In this document: positions 1 through 52,048 of the stretch, piece after piece
How positions within the stretch are numbered: position 1 is the first letter of the stretch
How the letters are laid out: every line of letters begins with the position of its first letter
Assembly (NCBI GenBank): GCA_902795045.1
Contig: CADBJU010000016.1
Span: forward strand, 1-52,048
DNA from: Oscillospiraceae bacterium
Lineage (GTDB): Bacteria > Bacillota > Clostridia > Oscillospirales > Oscillospiraceae
DNA: 52,048 nt
Direction: 5' to 3'
Program-made: the position numbers and the translations under genes
Notes under the pieces: model-generated
Told to the model about the DNA's origin: nothing
Seen by the model: only the letters and a program-made list of their open reading frames with translations
Databases searched by the model: none

Positions 1-6
1 AATACC

Positions 7-35
7 ATTATACGCATGTTTATGACATAAGTCAA
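7..35 (-). promoter_or_regulatory. Strong sigma-A promoter pointing out of the left edge
   Basis: Read on the minus strand this is TTGACT, a 17-nt spacer and TATAAT. The spacer contains the palindrome TTATGTCATAA, a plausible operator. The gene it drives lies to the left of the window and cannot be seen. A recombinase of a mobile element is one possibility, because the neighbouring hsdM is truncated at this side, but that is a guess. Confidence 0.6.
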
Positions 36-82
36 TAACTCGTTGCATGAAAATAGCCGGGTCCATACCCGACTTCACAGGA

Positions 83-103
83 GGGCTCGAACGAGCCCTT
101 TTT
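83..103 (+). terminator. Terminator-like hairpin at the left edge
   Basis: GGGCTCG, a 2-nt loop and CGAGCCC are followed by five T residues on the plus strand. No plus-strand gene is visible upstream, so it may serve a gene now lost or be part of the junction with the element at the left. Confidence 0.35.
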
Positions 104-126
104 GCCCGAAAAACGAGCCCTCTCCA

Positions 127-813
127 TTATGCTACCGCTACCCGTATCAAAGACGTAGTGCAGTTTTCGTACACAGTCACGTTGCCGCCGCGGCTCAGGT
201 CAGCGTCCGACAGCAGCAGGTCGGTCATGAGATACACCACGTCCCGGCTGGTGAAGTGAGCCCCCGCTTCCTCGCCGAAGGACTCGGAAAAGCGGCGCAC
301 CAGATCCTCGAAGATATAGCCGCAGTCCACCGCCGTGATCCGGTCCGGCCCCAGGTAGCCCTTGGGGGAGTTGAACTCCCGGATCACCAGGTACAGGGTG
401 TTGCTCTCCACCATGCGGCGGATGACGGTGTCGAAGTCAAACTTGGAAAGCACGTCCTGGACATTGGCGGAGAAGCCCGCCAGATAGTCCCGGAAGTTTG
501 CCTCGATATTCTCCGGATCGGTGAGCAGGGAGTCAAAGGTGAATTTGCTGGTATTATAAAACTGGTAGCCGCTGGCCTTGGTGAGAAAGCCGTCCTTCAC
601 AGCGAAGTGCCTGTCTTTCTCGTAGGTCTCCAGCACCGCGTCGTGGGTGGGCAGCAGGCAGTCGTGGAAGCGTTTGACCACGGTCATGGGCAGGATCACA
701 AGGCCGTACTCGTGGGGCTTGAACGGTCCGCGCAGCATGTCCGCCACGTTCCAGATCATCGTGGCCTTCTCGGCAATGTTGGTTCCGACAACGGCAAATT
801 TATCGTTCGGCAT
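127..813 (-). pseudogene. hsdM: Truncated type I restriction-modification methyltransferase (HsdM N-terminal part)
   Basis: The 228-residue product matches the N-terminal helical domain of HsdM-type adenine methyltransferases. It has the NVADMLRGPFKPHEYG segment near residue 25, and near residue 195 the substrate-proximal GAHFTSRDVVYLMTDLLL stretch that precedes the SAM-binding motif. It then ends in an unrelated 12-residue tail where motif I should begin. The SAM-binding and NPPF catalytic motifs, roughly half of a normal ~500-residue protein, are missing. The start at 813 is chosen because an AGAGG ribosome site precedes it and family proteins begin near MPNDKF. A good promoter (848-876) remains, so the fragment may still be transcribed. 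It cannot be an active methyltransferase, and no hsdS or hsdR is present. Confidence 0.8.
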
Positions 814-847
814 GGTGTTGACCTCTATAGCTATATTTTTACAATTT

Positions 848-876
848 ATCATAGCATGAAATGCCTCTTTTTTCAA
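848..876 (-). promoter_or_regulatory. Promoter of the hsdM fragment
   Basis: On the minus strand TTGAAA and TATGAT are separated by 17 nt, about 35 nt upstream of the chosen start codon at 813. The region 814-1142 holds only this promoter and the terminator at 1005-1051. Confidence 0.6.
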
Positions 877-1004
877 TCGCATGCTGCGTCTAATTTGTTT
901 CTTCGCTCTCGCACGCAAGCCCCTGTCCCGCCGCAGCATTACAGAGCTCATGATCTGCTTCTTGAGAAGATAATTCTTCATCGTATGGTGTTAAATCTGG
1001 GCGT

Positions 1005-1051
1005 AAAAAAACTAATAGGCCTTGCGATCTCAATTTGAGATCACAAGGCCT
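1005..1051 (-). terminator. Rho-independent terminator after the double-glycine peptide gene
   Basis: AGGCCTTG and CAAGGCCT form a long stem with a further GATCTCA/TGAGATC pairing inside. On the minus strand the stem is followed by seven T residues. It ends the transcript of the peptide gene at 1143-1328 and insulates the hsdM fragment. Confidence 0.8.
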
Positions 1052-1142
1052 GTAAGAAAGGGGCGTTACCGGACATTGATCCGGATTCCGCTTTATTGTC
1101 TTTTTACCAGGTATCGCACTTCATATCGAGGGGAGCCTTGTT

Positions 1143-1328
1143 TCACCTGCGGTCCTGGGGGAACGGGAGCGGACGGTCATCGCTGACGACGATGTTGTTG
1201 AGCGCGTCCTCGATGGGGGATAGCAGCCAGTCCACAAATGCATCGACAACAGTTCTGTCGTCATCACCGCCGGCAACTGCTGCCATTGCCATATCGTTGA
1301 GCTTGGTCATATTTTCAATGTTCTTCAT
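1143..1328 (-). CDS. Small peptide with double-glycine type leader
   Basis: This 61-residue peptide has a leader-like N-terminus ending in MAAVAGG (Gly20-Gly21). The remainder is acidic and amphipathic (VVDAFVDWLLSPIEDALNNIV) with a Pro-rich tail. Double-glycine leaders are processed and exported by C39-peptidase ABC transporters, or are recognised by RiPP maturases. No such transporter or maturase is next to it. An AAGGAG ribosome site sits 8 nt before the ATG and a clear terminator follows, which supports a real gene. There is no Cys or Ser in the putative core, which argues against a lanthipeptide or a thioether peptide. It could be a bacteriocin or signalling peptide; the function is unknown. 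Confidence 0.65.
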   Translation of the reverse strand: MKNIENMTKLNDMAMAAVAGGDDDRTVVDAFVDWLLSPIEDALNNIVVSDDRPLPFPQDRR

Positions 1329-1652
1329 TTTGTTAATCTCCTTTTGATTTTTATATATTTGATGGTGTTTGTTTTTTTATTTTCTGTACCTGTCTCTCAA
1401 GTACGGCCTAAGAATAGCATACGAAATGTCACAGAAGACACACAGTCGAAATCATATATGATTCCCTGATTTGTACCCATTGAATGCCTCTTCCCGGCTG
1501 ATTGACTCTGGAAATCGAGTAATAACCGGAGTAATAACAGAGCGAAAAAATTGCTCTGATTTGATGAAAAAACACGAAATCAGCCTGAGAATCCTGCTAC
1601 GCCTAAAGCTCTCAAATCAGAACTTTTGCGCTTATTTAGCCTTAAAAAATGC
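1329..1652. other. AT-rich intergenic region without recognised gene
   Basis: It holds the ribosome site of the peptide gene at its left end and a short direct repeat (GAGTAATAAC twice, near 1518-1540). I see no coding sequence or convincing promoter here. Confidence 0.5.
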
Positions 1653-1690
1653 AAAAAACAAGCTGGAAGAGTACTCTTCCAGCTTGTTTT
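1653..1690 (-). terminator. Terminator of tRNA-Pro
   Basis: A perfect 28-nt palindrome (1659-1686, CAAGCTGGAAGAGT and its complement) is followed on the minus strand by six T residues. It lies 3 nt past the tRNA CCA end. Confidence 0.85.
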
Positions 1691-1693
1691 GCT

Positions 1694-1769
1694 TGGTCCG
1701 AGTGAGAAGATTCGAACTTCCGGCCTCTTGAACCCCATTCAAGCACGCTACCAACTGCGCTACACCCGG
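1694..1769 (-). tRNA. tRNA-Pro (anticodon GGG)
   Basis: On the minus strand the acceptor CCGGGTG pairs with CACTCGG. The D arm is GCGC/GCGT. The anticodon stem CTTGA/TCAAG encloses ATGGGGT, giving anticodon GGG. The T arm GGAAG-TTCGAAT-CTTCT is normal, and the discriminator A and CCA are encoded. A promoter (1787-1815) and a terminator flank it. Its 3' end faces the truncated hsdM region, the usual orientation for tRNA-associated islands. Confidence 0.93.
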
Positions 1770-1786
1770 ATCTCTTGCGCTCGATT

Positions 1787-1815
1787 ATAATAGCACAAAG
1801 CATTTTAAATTGCAA
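1787..1815 (-). promoter_or_regulatory. Promoter of tRNA-Pro
   Basis: On the minus strand TTGCAA and TATTAT are 17 nt apart, ending 17 nt before the tRNA 5' end. Confidence 0.6.
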
Positions 1816-1928
1816 GTCTTTTTTTGTTTTCTTTTCACACCTTTTCTTCCGTATTTCTGACACCTCTTTCTTTTTTACATCCCGCAGAAAAATTTACCAT
1901 CTTTTCTTGAAAATGTGATTTCCAATAA

Positions 1929-1957
1929 TTGACTGTTTCCGTTCTTTCGTTTATAAT
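1929..1957 (+). promoter_or_regulatory. Promoter of the Rrf2 regulator
   Basis: TTGACT, a 17-nt spacer and TATAAT sit about 70 nt before the start codon. Rrf2 proteins often repress their own promoter, so an operator may overlap it. Confidence 0.75.
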
Positions 1958-2025
1958 AGGCTTATTGCGAAAGACTGATTACAGTGCGTATTGATTTTGT
2001 GCACAGAAAAGAAAGGAGCGGTCTG

Positions 2026-2439
2026 ATGATGATTTCTACCCGCGGACGCTATGCGCTGCGCGTTATGCTTGATCTTGCCGAAAACTCTGACGGCGCTTAT
2101 GTCGCCATGAAGGAGGTTGCCGAACGGCAGCAGGTCTCCTTGAAATATCTGGAACGCATATTGCCCCTTCTGGTCGAACAGAAGCTTGTCGAGGGCGTAC
2201 GCGGCAAGGGAGGCGGCTACCGCCTGACCCGTGAGCCGGACGAATATCCCCTCGGTGAGATCCTTCGCGCGACCGAGGGCGACCTTGCGCCGGTGGCCTG
2301 TCTCGAGAAGGGGGCCAAGCCCTGCCCGCGGGCCAAGGGCTGCAAGACCCTGCCCATGTGGAAGGAGCTGGACGAGCTGATCTGCAATTACCTCGACAAC
2401 AAGACACTGGCTGATCTTCTGGATGATAAATCGAAATGA
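2026..2439 (+). CDS. Rrf2-family transcriptional regulator (IscR/CymR-like)
   Basis: The 137-residue protein opens with MISTRGRYALRVMLDLA, the hallmark N-terminus of Rrf2 proteins. A winged helix follows (VSLKYLERILPLL, then GKGGGYRLTR). Three Cys residues near 90-105 (ACLEKGAKPCPRAKGC) match the cluster-binding positions of IscR-type members, so a 2Fe-2S or other redox sensor is plausible; CymR-type members lack them. The start at 2026 is set by an AAAGGAG site; a second in-frame ATG follows immediately. No isc or suf genes are adjacent, so its targets cannot be read from context. It is a single-gene unit with its own promoter and terminator. Confidence 0.9.
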   Translation: MMISTRGRYALRVMLDLAENSDGAYVAMKEVAERQQVSLKYLERILPLLVEQKLVEGVRGKGGGYRLTREPDEYPLGEILRATEGDLAPVACLEKGAKPCPRAKGCKTLPMWKELDELICNYLDNKTLADLLDDKSK

Positions 2440-2487
2440 GCCCCTCGGGAAAGTCGGGGAGTCGTAAAACAGTTTTATAGTGTTTTG

Positions 2488-2525
2488 CAGGAATGGCATG
2501 ACTTACGGGTCATGCCATTCCTGTT
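2488..2525 (+). terminator. Terminator after the Rrf2 gene
   Basis: CAGGAATGGCATGAC and GTCATGCCATTCCTG form a 15-bp stem with a short loop, followed by TTT. Confidence 0.75.
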
Positions 2526-2667
2526 TCATCCGTTCATCCAGAGCGCTCATCGCTCCGCTTCCCGGCCGCATCGCCCTATAGCCTCACAAAGAGCTTGACA
2601 AGCTCAGGAATGCGCTTTATGCTGAATATAGTTCTATGCAGTCTGTGTTATGAAAAGGAGTTCCGTC

Positions 2668-3075
2668 ATGTGGACCGAACTGAGAACCGAGAAAGAGCTT
2701 GCAGCCTTTATACGCTTGGTATGCGGCTTTCACGACAGCGTGCTCAAGGAGCTTTCCTATGTCAGCGGCGCATATGTGGACGAAAAGTTGAACATGTACC
2801 CCGTGGACGACAAAGCCTGCCTGCGTGTGCTGATCCAGCGGCAGGACGAGACGCTGCCCGCGCTGGAGCTGGAGTTTTCAGGCTTGCAGGAACTGCGGCT
2901 TTACCCGACTGATCCGGCTTACACAAGCGAGATTCTGGACGCCGCCCTGTTCCTTTGGGACGGGCTTATCTGCTGGTGTGACTGCGGCGACACAGGCCCG
3001 GAGGACTTCGACGACTACCGCGGGATAAGCGTCCGCGCCAAGTTTCTTCGCTGGCGGCCAGTTACCGGAAAATAG
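2668..3075 (+). CDS. Hypothetical protein
   Basis: This 135-residue soluble protein starts MWTELRTEKELAAFIRLVCGFHDS. The motif GFHDSVLKEL followed by alternating strands (LELEFSGLQELRLYP) resembles small proteins often found beside immunity-type genes, but I cannot name the family. The start at 2668 is 7 nt after AAGGAG; an upstream in-frame ATG at 2650 overlaps that site and is unlikely. It heads a run of six plus-strand hypothetical genes reaching 6162. Confidence 0.7.
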   Translation: MWTELRTEKELAAFIRLVCGFHDSVLKELSYVSGAYVDEKLNMYPVDDKACLRVLIQRQDETLPALELEFSGLQELRLYPTDPAYTSEILDAALFLWDGLICWCDCGDTGPEDFDDYRGISVRAKFLRWRPVTGK

Positions 3076-3083
3076 GAGATGAA

Positions 3084-3833
3084 TTGGTTGTGGCCAAAAA
3101 CGAAACAATTAGAACGATTGTTTCCTTCTTCGTCTTAACACTCTTTTTCTGTGGAGCAATGTCCTCTGCGGCTTTTGCGCTGAGCCTGCCCTTTACAACA
3201 GAGCCGATTTCAGAGGCGGACAAAACTGTACTCACATCCCGGCTGCGCGTCAATCTTGTGGAGTCGGAGCCGCCCAGACGGGCCATCTATTGCTTCGCGG
3301 TACGTGATGATGGAGTCATTGCTGTCGCCACGAGGGACTCAGAGAATCAGACCGTCAGCGTCTATGACCAAGATGGGAAATTTCTATATAGCTTTCATTT
3401 TCACTGCGGCGGTGCTTATGGGTTGGCCTGGGATGGCGAGCGGCTTGCAGTCTTTCTTGTACGGTCAGACCTGCTGGTTATATACAATGCCGACGGCAGC
3501 GTTCAGGAATTGTGGAAAATCCCATATACAGCAGAGAACCATCGCATTGAGAATGCCATGTGTACCACAACAAAATATCAGATCGGTGATACGACCTACG
3601 AACTTAAAAACCCGAAGGGGATTCTCAAGCTGCTGCCTGAAACACATACCCAGCTTGTAATCACCGATAGCGCCAGTCAACCGCAGCTTTTCTATGATGT
3701 CAGCGGGGAGGAACGAGTCAGGGTGATTGCGCGCGTTGCGATCTTCTTTGTTGCCGGGATTGTATGCCTGCTGGTAACGCTGGAGGCCGGAAAACAAGTA
3801 CACGGCAAGAAGGAGAAAAATACATATGGATGA
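3084..3833 (+). CDS. Hypothetical membrane-anchored protein with beta-propeller-like body
   Basis: The product is about 249 residues. An N-terminal hydrophobic segment (residues ~10-32) looks like a signal anchor. The middle part (VRDDGVIAVATRDSENQTVSVYDQDGKFLYSF, then GLAWDGERLAVFLVRSDLLVIYNADGSV) has repeating strand-turn units reminiscent of propeller blades. A second hydrophobic segment near residues 218-237 precedes a Lys-rich tail. It starts with TTG at 3084 or GTG at 3090; the AGGAG at 3074-3078 suits either. It overlaps the next gene by 8 nt, implying co-translation. Function unknown. Confidence 0.65.
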   Translation: MVVAKNETIRTIVSFFVLTLFFCGAMSSAAFALSLPFTTEPISEADKTVLTSRLRVNLVESEPPRRAIYCFAVRDDGVIAVATRDSENQTVSVYDQDGKFLYSFHFHCGGAYGLAWDGERLAVFLVRSDLLVIYNADGSVQELWKIPYTAENHRIENAMCTTTKYQIGDTTYELKNPKGILKLLPETHTQLVITDSASQPQLFYDVSGEERVRVIARVAIFFVAGIVCLLVTLEAGKQVHGKKEKNTYG

Positions 3834-4191
3834 CTGGAGACTGCGAGGGCAGGACGAATATCTGAAGAATGCAACATTGCACAAAATTGTCTTTCCCGAC
3901 TTCTGGGAAAAGGCATATGCAGAAAAGAACGCATTCTACCGGGAGATTGAGCTCACAGCACACCGCTTTGTGGACGCAGCACAACGCGGCGCTGAGAATC
4001 TCGAAGGGGAGAGAATTCGGTTTTTTTGGCATGATCACTGCGAATTCTGCTGGGAAAAAGTTATGACAGACTATGAAGTCGAATTCTACTGTACATCGGA
4101 CATGCGTACCTGGATATGCAAAAAATGCTTTGAAGACTTTCAAGAGCCTTTTCATTGGAAACTTGATCTCAGTAATGAGTGGCTGAAGTGA
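3826..4191 (+). CDS. Hypothetical protein with paired CxxC motifs
   Basis: This 121-residue protein opens MDDWRLRGQDEYLKNATL. It carries HDHCEFCWEKV near residue 68 and WICKKCFEDF near residue 104, so four Cys could bind one zinc ion. The DWRL..Q..YL start plus the DHCEFCW motif looks like a small conserved family of Bacillota gut genomes that I cannot name. An AAGGAG site precedes the ATG, and the gene overlaps the preceding membrane protein by 8 nt. Role unknown. Confidence 0.7.
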   Translation: MDDWRLRGQDEYLKNATLHKIVFPDFWEKAYAEKNAFYREIELTAHRFVDAAQRGAENLEGERIRFFWHDHCEFCWEKVMTDYEVEFYCTSDMRTWICKKCFEDFQEPFHWKLDLSNEWLK

Positions 4192-4229
4192 CAGCAGTTT
4201 TTATAATAGAATGTTAATCGGAGCCGGAA

Positions 4230-4640
4230 ATGAGAAAGATTACAGCAAAACAATTGACCCATTTTTATATGGGGATGTCTATCCTCATGGCAGGAATAAT
4301 AACACTGACAAATCAGATCGAGCTTGGTTTTATCTTTGGCCCAAGTTCTCTGATGGTTGCATTGGGTTGGATGATGTATGAGGAGGGCAAGGGACGCGTT
4401 CTCTTTGCTGCGCTCTATTTCGTGACGTTTGTTGCTTCCCTGTTCATAGGCTATGGGCGCTTGATCTTAAAGGGAAAGTCTCGTGCTTTTCAAGTTGTCC
4501 TGCCGTGTGACCTGATCGTAAGCATAGCGGCATTTTTATATAGCTTCTTTGAAGTCGGCGATCCGTCGTACATCCTGTTGATCGGAATTATTCTCAGCGC
4601 TGCTTTTCTGTATTACTTACATGTTCAGATGGGTGTCTAA
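4230..4640 (+). CDS. Hypothetical integral membrane protein
   Basis: The 136-residue protein has four hydrophobic segments (about residues 12-28, 33-48, 57-78 and 88-132 in two helices) with short loops, and no motif I recognise. It is spaced 38 nt from the preceding gene and 15 nt from the next, consistent with one transcript. Confidence 0.65.
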   Translation: MRKITAKQLTHFYMGMSILMAGIITLTNQIELGFIFGPSSLMVALGWMMYEEGKGRVLFAALYFVTFVASLFIGYGRLILKGKSRAFQVVLPCDLIVSIAAFLYSFFEVGDPSYILLIGIILSAAFLYYLHVQMGV

Positions 4641-4655
4641 AAAGGAGCATATAGC

Positions 4656-5303
4656 ATGCTAAAATACTTAAAAAAGGGCATTGCGGTTTGGGTGATCGGC
4701 TGGGTCTGCGCAGTTCTGCTTGCGGGCATTGCCTTTCTCTGCTTTGCGCTCGGCAATGAGGGAGCGGTGACGGAGACCTGGGATCTCGCAGACTACGGGC
4801 GTGTATATGGAGTACAGTTTGAACACACGAAGGCGGTTCAAGAGGATTTCAACAGCATTTTCCCGCGTGAGATCACCCCGTCGTTTGAAGATGTTCATTA
4901 TCATTATGCGGCTTCAGACGTAGGGATTGGCTATGAATTCAATCTGGAATTTACGATCCCGGACGAGGAGCAGTTTCGCGCGTATGCGGCGTCGGTCGCT
5001 CCACCGGAAGACTTTACGATTTTCCCATATGATGAAAATTATCTGGAATACCTACCGTGCGAGAACTTTCTGAGCATCATTGACGAGGACAACTTTATAC
5101 AGGAGGATCTGACCTTTGACTGGGTGAAGCAGGCGTGTATCAAGCGCGTGCTGATAAACCCCGCGGAGCAGCGGGTCGTGATCGTGCTCATGCAAGCTCG
5201 ACCGGTCATTTGCTCGTCCAAACTGCGACTTGACAATTTTCTTGACCGCTTTAACATTGACCCGAAGCAGTTCGCCGCAGACTGCGGCGACGGTAGGGAA
5301 TAG
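4656..5303 (+). CDS. Hypothetical membrane-anchored protein
   Basis: This 215-residue protein has one N-terminal transmembrane segment (AVWVIGWVCAVLLAGIAFLCFAL, ~residues 10-33). The extracytoplasmic domain is acidic, with an alternating strand pattern and no recognisable catalytic motif. AAAGGAG lies 9 nt before the ATG. The family is not recognised. Confidence 0.65.
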   Translation: MLKYLKKGIAVWVIGWVCAVLLAGIAFLCFALGNEGAVTETWDLADYGRVYGVQFEHTKAVQEDFNSIFPREITPSFEDVHYHYAASDVGIGYEFNLEFTIPDEEQFRAYAASVAPPEDFTIFPYDENYLEYLPCENFLSIIDEDNFIQEDLTFDWVKQACIKRVLINPAEQRVVIVLMQARPVICSSKLRLDNFLDRFNIDPKQFAADCGDGRE

Positions 5304-5409
5304 CTTTCTTAGCAAGGGTGCATGGGTGCATGCCCTGAGTGTTGTTTTTAATCGACACGATTATCGGGGTGTGGTTTAATTTACTTCTTGAGGATGAGGA
5401 AAATGTGAA

Positions 5410-6162
5410 ATGAAACAAAGCTGGTATTCTCGATTAAAAGAACGCAGCCGTGCTTGGCTGCTGCCCGTTCACATTATCCTGGCTGTCTGGTTTTTCCTGT
5501 TTGTCGGAAACCTTGAGGCTGGTTTTCCGGCTGCTCGAGTCCTTATGCCCGCTTATATGATTATCATGCTTGGTCCGGTTGCGTTCCTTGTCATCAACAT
5601 TCCACTGAGCATCTATACTGCGGTGAAGCTCCGAAAAGGCCAGACGGATGGGGAGAACAGAACAATACTGATTGTATTCGCGGCATTAAACGCATTTATC
5701 GGCCTCGTGGTATGGGGATTTCTGATTGCTTTCATCTTGCCTGCCAAGGACATCGAAATCCCGAAAGTCAGTGAACAGATCCCGGCAGGCTGCATTGAAA
5801 AGGCAGAGCACTTTGATCCGGACGGTTTTCAAGACTTTACAAACTACTGTAAATATGTTTATCCGGAAGGATTTGTTCCTGCCGATGATCCAAGCTTCCA
5901 TGAAGTCAACGAAGCGGAGATACCCGACCTGCGGGGCTATTTTGACAACTTCCGCGGATGGATGGAGACCGCAAAGCGCCTTGATGAATATGACTTTGAG
6001 CCCGACTGTATCGGTCGGGGAGACTATGTGCGCATCGAGACCAGAGAAGGCACGCCAATCAATAACACTGGCGACTTCCGATACAGGAAGTACGATGATT
6101 ACTCCGTATTTTTCTATGATATTGAAAGCCACACGCTGTATTACATTCATCAGAACATATAG
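5410..6162 (+). CDS. Hypothetical membrane protein with soluble C-terminal domain
   Basis: The 250-residue product has three hydrophobic segments in the first 115 residues (VHIILAVWFFLFVG, YMIIMLGPVAFLVINIPLSIY, and ILIVFAALNAFIGLVVWGFLIAFIL). An acidic extracytoplasmic domain of about 135 residues follows, ending in FFYDIESHTLYYIHQNI. No family is recognised. It is the last gene of the hypothetical run; the convergent flavoenzyme gene ends 193 nt downstream. Confidence 0.65.
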   Translation: MKQSWYSRLKERSRAWLLPVHIILAVWFFLFVGNLEAGFPAARVLMPAYMIIMLGPVAFLVINIPLSIYTAVKLRKGQTDGENRTILIVFAALNAFIGLVVWGFLIAFILPAKDIEIPKVSEQIPAGCIEKAEHFDPDGFQDFTNYCKYVYPEGFVPADDPSFHEVNEAEIPDLRGYFDNFRGWMETAKRLDEYDFEPDCIGRGDYVRIETREGTPINNTGDFRYRKYDDYSVFFYDIESHTLYYIHQNI

Positions 6163-6354
6163 GAGAATATATTTCATCTTCACTAAGCTCGTGAAAGAAG
6201 CATAACGTGAAAAACCGGGATGCTGCGTACATTGCTGTACGCGGCATCCCGGTTTCCCTTTCAGCCGGTCCTGCCAGCCGAATGTCCGAATCCGTTTTAT
6301 AAACACCCGGCTGATCCGAAGGGCTCGCTGTTATTTTGTATGTCCGCCGGAGGA

Positions 6355-8409
6355 CTATATTCTCATGCAGACATCCCATGCGCGCCAGATGACGGTGCGC
6401 AGGTTGCCGATGGCAACACAGTCGCCGACTCTGTGGACGTGGGCGCCCTTGTTGCCAACAGGGGCGGGAACGAAGCCGATGCCGTTGATGACGGCGTCGC
6501 ACTCGCAGCGGAAGGTCTCGTTCGGGGTCTTGATGGTGCAGTAGCCGTCGCCGATCTCGGTGATGGTGGAGTGCAGGTAAACGGGGACCTTGTGGTAATC
6601 CATGGCGTCACGCAGGAAGGAGGTGTTGGCAAGGCAGGTGGCCTGTGCGGCTACCAGGTCGTTGCCGTACTCGACAATGACGGGGTGCTTGCCGGCGAGG
6701 ACCAGGTCGTAGGCCGCCTCGCAGGAGGACTGTCCGCCGCCGAGGAAGACGATCTTGTCGCCCTCGACCTTCTTCTCACGCAGAAGCTCACGGAAGGAGC
6801 GGGTCTTCTCAAAGCCCTTGATCTGGGGCATGGTTCTGGGAACGGAGCCGGTGCAGACGATGATCTCATCGAAGCCGCGCTTGATGGTGCCCAGATCGTT
6901 GACCTCGGTATTGAAGCGGACCTCAATCCCAGCCTTGGCGATCTCGCGCTTGTACCACTCGATGAGCTCCTTGTCGTTTTCCTTGAAGCTCATGGCGGAG
7001 GCCGTGAGGAACAGGCCGCCGAGCTGGTCTTCCTTCTCGAAGATGACGGGGTTGTGGCCGCGCTTCTTCAGAACGAGCGCGCACTCCATGCCGCCGATGC
7101 CGCCGCCGATGATCGCGACCTTCTTGGGCTTCTTGGTCGGGACGATCTTGTAGCGGTTGTGCTGCATGGTGGGCGGGTTGAGGGCGCAGCGGGCCAGGTG
7201 CAGGGAGTCACCCAGGGACTGCATGTTCTCGGTGCCGTTGGCCTTGGAGAAGTTGAAGCAGCCGTTGTGGCAGCGGATGCAGGGACGGATGTCCTCTTCG
7301 TGGCCGGTGCGGATCTTGGTGACCCAGTTCTCATCCACGAGGTTCTGGCGGGCGATAGCCACGGCGTCGAGACGGCCCGCGGCGATCTCCTCTGCGGCCT
7401 TGACCGGATCCATACGGCCGGCGCAGGCGACGGGGATGTCGATGAACTGACGGATGTGCTCAACGTCTGCGAGGTTGCAGTTGTCGGGCATGTACTGTGG
7501 CGGATGAGCCCAGTACCAGGCATCGTAGGTGCCGTTGTCGCAGTTGAGGAAGGCATAGCCGGCATCCTGCAGGATCTTGACGGCCTTCTCGGACTCGGGC
7601 ATATCGCGGCCGAACTCCTCGAACTCCTCGTAAGGCATGGCGCCCTTGCGCCAGCCCTTGGTGCAGGAGCGGACGGAGTAACGCAGGGAGACAGGGAAGT
7701 CGTCGCCGGCCTGCTTGTGGATCTCCTGAACGATCTCGGTAGCAAAGCGCAGACGGTTCTCCAGGCTGCCGCCGTACTGGTCGGTGCGGAAGTTCATGTT
7801 CGCGATGGCGAACTGGTCGAGGTTGTAGCCTTCGTGCACGGCGTGGATCTCAACGCCGTCGACACCGGCCTCGCGCAGCTTCTTGGCGGTGGCGCCGAAG
7901 TGCATCTCCTGGATCTCTTCGATGGTGAAGGGACGGGAGTTGAAGTTGTCGGCCCAGCGGTTGGGGGTGGCGGAAGCGGAGGCGCAGGCATACTGCACGT
8001 CTACGATGGGGCTTGCCAGCTTGTTGAGCAGGTCGTTTCTGCCGAGGGCAGCCATCCAGGGGGTGACGGCCATGGAGCGGCCGAAGCCGCCGGCCAGCTG
8101 GATGAAGAGCTTGCCGCCGGTCTTGTGGTACTCGTCCATGTAGGGCTTGAGCACACGGTACATCTGGCGGTTGGAGTCCAGCCACTTTCTGCCCATGGTG
8201 TCGCGGATGACCTGCATGCCGGGGAGGACCAGGCCGACGCCGTCCTTGGCTCTCTGGAGCAGGAAGTCAGCGGCCTCGGTGTCAAAGTGAGACGGCTCCA
8301 GCCACCCGAAAAGGGTGGTGCCGCCCATGGAACACTGCACGATGCGGTTGGGGATCTCTACCTCACCGATCTTGAACGGTGTAAATAGAGGCTCGTATTT
8401 CGGATTCAT
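6355..8409 (-). CDS. Old Yellow Enzyme-type NADH:flavin oxidoreductase (2,4-dienoyl-CoA reductase/BaiH-like), 4Fe-4S, FMN and FAD
   Basis: The 684-residue protein has the three-part layout of 2,4-dienoyl-CoA reductase, enoate reductase and BaiCD/BaiH proteins. An FMN-binding TIM barrel covers residues 1-370. A 4Fe-4S site has C377, C380, C384 and C408 (PCIRCHNGCF ... RCALNP). An FAD/NAD(P) domain has GGGIGG at 435-440 and a second dinucleotide fold (FLGGGQSSCEA). Such enzymes pass electrons from NADH to reduce activated C=C bonds in anaerobes. The active-site segment is HAVHEGYNLDQF (189-200), where most relatives read HAAHGYL, so the substrate cannot be assigned. It lies 36 nt downstream of a small membrane protein and shares its promoter at 8712-8740. 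Confidence 0.88.
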   Translation of the reverse strand: MNPKYEPLFTPFKIGEVEIPNRIVQCSMGGTTLFGWLEPSHFDTEAADFLLQRAKDGVGLVLPGMQVIRDTMGRKWLDSNRQMYRVLKPYMDEYHKTGGKLFIQLAGGFGRSMAVTPWMAALGRNDLLNKLASPIVDVQYACASASATPNRWADNFNSRPFTIEEIQEMHFGATAKKLREAGVDGVEIHAVHEGYNLDQFAIANMNFRTDQYGGSLENRLRFATEIVQEIHKQAGDDFPVSLRYSVRSCTKGWRKGAMPYEEFEEFGRDMPESEKAVKILQDAGYAFLNCDNGTYDAWYWAHPPQYMPDNCNLADVEHIRQFIDIPVACAGRMDPVKAAEEIAAGRLDAVAIARQNLVDENWVTKIRTGHEEDIRPCIRCHNGCFNFSKANGTENMQSLGDSLHLARCALNPPTMQHNRYKIVPTKKPKKVAIIGGGIGGMECALVLKKRGHNPVIFEKEDQLGGLFLTASAMSFKENDKELIEWYKREIAKAGIEVRFNTEVNDLGTIKRGFDEIIVCTGSVPRTMPQIKGFEKTRSFRELLREKKVEGDKIVFLGGGQSSCEAAYDLVLAGKHPVIVEYGNDLVAAQATCLANTSFLRDAMDYHKVPVYLHSTITEIGDGYCTIKTPNETFRCECDAVINGIGFVPAPVGNKGAHVHRVGDCVAIGNLRTVIWRAWDVCMRI

Positions 8410-8445
8410 TGAATTACTCCTTTACAAAATGTTTTCCGTTGGTGA

Positions 8446-8652
8446 TCACGGAAGCAGAGCTCTTACGAAGTCGACCGGCCACATCAGCAGATCGCCGAGA
8501 AGACGGACCTTGTCCAGAATGGTCAGATACGTGTCTTCACCGAGGATGCCGAAAAGCTTTTCCTGTGCCCACTCCTTGTGCAGCAGCTTGCTCACGCCGT
8601 AGCCCAGGCAGCCGATGCACACGAGGACCAGCAACCTTTTCAGTGTCTTCAT
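8446..8652 (-). CDS. Small single-pass membrane protein, operon partner of the flavoenzyme
   Basis: This 68-residue protein has a hydrophobic N-terminus (LKRLLVLVCIGCLGYGVSKLL) followed by an amphipathic tail (YLTILDKVRLLGDLLMWPVDFV). A GGAGGG ribosome site precedes the ATG. It is the first gene after the promoter at 8712-8740 and is followed 36 nt later by the 684-residue flavoenzyme. A membrane-tethering or anchoring role is possible but not shown. Confidence 0.65.
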   Translation of the reverse strand: MKTLKRLLVLVCIGCLGYGVSKLLHKEWAQEKLFGILGEDTYLTILDKVRLLGDLLMWPVDFVRALLP

Positions 8653-8711
8653 ACAGATATTTCCCTCCTGCTATGATATTTAATGGAATGTTGCCAAAAT
8701 TCGCTGTGAAT

Positions 8712-8740
8712 ATTATACTGATTTTCCCGCTATGAGTCAA
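8712..8740 (-). promoter_or_regulatory. Promoter of the flavoenzyme operon
   Basis: On the minus strand TTGACT and TATAAT are separated by 17 nt, 60 nt before the small membrane protein start. Confidence 0.8.
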
Positions 8741-8836
8741 TCCCTTTTGCATCGATTTGAACAAATCCCGCAAAGTGTCAAGCATTTTTCGCCTTTTTTG
8801 CCGAAGCTTTTTATCTGAAAAAAGCTGCCTGTCCCC

Positions 8837-8885
8837 TATACAAAATCCGGAAAGGCTGTTATAATTGTTCGGTAAAGCGAACAAT
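8837..8885 (+). promoter_or_regulatory. Promoter and dyad upstream of the nucleotidyltransferase
   Basis: TATACA, 17 nt and TATAAT (8860-8865) form a moderate promoter. A 9-bp inverted repeat, AATTGTTCG ... CGAACAATT (8863-8885), overlaps the -10 and start region, which suggests an operator or a 5' hairpin. Confidence 0.5.
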
Positions 8886-8906
8886 TCTTGATGAGGAGTA
8901 CGATAT

Positions 8907-9815
8907 ATGCAGGAACCTACTCTTGTGATTCTGGCTGCCGGGATGGGCAGCCGTTTTGGCGGTCTCAAGCAGATCATGCCCGTGGACGAGCACGGCCACG
9001 CCATCATCGACTTTTCTCTCTTTGACGCCTACCGCGCGGGCTTTCGCCATGTGGCCTTCATTATAAAAAAGGAAATCGAGGAAGATTTCAAGACCGCCGT
9101 CGGAAAGCGCATGGAAAAATACTTTGATGTGAAATATGTTTTCCAGAGCACGGACAAGCTGCCGGAGGGCTATTCCCTGCCCGAAGGGCGCGTCAAGCCC
9201 TGGGGCACAGGCCACGCGGTACTCTGCTGCCGCGGGATCGTGGACGGTCCCTTCGCCGTCATCAACGCCGACGATTTCTACGGCCCCGCGGCCTACAAGG
9301 CGCTGTACGATTTCCTCGCCGCCGAACGGCCCGCCAACGAGCATGCCATGGTCGCCTACCTTCTGCGCAACACCGTGACGGAAAACGGCTATGTCTCCCG
9401 CGGCATCTGCCAGGTGGAAAACGGGTGCCTGACCGACGTGGTGGAGCGCGTACACATCGAAAAGCGCGGCGCGGACGCGGCTTACACCGAGGACGGCGAG
9501 CACTGGGTCGATCTTCCCGGAGATGTCCCGGTGTCCATGAACTGCTGGGCCTTCGGCCGCTCGATGCTTGATGAGCTGTACAATCGCTTCCCGAAGTGGC
9601 TGGACGAGAACCTGCCGGTCAATCCGCTCAAGGCCGAGTACTTCCTGCCCTTCGTTGCCAACGCCTGCATCCAGGACGGCAGCGCGGTCGTGAAGGTACT
9701 CCCCTGCCACGAGCAGTGGTACGGCATGACCTACAAGGAGGACATGGACAGCGTCAAAGCGGCCATCAGGGGAATGCGTGAAAAGGGCGTTTATCCGGAA
9801 AAGCTTTTGGACTGA
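8907..9815 (+). CDS. Sugar-phosphate nucleotidyltransferase (NTP-transferase family)
   Basis: The 302-residue protein opens LVILAAGMGSRFGGLKQIMPVDEHG. This is the nucleotide-binding signature G-x-G-S-R-F-G-G-x-K of GT-A-fold sugar nucleotidyltransferases. A later GTGHAVLCCRGIVDGPFAVINADDFYG holds the metal-binding Asp residues (~114-115). Enzymes of this family join NTP and a sugar or choline phosphate. The GRLK-type loop here reads GGLKQ, a subgroup of uncharacterised transferases, so the sugar is not assigned. galE follows 160 nt downstream on the same strand, with a repeat between, suggesting activated-sugar metabolism. Confidence 0.82.
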   Translation: MQEPTLVILAAGMGSRFGGLKQIMPVDEHGHAIIDFSLFDAYRAGFRHVAFIIKKEIEEDFKTAVGKRMEKYFDVKYVFQSTDKLPEGYSLPEGRVKPWGTGHAVLCCRGIVDGPFAVINADDFYGPAAYKALYDFLAAERPANEHAMVAYLLRNTVTENGYVSRGICQVENGCLTDVVERVHIEKRGADAAYTEDGEHWVDLPGDVPVSMNCWAFGRSMLDELYNRFPKWLDENLPVNPLKAEYFLPFVANACIQDGSAVVKVLPCHEQWYGMTYKEDMDSVKAAIRGMREKGVYPEKLLD

Positions 9816-9841
9816 GCTGACTTTCCGGCGCAGCACAAGCT

Positions 9842-9912
9842 TGTCATTCTGAGCGAAGCGAAGAATCTTTCTGTTCTGGAAAAAAGATCCTTCGCTGGCG
9901 TTCAGGATGACA
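9842..9912. repeat. REP-like palindromic repeat, family 1, copy a
   Basis: TGTCATTCTGAGCGAAGCGA at the left pairs imperfectly with TTCGCTGGCGTTCAGGATGACA at the right, giving a long hairpin. Related copies lie at 16152-16230 and 21976-22059, and half a copy at 22733-22760. Confidence 0.8.
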
Positions 9913-9975
9913 CGTACAGTTTAGACATTACAAGCCCCTACGAATTCATATATAAATGAGAGGAGAAACATCACC

Positions 9976-10992
9976 ATGAATGTACTTGTCACCGGCGGCG
10001 CAGGCTATATCGGCAGCCACACCTGCGTGGAACTCTTAAACCGCGGCTACGGCGTTGTCGTCATCGATAACCTCGTCAACTCCAATCCCAAGGCGATCGA
10101 GCGCGTGGAGCAAATCACCGGCAAAAAGGTGGCCTTCTACGAAAACGACGTGCGCGACCGCGCGGCCCTTGACCGCATCTTCGAAAAGCACGACATCGGC
10201 TGCGCCATCCACTTCGCGGGTCTCAAGGCCGTGGGAGAATCCGTGGCCATGCCGCTGGAGTACTACGACAACAACCTCAATTCCACCGTGCAGTTGTGCA
10301 AGGCCATGAAGGACCACGGCGTGAAGGACATCGTCTTCTCCTCCTCCGCCACGGTCTACTCCGGCGATAACGACATGCCCCTGCGCGAGACCTCAAAAAC
10401 CGGCATGTGCACCAACCCCTACGGCTGGACCAAGTACATGTCCGAGCAGATCCTGCGCGACACCGCCAAGGCCGTCGACGACTTCTCCGTCTCCCTCCTG
10501 CGCTACTTCAACCCCATCGGCGCTCACTCCAGCGGCCTCATCGGCGAAGACCCGCGCGGCATCCCGAATAACCTCATGCCCTTTATCGCCCAGGTCGCCG
10601 TGGGCCGCCGCGATCATCTGAACGTGTTCGGCGACGACTACAACACCCCCGACGGCACCGGCGTGCGCGACTACATCCATGTGGTGGACCTGGCCCGCGG
10701 CCATGTCTGCGCCATCGAGTACATGATGAAGCACCGCGGCGAGAACGTCTTCAACCTCGGCACCGGCACCGGCTACAGCGTGCTGGACATGGTGCACGCT
10801 TTCGAGCGCGTGACCGGCGTGAAGATCCCCTATGAGATTGCGCCCCGCCGTCCCGGCGACCTCGCCACCGTCTACTCCAGCCCCGACAAGAGCGCCCAGC
10901 TTCTCGGCTGGAAAGCGGAGTACAATCTGGACGATATGTGCCGCGACACCTGGGCCTGGCAGTCCAAGAACCCCATGGGCTACGAGAGCTGA
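9976..10992 (+). CDS. galE: UDP-glucose 4-epimerase
   Basis: The 338-residue protein is an extended short-chain dehydrogenase. It has the N-terminal NAD motif TGGAGYIGSHT (residues 6-16), the Ser-Ser-Ala-Thr-Val-Tyr catalytic strand (FSSSATVYSG, ~116-125) and the YGWTKYMSE catalytic Tyr-x-x-x-Lys (~148-156). HFAGLKAVGES and RYFNPIGAHSSGLIGEDP are GalE-specific. It interconverts UDP-glucose and UDP-galactose in the cytoplasm for galactose use and surface polysaccharides. The length is normal. AGAGGAG precedes the ATG. Together with the phosphoglucomutase at 20014-21696 it can link glucose-6-phosphate to UDP-sugars. Confidence 0.96.
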   Translation: MNVLVTGGAGYIGSHTCVELLNRGYGVVVIDNLVNSNPKAIERVEQITGKKVAFYENDVRDRAALDRIFEKHDIGCAIHFAGLKAVGESVAMPLEYYDNNLNSTVQLCKAMKDHGVKDIVFSSSATVYSGDNDMPLRETSKTGMCTNPYGWTKYMSEQILRDTAKAVDDFSVSLLRYFNPIGAHSSGLIGEDPRGIPNNLMPFIAQVAVGRRDHLNVFGDDYNTPDGTGVRDYIHVVDLARGHVCAIEYMMKHRGENVFNLGTGTGYSVLDMVHAFERVTGVKIPYEIAPRRPGDLATVYSSPDKSAQLLGWKAEYNLDDMCRDTWAWQSKNPMGYES

Positions 10993-11010
10993 ACTTCTAA
11001 CCCCATTACT

Positions 11011-11203
11011 GTAGGGGCCGACGGCCCAGGCCGGCTTCTCTTGCCGCTTTGCGGCAATTCACCTTCCGCCCTCGGCGGCCCGCGCGGTACAATGATAATA
11101 TAATGCAAAAATCCCCGGCGGAAACGCACATGCTGCGTATTCGCCGGGGATCGCTACATTATTCAGGTTTCTCCGCCGGGCCGCCGAGGGCGTCGGCCCC
11201 TAC
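11011..11203. repeat. Composite intergenic repeat bounded by GTAGGGGCCGAC inverted ends
   Basis: GTAGGGGCCGAC at 11011 is repeated in inverted form (GTCGGCCCCTAC) ending at 11203. The interval includes the gpmI terminator. Such GTAGGGGC-type ends recur in many gut bacterial genomes; I see only this copy in the window. Confidence 0.5.
11105..11153 (-). terminator. Terminator of gpmI
   Basis: On the minus strand GATCCCCGGCG and CGCCGGGGATTTTT form a stem with T-run, with an inner stem (TACGCAGCATGTGCGT). It lies about 70 nt past the gpmI stop. Confidence 0.75.
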
Positions 11204-11225
11204 GGATTTAAGGGTCAGCCGTTTC

Positions 11226-12743
11226 TTACCGGATCAGGCTCTCGCCGGTCATTTCCTTGGGCTGCTCGAGGCCCATGATCTGGAGGATCGTGGGGGCGAT
11301 GTCGGCAAGACGGCCGGGCTTGAGGGCGATGCCCTTCTCGCAGACGACAAAGGGGACGGGGTTCGTGGTGTGGGCGGTGTTGACCTTGCCGGTAACCTCG
11401 TCGAACATGCAGTCGGCGTTGCCGTGGTCGGCGGTAACAAGCAGAACAGTGTCGGGGTGCTTGGCGACCTCGGCGACGATTTTGCCGATGCAGGCATCGA
11501 CCGTCTCAACAGCTTTGACAGCCGCGTCCATGACGCCGGTGTGGCCGACCATGTCGCAGTTTGCAAAGTTGCAGACAACGAGGCCGTACTCGTCGGAGGC
11601 GATGGCTTCCACGACCTTGTCGCAGACCTTGTAGGCGCTCATCTCGGGGATGAGGTCGTAGGTGGCGTACTCCTTGGGAGAGGGCACGAGGCAGCGCACC
11701 TCGCCCTCGGTCTCCTTCTCAACGCCGCCGTTGAAGAAGAAGGTGACGTGGGCGTACTTCTCGGTCTCGGCCACGCGGAACTGCTTGTAGCCCAGGGCGC
11801 TGACATAGTCGCCGAGGGTGTTTTCGATGACCTCGGGCGGGTAGGCGATGGGCAGAGGCAGGGCCTCGTCGTACTGCGCGGTGCAGACATAGCTGAGGGG
11901 GAAGACCTTTTTCTTGCGCTCGAAGCCGTCGAAGTTCTCGAGGTTCAGCGCCCAGGTCATCTCTCTGGCGCGGTCGGGGCGGAAGTTCATGAAGATGACG
12001 CTGTCGCCCTGGTTGATCTGGCCGTCGGCGCAGCAGACGACGGGCTCAACAAACTCGTCGGTCTTGTCGTTTGCGTAGCTGGCTTCCACGGCGTGCACGG
12101 GATCGGGATCCTGGATGCCCTCGCCGCAGACGATGGCGTTGTAGCCCTTCTCCACGCGGTCCCAGCGCTTGTCGCGGTCCATGCCCCAGAAACGGCCCTG
12201 GACGGTGGCGATCTTCGCGTTGCCGAGAGAGTCGCACTTTTCCTTGAGCTGCTTGACAAAGCCCGCGCCGCTGGTGGGGGGCACGTCGCGCCCGTCAAGG
12301 AAGCAGTGGACATAGACCTTCTCCACGCCGTGCTGCTTTGCCATATCGAGCATGGCGAAGATGTGGGTCAGGTGGCTGTGGACGCCGCCGTCGGACAGGA
12401 GGCCCATGACGTGCAGGGCATGGCCGCCGGCCTTGGCATCCTCGATGGCTTTGAGGTAGACGGGGTTCTTGAAGAACTTGCCGTTCTTGATCTCCTGGGT
12501 CATCTTGGGCAGGATCTGGAACACGACGCGGCCCGCGCCCATATTGGTGTGGCCGACCTCGGAGTTGCCCATCTGCCCCTCGGGCAGGCCCACGTCAAGG
12601 CCGGAGGCCTGGAGGATGGTGTGGGGATTTTCGGCAAAGAGTTTATCGAGATTGGGGGTGTTGGCAACATAGATGGCGTTGCCGCGGGAGGGCGCCGCCA
12701 GTCCGTAGCCGTCCATGATAATCAGGACTGCTTTTTTGCTCAT
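11226..12743 (-). CDS. gpmI: 2,3-bisphosphoglycerate-independent phosphoglycerate mutase
   Basis: The 505-residue protein has the alkaline-phosphatase-fold start KAVLIIMDGYGLAAPSRGNAI with metal-binding Asp. The phosphoserine loop follows near residue 60 (MGNSEVGHTNMGAGRVV), then HVMGLLSDGGVHSHLTH and YVHCFLDGRDVPPTSG, and C-terminal metal ligands (DMVGHTG, TADHGNAD). It interconverts 3- and 2-phosphoglycerate and needs Mn2+. The length is normal. It is the last gene of a leftward glycolytic cluster trmL-pgk-tpiA-gpmI, though a 350-nt repeat-rich gap separates it from tpiA. TAAGGAG precedes the ATG. Confidence 0.97.
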   Translation of the reverse strand: MSKKAVLIIMDGYGLAAPSRGNAIYVANTPNLDKLFAENPHTILQASGLDVGLPEGQMGNSEVGHTNMGAGRVVFQILPKMTQEIKNGKFFKNPVYLKAIEDAKAGGHALHVMGLLSDGGVHSHLTHIFAMLDMAKQHGVEKVYVHCFLDGRDVPPTSGAGFVKQLKEKCDSLGNAKIATVQGRFWGMDRDKRWDRVEKGYNAIVCGEGIQDPDPVHAVEASYANDKTDEFVEPVVCCADGQINQGDSVIFMNFRPDRAREMTWALNLENFDGFERKKKVFPLSYVCTAQYDEALPLPIAYPPEVIENTLGDYVSALGYKQFRVAETEKYAHVTFFFNGGVEKETEGEVRCLVPSPKEYATYDLIPEMSAYKVCDKVVEAIASDEYGLVVCNFANCDMVGHTGVMDAAVKAVETVDACIGKIVAEVAKHPDTVLLVTADHGNADCMFDEVTGKVNTAHTTNPVPFVVCEKGIALKPGRLADIAPTILQIMGLEQPKEMTGESLIR

Positions 12744-12804
12744 GTGTATAAGCTCCTTACTATTACTCTTTTAAGCTAATCAGTAACGGACATTATTAAA
12801 AATG

Positions 12805-13089
12805 TATTTGCCGTAGCTTTGCCACGGCAAATACACCATAAGCCGAGCTATGCGAGGCCTCGCGCCGTCGTCAAACGAAACTCACTTCATTCCGCTTCCG
12901 CCTTAGGGCGAAAGCTTCATATCCGTTCCTTCCGTTTTCCTCTCAAAATCAAAGCATAGGCTTTGATTTTGGTTAGGAAGAAGGAGGGAGCAGAGCGGCG
13001 TTTTCGTCACGCTTGACGGAAACAGAGCGCCGCGAGCTTCTTCTGACGCAAGCGCGAGTATCTCAATTGCGAACCGTGTTCGCAATTGA
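12805..13089. repeat. Composite hairpin repeat, family 2, long copy
   Basis: It fills most of the gpmI-tpiA gap. It starts with a hairpin (TATTTGCCGT ... ACGGCAAATA), continues with an AGCCGAGCTA-GCGAGGCCTCGCGCCG block, and ends with the palindrome CAATTGCGAACCGTGTTCGC (13064-13088). The same blocks occur in the same order at 26773-26910, but here about 150 extra nt separate the middle from the end. Confidence 0.8.
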
Positions 13090-13094
13090 AGTTA

Positions 13095-13868
13095 TTACTC
13101 CTGATCCGTGGCCTTGATGATGGTGGCGAAGTCAACGGGCTTGAGAGAAGCGCCGCCGATGAGGCCGCCGTCGATGTCGGGCTGGGCCAGCAGCTCGGCC
13201 GCGTTCTTGGCGTTCATGCTGCCGCCGTAGAGGATGCTGACGGCACGGGCGGGACGGGCGCCGTAGATGCCGCGGATAACGGCACGGATGCCCTGGCAGA
13301 CTTCCTGCGCCTGCTCGGCAGTGGCGGTCTTGCCGGTGCCGATGGCCCAGATGGGCTCGTAGGCGATGATGCAGCGGCGCAGCTTGGAAGCGTCGATGCC
13401 GCTGAGGGCGGCCTTGACCTGGTAGGCAACGTACTCCATGGTCAGGTCCATCTCACGCTGCTCGAGGCTCTCGCCCACGCAGATGATGGGGATGATGCCC
13501 TTCTCGATGAGGGCCTTGGCCTTGGCGTTGACGAGCATATCGTCTTCGCCGTGGTACTGGCGGCGCTCGGAGTGGCCGACGATGCAGTACTTGGCGCCCA
13601 CGTCAGCCAGCTGGCTGGCGGAGACTTCACCGGTGTACGCGCCCTTTTCAAACTTGGACACGTCCTCGCCGCCGGCGGCGACCTTGCAGTCCTTGCCGGC
13701 CTTGATCATGGCGGGGATCATCACGGCGGGGGTGCACAGCACCATCTCGCAGGTGCGGGTCTTGGGGAGATTGGCCTTGAGCTCTTCCATGAAGGGCTTG
13801 ATCTCGGAGGCGAGCATGTTCATCTTCCAGTTGCCCGCGATAACGGTCTTGCGGTATTTTCTGTTCAT
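13095..13868 (-). CDS. tpiA: Triosephosphate isomerase
   Basis: The 257-residue TIM barrel starts MNRKYRKTVIAGNWKMN. It has AGNWKMN with the catalytic Lys, GHSERRQYHGE with the catalytic His, and AYEPIWAIGTGKTAT (catalytic Glu and flexible loop 6). SILYGGSMNAKNAAEL forms the phosphate-binding end. The start at 13868 is preferred over an upstream ATG because of family length and a GAAAGGA ribosome site. It interconverts dihydroxyacetone phosphate and glyceraldehyde 3-phosphate. It lies between the broken pgk and gpmI. Confidence 0.96.
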   Translation of the reverse strand: MNRKYRKTVIAGNWKMNMLASEIKPFMEELKANLPKTRTCEMVLCTPAVMIPAMIKAGKDCKVAAGGEDVSKFEKGAYTGEVSASQLADVGAKYCIVGHSERRQYHGEDDMLVNAKAKALIEKGIIPIICVGESLEQREMDLTMEYVAYQVKAALSGIDASKLRRCIIAYEPIWAIGTGKTATAEQAQEVCQGIRAVIRGIYGARPARAVSILYGGSMNAKNAAELLAQPDIDGGLIGGASLKPVDFATIIKATDQE

Positions 13869-13923
13869 TGGTATCAAATCCTTTCCAACCATCATAAAAC
13901 TCATACCAGTTTGGCCTTTTCCC

Positions 13924-14182
13924 CGTCATTGCGAGGAACATTCTGACGCGTGAGAAACGCGCGACATTCTTTACCTTGTGAGCGCACACTGGTGACGTGG
14001 GGTCTGCCCTTTAGGGTACAATCCGCCCGCCGGAGGCACATAACAACTCAGAAATCAGACCTGGCCGCTGGGAGGATTGCGGGCCGCCGCTGCCTGCGGC
14101 AGATGAAGGCGGCACGGAATCTCCGCAGCCGCGCCATTGGGATTGCCACACCAGTGACGTCGGTCACTGGTTCGCAATGACA
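13924..14182. repeat. Intergenic repeat with CGTCATTGCGA inverted ends
   Basis: CGTCATTGCGAGGA at the left end is mirrored by TTCGCAATGACA at the right. Shorter GC-rich stems lie inside (CTGCCTGCGGCAG; CCAGTGACGTCGGTCACTGG). It occupies the gap between tpiA and pgk, which otherwise has no gene. Confidence 0.65.
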
Positions 14183-14222
14183 GGCGGGCACATGGTACGG
14201 TATATTTTAGTTTTGCTTAGTC

Positions 14223-15433
14223 TCAGGCGTCCAGCAGGCAGGCCACGCCCGGCAGCTCCTTGCCTTCCAGGAACTCGAGGGAGGCGCCGCCGCCGGTGGA
14301 GATGTGGGTGATCTTGTCGGCAAAGCCGAGCTTCTCGACCGCCGCCGCGCTGTCGCCGCCGCCGACGATGGTGATGGCGCCGGACTCGGCCAGAGCCTTG
14401 GCCATGGCCTTGGTGCCGACGGCAAACTTCTCAAACTCGAACACGCCCATGGGTCCGTTCCACACGATGGTGCCGGCGCCACGGACAGCCGCGGAGAAGA
14501 GCTCGATGGTCTTGGGGCCGATGTCCATGCCCATGAGGTCGGCGGGGATGTCGCCCTCGACGAGGACGGGCTCCGCGTCGGCGGAGAACTCGGCAGCGCA
14601 CATGTTGTCGACGGGCAGCAGGAACTTGACGCCCTTGGCCTCGGCCTTGGCGATCATGTCCTTGGCGTAGTCGATGCGGTCGGCCTCCAGGAGAGACTTG
14701 CCGATCTCATAGCCCTGGGCCTTCTTGAAGGTGTAGGCCATGCCGCCGCCGATGATGATGGTGTCGGCCTTCTCGAGGAGGTTGTTGATGACGTTGATCT
14801 TGTCGGAGAGCCCATGACGTCGAGCTCCTTCTTGACGAGAAGGCCGGAGTAGGCAGGCAGGTAGGCCGCGACGCCGGCGGTGGAGGCGTGGGCTCTGTGC
14901 ACGGTGCCGAAGGCGTCGGACACGAAGATCTCGGCCATGTCGGCCAGGGCCTTGGCGAAGGCGGGGTCGTTCTTGGTCTCGCCCTTGGCAAAGCGGAGGT
15001 TCTCAAGGAGCAGGAGCTGGCCGGGCTGGAGCGCAGCGGCCTTGGCCTGGGCGTCGGGGCCGATGGTGTCGGCGGCGAAGATCACATCCATGCCCAGCAG
15101 CTCGCTCAGACGCTTGGCAACGGGGGCCAGGGTCAGCTTCTTGAGGGAGTTCTCCCACTCTTCCTTGGTGATGTCAGCCTCGTTCTTGCCCTTCTCGACC
15201 TGCTTTTTCACGTAGGCGTCGAAGGTGGCGACGGGCTTGCCGAGGTGGGAGCAGGCGATGACGGCCGCGCCCTGCTCGAGCAGGTACTTGATGGTGGGGA
15301 GCGCCGCGACGATACGCTTGTCGCTGGTGATCTCGCCGGTCTTCTTGTCCTGGGGAACGTTGAAGTCGCAGCGCAGCAGGACCTTTTTGCCTTTGACGTC
15401 GACATCGTAAACGGTTTTCTTGTTGTAATTCAT
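14223..15433 (-). pseudogene. pgk: Phosphoglycerate kinase interrupted by internal frameshifting deletion
   Basis: The reading frame from 15433 encodes a good Pgk N-domain: [10 protein letters not shown] near residue 19, then [18 protein letters not shown] and [14 protein letters not shown]. It is intact through ELDVMG at residue 208 (codon ending at 14810). The frame then shifts. The C-domain continues in another frame from [27 protein letters not shown] (14807) to 14223, with [17 protein letters not shown] and the [13 protein letters not shown] nucleotide loop. The ~19 residues normally between these parts, ending in GGAKV, are absent, which fits a ~55-nt deletion. As read, the product is non-functional. 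An assembly or sequencing artefact is a serious alternative because Pgk is central to glycolysis. trmL lies 20 nt upstream. Confidence 0.9.
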
Positions 15434-15453
15434 GCTGAATCCTCCTAAAAATA

Positions 15454-15945
15454 TTATTGGATGGAATCCGCCATGGAGCCCGTGTCGGCAAGACCGGGAA
15501 AGCCCTGCTGACGCAGCGCCTCATAGGCGAGAATTGCGACAGAGTTGGATAGGTTCAGGCTCCTCGCCTGACTGATCATCGGGATGCGGATGCATCTCTC
15601 GCGGTATTTCTCCCGCAGCCACTCCGGCAGGCCCGCGGTCTCCTTGCCGAACATCAGCGTCACATCCCCGGTGAAGTCCGCCTCGCAGTAGGCGCGTGGC
15701 GCTTTGGTCGTGGCGAGCCACAGGCCGCTGTCCCCGTTCTTTGCGAAGTAGTCATCCAGGTTTTCATACACGCTGATATCCACCAGATACCAGTAGTCCA
15801 GGCCGCAGCGCTTGACCGCCTTGTCGGAGATATCGAAGCCCAGGGGCTTGACAAGATGGAGCCGCGCCCCGGTTGCCGCGCACGTGCGTGCGATAGCCCC
15901 GGTGTTGTGCGGGATCTCCGGCTCGACAAGCACGATATTGAGCAT
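15454..15945 (-). CDS. trmL: tRNA (cytidine(34)-2'-O)-methyltransferase
   Basis: The 163-residue SPOUT protein starts [34 protein letters not shown], the TrmL/YibK signature. The knot motifs [14 protein letters not shown] and [23 protein letters not shown] follow. It methylates the wobble ribose of tRNA-Leu species as a dimer. The start at 15945 is set by an AGGAGAGGAC ribosome site just upstream and by the family N-terminus. It lies 20 nt before the pgk reading frame and is probably co-transcribed with it. Confidence 0.93.
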
Positions 15946-16066
15946 GTCCTCTCCTCTTTCCTTCGGCGGCTGCAAGGTGAAAACGCATACCTCTCCCTTA
16001 TAATCGCTCCCATTTTAGCACAGAAATCAAAAAAATCATGCACAATTTTCTAAATTTTCAATCTTC

Positions 16067-16095
16067 TTGCAAACTGTACAAATACAGGCTATAAT
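16067..16095 (+). promoter_or_regulatory. Promoter upstream of the radical SAM gene
   Basis: TTGCAA, a 17-nt spacer and TATAAT form a near-consensus promoter. The implied leader of about 190 nt contains the family 1 repeat hairpin. Confidence 0.7.
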
Positions 16096-16151
16096 CATCC
16101 CCGGGAAAGGGCATGAAATTGTCATTTTGCATATTAGCCGCGCCTTCCCCG

Positions 16152-16230
16152 CGTCATTCCGGGCGGAGCGAAGAATCCCGTCCCTCATACAGGATACCGG
16201 AGGATCCTTCGCCTGCGGCTCAGGCTGGCA
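16152..16230. repeat. REP-like palindromic repeat, family 1, copy c
   Basis: GTCATTCCGGGCGGAGCGAAGAATCCC and GGATCCTTCGCCTGCGGCTCAGG are divergent arms of the same element seen at 9842 and 21976. It lies in the leader of the radical SAM gene. Confidence 0.7.
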
Positions 16231-16290
16231 TAGAAAGGCCGAAAATGTTATAAAAATACCGGCTCAAACGCACAGGAGAATTACAAAATC

Positions 16291-17238
16291 ATGGAAATAC
16301 GCTGTATGCTCTGTCCGCGCCGCTGTGAGGCCGTGCGCGGTGACGAAACACCGGGCGGGCTCTGCCGCTCTCCCCTGCTGCCCCGCATCGCCAGGGCGGC
16401 TCCGCATTATGGGGAGGAGCCGTGCATCGCCGGGCCGAACGGCACCGGGGCCGTGTTCTTCACCGGCTGCAATCTGCGCTGTGTTTTCTGCCAGAATATC
16501 GACATCTCGCGCGGCAAAGGCGGCGAGAGCGTCACGGTGCCGCAGCTGCGGGACATGCTGCTGCGCCTGCGTGACCAAGGCGTGGACAGCATCGACCTTG
16601 TGACGGGGGCGCATTATATCCCCGCCATTGCCGAGGCCCTGTCCGGGCTCAGTCTCGGCATCCCGGTGGTATGGAACAGCTCCGGCTATGAGAGCATCGA
16701 GAGCCTTCGGATGCTGGAAGGACTTGTGCAGGTCTATATGCCGGACTTTAAATATTTCGACCCGAAGGCCGCAAAGCGATACAGTGCGGCGGCAGATTAC
16801 CCGGAGGTCGCGGCGGCGGCGATCAAAGAGATGTACCGCCAGGTCGGGCCGTATGTACTGGATGAAAAGGGGCTTATGAAACGGGGTGTCCTGATCCGTC
16901 ACCTGATCCTCCCCGGGCGCACGGAGGACGCGCGGGACGTGATCGACTTTGCCGCCGACGAGTTTCCGCGGGGCAGCGTCCTGTTTTCGCTCATGAGCCA
17001 GTATACCCCCATGCCGGGGCTCGAGCGCTTCCCGGAGCTCAACGCGCGCGTCACGGCGGAGGAAAACCGGGAACTCATCCACTACATGCAGGTGCGGCAC
17101 CTCGACGGCTTCTGGCAGGAGCCCGACGCCGCGACAAAGGAGATGATCCCGGACTGGGATTTGACGGGGGTAAACTCTATAACCCTTGGCTCCCCCTCTG
17201 GGGGAGCTGTCACGGCACGTCCTCCGCACGCGCCGTGA
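16291..17238 (+). CDS. Radical SAM protein, PflA-like (COG1313/PflX type)
   Basis: The product is about 315 residues. An N-terminal Cys cluster (CMLCPRRC ... GLCRS, residues 5-30) is followed by the radical SAM motif GCNLRCVFCQN (C-x3-C-x2-C, ~residues 65-75). Its layout matches PflX-type pyruvate-formate-lyase-activating-enzyme relatives, which use SAM and a 4Fe-4S cluster to make a 5'-deoxyadenosyl radical. The target is unknown. The last ~15 residues (LGSPSGGAVTARPPHAP) are encoded by the palindromic repeat beginning at 17185, so the native C-terminus was probably replaced by repeat sequence. The start at 16291 has only a modest ribosome site (CAGGAG). Confidence 0.82.
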   Translation: MEIRCMLCPRRCEAVRGDETPGGLCRSPLLPRIARAAPHYGEEPCIAGPNGTGAVFFTGCNLRCVFCQNIDISRGKGGESVTVPQLRDMLLRLRDQGVDSIDLVTGAHYIPAIAEALSGLSLGIPVVWNSSGYESIESLRMLEGLVQVYMPDFKYFDPKAAKRYSAAADYPEVAAAAIKEMYRQVGPYVLDEKGLMKRGVLIRHLILPGRTEDARDVIDFAADEFPRGSVLFSLMSQYTPMPGLERFPELNARVTAEENRELIHYMQVRHLDGFWQEPDAATKEMIPDWDLTGVNSITLGSPSGGAVTARPPHAP

Positions 17239-17343
17239 CTGAGAGGGCTGTGCGTCTCTTTGCGCTGTCATTATAATCGGGAAGCCCTCTCCGTCACTTC
17301 GTGACACCTCCCCCATTTCGCCGCAAGCGGCTGGGGGGGGCAA
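17185..17343. repeat. Palindromic repeat, family 3 (CTTGGCTCCCCCT type), overlapping a gene end
   Basis: CTTGGCTCCCCCTCTGGGGGAG is a strong hairpin. It is followed by GTCACGGC ... GCCGTGAC and a second arm ending CTGGGGGGGGCAAG. It overlaps the 3' end of the radical SAM gene and runs to the promoter of the PAP2 gene. A 27-nt piece nearly identical except in the loop lies inside a coding sequence at 39272-39298, in inverted orientation. Confidence 0.75.
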
Positions 17344-17359
17344 GACCCTTACAAAAAGC

Positions 17360-17388
17360 TTGACAGCGTTTCTTTTGCCGCGCATAAT
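17360..17388 (+). promoter_or_regulatory. Promoter of the first PAP2 gene
   Basis: TTGACA, a 17-nt spacer and CATAAT end 30 nt before the TTG start. Confidence 0.75.
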
Positions 17389-17418
17389 GAATACAGATTA
17401 TGAATGGAGGGGTACACT

Positions 17419-18372
17419 TTGGATATCCAATACTTGCTCTGGCTGCAAAACTTCCGCAACAGCATCAACGACGCCTGGACGCCCTTTATGGAGTGGGTCT
17501 CCATGTTCGCCGTCACCTACCTGATCCTGCTCCCGGTATTTATCTACTGGAACTGGGACAAGCGCAAGGGGCTTTTCGCGCTGGTGTCCTATTATTTCTG
17601 CATGTTCTTCACCCCCATCATCAAGCTGACCGTCTGCGCCTACCGCCCCTGGATACGCGACAGCCGCATCGTGCCCGCGGGTGACTCCATCACCACCGCG
17701 ACGGGCTACTCCTTCCCCAGCGGCCACACCTCCACCGCGGGCCCGCTCTCGCTCGGCACGGCGGTGACCATCTGGGAGGACAAGCGCATGCGCTGGCTGT
17801 CCGTACTGCTGGTCTGCTTTGTATTCCTCACGGGCTTTTCCCGCAATTATCTCGGCGTACATACCCCGCAGGACGTGTTTGTCGGCATCTTCGAGAGCGT
17901 GCTGGGCGTGATCTTTGCCTGGAAGCTCTTCGAGTATCTGGACGTACACCCCGAGAAGGAGGACCTCTTCCTGCTGATCGGCTTTATCCTCTGCTGGGCG
18001 GGCATCGCCTACATCACCTTCAAGCCCTACCCCATGGACTACACCGCCGACGGCAAGCTGATCGTCGACCCGCAGAAGATGATGAACGACGGCTACGGCG
18101 ATATCGGCAAGGTGATCGGCTTCATCGTGGCCCGCTTTGTTGAAAAGCGCTGGATTCAGTTTAAGCCTCTCAAGGAGAGCGTCAAGAGCGTTGTGATCTG
18201 CATTGTCGGCCTCGTTCTCATGGTGCTGCTCAAGCAGTACGTCAGTCCCATCATGAAGGAATGGTTCGGCTCCCACTGGGGCAAGCTCATCTTCTCCGTG
18301 ATCTACACCTTCTACTACATTGCCCTCTTCCCGCTGGTGCTGAAGCTGGTCGGGAAGGCTGAGACGAATTAA
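17419..18372 (+). CDS. PAP2-family membrane phosphatase
   Basis: The 317-residue protein has the three phosphatase motifs: K-x6-RP (KLTVCAYRP), PSGHTSTAG with the catalytic His, and SRNYLGVHTPQD with the second His and Asp. About seven hydrophobic helices surround them. PAP2 enzymes remove phosphate from lipid phosphates such as phosphatidic acid or undecaprenyl pyrophosphate at the outer membrane face. The C-terminal ~150 residues (three or four more helices) exceed the minimal PAP2 domain. A TTG start at 17419, 6 nt after GGAGGGG, is preferred over the ATG at 17404, which overlaps that site. A related 317-residue protein is encoded at 47301-48254. Confidence 0.88.
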   Translation: MDIQYLLWLQNFRNSINDAWTPFMEWVSMFAVTYLILLPVFIYWNWDKRKGLFALVSYYFCMFFTPIIKLTVCAYRPWIRDSRIVPAGDSITTATGYSFPSGHTSTAGPLSLGTAVTIWEDKRMRWLSVLLVCFVFLTGFSRNYLGVHTPQDVFVGIFESVLGVIFAWKLFEYLDVHPEKEDLFLLIGFILCWAGIAYITFKPYPMDYTADGKLIVDPQKMMNDGYGDIGKVIGFIVARFVEKRWIQFKPLKESVKSVVICIVGLVLMVLLKQYVSPIMKEWFGSHWGKLIFSVIYTFYYIALFPLVLKLVGKAETN

Positions 18373-18409
18373 TTCAATCATTCCAACAAAATAAAAAGGA
18401 GTGTTCACC

Positions 18410-19426
18410 ATGAATTATAACGAAATCCTCGCAGCAGCAAAGGATCAGGTCGGCCCGTACTGCAAGGCGTGTCCCGTCTGCAACGGCAGGGCCTGCGGCA
18501 ACGCCATGCCCGGCCCCGGCTGCAAATACCCCGGCAGCACCGCCGCGCGCAACTTCGACAAGTGGCAGGAGATCTGCGTGAACATGGACACGCTCTGCCC
18601 CAACGCCGACCCGGACGTGCGCTTTGAGATGTTCGGCGTGGAGTTCACCGCTCCCATCTTCGCCGCTCCCCTCGGCGCCATCGACCTGCACTACGGCCCC
18701 AAGTACAAGGATCCCGAGTACAACGAGATTCTGATCCGTGCCTGCGCCGATTACGGCGTCATGGCCCTCACCGGCGACGGCGTGGACCCCAACATCATGC
18801 TCCGCTCCGTGGAGGACATGAAGAAGGTGGACGGCATGGGCTGCCCGGTCATCAAGCCTTGGAACAAGGAGGCCGTTTTCGCAAAGCTTGACGTTTTGAA
18901 CGAGGCGAAGATCTTCTGCGCGGGCATGGATGTCGACGGCGCGGGCCTGCCCTTCCTCAAGGCCATGAACCCCAACGCGGGCAGCAAGTCCGTCGATGAG
19001 ATGCGGGAGATCATCGAATACGCCGACATGCCCTTCATCGTCAAGGGCATCATGACCGCCCGCGGCGCGGAGAAGGCCGTCGAAGCCGGGGCCGCCGCGA
19101 TTGTTGTCTCGAACCACGGCGGGCGCGTTCAGGGCGGTGTGCCCGCAACTGCGGAGGTCCTGCCCGAGATCGTCGAGGCCGTCAAGGGCGAGACCGTCAT
19201 CCTCGTTGACGGCGGCATCCGCTCCGGCGTGGACGTGTTCCGGGCCATCGCGCTGGGCGCGGACGCGGTGCTCATCGGCAGACCCATTCTCCCCATGATC
19301 TATGGCGCGGGCGCGGAGGGCTTCAAGGTCTATATGGACAAGATCGTCTCGGAGCTCAAGTCCACCATGACCATGTGCGGCGCGGCCACCCTCGCGGACA
19401 TCACTCTCGACAAGGTGCGGCTGTGA
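18410..19426 (+). CDS. Alpha-hydroxy-acid oxidase/dehydrogenase-like FMN protein
   Basis: The 338-residue protein has a Cys-rich N-terminus (YCKACPVCNGRACGNAMPGPGC) followed by an FMN TIM barrel. FAAPLGAIDLHYG, then FIVKGIMTARGAEKAVEAGAAAIVVSNHGGR and LVDGGIRSGVDVFRAIALGADAVLIGRP, are the substrate and flavin sites of lactate/glycolate oxidase relatives. The Lys of IVKG and the His of SNHGGR are the usual catalytic pair. The N-terminal Cys cluster is typical of a Clostridia subgroup and might hold an Fe-S centre. The substrate is not assigned. The ATG at 18410 follows AAAAGGAG by 8 nt. The stop codon overlaps the next gene start (GTGA). Confidence 0.87.
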   Translation: MNYNEILAAAKDQVGPYCKACPVCNGRACGNAMPGPGCKYPGSTAARNFDKWQEICVNMDTLCPNADPDVRFEMFGVEFTAPIFAAPLGAIDLHYGPKYKDPEYNEILIRACADYGVMALTGDGVDPNIMLRSVEDMKKVDGMGCPVIKPWNKEAVFAKLDVLNEAKIFCAGMDVDGAGLPFLKAMNPNAGSKSVDEMREIIEYADMPFIVKGIMTARGAEKAVEAGAAAIVVSNHGGRVQGGVPATAEVLPEIVEAVKGETVILVDGGIRSGVDVFRAIALGADAVLIGRPILPMIYGAGAEGFKVYMDKIVSELKSTMTMCGAATLADITLDKVRL

Positions 19427-19902
19427 GAAACACCACCCTCGTCCACCTCGAGCGCGGCGGGAAGTATCTGATGCTCCACCGGGTCAAGAAAGAACATGAC
19501 GAAAACCACGACAAGTGGGTGGGCATCGGCGGCAAGTTTGAGCCCGGCGAGAGCCCCGAGGACTGTGCCCTGCGCGAGGTGCGTGAGGAAACCGGTCTCA
19601 CCATGCGCTCCTGGTCCTATCGCGGCATCGTCACTTTCGTCTCCGACGAGTGGGGCACCGAGTATATGCACCTGTTCCACTCCTCGGACTTTGAAGGTAC
19701 GGTAAAGGACTGCGACGAAGGTGTGCTCGAATGGGTGGACAAGCATGCGCTTTATGATCTCCCCATCTGGGAGGGTGACAAGATCTTCCTCCGCCTGCTG
19801 GACACCGACCGCCCCTTCTTCTCCCTCAAGCTCCGCTATCTGGGCGACAGGCTCGCGGAGGCGGTGCTGGACGGGAAAGCGCTGCCGGTGGAAAATCCGT
19901 AA
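19423..19902 (+). CDS. NUDIX hydrolase (8-oxo-dGTP diphosphatase-like)
   Basis: The 159-residue protein contains a complete NUDIX box, GGKFEPGESPEDCALREVREETGL, near residues 36-59, with all the conserved Glu and Arg residues. The opening RNTTLVHLERGGKYLMLHRVKKEHD and the W after it match the MutT/8-oxo-dGTPase branch found in Bacillota. It would hydrolyse an oxidised or other nucleoside diphosphate derivative. The GTG start overlaps the stop of the preceding FMN enzyme in a GTGA arrangement, so the two are translationally coupled. Confidence 0.88.
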   Translation: MRNTTLVHLERGGKYLMLHRVKKEHDENHDKWVGIGGKFEPGESPEDCALREVREETGLTMRSWSYRGIVTFVSDEWGTEYMHLFHSSDFEGTVKDCDEGVLEWVDKHALYDLPIWEGDKIFLRLLDTDRPFFSLKLRYLGDRLAEAVLDGKALPVENP

Positions 19903-19930
19903 AATCTCCTGAAGCTTTATAAAAAATCCG

Positions 19931-19959
19931 TTGTCTCTGGCAAACAGCTATGATATAAT
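19931..19959 (+). promoter_or_regulatory. Promoter of the phosphoglucomutase gene
   Basis: TTGTCT, a 17-nt spacer and TATAAT end 54 nt before the ATG. Confidence 0.75.
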
Positions 19960-20013
19960 TTCTTTCAGCGAAGCTTATTCGGTTAATATATCGCAATCGA
20001 GAGGAGACAATAC

Positions 20014-21696
20014 ATGTACAAAGAAGAATTTGAACGCTGGCTGCATTTCAATCTGGAGGACCCCGACCTTCTGCCCGAGCTCATGAAGGTCAAGGACAAT
20101 GACGACGAGATCAAGGACCGCTTTGCCGTGTCCCTCAAATTCGGCACCGCCGGTCTTCGCGGCACGCTCGGCGCGGGCACCAACCGCATGAACATCTGGG
20201 TCGTGCGTCAGGCCACCCAGGGTCTTGCCAACTGGGTTCTCACCCAGGGCGGCAATCAGACCGTCGCCATCTCCTACGACAGCCGCCTCAAGAGCGACGT
20301 GTTCTCCAAGGAAGCCGCCGGCGTTCTCGCAGCCAACGGCATCAACGTGCGCATTTACGACGCGCTTATGCCCGTGCCCGCTTTGTCCTTCGCCACCCGC
20401 TACTATCACTGCAACGCGGGCATCATGGTCACCGCCTCCCACAACCCTGCCAAGTATAACGGCTACAAGGCCTACGGCCCCGACGGCTGCCAGATGACCG
20501 ATGACGCCGCCGCCATCGTCTATGACGAGATCCAGAAGACCGACGTGCTCACCGGCGCAAAGCGCATGTCCTTTGCCGAGGGCGTGGAAAAGGGCCTCAT
20601 CAAGTTTGTCGGCGACGACTGCAAGAAGGCCTTCTATGAAGCTGTCGAAGCCTGCCAGGTCCGTCCGGGCCTTGCCAGGACCGCGGGCCTCAAGCTGGTC
20701 TACTCCCCCCTCAACGGCACCGGCCTTGTCCCTGTCACCCATGTTCTGAGCGACATCGGCATCACCGACATCACCATCGTGCCCGAGCAGGAGTACCCCA
20801 ACGGCTACTTCACCACCGCTCCCTACCCCAACCCCGAAATCTTCGAGGCCCTCAAGTACGGCCTGGAGCTTGCCAAGGAGACGGGCGCGGACCTCATGCT
20901 CGCCACCGACCCCGACGCCGACCGCGTGGGTATCGCCATGCGCTGCCCGGACGGCAGCTACGAGCTGGTCTCCGGCAACGAGATGGGTGTGCTGCTGCTC
21001 GACTATATCTGCGCAGGCCGCATCGAGCAGGGCACCATGCCCGAAAAGCCCGTGGCCGTCATGTCCCTGGTCTCCACGCCCCTGGCCGACGCCGTGGCGG
21101 AGCACTACGGCGTGGAGCTGCGCCATGTGCTGACCGGCTTCAAGTGGATCGGCGATCAGATCGCCCAGCTCGAGGCCGCCGGTGAGGTCGAGCGCTTCAT
21201 CTTCGGCTTTGAGGAAAGCTACGGCTACCTCGCCGGCCCCTATGTGCGCGACAAGGACGCGGTCGTCGCCTCCATGCTCATCTGCGAGATGGCCGCCTAC
21301 TACCGCTCCATCGGCTCCTCCATCAAGCAGCGCCTTGAGGAGATCTATGCCCAGTACGGCCGCTACCTCAACAAGGTGGACTCCTTCGAGTTCCCGGGCC
21401 TGAGCGGCATGGACAAGATGTCCTCCATCATGGCGAGCCTGCGCCAGAACCCGCCCACCCATATCGCCGGCATCAAGATCGTCAAGGCCATCGACTTCAC
21501 GAGACCCGATCTCACCGGCCTGCCGAAGGCCAACGTTTTGATCTACAAGCTGGAGGACGGCTCCACCGTCATCGTGCGCCCCTCCGGTACCGAGCCCAAG
21601 ATCAAGACCTACTTCACCACCATGGGCAAGAACCTTACCGAGTCCAGTGACAAGAAGTCCCTGCTGGCCAAAGCCATCAAGCCCTTCCTGAGCTGA
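20014..21696 (+). CDS. pgcA: Alpha-phosphoglucomutase / phosphosugar mutase
   Basis: The 560-residue alpha-D-phosphohexomutase has all four signatures. TASHNPAKYNGYKAYG (~residues 145-160) holds the phosphoserine. DPDADRVGIA (~305) is the metal loop. GFEESYGYLAG (~405) binds the sugar. RPSGTEPKIKTYF (~528) binds phosphate. Length and order match Bacillota PgcA, which interconverts glucose 1- and 6-phosphate and supplies UDP-glucose synthesis. It is monocistronic, with its own promoter and a strong terminator. The AGAGGAG site lies 8 nt upstream of the ATG. Confidence 0.94.
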   Translation: MYKEEFERWLHFNLEDPDLLPELMKVKDNDDEIKDRFAVSLKFGTAGLRGTLGAGTNRMNIWVVRQATQGLANWVLTQGGNQTVAISYDSRLKSDVFSKEAAGVLAANGINVRIYDALMPVPALSFATRYYHCNAGIMVTASHNPAKYNGYKAYGPDGCQMTDDAAAIVYDEIQKTDVLTGAKRMSFAEGVEKGLIKFVGDDCKKAFYEAVEACQVRPGLARTAGLKLVYSPLNGTGLVPVTHVLSDIGITDITIVPEQEYPNGYFTTAPYPNPEIFEALKYGLELAKETGADLMLATDPDADRVGIAMRCPDGSYELVSGNEMGVLLLDYICAGRIEQGTMPEKPVAVMSLVSTPLADAVAEHYGVELRHVLTGFKWIGDQIAQLEAAGEVERFIFGFEESYGYLAGPYVRDKDAVVASMLICEMAAYYRSIGSSIKQRLEEIYAQYGRYLNKVDSFEFPGLSGMDKMSSIMASLRQNPPTHIAGIKIVKAIDFTRPDLTGLPKANVLIYKLEDGSTVIVRPSGTEPKIKTYFTTMGKNLTESSDKKSLLAKAIKPFLS

Positions 21697-21714
21697 GAAA
21701 CAAACGCATAAACT

Positions 21715-21752
21715 ACAGCTCCCGGCACGCGATGTGCCGGGAGCTGTTCTTG
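21715..21752 (+). terminator. Terminator of pgcA
   Basis: CAGCTCCCGGCAC, a 5-nt loop and GTGCCGGGAGCTG are followed by TTCTTGT. Confidence 0.8.
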
Positions 21753-21783
21753 TCCGGTTTTAATTCCATATACGGCAACGGGC

Positions 21784-21912
21784 TGTTACGGCCCGATACG
21801 GCCCGTTACGGCCCGTTACCATCTACATCTACATCTACATCTACATTTACATCTACATTTACATTTACATCTACAACTACATCCGCATCCGCATCTCCAT
21901 CTATATCTACAT
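21784..21912. repeat. Simple-sequence tract: GTTACGGCCC tandem then ATCTAC/ATTTAC hexamers
   Basis: Four imperfect copies of a 10-nt unit (GTTACGGCCC) are followed from 21821 by about fifteen degenerate hexamers (ATCTAC, ATTTAC, ATCCGC). The tract can be read as a Ser-Thr-Phe repeat in one frame, but there is no ribosome site, so I treat it as non-coding. Confidence 0.8.
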
Positions 21913-21975
21913 CCCCAGTTACAGTGGGAGAGGGATACAAGGGGGAGGGGGAGCCGGGCAACGTCATTTAGTTAC

Positions 21976-22059
21976 TGTCATTCTGAGGAGCGCGGCGACG
22001 AAGAATCCCGTATCTATTGAAAACAACCAAAAGATCCTTCGCTGACGCTCAGGATGACA
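21976..22059. repeat. REP-like palindromic repeat, family 1, copy b
   Basis: TGTCATTCTGAGGAGCGCGG and AAGATCCTTCGCTGACGCTCAGGATGACA are the two arms. It lies 27 nt past the end of the convergent phosphoesterase gene. Confidence 0.8.
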
Positions 22060-22085
22060 GCTAAAGATTAAGGCAATACAAGATA

Positions 22086-22700
22086 CTACGGCTGGCGGCT
22101 CACTTTCCCGTCGGGGATCTCAATGATGCAGTAATCGTACGCGTTGATGACCGTGGTGTCGCCGTACGTGCAGCGCTGGGGGATGTTGGCGCCGTAGTCG
22201 CGGTGGACGTGGCCGTGGATGAAGTAACGCGGGTGCCAGCGGTCAAGCAGGCGCCGGAAGCAGTTGAAGCCCCGGTGGGGCAGATCGTCCAGATCGTTCA
22301 GCCCGTGAAGCGGCGCGTGCGTCAGCAGGATGTCAAAGCCCTTCGAGCGCCTGAGTGGGATCCCCAGGCGAAAAAGCCGCCGCTTCATCTCCCGCTCGGT
22401 GTACATGTACTTCCCGTCCCGGTACTTGTAAGACCCGCCGAGCCCCACGATGCGCAGGCCCTTGCAGGTATAGACCTTGTCGTCCACGCACACGCAGCCG
22501 CCCGGCTCCCGGCTGTAGCGATCATCGTGGTTGCCGTGCACGTACAGCACCGGGCAGTTCGCCATGGTGACCAGAAACTCCAGGTATTCCGGGTGCAGAT
22601 CGCCGCAGGAGAGGATCAGGTCAAAGCCTTCCAGTCTCCCGGGCCGATAGTATTCATAAAAGCGCTTTGACTCCACATCCGAAACAGCCAGGATCTTCAT
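22086..22700 (-). CDS. Calcineurin-like metallophosphoesterase
   Basis: The 204-residue protein has the metallophosphoesterase motifs in order: AVSDVES (D-x-[HE] variant, residue ~7), SCGDLHPEY (GD), YVHGNHDDR (GNHD, ~residues 53-60), LLTHAPLHG and FIHGHVHRDYG. These bind two metal ions. The first motif reads DVE instead of the usual DxH, a change seen in some relatives but able to alter metal binding. The substrate is unknown, perhaps a cyclic or phosphodiester nucleotide. It is a single minus-strand gene. Confidence 0.88.
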   Translation of the reverse strand: MKILAVSDVESKRFYEYYRPGRLEGFDLILSCGDLHPEYLEFLVTMANCPVLYVHGNHDDRYSREPGGCVCVDDKVYTCKGLRIVGLGGSYKYRDGKYMYTEREMKRRLFRLGIPLRRSKGFDILLTHAPLHGLNDLDDLPHRGFNCFRRLLDRWHPRYFIHGHVHRDYGANIPQRCTYGDTTVINAYDYCIIEIPDGKVSRQP

Positions 22701-22732
22701 AGGCAGTATACCTCTGCTGCACCGTCCCCTAT

Positions 22733-22760
22733 AAGATTCTTCGCTTTGCTCAGAATGACA
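22733..22760. repeat. Half copy of family 1 repeat
   Basis: AAGATTCTTCGCTTTGCTCAGAATGACA is one arm of the element; no second arm is adjacent. Confidence 0.6.
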
Positions 22761-22826
22761 GGATAAGACGGATTATTTCAGAAAATTGTACTTTCTGAAA
22801 CCAACCTTGTCAATTGGCAGAGTGCC

Positions 22827-23738
22827 CTATATTCGGGCCGCGTTTTTGTCAAGTATTCTGCTTACGATCTGGATGAAGCCCTCGGCATAGCGCGGCAGCT
22901 TTTCGCCCTTGCGCCAGCAGGCGTAGAGATGGCGGCGGTTTTCGTAGTCCATGAGCGGGTAGAAGACCCCGCCGCGCCGGGCGTAATCGTCCACGAAGAT
23001 GTCCGAGCAGAGCATGCAGGCCCCCGCCTGGACCGCCACGCGCTTGGCGACCTCCAGCGAGTCCGTCTCCAGCAGAATCTGGGGCTTGATGCCCTCCGCG
23101 CGGAACAGGCTGTCCTGCACCACGCGCACGCTGTGGCCCGGCTTGAGGGAGACGAAGGCATCCTCCCGGATCATGCTCAGGCGGATAGGCGTGCCGGGCG
23201 GGAGCTGGTTTGCGATGGAGGCGTTTTTCCCCGCGAGCACGCCGATCACTTCCTTTTCAATTAAGGTAAAGGAAAGCGAGGGGCTGACCGACTCCACCGC
23301 CGCGAGGGCAAGGTCGATCTCCCCGGCCTCCAGCAGCTCCTCGAGCCTCGCGCTGCCCTCCTCCCGCAGGTCGACCGAGACCTTCGGGTACTGCATGGTA
23401 AACCAGGGCAGGGCCACCGGCAGGATCTGGATGGCGCGCTGGACGCTGATACCGAGGCGCAAAAGGCCGCTGTTTTCCTGGCGGATCTCCCGCAGCTCGT
23501 TTTCGAGCCTGTCGTTGACGGAGAGCATCACGTTCGCCGCCTCCAGGTATTTCTGCCCGGCATAGGTCAGGCGCAGGGGCGAGACCGTGCGGTCAAAGAG
23601 CGTGACGCCGTATTCGCTCTCCACCTGGCGGATCATCTGGCTCAATGAGGGCTGGCTGACATAGAGCTTTTTCGCCGCCTGGGTGACGCTGCCCTCCTGC
23701 GCCACGGTGCGGATATAGAGTGCCTGCTTGAGGTTCAT
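22827..23738 (-). CDS. LysR-type transcriptional regulator, divergent to citDEF
   Basis: The 303-residue protein starts MNLKQALYIRTVAQEGSVTQAAKKLYVSQPSLSQMIRQVESEYGVTLFDR, a canonical LysR winged helix. A type 2 periplasmic-binding-protein effector domain follows (LRLGISVQRAIQILPVALPWF ... LLETDSLEVAKRVAVQAGACML). The start at 23738 follows GGGAGG by 8 nt. Its divergence from the citrate lyase genes, and three dyads in the shared spacer (23798-23868), make it the likely regulator of citrate fermentation. Citrate as effector is an inference from position. Confidence 0.92.
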   Translation of the reverse strand: MNLKQALYIRTVAQEGSVTQAAKKLYVSQPSLSQMIRQVESEYGVTLFDRTVSPLRLTYAGQKYLEAANVMLSVNDRLENELREIRQENSGLLRLGISVQRAIQILPVALPWFTMQYPKVSVDLREEGSARLEELLEAGEIDLALAAVESVSPSLSFTLIEKEVIGVLAGKNASIANQLPPGTPIRLSMIREDAFVSLKPGHSVRVVQDSLFRAEGIKPQILLETDSLEVAKRVAVQAGACMLCSDIFVDDYARRGGVFYPLMDYENRRHLYACWRKGEKLPRYAEGFIQIVSRILDKNAARI

Positions 23739-23797
23739 AAGCTTTTCCTCCCGTCCGGGCGATTTTTCGCCGATCTTTGACCAATCTGTTAACAACC

Positions 23798-23868
23798 ATA
23801 ATATTTTCTTTATGAGTATATAATATTTTTCCTATGTTTGTCAACGGTTATAAAGTTTTTCTTATGAG
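23798..23868. promoter_or_regulatory. Three ATAA-N8-TTAT-like operator boxes between lysR and citD
   Basis: Three related 19-nt sites lie at 23798-23816 (ATAATATTTTCTTTATGAG), 23820-23838 (ATAATATTTTTCCTATGTT) and 23850-23868 (ATAAAGTTTTTCTTATGAG). The first and third have ATAA and TTAT half-sites 8 nt apart. LysR proteins bind such interrupted dyads. The B. subtilis citrate regulator CcpC recognises a similar ATAA/TTAT dyad. The AT-rich block also contains the lysR promoter region. Confidence 0.6.
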
Positions 23869-23967
23869 CCTGTGGTGAAAAAGGCATTTGCGCAGGAGGC
23901 GCAAGAATGGTAAAGTATTAACACGCGTTACCCGTTTCTACTACTCATTTGCGAGGAGGAATGTGAT

Positions 23968-24270
23968 ATGGAGATTCTGAAACCCGCCATGGCGGGGACC
24001 CTCGAATCCAGTGACGCCCAGGTCATGGTCGAACCGGGCGAAGACGGGATCGAGCTTTCTCTGGAAAGCAGCGTCATGAACCAGTACGGCCGCCAGATCA
24101 AGGCCACGGTTCTCGAGACGCTGGAGCGCCTGGGCGTTGAAAATGCCCGCGTCGCGGTCGTGGACAAGGGCGCGCTCGACTGCACGATCAAGGCCCGCGT
24201 GGAATGCGCGGTGTTCCGCAGCTGCGGCCAGTCCGCGGAAAATATCCCCTGGGGAGGTGCCGTAAGATGA
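23968..24270 (+). CDS. citD: Citrate lyase acyl carrier protein (gamma subunit)
   Basis: The 100-residue protein opens MEILKPAMAGTLESSD. Ser14 corresponds to the attachment site of the 2'-(5''-phosphoribosyl)-3'-dephospho-CoA prosthetic group. The rest (VMVEPG, GIELSLESSVMNQYGRQIKATVLETLERLGVENARVAVVDKGALDCTIKARVECAVFR) matches CitD throughout. It carries the acetyl and citryl thioesters between CitF and CitE. GCGAGGAGG precedes the ATG by 8 nt. The stop overlaps the citE start (ATGA). No citC, citX or citG, needed to make and acetylate the prosthetic group, is in this window. Confidence 0.95.
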   Translation: MEILKPAMAGTLESSDAQVMVEPGEDGIELSLESSVMNQYGRQIKATVLETLERLGVENARVAVVDKGALDCTIKARVECAVFRSCGQSAENIPWGGAVR

Positions 24271-25181
24271 TCCCTCGTCCCAGGCCCGAACGCTTCCGGC
24301 TTCGCCGCACCATGATGTTCATGAACGCGCAGAAGCCCGGCCTCATCAAGGACGCCTACATCTATGGCTGCGACAGCATCATGCTGGACCTGGAGGACGC
24401 GGTGGCTGAGAACCAGAAGGACGCCGCCCGCTTCTCCCTGTACCATGCGCTCAAGACCATCGACTACGGCGATACCGAGGTCATCGTCCGCATCAACGGC
24501 CTTGACACCCCGCACTGGCAGGAGGATATCCGCGTGTGCGTGGCAGGCGGTGCCGACGGTATCCGTATCGCCAAGTGCGAAAGCGCCCAGGACGTGCTGA
24601 CGGTCGAGAAGGCCGTCGAGAAAGCCGAAGAGGAATTCGGCGTGGAGAAGGGCCGCACCCTTCTGATGGCCGCCTTAGAGAGTCCCAAGGGCATCCTCAA
24701 TGCCTACGAGATCTGCTCGGCGTCCGAGCGTATGCTGGGCGTCGCCATCTCCGGCGGCGACTTCCGCAAGTGCATGCAGACCAAGCCCACCCCCGACGGC
24801 ATTGATATGGTCACCGCCCGCGGCATGATGCTCATTGCCGCCCGCGCGGCAGGCGTCCAGTGCTTCGACACCGTGTTCACCAACCTCGACGACCAGGAGG
24901 GCTTCGAGGCCGAGGTCCTGCAGAACAAGGCCATGGGCTTTGACGGCAAGAGCCTCATCAACCCCAAGCAGATCCGCTTCGTCCATCAGGTCTTCGCCCC
25001 CACGGAGAAGGAAATCATCCAGGCCGAGAAGATCGTCCGCGCCTATCGCGAGCAGAGCGCCATGGGCGTCGGCGTGTTCACCGTTGACGGCAAGATGATC
25101 GACATCGCCTTCATCCCCGGTGCTGAGAGGACCCTGAAACTTGCCCGCGCCTGCGGACTTTGGGAGGGAGATCTGGTATGA
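24267..25181 (+). CDS. citE: Citrate lyase beta subunit (citryl-ACP lyase)
   Basis: The 304-residue TIM barrel has RRTMMFMNAQKPGLIKDAYIYGCDSIMLDLEDAVAENQKDAAR, with the metal-binding LEDAV motif. VIVRINGLDTPHWQEDI and ALESPKGILNAYEICSASERMLGVAISGGDF follow, and then FDGKSLINPKQIRFVHQVF. It cleaves citryl-ACP to acetyl-ACP and oxaloacetate. Both ends overlap neighbours by 4 nt (ATGA), so CitD, CitE and CitF are made in coupled amounts, as expected for a complex of equal subunit numbers. Confidence 0.96.
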   Translation: MIPRPRPERFRLRRTMMFMNAQKPGLIKDAYIYGCDSIMLDLEDAVAENQKDAARFSLYHALKTIDYGDTEVIVRINGLDTPHWQEDIRVCVAGGADGIRIAKCESAQDVLTVEKAVEKAEEEFGVEKGRTLLMAALESPKGILNAYEICSASERMLGVAISGGDFRKCMQTKPTPDGIDMVTARGMMLIAARAAGVQCFDTVFTNLDDQEGFEAEVLQNKAMGFDGKSLINPKQIRFVHQVFAPTEKEIIQAEKIVRAYREQSAMGVGVFTVDGKMIDIAFIPGAERTLKLARACGLWEGDLV

Positions 25182-26740
25182 AAAACGCAGTAGGCAGAGA
25201 CATTCCCGATTTCCTGCTGGTTGACGGCAAGGAAGTCTACCAGGGAAAGAATTACATGGACGGCAAGTATCTCCAGAAGGCCGCCCCCAAGACCCGCCGC
25301 TATGAAAAGCCCCAGGAGAGCAAGATCGTAGAGAGCCTCGTCGACGCGCTCAAACAGTGCGGCGCCAAGAGCGGCATGACCTTCAGCTTCCACCACCACC
25401 TGCGCGACGGCGACTTTGTGGTCAATATGGTCATGAAGGCCGCCATCGAGGAGCTGGGACTCGAGGATCTGACCATCGCCGCCTCCTCCCTGGGTTCCGC
25501 CCACGACCCCATCGCCGATTACATCGAGCAGGGCAAGGTCGTCGGCATCCAGACCAGCGGCATCCGCGGCAGAATGGGTGAGGTCGTCTCCAAGGGCAAG
25601 CTCAAGACCCGCGCCATCATCCGCAGCCACGGCGGACGCCCCCGCGCCATCGAGGCCGGTGAGGTCCATATCGACATCGCCTTCATCGCCGCCCCCACGA
25701 GCGACTGTGTCGGCAACTGCCGCGGCATCGGCGGCAAGTCCAACTGCGGCTCCATGGGCTACGCCATGACCGACGCCAAGTACGCCGATCATGTGGTCGT
25801 CGTCACCGACTGCCTGGTGGACTTCCCGAACATGCCCGCCTCCGTTGAGGCCATCGACGTGGACGTCGTTGTCGTGGTCGACTCCATCGGCAACCCCAAG
25901 AAGATCGCCTCCGCCGCGGCCCGCATCTCCCAGAACCCCCGCGACCTTATGATGGCAGAGGACGTGGCAAAGGTCATCGCCTCCACGCCCTACTTCAAGG
26001 ACGGCTTCTCCTTCCAGACCGGCGTCGGCGGCCCGTCGCTCGCGGCCAACCTCTTCCTCGAGAAGTACATGGATGAGCGCAACATCAAGATGGGCTGGGC
26101 CATCGGCGGCATCTGCGGCCCCATGGTCGAGATGCTCAAGAAGGGCAAGGTCGGCAAGGTCATCGATGTGCAGGACTTCGACCTGGACGCCGTCAACTCC
26201 ATCAACCAGACCCCGAACCACTTTGAGATGTCGGCCTCCCAGTACGCAAACCCCGCCAACAAGGGGGCGTTTGTCAACAAGCTGGACTTCGTGGTCTTGG
26301 CAGCGCTTGAGATCGACACCGGCTTCAACGTCAACGTCCTCACCGGCTCCGACGGCATCCTCCGTGGTGCCCCCGGCGGACACCCCGACACCGCCGCCGG
26401 CTCCAAGTGCTGCATCATCGTCACCCCGCTCATCCGCGGCCGCATGGCAACGGTGTGTGAGCATGTCGTGACCGTCACCACCCCCGGCGACTGCGTGGAC
26501 GTGTTGGTCACCGACTACGGCATCGCGGTCAACCCCCTGCGCCCCGACCTCATTGAGTGCCTGGACAACGCGGGCATCAAGCATGTCCCCATCGAGGAGC
26601 TCAAGGAGAAGGCCTACAGCATGGTCGGCAGACCCGACGACCTGCAGTGGGAGGACGAGGTGGTCGCCGTGCTCGAGGCCCGCGACGGCACCATCCTCGA
26701 CGTCATCCGCAAAATCAAGCCCTACACGCTCGAAGACTGA
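25178..26740 (+). CDS. citF: Citrate lyase alpha subunit (citrate:acetyl-ACP transferase)
   Basis: The 520-residue protein belongs to the CoA-transferase superfamily. MTFSFHHHLRDGDFVVNMVM lies near residue 70, then IQTSGIRGRMGEVVSKGKLKTRAIIRSHGGRPRAIEAGEVHIDIAFIAAPTSD. VVVDSIGNPKKIASAAAR and SDGILRGAPGGHPDTAAGSKCCIIVTPLIRGRMATV complete the CitF pattern. It swaps acetate for citrate on the acyl carrier protein. The length is normal. GGGAGG precedes the ATG, which overlaps the citE stop. Confidence 0.96.
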   Translation: MKNAVGRDIPDFLLVDGKEVYQGKNYMDGKYLQKAAPKTRRYEKPQESKIVESLVDALKQCGAKSGMTFSFHHHLRDGDFVVNMVMKAAIEELGLEDLTIAASSLGSAHDPIADYIEQGKVVGIQTSGIRGRMGEVVSKGKLKTRAIIRSHGGRPRAIEAGEVHIDIAFIAAPTSDCVGNCRGIGGKSNCGSMGYAMTDAKYADHVVVVTDCLVDFPNMPASVEAIDVDVVVVVDSIGNPKKIASAAARISQNPRDLMMAEDVAKVIASTPYFKDGFSFQTGVGGPSLAANLFLEKYMDERNIKMGWAIGGICGPMVEMLKKGKVGKVIDVQDFDLDAVNSINQTPNHFEMSASQYANPANKGAFVNKLDFVVLAALEIDTGFNVNVLTGSDGILRGAPGGHPDTAAGSKCCIIVTPLIRGRMATVCEHVVTVTTPGDCVDVLVTDYGIAVNPLRPDLIECLDNAGIKHVPIEELKEKAYSMVGRPDDLQWEDEVVAVLEARDGTILDVIRKIKPYTLED

Positions 26741-26772
26741 GCAGTACGTTTTCGGCCACAGAAATTCAAATC

Positions 26773-26910
26773 GTTTTTGACGGGGCTTTGCCTCGGCAAA
26801 AACACCCTGAGCCGAGCTAAGCGAGGCCTCGCGCCGACCAAACGCGGCGTGTCACGCGCCGCCGCGTGCGATAAGCGCGAGTCCTCAATTGCGAACCGCG
26901 TTCGCAATTG
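26773..26910. repeat. Composite hairpin repeat, family 2, short copy
   Basis: It has the same block order as 12805-13089: a GTTTTTG...CAAAAAC hairpin, then AGCCGAGCTAAGCGAGGCCT, then the palindrome CAATTGCGAACCGCGTTCGC (26886-26910). It fills the citF to transporter gap and may form a transcript-internal hairpin there. Confidence 0.8.
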
Positions 26911-26934
26911 ATTAAAAGAAAAAGGGGATTTATT

Positions 26935-28341
26935 ATGAGTAACACCATCGTTGGCATTCTTGGTCTGCTGACCATCGTCGCCATCGTCGTCACGCTCTTC
27001 AAGAGCAAGACGCAGCCCGCCATCGCGTTTATCGTATGGCCCACCATCCTGGCCCTGATCCTCGTTATCGGCGGCCGCCACAGCTTTGACGACATCGCCG
27101 CCATGATCAAGTCCGGCTTCTCCAGCACCGGCCCGACCGCGGCTCTGTTCGTCTTCTCCGTTCTCTACTTCGGCTTCATGACCGACGCCGGCATGTTTGA
27201 CGTCATCATCGGCAAGCTCATGAAGCTCGTCGGCGACAACGTCATCGGCGTTGCGGTCGTCACCTGCATCATCGCCCTCGTCGGCCACCTCGACGGCGGC
27301 GGCGCTTCCACCTTCTGCATTGTGATCCCGGCCATGCTCCCCGTCTTCAAGCGCATGCACATGCGTCCCACCTCCCTGCTGCGCATCGCGGTCCTGGCAA
27401 TGGGCGTTCTGAACCTGATGCCCTGGGCCGGCCCCACCATGCGCGCGGCTTCCGTTCTCGGCACCGAGGCGGGCGCTCTGTGGAAGACCATCCTGCCCGT
27501 GCAGATCTTCGGTATCGTCCTGGCCCTGGCCCACGCTGTTTTCACCGGCTGGCAGGAGAAGAAGCGCGGCGCCGGTCTCCACGGCAAGCTTGCCGAGACC
27601 GAGGGTGTCATTGAGCTTGACGACACCGCCGCCTCCGCCTCCGCGGGCGACAGCGAGCTTGCCCGTCCGAAGCTCTTCATCTTCAACATCCTGCTCACCG
27701 TTGCCGTCATTGCGATGCTCATCTGGGACGTGTTCCCCAGCTACTACCCCTTCATGATCGGCTGCGCTGTGGCCCTGTTCGTCAACTACGGCTTCTCCGC
27801 CAAGATGCACAAGAAGATCATCAACCTCCATGCCGGTCCCGCCCTCATGATGTGCTCCACCCTGATGGGTGCCGCCGTCCTCATGGGCATCCTCACCTCC
27901 AGCATGGGCGCCGACGGCAAGGTCATCTCCGCCAAGGTCATGGAGCTGCCCGAGGACGCGCTGCCCTCCGTGGTCCGCTGCCTTGCGAACATGGTCGCCA
28001 GCTTCATGCCCGCCGCTCTCGGCAAGCAGCTGCCGCTGGTCATCGGCATTCTGTCCGTGCCTCTGGCTCTGGCCTTTGACACCGACTCCTACTTCTACGG
28101 CATGCTGCCCGTGGTCATCGGCATCGGTCAGGCCTTCGGCGTTGCGGCCCAGCCCATCGCCGTCGCTATGGTCATCTGCCGCAACTGTGCCACCTTCATC
28201 AGCCCCATGGTCCCCGCGACCCTGCTCGGCATCGGCCTTGCCGAAGTCGACATCAAGGATCATATCAAGGCGAGCTTCCTGTACGTCTGGGCCTTCTCCA
28301 TCATCTGCATGATCGTTGGCAAGGTCATCGGCATCATCTGA
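26935..28341 (+). CDS. CitMHS-type citrate transporter
   Basis: The 468-residue protein has about 11-12 hydrophobic helices with a hydrophilic central loop near residues 205-235 (EKKRGAGLHGKLAETEGVIELDD). VGHLDGGGASTFCIVIPAMLPVFKRM and LNLMPWAGPTMRAASVLGTEAG are characteristic of the CitMHS (citrate-Mg2+:H+/citrate:H+) family. It should bring citrate, perhaps metal-complexed, into the cell for the lyase encoded just upstream. The start at 26935 follows AAAGGGG. It lies 194 nt after citF with a family 2 repeat between, and a terminator follows. Confidence 0.9.
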   Translation: MSNTIVGILGLLTIVAIVVTLFKSKTQPAIAFIVWPTILALILVIGGRHSFDDIAAMIKSGFSSTGPTAALFVFSVLYFGFMTDAGMFDVIIGKLMKLVGDNVIGVAVVTCIIALVGHLDGGGASTFCIVIPAMLPVFKRMHMRPTSLLRIAVLAMGVLNLMPWAGPTMRAASVLGTEAGALWKTILPVQIFGIVLALAHAVFTGWQEKKRGAGLHGKLAETEGVIELDDTAASASAGDSELARPKLFIFNILLTVAVIAMLIWDVFPSYYPFMIGCAVALFVNYGFSAKMHKKIINLHAGPALMMCSTLMGAAVLMGILTSSMGADGKVISAKVMELPEDALPSVVRCLANMVASFMPAALGKQLPLVIGILSVPLALAFDTDSYFYGMLPVVIGIGQAFGVAAQPIAVAMVICRNCATFISPMVPATLLGIGLAEVDIKDHIKASFLYVWAFSIICMIVGKVIGII

Positions 28342-28348
28342 GTTTTGT

Positions 28349-28386
28349 TCCCTTCCCTCCTCCGGGAAACCGGGGGAGGGTCTTGC
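28349..28386 (+). terminator. Terminator-like hairpin after the citrate transporter
   Basis: CCCTCCCTCCTCCGG and CCGGGGGAGGG form a GC-rich stem with a GAAA loop, followed by TCTTG; the T-run is weak. Confidence 0.5.
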
Positions 28387-28505
28387 CATTCGTATGGCTC
28401 TGTTTTTTCTGCGGCAGCACGCCGCATGATCGAAATATCATCAATATTCCATAAAGAATCCCCCCTTTTGGGCAGAAAATAGTAAAGAATTGTCAAAGCT
28501 GTGCA

Positions 28506-28535
28506 TTGACAAATCAGGTGCTTTCGCATTAAGAT
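28506..28535 (+). promoter_or_regulatory. Candidate promoter of the oad operon
   Basis: TTGACA (28506-28511) and TAAGAT (28530-28535) are 18 nt apart, ending about 80 nt before the oadA start. Confidence 0.5.
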
Positions 28536-28616
28536 ATACGGTAAAGGCTCCTGCGTTTCGGCGCCGGATTTCTATAGAGCAAAACATTTTATATAGCGTA
28601 AACAGAGGAGGTACGT

Positions 28617-30002
28617 ATGAAGAAAATACAGTTTACCGAAACAGTCCTTCGCGACGCGAACCAGTCACTTGTCGCGACGAGGCTGGGCTTCGACCAGTTT
28701 GAGCCCATCCTCAAAACCATCGACCAGGCTGGCTTCTACTCCGTGGAATGCTGGGGCGGCGCCACGTTCGACGTGTGTCTCCGCTTCCTGAACGAGGATC
28801 CCTGGGAGCGCCTGCGCAAGATCCGCGCGGCCATGCCCAACACCAAGCTCCAGATGCTGCTTCGCGGCCAGAACATCCTGGGCTACAAGCACTACAGCGA
28901 CGACATCGTCCGCCGCTTCGTCCGCGCCGCTGTCCGCAACGGCATCGACATCATCCGCATTTTCGACGCTCTCAACGATGTCACCAACCTCAAGGTCGCC
29001 GTCGAGGAGACCGTCAAGTCCGGAGCCATGGCCTCCTGCGCCATCTCCTACACCACCTCCCCCGTGCACACTCTCCAGAAGTATGTCGAGATGGTCAAGG
29101 AGCTCAAGAAGATGGGCGCCGCCACCATCTGCATCAAGGACATGGCCGGCATCATGAGTCCGAAGGAGGCCTATGACCTCATCTCCGCCATCAAGGACGC
29201 CGTCGACCTGCCCGTCGTCGTACATACCCACTGCACCACCGGCCTTGCCTTCATGACCTACATGAAGTCCGTGGAAGCCGGCGCCGACGTGATCGACACC
29301 GCCATCTCCCCCTTCTCCGGCGGCACCTCCCAGCCCGCCACCGAGACCCTCGAGTATACCTTCCGTCAGATGGGCTACGAGACCGGCCTCGACACCGAAA
29401 AGCTCCACGAGATGGCCAACTTCTTCAAACCCATCCGTGCCGACTTCCTGGCCAAGGGTACGCTCAACCCCATCTCCATGGCCACCGACACCCAGTGCCT
29501 GACCTACCAGATCCCCGGCGGCATGCTCTCGAACCTTCTCTCTCAGCTCAAGAGCCTCAACGCCCTGGACAAGTTCGACGAGGCCCTGCTGGAGACCCCG
29601 CGCGTGCGAGCCGACATGGGCTATCCTCCCCTCGTCACCCCCACCTCCCAGCTCATCGGCACCCAGGCCGTGCAGAACGTCCTGGCGGGCGAGCGCTACA
29701 AGAACGTCGGCGCTGAGCTGAAGGCCTACTGCCGCGGCGAGTACGGCAAGACCCCCGCTCCCATCAACAAGGAAGTCCAGGCCAAGATCCTCGGCGACGA
29801 GAAGCCCCTCACCGGCCGCTACGCCGACACTCTGCCCAAGGACATTTTCGAGAAGGCCCAGGCCGAGCTCGGCGATACCGCCAGATGCGAGGAAGACGTC
29901 CTGAGCTACATCTCCTTCCCGCCGGTCGCCGAGAAGTTCTTTGCCGCCCGCAAGGAGCAGGAGGAGAAGAAGGTCAAGTACTCCATCGTTTCCGTTGACT
30001 GA
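28617..30002 (+). CDS. oadA: Oxaloacetate decarboxylase alpha subunit (carboxyltransferase)
   Basis: The 461-residue protein starts IQFTETVLRDANQSLVATRL (the RDANQS metal-site motif). IRIFDALNDVTNLKVAVEETVKSGA, TICIKDMAGIMSPKEAYDLI and VVHTHCTTGLAFMTYMKSVEAGADVIDTAISPFSGGTSQP follow, with the HxH metal ligands. It moves the carboxyl group of oxaloacetate to biotin. Unlike the classical ~595-residue enterobacterial OadA it ends without a biotinyl domain, and the biotin carrier is a separate gene (30363-30773). Citrate lyase upstream makes the substrate, which supports oxaloacetate over methylmalonyl-CoA or pyruvate. Confidence 0.92.
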   Translation: MKKIQFTETVLRDANQSLVATRLGFDQFEPILKTIDQAGFYSVECWGGATFDVCLRFLNEDPWERLRKIRAAMPNTKLQMLLRGQNILGYKHYSDDIVRRFVRAAVRNGIDIIRIFDALNDVTNLKVAVEETVKSGAMASCAISYTTSPVHTLQKYVEMVKELKKMGAATICIKDMAGIMSPKEAYDLISAIKDAVDLPVVVHTHCTTGLAFMTYMKSVEAGADVIDTAISPFSGGTSQPATETLEYTFRQMGYETGLDTEKLHEMANFFKPIRADFLAKGTLNPISMATDTQCLTYQIPGGMLSNLLSQLKSLNALDKFDEALLETPRVRADMGYPPLVTPTSQLIGTQAVQNVLAGERYKNVGAELKAYCRGEYGKTPAPINKEVQAKILGDEKPLTGRYADTLPKDIFEKAQAELGDTARCEEDVLSYISFPPVAEKFFAARKEQEEKKVKYSIVSVD

Positions 30003-30019
30003 GACTGGAGGAAATTACC

Positions 30020-30373
30020 GTGATTGATTTAGTTAACATTTCCGTCGGCAACGCGGCCGGTTATGCGCTGCTGGGCTACCTCGTGGTGTTCTTCGGTCTG
30101 GTGCTTCTGATGTGCGTCATCTTCATCATGGGCAAGATCATGCACAAGGAGAAGCCCGCCGCAGCCCCCGCCGCTGCCGCGCCTGCTGCCGCTCCCGCGA
30201 CACCGGCCCCGAAGGCCGAGCCCGCCCCCGGCTCCGCGGGCGACTTCAAGCTCTACAATACCGATCCGCGCGACGCCGCCATGGTCATGGCAATCGTTGC
30301 CGACACGCTCGGCAAGCCGCTCAATGAGCTGCGCTTTATTTCCATCAGGGAGGTCAAAGAAGATGAAGTATAA
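30020..30373 (+). CDS. oadG: Decarboxylase gamma/delta-type membrane subunit
   Basis: The 117-residue protein has one N-terminal membrane helix (AAGYALLGYLVVFFGLVLLMCVIFIMGKI, ~residues 10-38). An Ala-Pro linker and a C-terminal domain (NTDPRDAAMVMAIVADTLGKPLNELRFISIREV) follow. This is the layout of OadG/MmdD subunits that hold the complex together at the membrane. The GTG start at 30020 lies 8 nt after GGAGG. It overlaps the biotin carrier gene by 11 nt. Confidence 0.85.
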   Translation: MIDLVNISVGNAAGYALLGYLVVFFGLVLLMCVIFIMGKIMHKEKPAAAPAAAAPAAAPATPAPKAEPAPGSAGDFKLYNTDPRDAAMVMAIVADTLGKPLNELRFISIREVKEDEV

Positions 30374-30773
30374 GGTTACGCTGAACAAGCGCGTTTATGA
30401 GGTAGAGGTCGAGCAGGGCGAGGCCATGCTCATCGACGAATACGAGATCAAGGCGCCCGCCGCCCCTGCTCCCGCTGCGGCCCCCGCCGCTGCCGCCCCC
30501 GTGGCTGCCGCCGCCCCTGCCGCTGCTCCCGCAGCCGCCCCCGCCGCCGGTCTTGCCGCGGGCGAGGTCGTCAAGAGCCCCATGCCCGGCAACGTCCTGA
30601 AGATCAACGTCACCCCCGGCCAGAAGGTCAACGAGGGCGACGTGCTGCTGATCCTCGAAGCCATGAAGATGGAGAACGAGGTCGTCTCCACCAAGACCGG
30701 CACGGTCGCGCAGATCGTGGTGGAAAAGGGTGCGGTCGTAGAGACCGGTTCTCCGCTCGTCGTAGTCGCATAA
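30363..30773 (+). CDS. Biotin carboxyl carrier subunit of the decarboxylase
   Basis: The 136-residue protein has an N-terminal 30-residue segment, a 35-residue Ala-Pro linker and a biotinyl domain. The biotin motif EAMKMENEV has Lys102 as the attachment site. It carries carboxybiotin from OadA to OadB. The linker is an Ala-Pro low-complexity run, as in gcdC/mmdC proteins. Its start lies inside the oadG end; the next gene begins 11 nt after its stop. Confidence 0.92.
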
Positions 30774-30783
30774 GGAGGCAGGT

Positions 30784-32004
30784 ATGGATATACTTGGTGT
30801 CCTGCAAAAGCTGGGTCTTGAATCCGGCTTTGCCTCCTTCTTTCTGACAGACGGCGGTTGGAAAAACCTCGTCATGATCATCATCGCCTTCGTGCTGCTG
30901 TACCTCGGCATCGTGAAGAAATTCGAGCCCCTGCTGCTGGTCGGCATCGCCTTCGGCTGCCTGCTGACAAACCTGAGCTACTTCGTGGGCCAGGGCGCAA
31001 ACGCCCTGTACCACCCCGAGATCTGGGCGGCATTCCTCGATGAGACAAGCCCCGCCTATCACAGCTACGGCGCTGTCATGCGTGAAGCCGGACTTCTCGA
31101 CTTCTTCTACATCGGCGTCAAGGCCGGCATCTACCCGTCCCTCATCTTCATGGGCGTCGGCGCGATGACCGACTTTGGTCCCCTGCTCGCCAATCCCAAG
31201 AGCCTGCTGCTCGGCGCTGCCGCCCAGCTCGGCGTGTTCGTCGCCTTCTTCGGCGCGGTGCTGCTCGGCTTCACCGGCCCCCAGGCTGCCTCCATCGGCA
31301 TCATCGGCGGCGCGGACGGCCCCACCGCCATCTTCCTCACCACGAAGCTGGCTCCGGAGCTTTTAGGCCCCATCGCCATCGCGGCCTACTCCTACATGGC
31401 CCTGATCCCGCTCATCCAGCCCCCGATCATGAAGGCCATGACCACCGACAAGATGCGCAAGGTCAAGATGGTCCAGACCCGCGAGGTGTCGAAGACCGAG
31501 AAGATCGTCTTCCCGATGGTCGTCTCCACCTTCGTTATCCTGCTCCTGCCCTCCACCGCGCCCCTGATCGGCTGCCTGATGCTCGGCAACCTCTTCCGTG
31601 AGTGCGGCGTGACCGACCGTCTGAGCGACACCGTGCAGAACGCGCTGATGAACATCATCACCATCTTCCTCGCCACCTCTGTCGGTGCCACCATGGTCGC
31701 GCAGAACTTCCTGAACTTCAATACCATCAAGATCATCATCCTCGGTCTGATCGCTTTTGCGATCTCCACCGTCGGCGGTCTGCTGGGCGGCCTTGTGATG
31801 TACAAGACCTCCGGCGGTCAGATCAACCCCCTCATCGGCTCTGCCGGTGTGTCTGCTGTGCCGATGGCCGCGCGTGTCTCTCAGGACGTTGGCCGCAAGT
31901 ACAACAAGAATAACTACCTCCTGATGCACGCCATGGGCCCCAACGTGGCCGGCGTCATCGGCTCCGCCATCGCGGCAGGCTTCCTGCTCTCCGTCTTTGG
32001 CTGA
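30784..32004 (+). CDS. oadB: Na+-translocating decarboxylase beta subunit
   Basis: The 406-residue protein has about 11 membrane helices. The signature [42 protein letters not shown] begins near residue 173, with Asp178 at the position of the Na+-coupled Asp of OadB. It decarboxylates carboxybiotin and exports Na+, the energy-yielding step. AAGGAGG precedes the ATG. A terminator follows at 32030-32061, closing the operon oadA-oadG-biotin carrier-oadB. Confidence 0.95.
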
Positions 32005-32029
32005 GAAAAATCCAAACCCACATGCGCTT

Positions 32030-32061
32030 CCCCCGGGCAAACGCCCGGGGGACGATTTTTT
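32030..32061 (+). terminator. Terminator of the oad operon
   Basis: CCCCCGGGC, a 4-nt loop and GCCCGGGGG are followed by a T-run at 32056-32061. Confidence 0.85.
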
Positions 32062-32062
32062 G

Positions 32063-32092
32063 TTGGACATTTCCGTCCTGTTGTGGCATAAT
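32063..32092 (+). promoter_or_regulatory. Promoter of the DUF4317 gene
   Basis: TTGGAC and CATAAT are 18 nt apart, ending 36 nt before the start codon. Confidence 0.5.
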
Positions 32093-32128
32093 AGGCGCGC
32101 TGCGAAAATTCAACTACAGGAGTATACC

Positions 32129-33265
32129 ATGAACCAGAAAGAACTCGGCGAGATCCGCCGGCGCTTCCGCCCGGATCACAACAACATCCAGCATATCTAC
32201 GGCTGCTATGTGAACACCAATAAGGAGATCATCGCAAGCTTTGACGAATCCTTCGGTCTGCTTTCGCAGACCGAGGCCGAAAAATATCTGACGCTGCTCA
32301 AGAAGACGCTCTCGGGCGCTCTGGGCAAGAACCTCCTGGACATCAGCTTTGCCACCAAGCAGGTCATGGACGGCGAGGAGTATCAGCTTCTGTCCCGGCT
32401 TCGCAAGACCGAGCTGCAGGACGAGACCCTGCGCGAGGCCTTCTGCCGCTGCATTGTGGACAAGCTCGACATGGAGGATCGCAACTACCTCATCCTCATG
32501 GCCTACGATGTCTACGATGTGCCCCACTACGGCAAGGACGGGCAGCGCGACGAGGACAGCGGCGGAGACCTCTACAAGTATTTCGTCTGCTCCGTCTGCC
32601 CGGTGAAGGAGGGCAAGGCGGAACTGGGCTACGCCCCGGAGGAAAAGCGCTTCCACACCGAGGCCATCGGCCAGGCTGTCGGCGTGCCGGAGCTGGGCTT
32701 CCTCTTCCCGGCCTTTGACGACCGCGCGGCCAACATCTATAACGCCCTCTTCTACACCAAGGACAGCGGCAAGGACCACCGGGACTTTGTCGACGCCGTC
32801 TTCCACACCGAAGCCCCCATCCCCGCCGGCCGCCAGAAGGAGCTGTTCGGCGAGATCCTGAGCGAGAGCCTGGAGGGCGACTGCAGCTTTGATGTGGTCC
32901 AGGCCGTACATGAGCAGCTTTCCGAGCGCATGGTCCTCCATAAGGAGAGCAAGGACCCCGAGCCCCTGACCCTCACCGAGCGGGAAATGGGCGACATCCT
33001 GGAAAGCAGCGGCGTCAGCCCCGAGCACGCCGAGGCCTTCTGCACCAAATGCGTTGAGCAGCTTGGGGACGGGACGCCCCTGCGCCCGGCAAACATCTCC
33101 AGCGCCAGCCGCATGGATATCCAGACCCCAGAGGTCAAGATCAGCGTCGACCCCAAGCACAGCCATCTCATCCAGACGCGCGTCATTGACGGGCACAAGT
33201 ACATCCTCATCTCCGCCGACGCGGGCGTGGAGCTCAACGGCCTTGCCGTGGAGATCCGCGAGTAA
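32129..33265 (+). CDS. DUF4317 family protein
   Basis: The 378-residue soluble protein starts MNQKELGEIRRRFRPDHNNIQHIYGCYVNTNKEIIASFDESFGLLSQTEAEKYL. This is the opening of DUF4317 proteins, common in Clostridia and of unknown function. DIQTPEVKISVDPKHSHLIQTRVIDGHKYILISAD near the C-terminus is also typical. The family length is normal. The ATG at 32129 follows CAGGAG by 7 nt. It is a single-gene unit. Confidence 0.85.
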   Translation: MNQKELGEIRRRFRPDHNNIQHIYGCYVNTNKEIIASFDESFGLLSQTEAEKYLTLLKKTLSGALGKNLLDISFATKQVMDGEEYQLLSRLRKTELQDETLREAFCRCIVDKLDMEDRNYLILMAYDVYDVPHYGKDGQRDEDSGGDLYKYFVCSVCPVKEGKAELGYAPEEKRFHTEAIGQAVGVPELGFLFPAFDDRAANIYNALFYTKDSGKDHRDFVDAVFHTEAPIPAGRQKELFGEILSESLEGDCSFDVVQAVHEQLSERMVLHKESKDPEPLTLTEREMGDILESSGVSPEHAEAFCTKCVEQLGDGTPLRPANISSASRMDIQTPEVKISVDPKHSHLIQTRVIDGHKYILISADAGVELNGLAVEIRE

Positions 33266-33380
33266 ACATATGACCTCGGTGCCGGGATCGCTCCTTGCGG
33301 TCCCGGCACTGTTCGGTAATTATTTACAAAGTCGGCGCCGAGCGGCGCGTGAATTTCTATGCGCGCAAAAGCGAAAAAAC

Positions 33381-33409
33381 TTGTTGCAGGCCGCGGATTG
33401 CTGTATAAT
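33381..33409 (+). promoter_or_regulatory. Promoter of guaA
   Basis: TTGTTG, a 17-nt spacer and TATAAT end 35 nt before the ATG. I see no purine riboswitch in the short leader. Confidence 0.7.
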
Positions 33410-33444
33410 AACCGCAACAAAAACAAGAAGAAGGAGAATGTACT

Positions 33445-34425
33445 ATGGAACAAGCGAGACGTCCCGAAACCATGGCGCGCATCACCACGCCGGAGCTGGC
33501 CCAGGCCTTTATCGACGAGCAGATCGCCGCCCTCAAGGCCCAGATCGGCGACAAGAAGGTATTGCTGGCCCTGTCCGGCGGTGTGGATTCCTCCGTTGTC
33601 GCGGCCCTGCTCATCAAGGCTGTCGGCAAGCAGCTGGTGTGCGTACACGTCAACCACGGTCTTCTGCGCAAGGGGGAACCCGAGCAGGTCATCGAGGTCT
33701 TCCGCAACCAGATGGACGCTAACCTCATCTATGTCGACGCGGTCGACCGTTTCCTCGATCAGCTCGCCGGCGTTGCCGATCCCGAGGCCAAGCGCAAGAT
33801 CATCGGCAAGCTCTTCATCGATGTCTTCGCCGAGGAAGCAGCCAAGCTCGACGGCATCAGCTTCCTCGCCCAGGGCACCATCTATCCCGACATTCTCGAA
33901 TCCGGCCCCGTCAAGTCCCACCACAATGTGGGCGGCCTGCCCCCCGAGCTGAACTTTGAGCTGGTCGAGCCGGTCAAGTTCCTGTACAAGGATGAGGTCC
34001 GCGTGGTCGGCAAGGCCCTCGGCCTGCCCGACGGCATGGTCTACCGCCAGCCCTTCCCCGGCCCCGGCCTGGGCGTCAGATGCGTCGGCGCGATCACCCG
34101 CGACCGCCTCGAGGCCGTGCGCGAGTCCGATGCGATCCTACGCGAGGAGTTTAAGAAGAACGGCCTGGAGGGCAAGGTGTGGCAGTACTTCACCATTGTC
34201 CCCGACTTTAAATCCACCGGCATCACCGACGGCCTGCGCACCTACGACTGGCCGGTCGTGATCCGTGCCGTCAACACCGTCGACGCTGTCACCGCCGAGG
34301 TAGCCGAGCTGGACTTCAAGCTCATGGCCCACATCGTCGACCGCATCACCCACGAGGTCAAGGGCGTCAACCGCGTCCTTTGGGACCTCACCCCCAAGCC
34401 CACCGGAACTATAGAGTGGGAATAA
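33445..34425 (+). CDS. guaA: GMP synthetase, ATP-pyrophosphatase subunit only
   Basis: The 326-residue protein has the PP-loop SGGVDSS at residues 44-50, then VCVHVNHGLLRKGEPEQVIEVF, SHHNVGGLPPELNFELVEPVKFLYKDEVR, RQPFPGPGLGVRCVGAITRDRLE and the C-terminal dimerisation part ending TGTIEWE. It aminates XMP to GMP. The N-terminal class I glutaminase domain (~190 residues) of ordinary bacterial GuaA is absent, so it must use ammonia or a separate glutaminase subunit not seen here. The last 12 nt (34414-34425) form the attachment-like core described separately. An AAGGAG site precedes the ATG. Confidence 0.94.
   Translation: MEQARRPETMARITTPELAQAFIDEQIAALKAQIGDKKVLLALSGGVDSSVVAALLIKAVGKQLVCVHVNHGLLRKGEPEQVIEVFRNQMDANLIYVDAVDRFLDQLAGVADPEAKRKIIGKLFIDVFAEEAAKLDGISFLAQGTIYPDILESGPVKSHHNVGGLPPELNFELVEPVKFLYKDEVRVVGKALGLPDGMVYRQPFPGPGLGVRCVGAITRDRLEAVRESDAILREEFKKNGLEGKVWQYFTIVPDFKSTGITDGLRTYDWPVVIRAVNTVDAVTAEVAELDFKLMAHIVDRITHEVKGVNRVLWDLTPKPTGTIEWE
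34414..34425 (+). other. Attachment-site core at the 3' end of guaA
   Basis: GAGTGGGAATAA encodes the final Glu-Trp-Glu-stop of GuaA. The identical 12-mer ends each of the two ~230-bp repeats (43727-43738 and 45322-45333). The guaA 3' end is a known integration hotspot of tyrosine-recombinase islands in many bacteria, so I read it as attL. Confidence 0.7.
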
Positions 34426-34446
34426 ATCAATACATGCACGCGCCAG

Positions 34447-34483
34447 CGGCGGGGTAATATTTACCCCGCCAATTTTTTATCAA
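34447..34483 (+). terminator. Terminator after guaA
   Basis: GGCGGGGTAA and TTACCCCGCC form a hairpin (34449-34471) followed by AATTTTTT. Confidence 0.75.
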
Positions 34484-34501
34484 AGGCTTATTCAAAATTC
34501 C

Positions 34502-34539
34502 TGTAAGATCCGCCTGCCGATTGCGAGTATATAAGTGAG
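34502..34539 (+). promoter_or_regulatory. Candidate promoter of sigma unit 1
   Basis: TGTAAGAT (34502) and TATATAAGTGAG (34528-34539) lie upstream of unit 1. The spacing from TGTAAG to GTGAG is 33 nt, identical to unit 3, and a related arrangement precedes unit 4. The shared upstream element is unlike a sigma-A -35, so the sigma factors may drive their own promoters. Confidence 0.45.
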
Positions 34540-34559
34540 GCGGAAAGGAAGTGACGCAT

Positions 34560-35117
34560 TTGGAGGACAGCAAAATCATCGACCTGTTTTTCGCGCGTTC
34601 GGAACAGGCTATCGGCGAGCTGGACAAAGCACACGGCGCGGCTGTGAGAAAAACAGCCGGTAATATTCTGCGGGATCGGCTGGATGTGGAAGAGATCGTA
34701 AACGATACATACCTCGGGGCCTGGAACAGTATTCCGCCTCACCGCCCGGAACTCTTGGTCAGCTTCGTTTGCAGGATCGCCCGCAATCAGGCGGTGAGCA
34801 GGCTGCGCTGGGAGAAAGCCGCGAGGCGAAACAGCGACTTTGATCTGGTGCTGGACGAGCTGACGGAGTTTCTTCCGGCGGACATGGACGTGGAAGAAGA
34901 CTATGCCCAAAAGGAACTGGCAGACGCGATCAACCGATTTCTGTCCACGCTCGGCTATGATGACCGCTATATCTTTGTCCGGCGCTACTGGTTTGCCGAT
35001 CCTGTCAAAGAGATCGCCGCTGCGATGAACACAAGGGAAAACCGTGTCTCCGTGCGCCTTTCCCGCCTCCGCGAGAAATTGCGGAACACTTTACAAAAGG
35101 AGGGCTTTATCGTATGA
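34560..35117 (+). CDS. ECF-type RNA polymerase sigma factor, unit 1
   Basis: The 185-residue protein has sigma region 2 (DRLDVEEIVNDTYLGAWNSIPPHRPELLVSFVCRIARNQAVSRLRW, ~residues 38-83) and region 4 (LGYDDRYIFVRRYWFADPVKEIAAAMNTRENRVSVRLSRLREKLRNTL, ~135-182). Its start at TTG 34560 is chosen by alignment with the three paralogues, which begin (M/V/L)ED, and by the GGAAAGGA site. Stop and next start overlap (ATGA), coupling it to the membrane protein downstream. Its target genes are unknown. Confidence 0.9.
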   Translation: MEDSKIIDLFFARSEQAIGELDKAHGAAVRKTAGNILRDRLDVEEIVNDTYLGAWNSIPPHRPELLVSFVCRIARNQAVSRLRWEKAARRNSDFDLVLDELTEFLPADMDVEEDYAQKELADAINRFLSTLGYDDRYIFVRRYWFADPVKEIAAAMNTRENRVSVRLSRLREKLRNTLQKEGFIV

Positions 35118-35896
35118 ACCGGGAACAGGCATTTGAGACCCTTTCTGAGCTTGATGACAGATTTATTGCCGAAGCGATCCACTATGCGCCCGGAGATTCT
35201 TTGACGCCCCCGGAAAGGATCGTACAGGTGAAAAAAAGAAAGATTTTGGCGATCGCATTGGCAGCGGCACTTATCCTTGCGCTGGGTGCCGCAGCCTCCG
35301 CGCTGACGGGGATTCCCCGTTCCACAGGCACCCACCGTATGCCGAAGACGGCAGAGTATGACACTTTGGAGAAGCTGTCAGATATTGAAAAGGATGTGGG
35401 CTATCCCGTGACAGCGCCCGCACAGTTTTCCAATGGATACATTTTCTCCAAGTTGAGCGTGGACGGCGAGGCCGTGTATGGAGACGGCAATGAGGTTTTG
35501 AAGGAATACTACGGTGTCCATGTAGCTTACACCAAAGCGGACGAGCCGGACATCATTCTCAATCTCACTCCGGTTCTGGAACTGGAAGGCGGCGGCGAAG
35601 CGCCCAAGCCCAGCGAGCGCCGGACAGTGGACAGCGTGACCGTAAACCTCAGCCTTGACCATTACAAGTTTGTCCCGGAAAACTACGATGAGACAGAAGA
35701 TGATCTCGCCCGCAAGGCCGCCGGACACTATTACATCTCCTGGGGTTCGGATGAAATCATGGAATACGACATGGCCTTTGCCGACTTTGTGATGGACGAC
35801 GTAAACTATACCCTGATGGACATGTACGCTTCAGAGGATTCTTTTGACACCCTTGCGCAGATGGCAGAGGAAATTCTCGAAGCGGCACAGAAATAA
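35114..35896 (+). CDS. Membrane partner of sigma factor, unit 1 (putative anti-sigma)
   Basis: The 260-residue protein has a ~37-residue cytoplasmic N-terminus (REQAFETLSELDDRFIAEAIHYAPGD), one membrane helix (KILAIALAAALILALGAAASAL, ~41-62) and a ~195-residue outer domain. A single-pass protein translationally coupled to an ECF sigma factor is the classical anti-sigma arrangement. The short inner segment differs from zinc-binding anti-sigma domains: there is no HxxxCxxC motif. The outer domain (YPVTAPAQFSNGYIFSKL ... KADEPDIILNLTP) has the pattern of DUF4367-like sensor domains. The anti-sigma role is inferred from position only. Confidence 0.75.
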   Translation: MNREQAFETLSELDDRFIAEAIHYAPGDSLTPPERIVQVKKRKILAIALAAALILALGAAASALTGIPRSTGTHRMPKTAEYDTLEKLSDIEKDVGYPVTAPAQFSNGYIFSKLSVDGEAVYGDGNEVLKEYYGVHVAYTKADEPDIILNLTPVLELEGGGEAPKPSERRTVDSVTVNLSLDHYKFVPENYDETEDDLARKAAGHYYISWGSDEIMEYDMAFADFVMDDVNYTLMDMYASEDSFDTLAQMAEEILEAAQK

Positions 35897-35903
35897 AACT
35901 TGC

Positions 35904-35938
35904 GGAGCCTGTTTCCTTTTGGTTGGGAAGCAGGCTCC
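35904..35938 (+). terminator. Terminator of sigma unit 1
   Basis: GGAGCCTGTTTCC and GGAAGCAGGCTCC form the stem. Units 2 and 3 end with related GAGCCT...AGGCTC hairpins, suggesting that whole units including terminators were duplicated. Confidence 0.65.
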
Positions 35939-36056
35939 AAAGCTTTGAGGATGTGCTATAATGCTGTAAAAATTTTTTCTCAAAACTTCATCCATTTCAG
36001 AAATTTCTCCGTTTATATTAGTGTAAGGACCTTACAGAAACGAAGGAGGAAACATC

Positions 36057-36617
36057 GTGGAAGACAGCGGTATTATCGATCTATTCTTTCAACGATCCGA
36101 GACAGCCATAGAGAACACCTCAAAAAAATATGGTTCCTATTTGAGCAGCATTGCCTATCGAATCTTAAACAGTCTGGAGGATTCCGAAGAAGTCGTGGAT
36201 GACACATATATGCGGACATGGAACGCCATTCCACCGACCCGTCCCAAAGTGTTGAAGCATTTCCTTTCCCGCATCACGCGAAATCTTTCCCTTGACAGGC
36301 TTCAATATTATGCGGCAGAAAAGCGAAACGCGGAAACCATTGCAATGCTGGAGGAACTGGAAGCGTGCCTTCCTGATCCTCACGGCAGCGCCGAGTCAGC
36401 ATTGGAAGAAAGCGAGCTCACGGAGATCCTGAACCGCTTTCTCGGAGAGCTTGAGCCCCTGACATGCTGCGTTTTTCTCTCCCGGTATTATTACGCGCAT
36501 ACCGTGAAAGAAGTCTCCGAGCAGTTTGATTTGTCGGAAGGGAAAACAAAGTATTTGCTGACAAAGACCAGATCAGCATTGAGATCCCGACTGATAGAGG
36601 AGGGAATCACCGTATGA
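36057..36617 (+). CDS. ECF-type RNA polymerase sigma factor, unit 2
   Basis: The 186-residue paralogue starts with GTG (EDSGIIDLFFQRSETAIENTSKKYGSYLSSIAYRILN), 8 nt after GAAGGAGG. Region 2 is DSEEVVDDTYMRTWNAIPPTRPKVLKHFLSRITRNLSLDRLQ. Region 4 is CCVFLSRYYYAHTVKEVSEQFDLSEGKTKYLLTKTRSALRSRL. It overlaps the downstream membrane protein by 4 nt. Confidence 0.9.
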   Translation: MEDSGIIDLFFQRSETAIENTSKKYGSYLSSIAYRILNSLEDSEEVVDDTYMRTWNAIPPTRPKVLKHFLSRITRNLSLDRLQYYAAEKRNAETIAMLEELEACLPDPHGSAESALEESELTEILNRFLGELEPLTCCVFLSRYYYAHTVKEVSEQFDLSEGKTKYLLTKTRSALRSRLIEEGITV

Positions 36618-37927
36618 ATGACTTCCGACTGAACAGGGCTTTGACACAGATTGATGAACGCTTTCTTACCATGGTGGACCGGAAAACAATGGAGGTCCAA
36701 GCCATGAAGCAAAAAGCAGTGAGAACAAAGAAAATCTTTAGAATTATCTTGATCGCAGCCGTTATTGCTGCCCTGATGGGCGCGTCTGCATATGCCATCA
36801 GCAGTATTCACACAGCCCGACAGGAGCGGATCGAAGCACAGCTGCAAATACAGGAAAATGCGGTAAGTGGTTACACGGAATACTCAGAGCTTGCACAGAG
36901 TGAGGAACAGGGCGAAGCCGTTCCAAAACCAGAACCGCAAATCCAGCTGATTTCGTCCATACAGCGCGGTGACCATCAGGAAATCTATTTCAGCGTTTCT
37001 CCCGTCCCGGAGGAAATTGCGCATCGCTTTTTCTTCGGAAATATGGAGATCGAGTTCACATATGCTGCAAGCAATGAACCGATTCCGGAGGATAGCTGGT
37101 ATAAGGCCGGTCAAATTGACTCTCCTGTGCATAAAAGCTTCTCAAATCCCGTTCCCTACACAGAAGGTCATGAGGCGGAGCACATGGTCACCAGAAGCTC
37201 CCAGACCGGGTTGCCCGATGAAAACGGTGTCCAGAGCTGGGTAACATTTGAAGTGGTTGACCCGGAGTGGTTCCTGCCGATCCTGATGGAACACTCCTAT
37301 GACCGTGAGACGGAAAGTTTGATGCTGATGTGCTCGGTCTATCGCAAGACCGTCGATTTTTCAAAACCGGTATATTTTTCGGTACGATGCCTGGACGGGC
37401 CTTCGGTCTGGACTGATTTTGACACGCCAATCGAGGATTATACTGCTAATTATTCCCCCGTGTATCTGGAGGACTATGGTACGGTAATACTGGAGGCTTC
37501 CGATACAGCATTCATTTCTCTTGTGCTTTCAGAGCCTATCCACCTTGTTAACCCGGCGGATAACGGGAATCTGAATATCCTTGATATTCGGCTTTCCGCA
37601 AACTGCGTAGAGTGGAAAGTGACCTATGATGGCATGGAGAAGCTTCATAATTTGTCTCCGAATGAAGAGGGATTTCATGAAGGTTTTGAAAAACAGCTCC
37701 AGTGGATCGGCTTCCAAGATGAGATCCTGTCAAGCGCATATCTGACCTTCGAGGACGGGAGTACGCAGCAGTTGACACCCAGCGCAGCTGCGCCGTATGA
37801 AAACGGTGTTGTGACACTCACATCAAACTGGAATGCGACCATTGATATCAGCAAAGTTAAGTCCATAACCGTAATGGGAACGACATATTCGTTCCCACAG
37901 CTTAGAACGGAATCCGTTTCACCGTGA
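36614..37927 (+). CDS. Membrane partner of sigma factor, unit 2 (putative anti-sigma)
   Basis: The 437-residue protein has a ~38-residue inner segment, one membrane helix (KIFRIILIAAVIAALMGASAYAI, ~37-60) and a ~375-residue outer part. It aligns by eye with the unit 4 partner. After the helix both have SxH(T/I)xRQ ... L(Q/K)I(Q/E)EN, then LISSIQRGDHQEIYFSVSPVPEEIAHRF against LLSAVNDGTEQRIYVDVSPVEKENIARF. Both end in NGVV-x-L ... W-x-(A/S)-x-I(D/N)I. The outer domain resembles DUF4179-like anti-sigma proteins of Clostridia. Regulation of its sigma factor is inferred from coupling. Confidence 0.75.
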   Translation: MNDFRLNRALTQIDERFLTMVDRKTMEVQAMKQKAVRTKKIFRIILIAAVIAALMGASAYAISSIHTARQERIEAQLQIQENAVSGYTEYSELAQSEEQGEAVPKPEPQIQLISSIQRGDHQEIYFSVSPVPEEIAHRFFFGNMEIEFTYAASNEPIPEDSWYKAGQIDSPVHKSFSNPVPYTEGHEAEHMVTRSSQTGLPDENGVQSWVTFEVVDPEWFLPILMEHSYDRETESLMLMCSVYRKTVDFSKPVYFSVRCLDGPSVWTDFDTPIEDYTANYSPVYLEDYGTVILEASDTAFISLVLSEPIHLVNPADNGNLNILDIRLSANCVEWKVTYDGMEKLHNLSPNEEGFHEGFEKQLQWIGFQDEILSSAYLTFEDGSTQQLTPSAAAPYENGVVTLTSNWNATIDISKVKSITVMGTTYSFPQLRTESVSP

Positions 37928-37963
37928 AACGGATTAAGAGCGCCGGATATGTTAGGTGACACT

Positions 37964-37996
37964 GAGCCTGTTTCTCTCTTACAGAGGATCAGGCTC
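37964..37996 (+). terminator. Hairpin after sigma unit 2
   Basis: GAGCCTGTTTCTC and GAGGATCAGGCTC form a stem related to those after units 1 and 3. Another hairpin (AATCCGTTTCAC/GTGAAACGGATT, 37911-37935) overlaps the stop codon. Confidence 0.55.
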
Positions 37997-38027
37997 TGTT
38001 GCCCTTCTAAAAATTTTTCTTTTTTTC

Positions 38028-38065
38028 TGTAAGATTTTCCTGCAAAACGCTTTTATTAGGGTGAG
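38028..38065 (+). promoter_or_regulatory. Candidate promoter of sigma unit 3
   Basis: CTGTAAGATTTTCCTGC matches CTGTAAGATCCGCCTGC of unit 1 at 14 of 17 positions by my count. TTATTAGGGTGAG follows at the same 33-nt offset. Confidence 0.45.
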
Positions 38066-38090
38066 ACAAAAACAGAAAGGAGGCAGTGGA

Positions 38091-38648
38091 TTGGAGGACG
38101 CAAAAATTGTGGAGCTGTACTGGCAGCGCTCTGAGGACGCGATCCCGGAGACCGCCGCAAAGTTCGGTCCCTATTGTCACACCATTGCTTACAACATTCT
38201 GTCGGATACGCAGGACACGGAGGAATGTGTCAACGACACATGGCTCGGCGCGTGGAACTCCATGCCGTCGAACCGCCCGAAAGTGCTTGCGCCGTATCTG
38301 GCAAAACTCACCCGGTGGCTTTCCCTTACCCGGCTTCGTGAACAGCACGCCCTGCGCCGCGGAGGCGGAGAAACAGCGCTGGTCTTGGACGAGCTTTCTG
38401 AGGTCGTCCCTGATGGGACAGATTTAGAGAAGCGTGTGGAGTTTAAAGAGCTCAGCGAAGCCCTGCGGCGTTTCCTCGCTGGTCTTGACGAGACGGAGGC
38501 GCAGGTTTTCCTTGCTCGGTGCTGGTATATGGCCGGGGTAAAGGAGATTGCCGAGAAGTTTGGTTTCACGCCGGGCAAGGTCAGCACCATGCTGCACCGC
38601 ACCCGGAAAAAGCTGCAGGATTATCTGAAGGAGGAAGGATTATGCTGA
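38091..38648 (+). CDS. ECF-type RNA polymerase sigma factor, unit 3
   Basis: The 185-residue paralogue starts at TTG 38091, 7 nt after AAAGGAGG, in agreement with the other units (LEDAKIVELYWQRSEDAIPETAAKFG). Region 2 is DTEECVNDTWLGAWNSMPSNRPKVLAPYLAKLTRWLSLTRLR. Region 4 is AQVFLARCWYMAGVKEIAEKFGFTPGKVSTMLHRTRKKLQDYL. The stop lies inside the next gene, 7 nt past its ATG. Confidence 0.9.
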   Translation: MEDAKIVELYWQRSEDAIPETAAKFGPYCHTIAYNILSDTQDTEECVNDTWLGAWNSMPSNRPKVLAPYLAKLTRWLSLTRLREQHALRRGGGETALVLDELSEVVPDGTDLEKRVEFKELSEALRRFLAGLDETEAQVFLARCWYMAGVKEIAEKFGFTPGKVSTMLHRTRKKLQDYLKEEGLC

Positions 38649-40795
38649 ACGAAGAAATGCTCCTCTTTGCGTTGAACGACACAGAAGATGCGCTTCTGGA
38701 GCGCACGCGCAAGGCTTTGGGCTATAAGCTCCGCGTGAGGAAACGCAGCCCAGGAAAAATCATCCGCATTGTGCTGATTGCGGCAGTGCTTTCGGCTCTG
38801 CTGATCGGCGCTGCCTATGCGGCCGGGCTTGTCGGCCTCGGCAACATGCGGGCCGGTCAGCTTTTTGGCACGAAGATGCTGAGCATGGAGGGCCTGAGTG
38901 ACAGCCCGGAGGGGCAGGCGCTCTCTGAGTGGCTCAGCTACTACGACGTCCACCGCAGCGATCCCTTCGACGCACAGGAGGCCATTGACCTCATGGACGA
39001 CTACGGCCCCTACGGTGTGACCACCAAAGAGATGGCGGATGAGATCGACGCCCTGTGCGGCAAATACGGGCTGAAACGCCTGGGAGTCTTGAGCACCCCG
39101 CCCGATGAGCGGAGCTTCTATGAAGCGGCGGGCGTCGGCAAGCTCACGCGCGGGAACGAGGCTTTTGAAAACGATTATGGCGGAGGCTATGTCTACACAA
39201 GCGGCAGCTTCCAGTTTGACGGGACGCTGTTCTCGACGGGACCCCTCTCAGTCACCGGTGTGAACACCGGCGACAGCTCCCCCGAAGGGGGAGCCAAGCT
39301 TGTGATCCCGTATCAGTTCCGTCGGGCGATGAAGGGCGTGCTGGGCTATGTGACCATGAACGCGGGCGATCCCAATGACTATACCGAGTGGCAGTACACG
39401 ACAAAGGACAGCCAGACGCTCACAATCTCCGACTCTGCACACGGAGCTTTTCTGATCCTCGACAGGCCGGACAGCTTTGTGGTGGTGTCCGTCGCCAAAT
39501 CCGGCTGGGCCGATTCTTTCAACGACGGCAGGCTTGACGGTCTGGGGGATAAGATCGTGAGCTTTGCGCTCAGTCATGAAGACCTCGAGGCCATTGCCGA
39601 CTCCTTCAACTGGGCGGCGCTGGACAATCCCACCCTCGGCATGGATGGGGAGTTTACCTATCATCAGTACAGCAGTGAGAGCGCCATCAATCGCCTCACG
39701 AATCCTGACATCGACCTGAGCATGATTCCAGAGAGCCGGGCGAATCTGAAGCCCACGATCTCCGCCGTTTATGAACAGCAGATCGCGCCCTATATCCGGG
39801 ACTTTCAGCTTGTGGATTACAGCATTGAATGGGGCAAGGCGGAGACTGGCTGGATCAGCTTCACCGGCACGCCCATCAAGCCCATCAGTTGGCGCACGGT
39901 GCCGAGCGACAAGGGCACTGTCTACTGCCGCAGCGTCTGTGTCACGAGAGATGAAAACGGCCTGCCGCTGGCACTGGAAAGCTTCGACATGCTGCCGATT
40001 CCCAAAAAAGATATGTCAAAGAACATCGGCACAGAGGCTAACCCGGACTGGATCTGGCTTAAAAACGAGGCAAAAGTTTTGGCATCTGCATCCCTGTATG
40101 TCCAGCAGGACGGAAAGACCTATACTATCTCCGATCCTGCCGCTCTTGAAGATTTGACGCTGATGCTGAAAGACAGCGACATCGATTCCTTTGACGCCGG
40201 GGATCCGCGCTTTAATCCTCTCTACCTCACGTACACCGACGGGAGCCGCGACCTTGTCTTTACTGCGGCCAGCGGCGCCAACGCATTTCGACAGTACGGC
40301 CAGTGGCAGGGTTACCAGTTTGGCAGAACGATCTTTGACCTGTTTGGCGTTCCGCTTGAGGCCAAAGGGTACACGAATCATGACGGCATCCTCACCGCGC
40401 ACATGGAGTCCCCGGATCAGAGCATGCTGAAATGGATCGAGATGGACTTTGCGGAGAATGGATATCTGATTGAGCGCAGGATCATGTCGGATCAAGTTCG
40501 CCAGATGCGATATGAATACGATGAAAACCACAACTGTGTCCGGGAGACATGGTGGGACGGCGGTGTTATGACCAACGAGATCGTCAGCAGCTATTCCGAC
40601 GATGGCCGCATTCTCCATAGCGAGACCCACACGGGCAATATGTGGAGCGTGGTGGATTATGAGTACGACGAGTTTGGCCGCCTGACGGCGGAGATCCATC
40701 GCGACAATGACGACGCACCCGGTTTTACCGGCGGCAATATCTATTACAGCTATGACGCGGACGGCAACTGCCGCCGCAAAATGGGGTGGGAATAA
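38642..40795 (+). CDS. Large membrane partner of sigma factor with C-terminal YD-like repeats, unit 3
   Basis: The 717-residue protein has a ~40-residue inner segment (MLNEEMLLFALNDTEDALLERTRKALGYK), a membrane helix (IIRIVLIAAVLSALLIGAAYAAGL, ~42-65) and a ~650-residue outer region. The last ~100 residues contain four YD-type units (YEYDENHNCVRET, YSDDGRILHSET, YEYDEFGRLTAE, YSYDADGNCRRK), as in RHS/wall-associated proteins. An SSPEGGAK stretch at about residues 212-219 is encoded by a dispersed palindromic repeat (39272-39298). The start at 38642 follows GAGGAAGG. Coupling to the sigma gene suggests an anti-sigma sensor, but the YD end is unusual. The coding sequence ends in an attachment-like GGGTGGGAATAA. 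Confidence 0.75.
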   Translation: MLNEEMLLFALNDTEDALLERTRKALGYKLRVRKRSPGKIIRIVLIAAVLSALLIGAAYAAGLVGLGNMRAGQLFGTKMLSMEGLSDSPEGQALSEWLSYYDVHRSDPFDAQEAIDLMDDYGPYGVTTKEMADEIDALCGKYGLKRLGVLSTPPDERSFYEAAGVGKLTRGNEAFENDYGGGYVYTSGSFQFDGTLFSTGPLSVTGVNTGDSSPEGGAKLVIPYQFRRAMKGVLGYVTMNAGDPNDYTEWQYTTKDSQTLTISDSAHGAFLILDRPDSFVVVSVAKSGWADSFNDGRLDGLGDKIVSFALSHEDLEAIADSFNWAALDNPTLGMDGEFTYHQYSSESAINRLTNPDIDLSMIPESRANLKPTISAVYEQQIAPYIRDFQLVDYSIEWGKAETGWISFTGTPIKPISWRTVPSDKGTVYCRSVCVTRDENGLPLALESFDMLPIPKKDMSKNIGTEANPDWIWLKNEAKVLASASLYVQQDGKTYTISDPAALEDLTLMLKDSDIDSFDAGDPRFNPLYLTYTDGSRDLVFTAASGANAFRQYGQWQGYQFGRTIFDLFGVPLEAKGYTNHDGILTAHMESPDQSMLKWIEMDFAENGYLIERRIMSDQVRQMRYEYDENHNCVRETWWDGGVMTNEIVSSYSDDGRILHSETHTGNMWSVVDYEYDEFGRLTAEIHRDNDDAPGFTGGNIYYSYDADGNCRRKMGWE
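39272..39298 (-). repeat. Family 3 palindrome inside a coding sequence
   Basis: Read on the minus strand, CTTGGCTCCCCCT and GGGGGAGCTGTC flank a 2-3 nt loop. The sequence equals 17185-17211 apart from the loop. It stays in frame with the host gene and encodes GDSSPEGGAK. Confidence 0.7.
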
Positions 40796-40803
40796 AAGAT
40801 AGC

Positions 40804-40836
40804 GGAGCCTACTTCTCGCGAAAAGAGATGTAGGCT
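40804..40836 (+). terminator. Terminator of sigma unit 3
   Basis: GGAGCCTACTTCTC and GAGATGTAGGCTC form the stem, related to the hairpins after units 1 and 2. Confidence 0.6.
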
Positions 40837-41100
40837 CTGTATTATATGTAATAATTTCAGACAGAGATCAAATAGTGGAAGCTGTGAACAGTAATTCGAT
40901 GTATTATACATAAGTCACTCAAAATCCTGAATTGTCGTCTTGGATTGTTTCGCGTGGAAAACTATTGCGCTTGTCTGGAATATGGTGTAAACTATTATTA
41001 TCTTCTCGATTCGAATGAAACCAGATTTAAGGAATTATTTTGACATTCTCCATGTGTTATAGTAAGAAAGGGTTACTAGCACAACATCAGGGAGGTAGTT
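40837..41100. other. AT-rich gap before the ATPase gene
   Basis: Base composition drops sharply here and stays low to about 43500. I see no gene. TTGACA at 41040 and TATAGT at 41058 are only 12 nt apart, too close for a standard promoter. Confidence 0.4.
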
Positions 41101-42546
41101 ATGGATATCACAATTAACAATATTGGCATTGTTTCAAACTCTACTCTAAAGATAGAGGGGCTTACAGTTATTACAGGGAAAAACAATTCTGGCAAGACAA
41201 CTGTTGGGAAAGTGCTGTATTCTATCATTGATGCTGTTAGCAATTTAACAAGCAAAGCGAAGCAAGATAGAGCTTTCTATATAAGAAAAAGGTTAGAAGA
41301 TGTTACTGATATCGTTGAATTGTTTCGTTTCTACCAATTTCGTCATTCCGAGGAAGAAGAGTCTATTCTTGCTACGTATCCTGCATTTAAATCGCTGATA
41401 TCAAATGAGACATGGAGAGACCAGTCGGCAGAGGATATCGAAGGATTTGCCAAGGAGTTATTATCTGAATTAAAAAGGTTTGATATCTCTCCATTTGAAA
41501 AGAGCGAGGCGTTTGAGCTTTATAGAAGACTGCTTTCTGCAAAAGATACACGAAGTTCAACTATTGTAGCAAATTTTAATGATCAAAAGGCCAAGGCAAT
41601 CGGACTGCTAGAAAGCATGTTTGAACAGATTAATAAAGATATTGGGCTTGTCGACTATGCAAGGGAGAGCATCAATCAAACATTACGCGTGGAGTTTTCA
41701 AATCAGATCCAACCAATATCTCACCAAAACGAAGAATCAACTGTAAGATTCTTTGATAAAGATACTGTTTTTATAGATTTTAGCGTCGGTAACGATAAAG
41801 TAATTAATAATAAAAAGCCAGTTTTCTTTTCCTGCCCATTCAAGAATACTTTTCTTGTTGACAATCCGTTTGTACTTGATGCTTCCACTGCAAGACGCGC
41901 ATTTAATTATTCTGCTAAACTTGCGACTGAATCCTTTCTTAATTCAAACCGTATTCTCTCACATAGTGATAAACTTAGAAATATTTTGAGAAATTCTTCA
42001 CGTCCCTCGGTATTAGAACAAACGGTTCTTGATCAAACCTTAGCTGCTATCAAACGGCAGATAGATGAGATTATTCCAGGAACTTTTGAATTTTCACCTA
42101 GTGGAGAATACTATATTCAAGACGGGAAAAAACTTAAAGTGGCAAATCTTGCCACGGGTTCTAAAATGATTTCCATTATAAAGATACTTTTAGAGATGGG
42201 TAGAATCAATAATGAAACCATGCTTATTTTAGATGAGCCGGAAGCCCATTTACATCCCGAATGGCAAAATGCGTTTGCTGAGGTTATAGCTTTGTTGGTT
42301 AAAGAATTAGGTGTGAAAATATTGTTAACAACACACAGTCCTAATTTTATGTTAGCAATCGATGCATACATGAGAAAATATAAAATTGAAAACCAAACAA
42401 ATTTCTACCAGACTGATTTCCTCGATAATGGCATGGTGACATATCATTGTGTCAATGACGATTTGGGAATTATCTATGAAGATTTTTTGCAGTACCTTTC
42501 TAAAATGAAGATGCTACGTAGTCAGTATTTTAGAGGTATAGAGTAA
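41101..42546 (+). CDS. AAA/ABC-type ATPase of an ATPase-nuclease pair (putative defence)
   Basis: The 481-residue protein has Walker A GKNNSGKT at residues 26-33, a signature-like LATGSKM near 345-352, Walker B MLILDEPEAHLHPEW with catalytic Asp378-Glu379, and an H-loop TTHSP with His412. This is the AAA_15/AAA_21 (SMC/OLD-like) layout with a helical insertion between the Walker motifs. No TOPRIM domain follows. Similar ATPases drive two-gene phage-defence or DNA-repair systems (Septu, Gabija, PARIS, AbiL types) but this pairing matches none that I recognise. Codon use is AT-rich, unlike its neighbours, so it was probably acquired. GGGAGG precedes the ATG. Confidence 0.82.
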   Translation: MDITINNIGIVSNSTLKIEGLTVITGKNNSGKTTVGKVLYSIIDAVSNLTSKAKQDRAFYIRKRLEDVTDIVELFRFYQFRHSEEEESILATYPAFKSLISNETWRDQSAEDIEGFAKELLSELKRFDISPFEKSEAFELYRRLLSAKDTRSSTIVANFNDQKAKAIGLLESMFEQINKDIGLVDYARESINQTLRVEFSNQIQPISHQNEESTVRFFDKDTVFIDFSVGNDKVINNKKPVFFSCPFKNTFLVDNPFVLDASTARRAFNYSAKLATESFLNSNRILSHSDKLRNILRNSSRPSVLEQTVLDQTLAAIKRQIDEIIPGTFEFSPSGEYYIQDGKKLKVANLATGSKMISIIKILLEMGRINNETMLILDEPEAHLHPEWQNAFAEVIALLVKELGVKILLTTHSPNFMLAIDAYMRKYKIENQTNFYQTDFLDNGMVTYHCVNDDLGIIYEDFLQYLSKMKMLRSQYFRGIE

Positions 42547-42547
42547 T

Positions 42548-43225
42548 ATGCTTACAGAACAAATAAAAGAATATGCGGAAGATAATTGGGGATCTTTTTT
42601 AAAATCACTCACAGAAATTTCAAAAAATCACAATTCTGGAGATTCTCTTGTCTATAACGAAAATGAGATTTACAGTTTTGATGATATTAGCAAAGCTCTT
42701 TATCCAGAGCAGAACGAACCCGCATCCGTAGATGGACTGGTTATTGGGGACAATTATTTGGAACTAATTGAATTCAAGGGCGGTTTTAAACAAAAGATAA
42801 CAAAGGATTCTTTTGACGCGGAAAAAGGGCGATGTCAGATTTCTGGTGATGTTTGTCAAGATTATTGGTCAATCTTTTTTGAGTACCAAAAGAGAAAAAT
42901 CCGAGAGTTGGTCGTGTCAATTAGATTTAAAGCACTGGAAAGCTATATAACCATAGAAAAGCAAGTCTTTCCTAGATGTTCTTTCGACGAAAGGAAAGCT
43001 TTAAAAGTTATCCTAACAGTTGTGATTGATGAAACTGGTGTAGACAGCATGGAAGATACACTTTCGGAATTAGCAGGAAAAAAAAGTGATGATAATTGTT
43101 ATGATTCTATTAGAAAAGCTTTGTCTGGATTGAAAAACAGGGAAGACTATACCGGAATGCCATATTTTTACAATCAGATCAATGTCATTTCTATACAAGA
43201 CTTTATGAATCGTTCAACGACATAA
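42548..43225 (+). CDS. PD-(D/E)XK nuclease-like partner of the ATPase
   Basis: The 225-residue protein begins 1 nt after the ATPase stop. SVDGLVIGDNYLELIEFKGGF provides Asp62 and Glu75-x-Lys77, the spacing of a PD-(D/E)XK core (D-x12-E-x-K) on two strands with a hydrophobic pattern. An upstream Glu at 57 could complete the site. The rest (YWSIFFEYQKRKIRELVVSIRFKALESYI ... KALKVILTVVIDE) is strand-rich. I do not recognise the family. As the small partner of an ATPase in an AT-rich island, it may be the effector of a defence system; activity is not shown. Confidence 0.65.
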   Translation: MLTEQIKEYAEDNWGSFLKSLTEISKNHNSGDSLVYNENEIYSFDDISKALYPEQNEPASVDGLVIGDNYLELIEFKGGFKQKITKDSFDAEKGRCQISGDVCQDYWSIFFEYQKRKIRELVVSIRFKALESYITIEKQVFPRCSFDERKALKVILTVVIDETGVDSMEDTLSELAGKKSDDNCYDSIRKALSGLKNREDYTGMPYFYNQINVISIQDFMNRSTT

Positions 43226-43476
43226 TTACCCACTATTCAATATTGCGCAGGCAAAGACCATAATATCCTTTCATTAACCAGGAGTGTTCCCCATCTTTTT
43301 ACATCTGTTTTACCTATATAGTGCAAAACCATGAAACACTTTGATCTTTGACTGACTGTACCGATATTTACGAGCAAGTACCCCTGAGTGTGAACGCTAA
43401 CAGGCAATGGCCTAATATTGTATAAACGTTTTTACATATATTAGTTAAGTCAAGGTTGTGGGGATTCGTGTAACTA
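43226..43476. other. AT-rich gap after the ATPase-nuclease pair
   Basis: No coding sequence, clear terminator or repeat is visible between the nuclease-like gene and the promoter at 43477. Confidence 0.4.
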
Positions 43477-43505
43477 TTGAAAATCAGACGCTTCTGTGCT
43501 ATAGT
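43477..43505 (+). promoter_or_regulatory. Near-consensus promoter abutting direct repeat A
   Basis: TTGAAA, a 17-nt spacer and TATAGT end 3 nt before repeat A begins, so transcription would start at the first bases of the repeat. No protein is encoded directly behind it, so the repeat could be transcribed as an RNA. Confidence 0.6.
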
Positions 43506-43508
43506 AAT

Positions 43509-43738
43509 CACATCAAAAAGCCTATATCAAACTGGCAAAGCATTCCTGTTAATCGTCCAAGCCACTGTAAACAGCCCCAACAATTCGGGCGTGTGATAGC
43601 AGCTTTGATAGCTTTTTGATAGCAAAAGTCCGTAGACCCCATGGGTTGAGGATAATGGGAATCAAACGGAGTCACGTCGAGTCAAATCTCCTAAACAAAA
43701 GCAGTTAAAGTCGGGATTTGCTTGGCGAGTGGGAATAA
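43509..43738 (+). repeat. Long direct repeat A ending in the guaA attachment core
   Basis: The 230-bp sequence recurs at 45104-45333 with about 17 differences by my count. It contains three TGATAGC words spaced 12 and 11 nt apart (43594, 43606, 43617), like arm-type integrase sites. It ends in GAGTGGGAATAA (43727-43738), identical to the guaA 3' end. I read it as the right end of an integrated element (attR). Confidence 0.85.
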
Positions 43739-43786
43739 GACAGAGTTTGTCTTCGATTGGTTCAGATTATCTCAAAACACTTGAAA

Positions 43787-43820
43787 CAGCAGGCATTCTA
43801 CGGAGTGCCTGCTGTTCGCT
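43787..43820 (+). terminator. Terminator after repeat A
   Basis: CAGCAGGCATTC and GAGTGCCTGCTG form a stem with one G-T pair, followed by TTCGCTTT. Confidence 0.65.
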
Positions 43821-43946
43821 TTAATCAGCAATGATAGAATGATATCGAAATCCGGTAAGAACTACAGCAAAACGTTGCTTTCTTCCTTGCGTTTTTGCCT
43901 TTTTGTCGTATAATAACGGTAATCAAAAGAAGGTGAGGTCTTGCGG

Positions 43947-44993
43947 ATGACGGATCGAATTCAGCCCATCGATCAGGACATCAAGCTCGTCGTTCATGAG
44001 ATCGGCGATCTACTGACCGCTGCCCGGAATAATGTTGCCCGGCAGGTGAACAATGAGCTTCTGGGCACCTACTGGAATATCGGCCGCATTATTGCCGAAT
44101 ATGAGCAGACGGTGCCGGAGCGGGCCGACTACGGAAAGCAGACGCTCAAGGAGCTGTCAAAGGCACTGACCGCTGAATTCGGCAAGGGCTTTTCGCGCGC
44201 AAATCTGTATAACATGCGGCAGTTTTATCTGTCCTATGAAAAAGTCCAGTCAGTGACTGGAAAATTGACATGGACGCATTACTGCGAATTGTTGACCATC
44301 TCCGACCCGGACAAACGCAGCTTCTACGAAAAAGAAGCAGTCAATTCCAATTGGTCTGTGCGCGAGCTTAAACGCCAGATCGACAGCTCTTTGTTCGAGC
44401 GCCTGCTGCTTTCCCGTGGGGATGCAAACAAGGAGCAGGTGCTGGCGCTGGCAGAGAAAGGAATTGAGATCGCTGAACCGTCTGATCTCATCCGCGACCC
44501 GTATGTGTTTGAATTCCTCGGCATCCCGGAGGATAAGCCCATGCTGGAGAGCGATCTGGAACACGCGTTGGTACAGCAGATCGAAAAATTTCTGCTGGAG
44601 CTGGGGCGGGGATTTATGTTTGTCGGCACACAGCAGCGGGTGACGATCAACAACACCCACTACTATGTGGATATGGTGTTCTACAACAAGATCCTCCGCG
44701 CATATGTGCTGATTGAGCTGAAGACCACAAAACTGACGCCGGAAGCCGCAGGGCAGATCAATCTGTATCTGAACTACTACGCCTCCGAGGTCAACGATCC
44801 GGACGACAATCCTCCGATTGGGATCATCCTGTGCACCGAGAAGGACAGCATCACGGCGGAATACGCATTGGGTGGTCTATCAAACAACATCTTTGCCTCG
44901 CGTTATGTGCTGTATATGCCGAACAAGGAGCAACTGATCGCCCAGGTAGAAGCGGTTTTGAAAAAGCGGAAAGAGAACGGGAATGAATCCTGA
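43947..44993 (+). CDS. DUF1016 (YhcG-type) PD-(D/E)XK nuclease family protein
   Basis: The 348-residue protein has an N-terminal DUF1016 domain (VARQVNNELLGTYWNIGRIIAEYEQ ... YGKQTLKELSKALTAEFGKGFSRANLYNMRQFYLSYE) and a C-terminal nuclease domain. YYVDMVFYNKILRAYVLIELKTTKLTPEAAGQINLYLNYY supplies the D ... E-x-K catalytic set. Proteins of this family often lie in defence islands beside type I restriction genes; their role is not settled. An ATG at 43947 or TTG at 43941 fits the AAGGTGAGG site. The gene sits alone between direct repeats A and B, as the cargo of a ~1.6-kb cassette. Confidence 0.88.
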   Translation: MTDRIQPIDQDIKLVVHEIGDLLTAARNNVARQVNNELLGTYWNIGRIIAEYEQTVPERADYGKQTLKELSKALTAEFGKGFSRANLYNMRQFYLSYEKVQSVTGKLTWTHYCELLTISDPDKRSFYEKEAVNSNWSVRELKRQIDSSLFERLLLSRGDANKEQVLALAEKGIEIAEPSDLIRDPYVFEFLGIPEDKPMLESDLEHALVQQIEKFLLELGRGFMFVGTQQRVTINNTHYYVDMVFYNKILRAYVLIELKTTKLTPEAAGQINLYLNYYASEVNDPDDNPPIGIILCTEKDSITAEYALGGLSNNIFASRYVLYMPNKEQLIAQVEAVLKKRKENGNES

Positions 44994-45103
44994 TTGCGAA
45001 TGAGTATGGGTGGCGGAGAGCATTTTCCGCCACCCGTTCTTTATGCTCGCAAAATTCTTTCCTCTTATAGTGACACTTTGCCCGAAAAATGGATTTATAT
45101 AAC

Positions 45104-45333
45104 CACATCAAAAAGCCTGTTTCAAACTGGTAAAGCATTCCTGTTAATCGTCCAAGCCACTGTAAACAGCTCCAACAAACCGGACCTGTGATAGCGTCGT
45201 TGATAGCTTTTTGATAGCAAAAGTCCGTAGACCCCATGGGTTGAGGATAATGGGAGTCAATTGGAGTCACGTCGAGACAAATCCCCTAAACAAAAGCAGT
45301 TAAAGTCGGGGTTTGCTTGGCGAGTGGGAATAA
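45104..45333 (+). repeat. Long direct repeat B ending in the guaA attachment core
   Basis: It is about 93% identical to repeat A by my count. It has the same three TGATAGC words (45189, 45201, 45212) and the same terminal GAGTGGGAATAA (45322-45333). It is followed by a GGCGGGG...CCCCGCC hairpin that resembles the guaA terminator. Confidence 0.85.
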
Positions 45334-45370
45334 ACAGCGATCAGAGCAATCAGAAAATGGTTATAACAAC

Positions 45371-45405
45371 GGCGGGGAGCATTCCCCGCCGCAAGTCATT
45401 TTAAA
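45371..45405 (+). terminator. Hairpin downstream of repeat B
   Basis: GGCGGGGAGC and ATTCCCCGCC form a stem followed by TCATTTT. Its likeness to the guaA terminator suggests it was the original guaA terminator before insertion. Confidence 0.55.
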
Positions 45406-45420
45406 AGACGAAAAGCAATT

Positions 45421-45458
45421 TAAAACTTTTGCCGTGTTTTGTTGTCTATATAGGTGAG
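45421..45458 (+). promoter_or_regulatory. Candidate promoter of sigma unit 4
   Basis: TAAAAC at 45421 and CTATATAGGTGAG ending at 45458 sit at the same offset as the elements before units 1 and 3; only the downstream half is well conserved. Confidence 0.35.
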
Positions 45459-45484
45459 AGCTCTTGAAAAGAAGGAGGTTCCGT

Positions 45485-46051
45485 ATGGAAGACAGAGAAA
45501 TCGTTGATCTGTACTGGCAGCGTTCCGATCGGGCCATAGCGGAAACGGATCAGAAATACGGCAGATACTGCCGCACGATTGCCATGAATATCTGCGGGTC
45601 AAACGAGGACGCGGAGGAATGCGTGAACGACACCTGGTTTCGCGCGTGGAACCGTATGCCCTCCGAGCGCCCGACGGTCTTATCGGCATTTCTCGGCTGT
45701 ATCACAAGAAATCTCGCCATCAATACGATCAAGGCGAAAAACAGAATCAAGCGCGGCAGAGGCGAAGCGTCTCTTGCCCTGGAGGAACTCAGCGAGTGCA
45801 TCCCCGACGGAAGAAGTCCCGAAAAAGTCCTGGAAGAAAAAGAACTGGAAAAGCTGATTGGGCGTTTCACAGCAGGCTTAAAGGAGACTGACAGAATGAT
45901 TTTTGTCCTGCGCTACTGGTATCTCGTGCCTGTTGCGGACATTGCCGAGAAACTGCATTGCAGTCAGGGAAAGATCAAAAGCAGCCTGTTTCGCACACGA
46001 AAGAAGCTGAGGGAAGCATTACAGAAGGAGGGCTTATATTGGACGAACTGA
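45485..46051 (+). CDS. ECF-type RNA polymerase sigma factor, unit 4
   Basis: The 188-residue paralogue starts MEDREIVDLYWQRSDRAIAETDQKYGRYCRTIAMNICG after an AAGGAGG site. Region 2 is DAEECVNDTWFRAWNRMPSERPTVLSAFLGCITRNLAINTIK. Region 4 is RMIFVLRYWYLVPVADIAEKLHCSQGKIKSSLFRTRKKLREAL. It is closest to unit 3 in the first 50 residues. Its end overlaps the partner gene by 13 nt. Confidence 0.9.
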   Translation: MEDREIVDLYWQRSDRAIAETDQKYGRYCRTIAMNICGSNEDAEECVNDTWFRAWNRMPSERPTVLSAFLGCITRNLAINTIKAKNRIKRGRGEASLALEELSECIPDGRSPEKVLEEKELEKLIGRFTAGLKETDRMIFVLRYWYLVPVADIAEKLHCSQGKIKSSLFRTRKKLREALQKEGLYWTN

Positions 46052-47142
46052 CACTTCTGCGCGCTATGAACGGCATTCATGAGGAGGATGTAGTCATGGC
46101 CGGAAAGCTTTATTTTAACGAAAACACAGTACGCAAAACATCAAAACGCATATTCACGCTCGCGCTTGCGGCGGCGCTTCTGCTGGCGCTGGGTGCCGCG
46201 GCGTATGCGGTATGGAGTGTCCATATCTCCAGACAGCAGGATCTGAGAACCGATTTGAAGATCGAGGAAAACAATGCAAGCAGCTACATGGAATACGATG
46301 TGACGCAGCAGGAGAAGGCCGGAAGCGCGGCAAGCCTTATTCTGCTCTCCGCTGTCAACGACGGGACTGAGCAGCGGATCTATGTCGATGTTTCCCCTGT
46401 GGAAAAAGAAAACATCGCCCGTTTTCCCGCTGATGTCCGCTTTGCCTGGAGCATTGCCGGCACGGAGATCGGCGGATTTGCAGGTCCCCAGCTTCCGGTG
46501 TCACTTTCCCTGTCGGGAGACGAGGCGATCCGAAATGCCGTGCTGGATTACGCATACGATGAAGAAACGCAGACCCTGACCCTGCAATGCTATGCGGATG
46601 TAAAGTTTATTGAAAAGGCAATGGCTGATCTGGGCACGGACAGTGTCCCGCTTCAAGTCCACATGATCGTCGGTGAAAATGATTCCCATACCTTCGGTCC
46701 TGTTCCCTTCAAACTGACGGATGAACAGACAAGGAGCTTTGACTTCGGCCCTGCGCAATACCACGATAAAGAGCTTGATAAGACGATCGAGATCGTCGGG
46801 CTGGAGCTGACGCCGTTCAGCGCGGTCTGGAAGGTGCGCTATGAGGACGCAGCGTCCTTCCACACGCCGGGTGCAGATCAAGCGGCTTACAGGCCGTGGA
46901 GTATCCTGGAGGACAGGGTCTGCATCGACGCAAAGCTCATCTTCTCCGACGGCTCGGCGTTTTCCACCGGTGGCGCACTGACCTGCCCCTTTGAAAACGG
47001 CGTGGTCAATCTCCACTGTGGTTGGGGCAGCGCGATCAATATCGACGACGTACAGCGCATCGAGCTGGGGGATCTTGTGCTCTGGGAGCTAAAAGCGGCT
47101 GACGAGGAAATGCCCCGTCAGGCGCAGGATCAACAGCAATAG
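46039..47142 (+). CDS. Membrane partner of sigma factor, unit 4 (putative anti-sigma)
   Basis: The 367-residue protein starts at TTG 46039, 7 nt after GGAGG (DELTLLRAMNGIHEEDVVMAGKLYF). It has one membrane helix (RIFTLALAAALLLALGAAAYAVWSV, ~38-62). The outer domain is homologous to unit 2, sharing the post-helix RQ...IEEN segment and the (Y/F)-V-S-P-V motif. It lacks the YD repeats of unit 3. The function is inferred from coupling, as for the other units. Confidence 0.75.
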   Translation: MDELTLLRAMNGIHEEDVVMAGKLYFNENTVRKTSKRIFTLALAAALLLALGAAAYAVWSVHISRQQDLRTDLKIEENNASSYMEYDVTQQEKAGSAASLILLSAVNDGTEQRIYVDVSPVEKENIARFPADVRFAWSIAGTEIGGFAGPQLPVSLSLSGDEAIRNAVLDYAYDEETQTLTLQCYADVKFIEKAMADLGTDSVPLQVHMIVGENDSHTFGPVPFKLTDEQTRSFDFGPAQYHDKELDKTIEIVGLELTPFSAVWKVRYEDAASFHTPGADQAAYRPWSILEDRVCIDAKLIFSDGSAFSTGGALTCPFENGVVNLHCGWGSAINIDDVQRIELGDLVLWELKAADEEMPRQAQDQQQ

Positions 47143-47159
47143 AAACGAATACTGTAATA

Positions 47160-47196
47160 GCGGCAGATCCGGAACCGGATTCCGGATCTGTTGTTT
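47160..47196 (+). terminator. Terminator of sigma unit 4
   Basis: CAGATCCGGAA and TTCCGGATCTG with a short loop are followed by TTGTTTT. Confidence 0.75.
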
Positions 47197-47223
47197 TAAA
47201 CCGCTCTTTTCTGCCTGTGTTTG

Positions 47224-47252
47224 TTGCATCACGGTCAAATATATGGTATGAT
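47224..47252 (+). promoter_or_regulatory. Promoter of the second PAP2 gene
   Basis: TTGCAT, a 17-nt spacer and TATGAT end 48 nt before the ATG. Confidence 0.65.
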
Positions 47253-47300
47253 GCCTAAGCAATACCAAATAACGAAAACTTTGCATAGGAGGCAAAGAGT

Positions 47301-48254
47301 ATGGAATTGGTCGGCAATACTTTTTTCTTTGACTGGGAGGTTTCCCTGATCATCTGGCTGCAGGCGCATATGGGAAGCTTCGGAACGTCGCTGGCTTCTT
47401 TCCTTTCCGCCTTCGGGGAGGAGCTGGCCTGCGTGGCCGTGATCGGCTTTCTGTACTGGTGCTATGACAAGCGCTTCGGGCGTTTTGTAGGCATAAACGT
47501 GCTGGTCGGCCTGGTGGCAAATCCCATGATCAAAAACGTCTTCGACCGCCGCAGGCCCTATTTTGACACGCCCGAGATCAAATGCCTCAAGCCGATAAAA
47601 AAGGACGCGGATATTTACAACATCGCCGCCCAGGAATTTTCCTTCCCGAGCGGACACGCCACCAACGCAGTGGCCGTCTATGGCTCTACCGCGGTTTTCA
47701 AAAAGTCGAGCAAGGTGCTTGCGGTGATCGGCGTGGTCCTTCCGCTGCTGGTCGGCGTGTCCCGCTTCTGCCTGGGCGTACACTATCCCACGGACGTGAT
47801 CGTCGGCTGGCTTCTGGGCCTCGTGATCATCGTTGCGGTGCCTTGGCTGCGCAATAAAATCAACAATGACAGACGTTTCTATATCGTGCTGCTGCTCATC
47901 GGGCTGCCCGGCTTTTTCTACTGCGACAGCCAGGACTTTTTCTCGGGCTACGGGATGCTGCTGGGCTTCATCCTGGGCGATCTGTATGAGCGGAAATACG
48001 TCAGATTTGAAAACATCCGCGGTACGCTTCGCTCGGTGCTTCGGGTCGCGGGCGGCGTGGCGGTTTTCTTCGGCCTCAACGAGCTGCTCAAGCTGCCCTT
48101 CTCCAAGGAGTTTCTGAACTCTGCCGCCATGTCGGCCATGCTCGTCCGCACAGCGCGCTACACCCTGGTGATCTTCGCGGATATCGGCCTGTACCCGATG
48201 CTTTTCAAGTATACGGCGAAATGGTTTGAAAAGGGTGCGCAAAAGAACAACTGA
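47301..48254 (+). CDS. PAP2-family membrane phosphatase
   Basis: The 317-residue protein has K-x6-RP (KNVFDRRRP, ~residues 73-81), FPSGHATNAVAVYGS (~116-130) and SRFCLGVHYPTDVIVG (~152-167), the complete phosphatase triad. About eight hydrophobic helices are present. It shares length and layout with the PAP2 protein at 17419-18372, including the extra C-terminal helices. It probably dephosphorylates a membrane lipid phosphate; the substrate is not determined. AGGAGG precedes the ATG. The sugar kinase follows 59 nt later. Confidence 0.88.
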   Translation: MELVGNTFFFDWEVSLIIWLQAHMGSFGTSLASFLSAFGEELACVAVIGFLYWCYDKRFGRFVGINVLVGLVANPMIKNVFDRRRPYFDTPEIKCLKPIKKDADIYNIAAQEFSFPSGHATNAVAVYGSTAVFKKSSKVLAVIGVVLPLLVGVSRFCLGVHYPTDVIVGWLLGLVIIVAVPWLRNKINNDRRFYIVLLLIGLPGFFYCDSQDFFSGYGMLLGFILGDLYERKYVRFENIRGTLRSVLRVAGGVAVFFGLNELLKLPFSKEFLNSAAMSAMLVRTARYTLVIFADIGLYPMLFKYTAKWFEKGAQKNN

Positions 48255-48313
48255 CCGGCTTCCGCTGCGCTCCGCAGATGCACGGAACACCGGGCAGACA
48301 TAAGGATAAATAC

Positions 48314-49903
48314 ATGTACATCATCATTTATGATTTCGGAACCAGCAACGTAAAAGCCGGCCTGTTTGAGATCGCCTCGGAGATTAAGCTTGTGGCAGGC
48401 GCTTCGGCCTCTTACGGGCTCTATATCACGGCCAACGGCGGCGCCGAGCAGGATACGGAGGAGTGGTGGTCGGCCCTTTGCGCCACCACAAGGGAGCTGT
48501 TTCAAAAATCGGATGTCAGGCCCGGGGACATACAGGGCATGGCCTTTTGCTCCCAGATGCAGGGCGCGGTTTTCGTTGATGAATCCGGCAGGGCGCTCAG
48601 GCGGCCGATGAACTACCTGGATCAAAGGGGCGTCAGGGAATACAAGGACTGTATGGGCAAGGGGCTTATCAAGGTGTCCGGCTGCGATGTGTTTAAGCTT
48701 GCGCGGAATTTGGCCGTGAATTATGCCGCCTCAGTCAGTGCCAAGGACCCGGTCTGGAAGTACAAGTGGGTGGAGAACAACGAGCCCGAGGTCTTCCGCA
48801 GAATGTATAAATGGCTGGATGTCGGCGACTATCTCACGGCACGCTGCACAGGCAGAATCATAAGAACCGCCGATACCGCGTTTGCGACCTTCCTCTATGA
48901 CACGCGCAAGGGAAAAGAGGGCTGGAACAAGGGCCTTCTGAACATGTACGGGGTAAGGCCCGAGCACATGCCGGAGATCATCGACTGCACCGATTTCGTC
49001 GGCGGCCTGACAGAAAAGGCCGCGGAGGAGCTTGGCCTCCCGGAAGGGATCCCGGTTTTCGGCGGCGGCGGGGATGTGACCTTCGTCAACATCGGCGCCG
49101 GAAGCACAAGGCCGGGAGACACCCATATCTATGTCGGAACATCCGGATGGGTTTCGACCTGTCTGGATCATCAGGCGGCTGACATCAGCGCGATGATTAC
49201 TGGCACTCTGTCGGCCAGGCACGGTTACTTTAACTATTACGCCGAATTGGAAACCGCCGGAAAGTGCTTTGAATGGGTCATGAATCATCTTGCGCTGGAT
49301 GAGATCGGCGTTTATCTGAACCAGGCAAAAGTCACCGATGTGGAAAACAAATATCACGGCCTCTATAATTATCTCTCCGCAGAGATCAGCAAGGTCCCGC
49401 CCGGCGCAAACGGCGTGATCTTCACCCCGTGGCTGCACGGCAACCGCTGCCCGTTTGAGGATTCCCGAGCCGGGGGCATGTTTTTCAATATCCGTGTCGA
49501 AAACGGCAAGAGAGACATGATTCGCGCCGTAATGGAGGGGATCTGCTATCACCTGCGCTGGCTGCTGGAATGCGAGGCGAAGAAGGTAAAAACCTCCGAC
49601 CCGATCCGCTTTGTCGGCGGCGGCGCGCTCTCGCCCGTTACCTGCCAGATGCTGGCCGATATTACCGGCCGGACGATCGAGACGATCGACAACACCCAGT
49701 CGGTGGGCGCGATCGGCACCGCGCTTACCGTCGCGGCGGGCATCCGGGGAGAGGACGTGATGGAGCTTTCGCGTCGGCTTGTAAAACCAAACCATGCTTA
49801 CATTCCCGATCCGCAGAATAAAGAAGTATACGAACGCAACTACAAAGTATTCAAAAAGCTCTATAACGCCAATGCCGCAAGCTTCCGGGCGCTGAACGCA
49901 TGA
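48314..49903 (+). CDS. FGGY-family carbohydrate kinase
   Basis: The 529-residue protein starts IIIYDFGTSNVKAGLFEI (phosphate-1 motif). FCSQMQGAVFVDESGRALRRPMNYLDQRG follows near residue 75. VFGGGGDVTFVNIGAGSTRPGDTHIYVGTSGWVS near residue 250 and FVGGGALSPVTCQMLADITGRTIETIDNTQSVGAIGTAL near 435 complete the ATP and sugar sites. Xylulokinase is the nearest type by pattern, but the sugar cannot be read from sequence and no isomerase or transporter is adjacent. The ATG at 48314 is chosen for the family N-terminus; an upstream ATG at 48278 has no ribosome site. Confidence 0.88.
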   Translation: MYIIIYDFGTSNVKAGLFEIASEIKLVAGASASYGLYITANGGAEQDTEEWWSALCATTRELFQKSDVRPGDIQGMAFCSQMQGAVFVDESGRALRRPMNYLDQRGVREYKDCMGKGLIKVSGCDVFKLARNLAVNYAASVSAKDPVWKYKWVENNEPEVFRRMYKWLDVGDYLTARCTGRIIRTADTAFATFLYDTRKGKEGWNKGLLNMYGVRPEHMPEIIDCTDFVGGLTEKAAEELGLPEGIPVFGGGGDVTFVNIGAGSTRPGDTHIYVGTSGWVSTCLDHQAADISAMITGTLSARHGYFNYYAELETAGKCFEWVMNHLALDEIGVYLNQAKVTDVENKYHGLYNYLSAEISKVPPGANGVIFTPWLHGNRCPFEDSRAGGMFFNIRVENGKRDMIRAVMEGICYHLRWLLECEAKKVKTSDPIRFVGGGALSPVTCQMLADITGRTIETIDNTQSVGAIGTALTVAAGIRGEDVMELSRRLVKPNHAYIPDPQNKEVYERNYKVFKKLYNANAASFRALNA

Positions 49904-49972
49904 AGGGCTCGCGGGCGCCGGGATTGCAGCCATGACGCGGACGGCAGCAATGAGCCGGGAATAAAAGAACAC

Positions 49973-50012
49973 AGGGCCTGCTTCTCCTTTGTGGGGAGCA
50001 GGCCCAAAATAA
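49973..50012 (+). terminator. Terminator of the sugar kinase
   Basis: GGGCCTGCTTCTCC and GGGGAGCAGGCCC form a stem, followed by an A-rich run. The stem resembles the hairpins of the sigma units. Confidence 0.6.
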
Positions 50013-50016
50013 AAAA

Positions 50017-50043
50017 ACGAGGAGCATTTCTGCTCCTCGTTTG
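50017..50043 (-). terminator. Terminator of the coiled-coil protein gene
   Basis: AACGAGGAGCA and TGCTCCTCGTT form an 11-bp stem with a 4-nt loop; on the minus strand it is followed by seven T residues. Confidence 0.8.
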
Positions 50044-50047
50044 CTGC

Positions 50048-50332
50048 TTATTTAAGCAGAGCCAGAATCTCCTCCAGGCTCTTGCCGGAGGCTTCGACAG
50101 CGGCCAGGATGGCGGCTTTGTCTTCCTCGGCTTTCTTTGCGGCAGCGGCAGCATCGGCCTTGGCCTTCTCCCTGGCAAGCGTTTTCAGCTCGGCCTTTCT
50201 GGCCTTGAGCTTTTCGCCCAGCTCTTCGATCTCGGCCTCCACGGCGGCGATCCTGCTGTCGATCTCGCTCACGGTCTGCGCGGAAACAGCGGCGAGCGTC
50301 TTTTTGTTTTTGGAACCTTTCGGGCGCGGCAT
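50048..50332 (-). CDS. Small basic-acidic coiled-coil protein with AT-hook-like start
   Basis: The 94-residue protein begins MPRPKGSKNKKTLAAVS, a Pro-Arg-Lys-Gly pattern like AT-hook DNA-minor-groove binders. A continuous heptad-rich helix runs from ~residue 20 to 80 (EIDSRIAAVEAEIEELGEKLKARKAELKTLAREKAKADAAAAAKKAEEDKAAILAAVE). A short C-terminal SLEEILALLK follows. The shape suggests a small DNA-associated protein of H-NS-like design, which is an inference. GGAGAGG precedes the ATG and a clean terminator follows. Confidence 0.7.
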   Translation of the reverse strand: MPRPKGSKNKKTLAAVSAQTVSEIDSRIAAVEAEIEELGEKLKARKAELKTLAREKAKADAAAAAKKAEEDKAAILAAVEASGKSLEEILALLK

Positions 50333-50433
50333 AATGATAACTCCTCTCCAATCCGTATTCGGAATGCTGTCCTCATTTTATCATGCCTGTCAAGAGCGAG
50401 AACGGTCGAGAAAGAATCTTAAGCATTCTTTAT

Positions 50434-50462
50434 TTGCATATTCTTCTGTCCTTTGCTATACT
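50434..50462 (+). promoter_or_regulatory. Promoter of the second double-glycine peptide
   Basis: TTGCAT, a 17-nt spacer and TATACT end 46 nt before the ATG. Confidence 0.7.
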
Positions 50463-50508
50463 GGGTACAACCAGAGAAAGAAAACATTTCATCAAGGGGG
50501 AAACCACA

Positions 50509-50748
50509 ATGGCAGAAATCGAAAAATTGAAAGACGGCGAGCTTGACACGGTCAGCGGCGGCAAGAAATACAACATCGGCAACATTCCGGTGCCTGTACG
50601 TCCCTATCCCAACGGCCCCATCCTCTACACCCTGACCATGGGCGACTACCTGGTCACCGACGGACAGGTCATCTACCGCGACGGCATCCAGTGGTGCCAT
50701 GTCTTCACCGCCTACGGCGAAGGCTGCGTCGACGGCCGCTATCTGTAA
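50509..50748 (+). CDS. Double-glycine leader peptide
   Basis: The 79-residue peptide has a leader MAEIEKLKDGELDTVSGG with Gly17-Gly18, matching the ELxxVxGG consensus cleaved by C39 peptidases or used by RiPP enzymes. The core (KKYNIGNIPVPVRPYPNGPILYTLTMGDYLVTDGQVIYRDGIQWCHVFTAYGEGCVDGRYL) has two Cys, many Tyr and Gly, and no lanthipeptide-like Ser/Thr-Cys clustering. AAGGGGG lies before the ATG, and there is a promoter and a shared terminator. No transporter or modification enzyme is adjacent. A bacteriocin, pheromone or exported peptide is possible. Confidence 0.75.
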   Translation: MAEIEKLKDGELDTVSGGKKYNIGNIPVPVRPYPNGPILYTLTMGDYLVTDGQVIYRDGIQWCHVFTAYGEGCVDGRYL

Positions 50749-50759
50749 ACAGCACATGC

Positions 50760-50800
50760 GAAGGCACCCCCGAGGCGGAACGCTTCGGGGGTGCTTCGTG
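50760..50800. terminator. Bidirectional terminator
   Basis: GGCACCCCCGA and TCGGGGGTGC(T) form the stem between the convergent peptide and zinc-ribbon genes. Confidence 0.7.
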
Positions 50801-50814
50801 CTTTCACGGGAAGA

Positions 50815-51642
50815 TCAGTTGACGGAGACGGTGGCCTCGGCGCTGGTCTTGGTGATGCCGGTGGCGTCGGTGATGACGCAGCGATAGGTGCCGCTGGCCT
50901 CGGGCTTGATGCCGTTTGCCCAGAGGATGGTGGTGTAGGTTTCCTCGGTGCGGTCAAAGCTGTTCTCCAGCCGCAGGCCGTACTGCTCGTTGGTGGTGGC
51001 GTCGCCCGTGAAGACCACGGATACCCAGCCGCCGGTGGATTCATTGTACTTCTGCCAGTCAAAGGACGTGTTCACGCTCAGATTGCCCTTGGCGTTGATG
51101 ATGAACATGCGGTTGTAGCGGTCCGCCTCCACGGGGCCGGTGAGCGGGGTGATGTCCTTTACGATGGCGATGGACTGGCTGGCGAGCTGGTTATATGCCT
51201 CGGACTGCACGCGCGAGAGGGTGTCGTCCAGCTCGTACAGGCGGTCATTGACTGCGTTGACGGCGTTTCGGACCTCGGAGACGCTGCCGGTGAGCACATT
51301 GTTCTGCGCCCGCAGGCTTGAACGCAGAGAAAGCAGCATGATGAGGCACGCGAGACTGAACACACAGGCCAGGGCCGACAGGACCAGCGCCGGCATGCCG
51401 GACAAGGCCGGTGCGGAAAAGGGCTTTCTGGGCTTGCGGGCCTCGGGATAGACGGGATTTTCGTCAAAAAAATCCTGGCCGTCGTCGACGTTTTCATCGG
51501 ACGGATAGTCGGTATCGGGCGGATCGGCGGGAGCCTCGGCGTGATAGGCGGATGCGTCATCAGGCGCGTCAACCAGATTTCCGCAGAAGGGACAGACCTT
51601 CAGATCATCGTCGATCGCCTTGCCGCAATGCAAACAGATCAT
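50815..51642 (-). CDS. Zinc-ribbon single-pass membrane protein with Ig-like outer domain
   Basis: The 275-residue protein starts MICLHCGKAIDDDLKVCPFCG, a four-Cys zinc ribbon (C3, C6, C17, C20). An acidic linker, a membrane helix near residues 83-105 (LVLSALACVFSLACLIMLLSL), a coiled segment (SVSEVRNAVNAVNDRLYELDDTLSRVQSE) and a C-terminal Ig-like fold (YGLRLENSFDRTEETYTTILWANGIKPEASGTYRCVITDATG) follow. The final part carries the Y-x-C of Ig domains. The start at 51642 fits an AAAGGTG site. It may be a surface protein with a cytoplasmic zinc sensor; the role is unknown. Confidence 0.78.
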   Translation of the reverse strand: MICLHCGKAIDDDLKVCPFCGNLVDAPDDASAYHAEAPADPPDTDYPSDENVDDGQDFFDENPVYPEARKPRKPFSAPALSGMPALVLSALACVFSLACLIMLLSLRSSLRAQNNVLTGSVSEVRNAVNAVNDRLYELDDTLSRVQSEAYNQLASQSIAIVKDITPLTGPVEADRYNRMFIINAKGNLSVNTSFDWQKYNESTGGWVSVVFTGDATTNEQYGLRLENSFDRTEETYTTILWANGIKPEASGTYRCVITDATGITKTSAEATVSVN

Positions 51643-51700
51643 GGTCAACACCTTTCTTTTTTCAAAAATAAACGATGGCAGGGAGCCCTGCGTTTGCTGC

Positions 51701-51729
51701 ATTCTAACACATATTCGTTCAATCGTCAA
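51701..51729 (-). promoter_or_regulatory. Promoter of the zinc-ribbon protein gene
   Basis: On the minus strand TTGACG and TAGAAT are 17 nt apart, ending about 60 nt before the start. Confidence 0.65.
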
Positions 51730-51890
51730 TGTTTTGAGCGATTTTTAGGGTAAAAATCAGTCATCGTGCCCCACATATGCGGGGAAAATCCCGTCGAATT
51801 TGGGGGCGTTTCCCCCACTTATGCATTTTTATGTCGAATAAGGCAACAGACGTTCCTTCAAAAATCTGAGAATTTTATGCCCGCTATGAG

Positions 51891-51919
51891 TTTACAAGAG
51901 GCTCGCTTCGTGGTAAAAT
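51891..51919 (+). promoter_or_regulatory. Promoter of the pyruvate:ferredoxin oxidoreductase gene
   Basis: TTTACA, a 17-nt spacer and TAAAAT end 47 nt before the ATG. Confidence 0.7.
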
Positions 51920-51966
51920 AAAAGTATCCAACGGCAAATACTATATTAAGATATGGAGATGACTGT

Positions 51967-52048
51967 ATGGAGAGACACTACAAAACCATGGACGGCAATA
52001 ACGCGGCCGCCCATGTATCGTATGCGTTTACCGAAGTCGCGGCGATTT
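51967..52048 (+). CDS. nifJ: Pyruvate:ferredoxin (flavodoxin) oxidoreductase, N-terminal part, cut by the window edge
   Basis: The 27 visible residues (MERHYKTMDGNNAAAHVSYA followed by FTEVAAI) match the N-terminus of pyruvate:ferredoxin oxidoreductases, where MDGNxAAAHVxYAFTEVAAIYPITPSS forms the start of domain I. The enzyme oxidises pyruvate to acetyl-CoA and CO2 and reduces ferredoxin in strict anaerobes. It would accept the pyruvate made by the oxaloacetate decarboxylase. Only about 2% of a ~1170-residue protein lies in the window. Confidence 0.85.
   Translation, partial: MERHYKTMDGNNAAAHVSYAFTEVAAI

Follow-up and report, generated by a model that had tools for sequence, protein, structure and literature searches.

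Putative tandem CIME-like elements behind guaA in an Oscillospiraceae bacterium

Known elements at guaA and tandem accretion

CIMEs are elements that lack integration and transfer genes, keep their att sites and lie in tandem with ICEs or integrative mobilizable elements (IMEs) at the end of one housekeeping gene; classical examples are cargo-bearing, measure 1.2–13 kb and may be more numerous than intact elements (PMC5704250, PMC7563491). Several described elements target guaA. These include GIsul2, with the site GAGTGGGA, whose one integrase mobilises a further unit flanked by att sites as well (PMC9376610), Tn5801-like islands with 11-bp repeats (PMC4844618), streptococcal ICEs and IMEs (PMC4701971, PMC5357655) and ATE-1, which is given as a table entry (PMC5704250). 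Islands at ssrA in Dehalococcoides also lie in tandem, separated by repeats of the gene's 3' end, and some without an integration module were called possible CIMEs (PMC3146451).

The locus described here lies in a 52,048-nucleotide stretch of an Oscillospiraceae genome (the window; contig CADBJU010000016.1), where two segments, A and B, follow guaA. We conclude that A and B are very probably two non-autonomous, CIME-like integrated elements arranged in tandem at the guaA 3' end, and most likely stranded now. They resemble CIMEs in their tandem position, in their cores and in having no integrase or mobilization genes. They differ in that the target is guaA in a genus of rumen and gut Clostridia and in that their left arms are poor or absent. 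Likeness to the guaA-targeting elements (GIsul2, Tn5801-like islands, streptococcal ICEs and IMEs, ATE-1) extends to the gene end, the tyrosine integrase and a direct repeat equal to the guaA 3' end, and the GIsul2 site forms the first 8 nt of the 12-nt core found here; those elements carry their own integrase, whereas A and B do not. The Dehalococcoides islands differ in their ssrA target and serine-type recombinases. Targeting of guaA, CIMEs and tandem accretion are already published, and A and B extend this known type. Within the literature covered, a scope that excluded most subscription papers, we found no description of the module reported below or of guaA element arrays in this group.

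Cores, modules and cargo in the window

All features lie on the forward strand. The target gene is the ATP-pyrophosphatase part of guaA (33445–34425), an ORF whose homology to relatives ends at the core. This core, GAGTGGGAATAA, forms the last 12 nt of guaA (34414–34425; attL side) and encodes E-W-E-stop. Exact copies are present at 43727–43738 and at 45322–45333, the latter being the attR on the host side. Three exact copies in the window compare with a mean of 0 in 100 shuffles, and no fourth was found anywhere in the 2.75-Mb genome. As in CIMEs, the cores flank both segments as direct repeats. The second and third cores each end a 234-nt repeat (43505–43738 and 45100–45333); the two repeats are 92% identical and spaced 1595 nt apart. 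We refer to them as the right-end modules of A (attR side) and B. Each contains three TGATAGC repeats (43594, 43606 and 43617 in A; 45189, 45201 and 45212 in B) resembling, by their sequence, integrase arm sites, and a plain fold of the module's 3' part gave z -2.2. The original prediction of three exact cores, two repeats of about 230 bp ending in the core, and segments of 9.3 and 1.6 kb with att-like ends was borne out at these positions, with lengths of 9313 and 1595 bp. It had called the islands nested; the arrangement is instead tandem.

Segment A (34426–43738) consists of three sigma units, an AT-rich ATPase block and the module, and has no integrase. Sigma unit 1 (34551–35896) encodes an ECF sigma factor (34551–35117) and a membrane-anchored partner (35114–35896). 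Sigma unit 2 (36057–37927) is supported by ORFs, NCBIfam and homology, and sigma unit 3 (38088–40795) by ORFs and homology. The ECF identity rests on Pfam and NCBIfam for the first sigma factor, on NCBIfam for the second and on homology for the third. The partner gene of unit 3 ends in GGGTGGGAATAA (40784–40795), a near-copy of the core that was considered as a third attL. It was not counted as such because the same gene ends near-identically in two relatives, G073 and G049 (GGCTGGGAATAA and GGCTGGGAGTAA; G and L labels denote genomes and loci in our sets), followed by a similar stem-loop, and it is read as an ordinary gene end.

GC content is 0.530 in the sigma part of A and 0.352 in 40841–43504. 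The latter region encodes an OLD/AbiEii-like ATPase (41101–42546; AAA_21/AAA_15 by Pfam, with broad PADLOC matches, the best being PD-T4-4_A) and a partner protein (42548–43225) without a match in Pfam, PADLOC or NCBIfam, or by phmmer against PDB chains. Of the cargo predicted originally, the three sigma units, the ATPase and the DUF1016 protein of segment B stand; the name nuclease for the ATPase partner has no database support and is unproven. Three relatives have sigma units like those of A at places other than guaA: units 1-2-3-4 are contiguous in G073, unit 1 adjoins unit 4 in G057, and unit 1 adjoins unit 3 in G049. Because of this, A need not be one transposed unit, and it is probably a composite. 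No TGATAGC arm pair was detected at its left end.

Segment B (43739–45333) comprises a terminator-like left end, a DUF1016/YhcG gene (43941–44993; Pfam, with PDC-S02 as PADLOC candidate) and the module. Its left arm pair (43832–43846) is damaged, and two intact TGATAGC repeats occupy this place in G044, G050 and G006. Just beyond the third core, the flank carries sigma unit 4 (45464–47142; ORFs and Pfam). This flank varies among genomes: G054 lacks sigma unit 4, and the FGGY kinase was found in 14 of 102 genomes.

Stem-loops predicted after guaA and after the last core are both present, at 34448–34470 (terminator-like, by terminator scan and fold) and at about 45370–45391 (fold). A further one, absent from that prediction, follows the second core in the left end of B (about 43785–43816; fold) and also occurs in the left ends of G044, G050 and G057. 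The three folds gave z -3.2, -4.7 and -4.4, and the terminator scan reported only the guaA one. Terminator-like sites in the region showed no excess (11 against 13.9 in shuffles).

Junctions and related elements in other genomes

Homology to the window breaks at 34423–34426 in 26 of 27 guaA loci of the genus with at least 60 bases beyond the gene (2 of 29 relatives were dropped for lack of sequence), and at 34434 in the remaining locus. Joining of guaA to the sequence after 43738 or after 45333, as originally predicted, was found. In G044, G045, G050 and G057, guaA is joined directly to B (homology begins at 43784 in G045), and in G049 it is joined to the sigma-4 block, with homology resuming at 45370, 36 nt past the third core. 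The right end of another island abuts 45334 in G027. In G044 the gene of B follows guaA, and no right core was found in the next 10 kb. Among 80 guaA loci of a wider set, a further near-exact core downstream was present in only four (L048, L052, L089 and L097), a count in which cores of a second guaA were excluded and many contigs end early.

The 234-bp repeat is, judged by its sequence, a genus-wide right-end attachment module. A profile search (E <= 3.1e-17) located it at 31 strong sites spread over 29 of 102 genomes, and a DNA search in 25 of 149 relatives. The cargo before it and the DNA after it both vary, and other species have unrelated cargo delimited by this core and module. At 27 of the 31 sites the last 12 nt spell E-[W/Y/F]-E-stop, as at the end of guaA; the four without a guaA-type core are those in G045, G054 and G073 and one of the two sites in G155. 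Between right core and guaA end, the differences are of the kind seen among host alleles: the guaA end and right core read GAGTGGGAATAA and GAATACGAATAA in G155, and GAATTTGAGTGA and GAATTTGAATAA in G018. At left ends, 5 of the 11 delimited elements have a TGATAGC-N4-TGATAGC pair free of mismatches, and 0 of 300 background windows have one at <=2 mismatches; a clean pair is missing from the other six, A and B included. Among mobile vectors, one partial match of 74% was found in plasmids (Subdoligranulum variabile OY725880.1) and one in phages (MT837327.1), both adjoining restriction-modification genes and a guaA-type core. An exact 47-nt piece of the module had 0 matches in viral_contigs.

An autonomous counterpart is present in G047, a 31-kb element with matching left repeats and the same right module. 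Its TGATAGC pair lies at 209/220, its TGATAGC triple at 31132–31155 and its core at 31276, and no further such core was found between its ends. It encodes a tyrosine integrase (Arm-DNA-bind_4, SAM_3 and Phage_integrase domains) and a Mob_Pre/MobV-like relaxase, both absent from A and B. Integrases of at least 90% identity occur in 6 of 102 genomes and start 1.25–1.4 kb downstream of guaA in all five with guaA on the contig. The breakpoints, the alternative junctions and this element support the original proposal that elements integrated serially and site-specifically at the end of guaA.

The prediction that the islands contain no integrase also holds: A and B have no integrase ORF, and no close relative of the G047 integrase was found in the window's genome, where local identities reach only 25–41%. 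Pfam detected no conjugation or mobilization genes among nine proteins of A, B and the flank, and neither segment yielded a remnant of an IME backbone. The genomes surveyed are mostly incomplete assemblies, so failure to find an integrase in them carries little weight.

Stranding, decay and movement in trans

We infer that the module serves as attR arm in a guaA-targeting IME family. The Arm-DNA-binding domain of the IME tyrosine integrase would contact the TGATAGC repeats, and strand exchange inside the core would restore the guaA reading frame while replacing its last codons. Newcomers would insert at the guaA core, shifting older elements downstream. Since such an integrase and relaxase are missing from both A and B, only an IME helping in trans, or accretion (cis-mobilization), could have brought them here or could move them. 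The original wording, stranded or mobilised in trans, is fair given the missing cognate integrase; with a left arm pair undetected in A and damaged in B, stranding is favoured.

Each integrase-less element may be an IME that decayed on its own, in which case neither a distinct cassette lineage nor any movement in trans would be involved. We lean slightly against this otherwise quite plausible account. The literature derives CIMEs from such decay (PMC5704250, PMC7563491), and in G152 the TGATAGC pair and the HTH gene persist at a left end, with no integrase gene seen downstream. DUF1016 cassettes, however, recur in differing neighbourhoods with similar left ends, and their third-position identity is flat (0.67–0.81) against 0.45–0.86 for guaA over 21 pairs, from which seven pairs with G086 were left out for a faulty guaA codon map. 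It exceeds that of guaA in 20 of the 21, the exception being G067-G044. This pattern fits repeated transfer, which is itself compatible with decay first and helper-driven transfer later.

The main interest of the locus lies in small integrase-less cassettes, several with defence genes, that share the ends of one integrase class, and in a housekeeping-gene end that gathers defence and regulatory cargo serially. Tentatively, such cassettes (about 1–9 kb in the delimited set) might form a genus-wide pool whose movement depends on integrases supplied in trans by guaA-specific IMEs that happen to be encountered, a possibility that we consider doubtful. Their cargo would include genes for defence (DUF1016, McrBC, restriction-modification) and regulation (ECF sigma units), among others, between ends of one integrase class. 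Integron gene cassettes similarly accumulate one after another at a single site, and each carries a small cargo that ends in a common recombination module. The module here differs in having duplex arm-like repeats and a guaA core, and the relevant integrase, absent from A and B, is not an integron integrase (32 bits against TIGR02249, with an NCBIfam cut-off of 265). If real, the pool would resemble an integron that borrows its integrase and takes in cassettes at an essential gene's end, and every insertion would give guaA new last codons and a new terminator.

That A and B themselves are still mobile, excised and reinserted by an incoming G047-type integrase through their intact right arms and core, is unlikely, as an intact left arm pair is present in neither and the cognate integrase was not found in their genome. 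The right modules are nevertheless intact and 92% alike. In G078, where guaA diverges at 29% of its third positions, the rightmost 145 nt of the module of A is matched at 99.3% identity. The GIsul2 integrase moves a neighbouring unit having its att sites (PMC9376610). Integrase-less elements with both arm sets intact exist in G157, G006, G071 and G050, and are concrete elements for testing movement in trans.

It is more unlikely still that homologous recombination and duplication among sigma units and modules, rather than site-specific insertion, mainly produced the arrangement. The sigma units are repetitive, contiguous away from guaA in G073, and the two modules could pair together; against this stand breakpoints at the core in 26 of 27 loci, unrelated cargo bounded by the same core and module in other species, and the matched arm sites and integrase of G047. 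An assembly artefact from the repeats, suggested by their similarity and by a genome in 56 contigs, is scarcely credible given single junctions independently present in other genomes.

In G087, a tetracycline-resistance-type gene adjoins a related module, and this type of end may bear on the spread of such genes in gut bacteria.

Core copies and junctions at the guaA end

The 12-nt core GAGTGGGAATAA is found at the end of guaA (34414-34425) and again at 43727-43738 and 45322-45333; shuffled sequence contains a mean of 0 copies, and no fourth copy was found anywhere in the window's genome. Cores 2 and 3 terminate two 234-nt repeats (43505-43738 and 45100-45333) sharing 92% identity, referred to here as the module, which close segments A (34426-43738) and B (43739-45333). 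Among the 27 loci with 60 or more bases past the junction (2 of 29 were too short and were left out), homology between relatives and the window ends at 34423-34426 in 26 and at 34434 in the other. guaA is joined straight to segment B in relatives G044, G050, and G057 (locus L044 and G044, equal in length, being treated as one contig and counted once) and in G045, where homology starts at 43784. G049 has guaA joined to the sigma-4 block, with homology restarting at 45370 past ~70 extra bases. Relative G027, whose guaA protein is 99% identical to the window's, carries the right end and core of another island, after which sequence matching the window from 45334 begins at once. In G054, ~22 nt separate a module whose core is degenerate from the counterpart of 47161 downstream, and sigma unit 4 (window 45464-47142) is therefore missing there.

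The guaA end and right core differ in G155 (GAGTGGGAATAA and GAATACGAATAA, respectively) and G018 (GAATTTGAGTGA and GAATTTGAATAA), and their stop codons differ in G036 (TAA/TGA) and G046 (TGA/TAA). These differences are consistent with strand exchange close to the core start. Insertion would swap in new final guaA codons, with the displaced old codons passing to the right end.

guaA is present twice in many genus genomes, once as a 326-residue ATPase-only type and once in full length, and both types serve as target (full-length in G060, G018, and G071). The downstream PAP2 and FGGY-kinase genes (47301-49903) are variable too, the kinase being present in 14/102 genomes (E ≤ 1e-150).

The module as a candidate attachment site

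Judged from sequence, the module appears to work like an attachment site. It contains three TGATAGC repeats, and a 31.1-kb stretch of G047 has a guaA-type core at one end and a core at the other, with no additional guaA-type core inside. The order is core, TGATAGC pair, HTH gene, integrase, NikA-like protein, AAA_25 protein, Mob_Pre relaxase, and cargo, and then TGATAGC triple, module (88% identical to that of A), and core. The integrase has Arm-DNA-bind_4, Phage_int_SAM_3, and Phage_integrase domains. Six of the 102 genomes (G047, G086, G062, G077, G078, and G074) encode an integrase with ≥90% identity to this one, and wherever guaA shares its contig (five genomes), the gene starts 1.25-1.4 kb past guaA. 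The 29 module-bearing genomes, many of them incomplete, include four of the six; 25/29 yielded no integrase at ≥90% identity, and 20/29 no family member at E ≤ 1e-60.

A DNA search of 149 relatives representing 44 genera placed the module in 25, every one of them a member of the window's genus. When 102 genus genomes were scanned with a sequence-only profile built from the module's 3' 139 nt, 42 matched at E ≤ 0.1, and 31 strong sites were returned in 29 genomes (E ≤ 3.1e-17). An E-[W/Y/F]-E-stop 12-mer closes 27 of the 31 (exceptions: G045, G054, G073, and one of G155's two), a count partly dependent on the search itself because the core was included in the profile. Weaker sites have TGACAAC, TGATAAC, or TGGCAAC repeats with the same kind of core, and look like other module classes. 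Outside the genus, partial matches (74%) were found in two human-gut records, MT837327.1, filed as bacteriophage, and OY725880.1, from Subdoligranulum and filed as plasmid; both combine this similar module with a guaA-type core and restriction-modification cargo.

Integrase-less elements and their cargo

Eleven elements of this class were delimited, each on a single contig piece, and only that of G047 contains the integrase. The left border was set at the closest upstream guaA-type 12-mer, a rule biased toward short elements; this is the guaA end in some and merely a core-like 12-mer in G006, G067, and G157. A mismatch-free left pair, TGATAGC-N4-TGATAGC, occurs in 5/11 elements (G157, G006, G071, G047, and G050), and none of 300 background windows held the pair at ≤2 mismatches. 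Four of these elements (G157, G006, G071, and G050) are integrase-less and thus keep both arm sets. The left pairs of A and B each have 5 mismatches, the background level. The pair is intact in B's counterparts in G044, G050, and G006, and B's own has therefore decayed.

The DUF1016 gene, whose product is a PADLOC candidate defence protein (PDC-S02), is present in 5/11 elements (B, G157, G006, G050, and G067). Further cargo includes McrB/McrC (G050), a methylase-specificity-HSDR_N fusion (G157), and a Fic protein (G018); the cargo of the two out-of-genus records includes type I restriction-modification genes, and a C5 methylase with Vsr. Sigma units are also cargo of other elements, and two of the cargo proteins scanned gave no match in Pfam. 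Across seven genomes (21 pairs), third-position identity was 0.67-0.81 for DUF1016 versus 0.45-0.86 for guaA, and higher for DUF1016 in 20 pairs, which is consistent with horizontal movement and silent on mechanism.

A 999-bp integrase-less element after guaA in G155 (C15) encodes a protein of 101 residues in which a GG-leader-like motif can be made out by eye; a similar gene is placed after the core in G013, and a small window ORF (50383-50748) has a leader-like ...TVSGG motif, also by eye. In G087 (C66), a TetM/TetW/TetO/TetS-family gene that runs off its contig (1085 bits in NCBIfam, cut-off 1100) precedes a second-group module and guaA-type core, then another element with an integrase.

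Make-up of segment A and relation to known islands

Segment A itself is probably a composite. Sigma units 1-3 of this segment align to a G073 block that continues directly into a sigma-4 type unit; unit 1 adjoins unit 4 in G057 and unit 3 in G049, all three blocks lying away from guaA. Close sigma-unit paralogues in the window's genome are the four at this locus, the only two other matches having 33% and 28% identity. The ATPase block is much more AT-rich than the window (GC 0.352 versus 0.558). A near-core at 40784 was rejected as an att site, being a normal gene end.

Streptococcal ICEs/IMEs (PMC4701971, PMC5357655) and Tn5801-like islands (PMC4844618) are described as inserting at the guaA end, with the gene end directly repeated. 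GIsul2 does likewise (target GAGTGGGA), and its integrase mobilises an adjoining att-bounded unit as well (PMC9376610). CIMEs and tandem accretion are on record, and CIMEs may exceed intact elements in number (PMC5704250, PMC7563491); Dehalococcoides ssrA islands are a close parallel (PMC3146451). We conclude, with good support, that the locus is ordinary in kind, and it is a good starting point for asking whether integrase-less cassettes move in trans.

An ORF resembling a phage-type integrase by eye lies at 8778-9956 of the G073 locus (L280, C34), ending ~100 nt before the sigma block. Contig C2 of G000 carries tyrosine recombinase genes at 89978-90487 (+) and 100185-100691 (-), and such opposite-strand pairs, ~6-14 kb apart on one contig, occur in many genus genomes among the matches listed.
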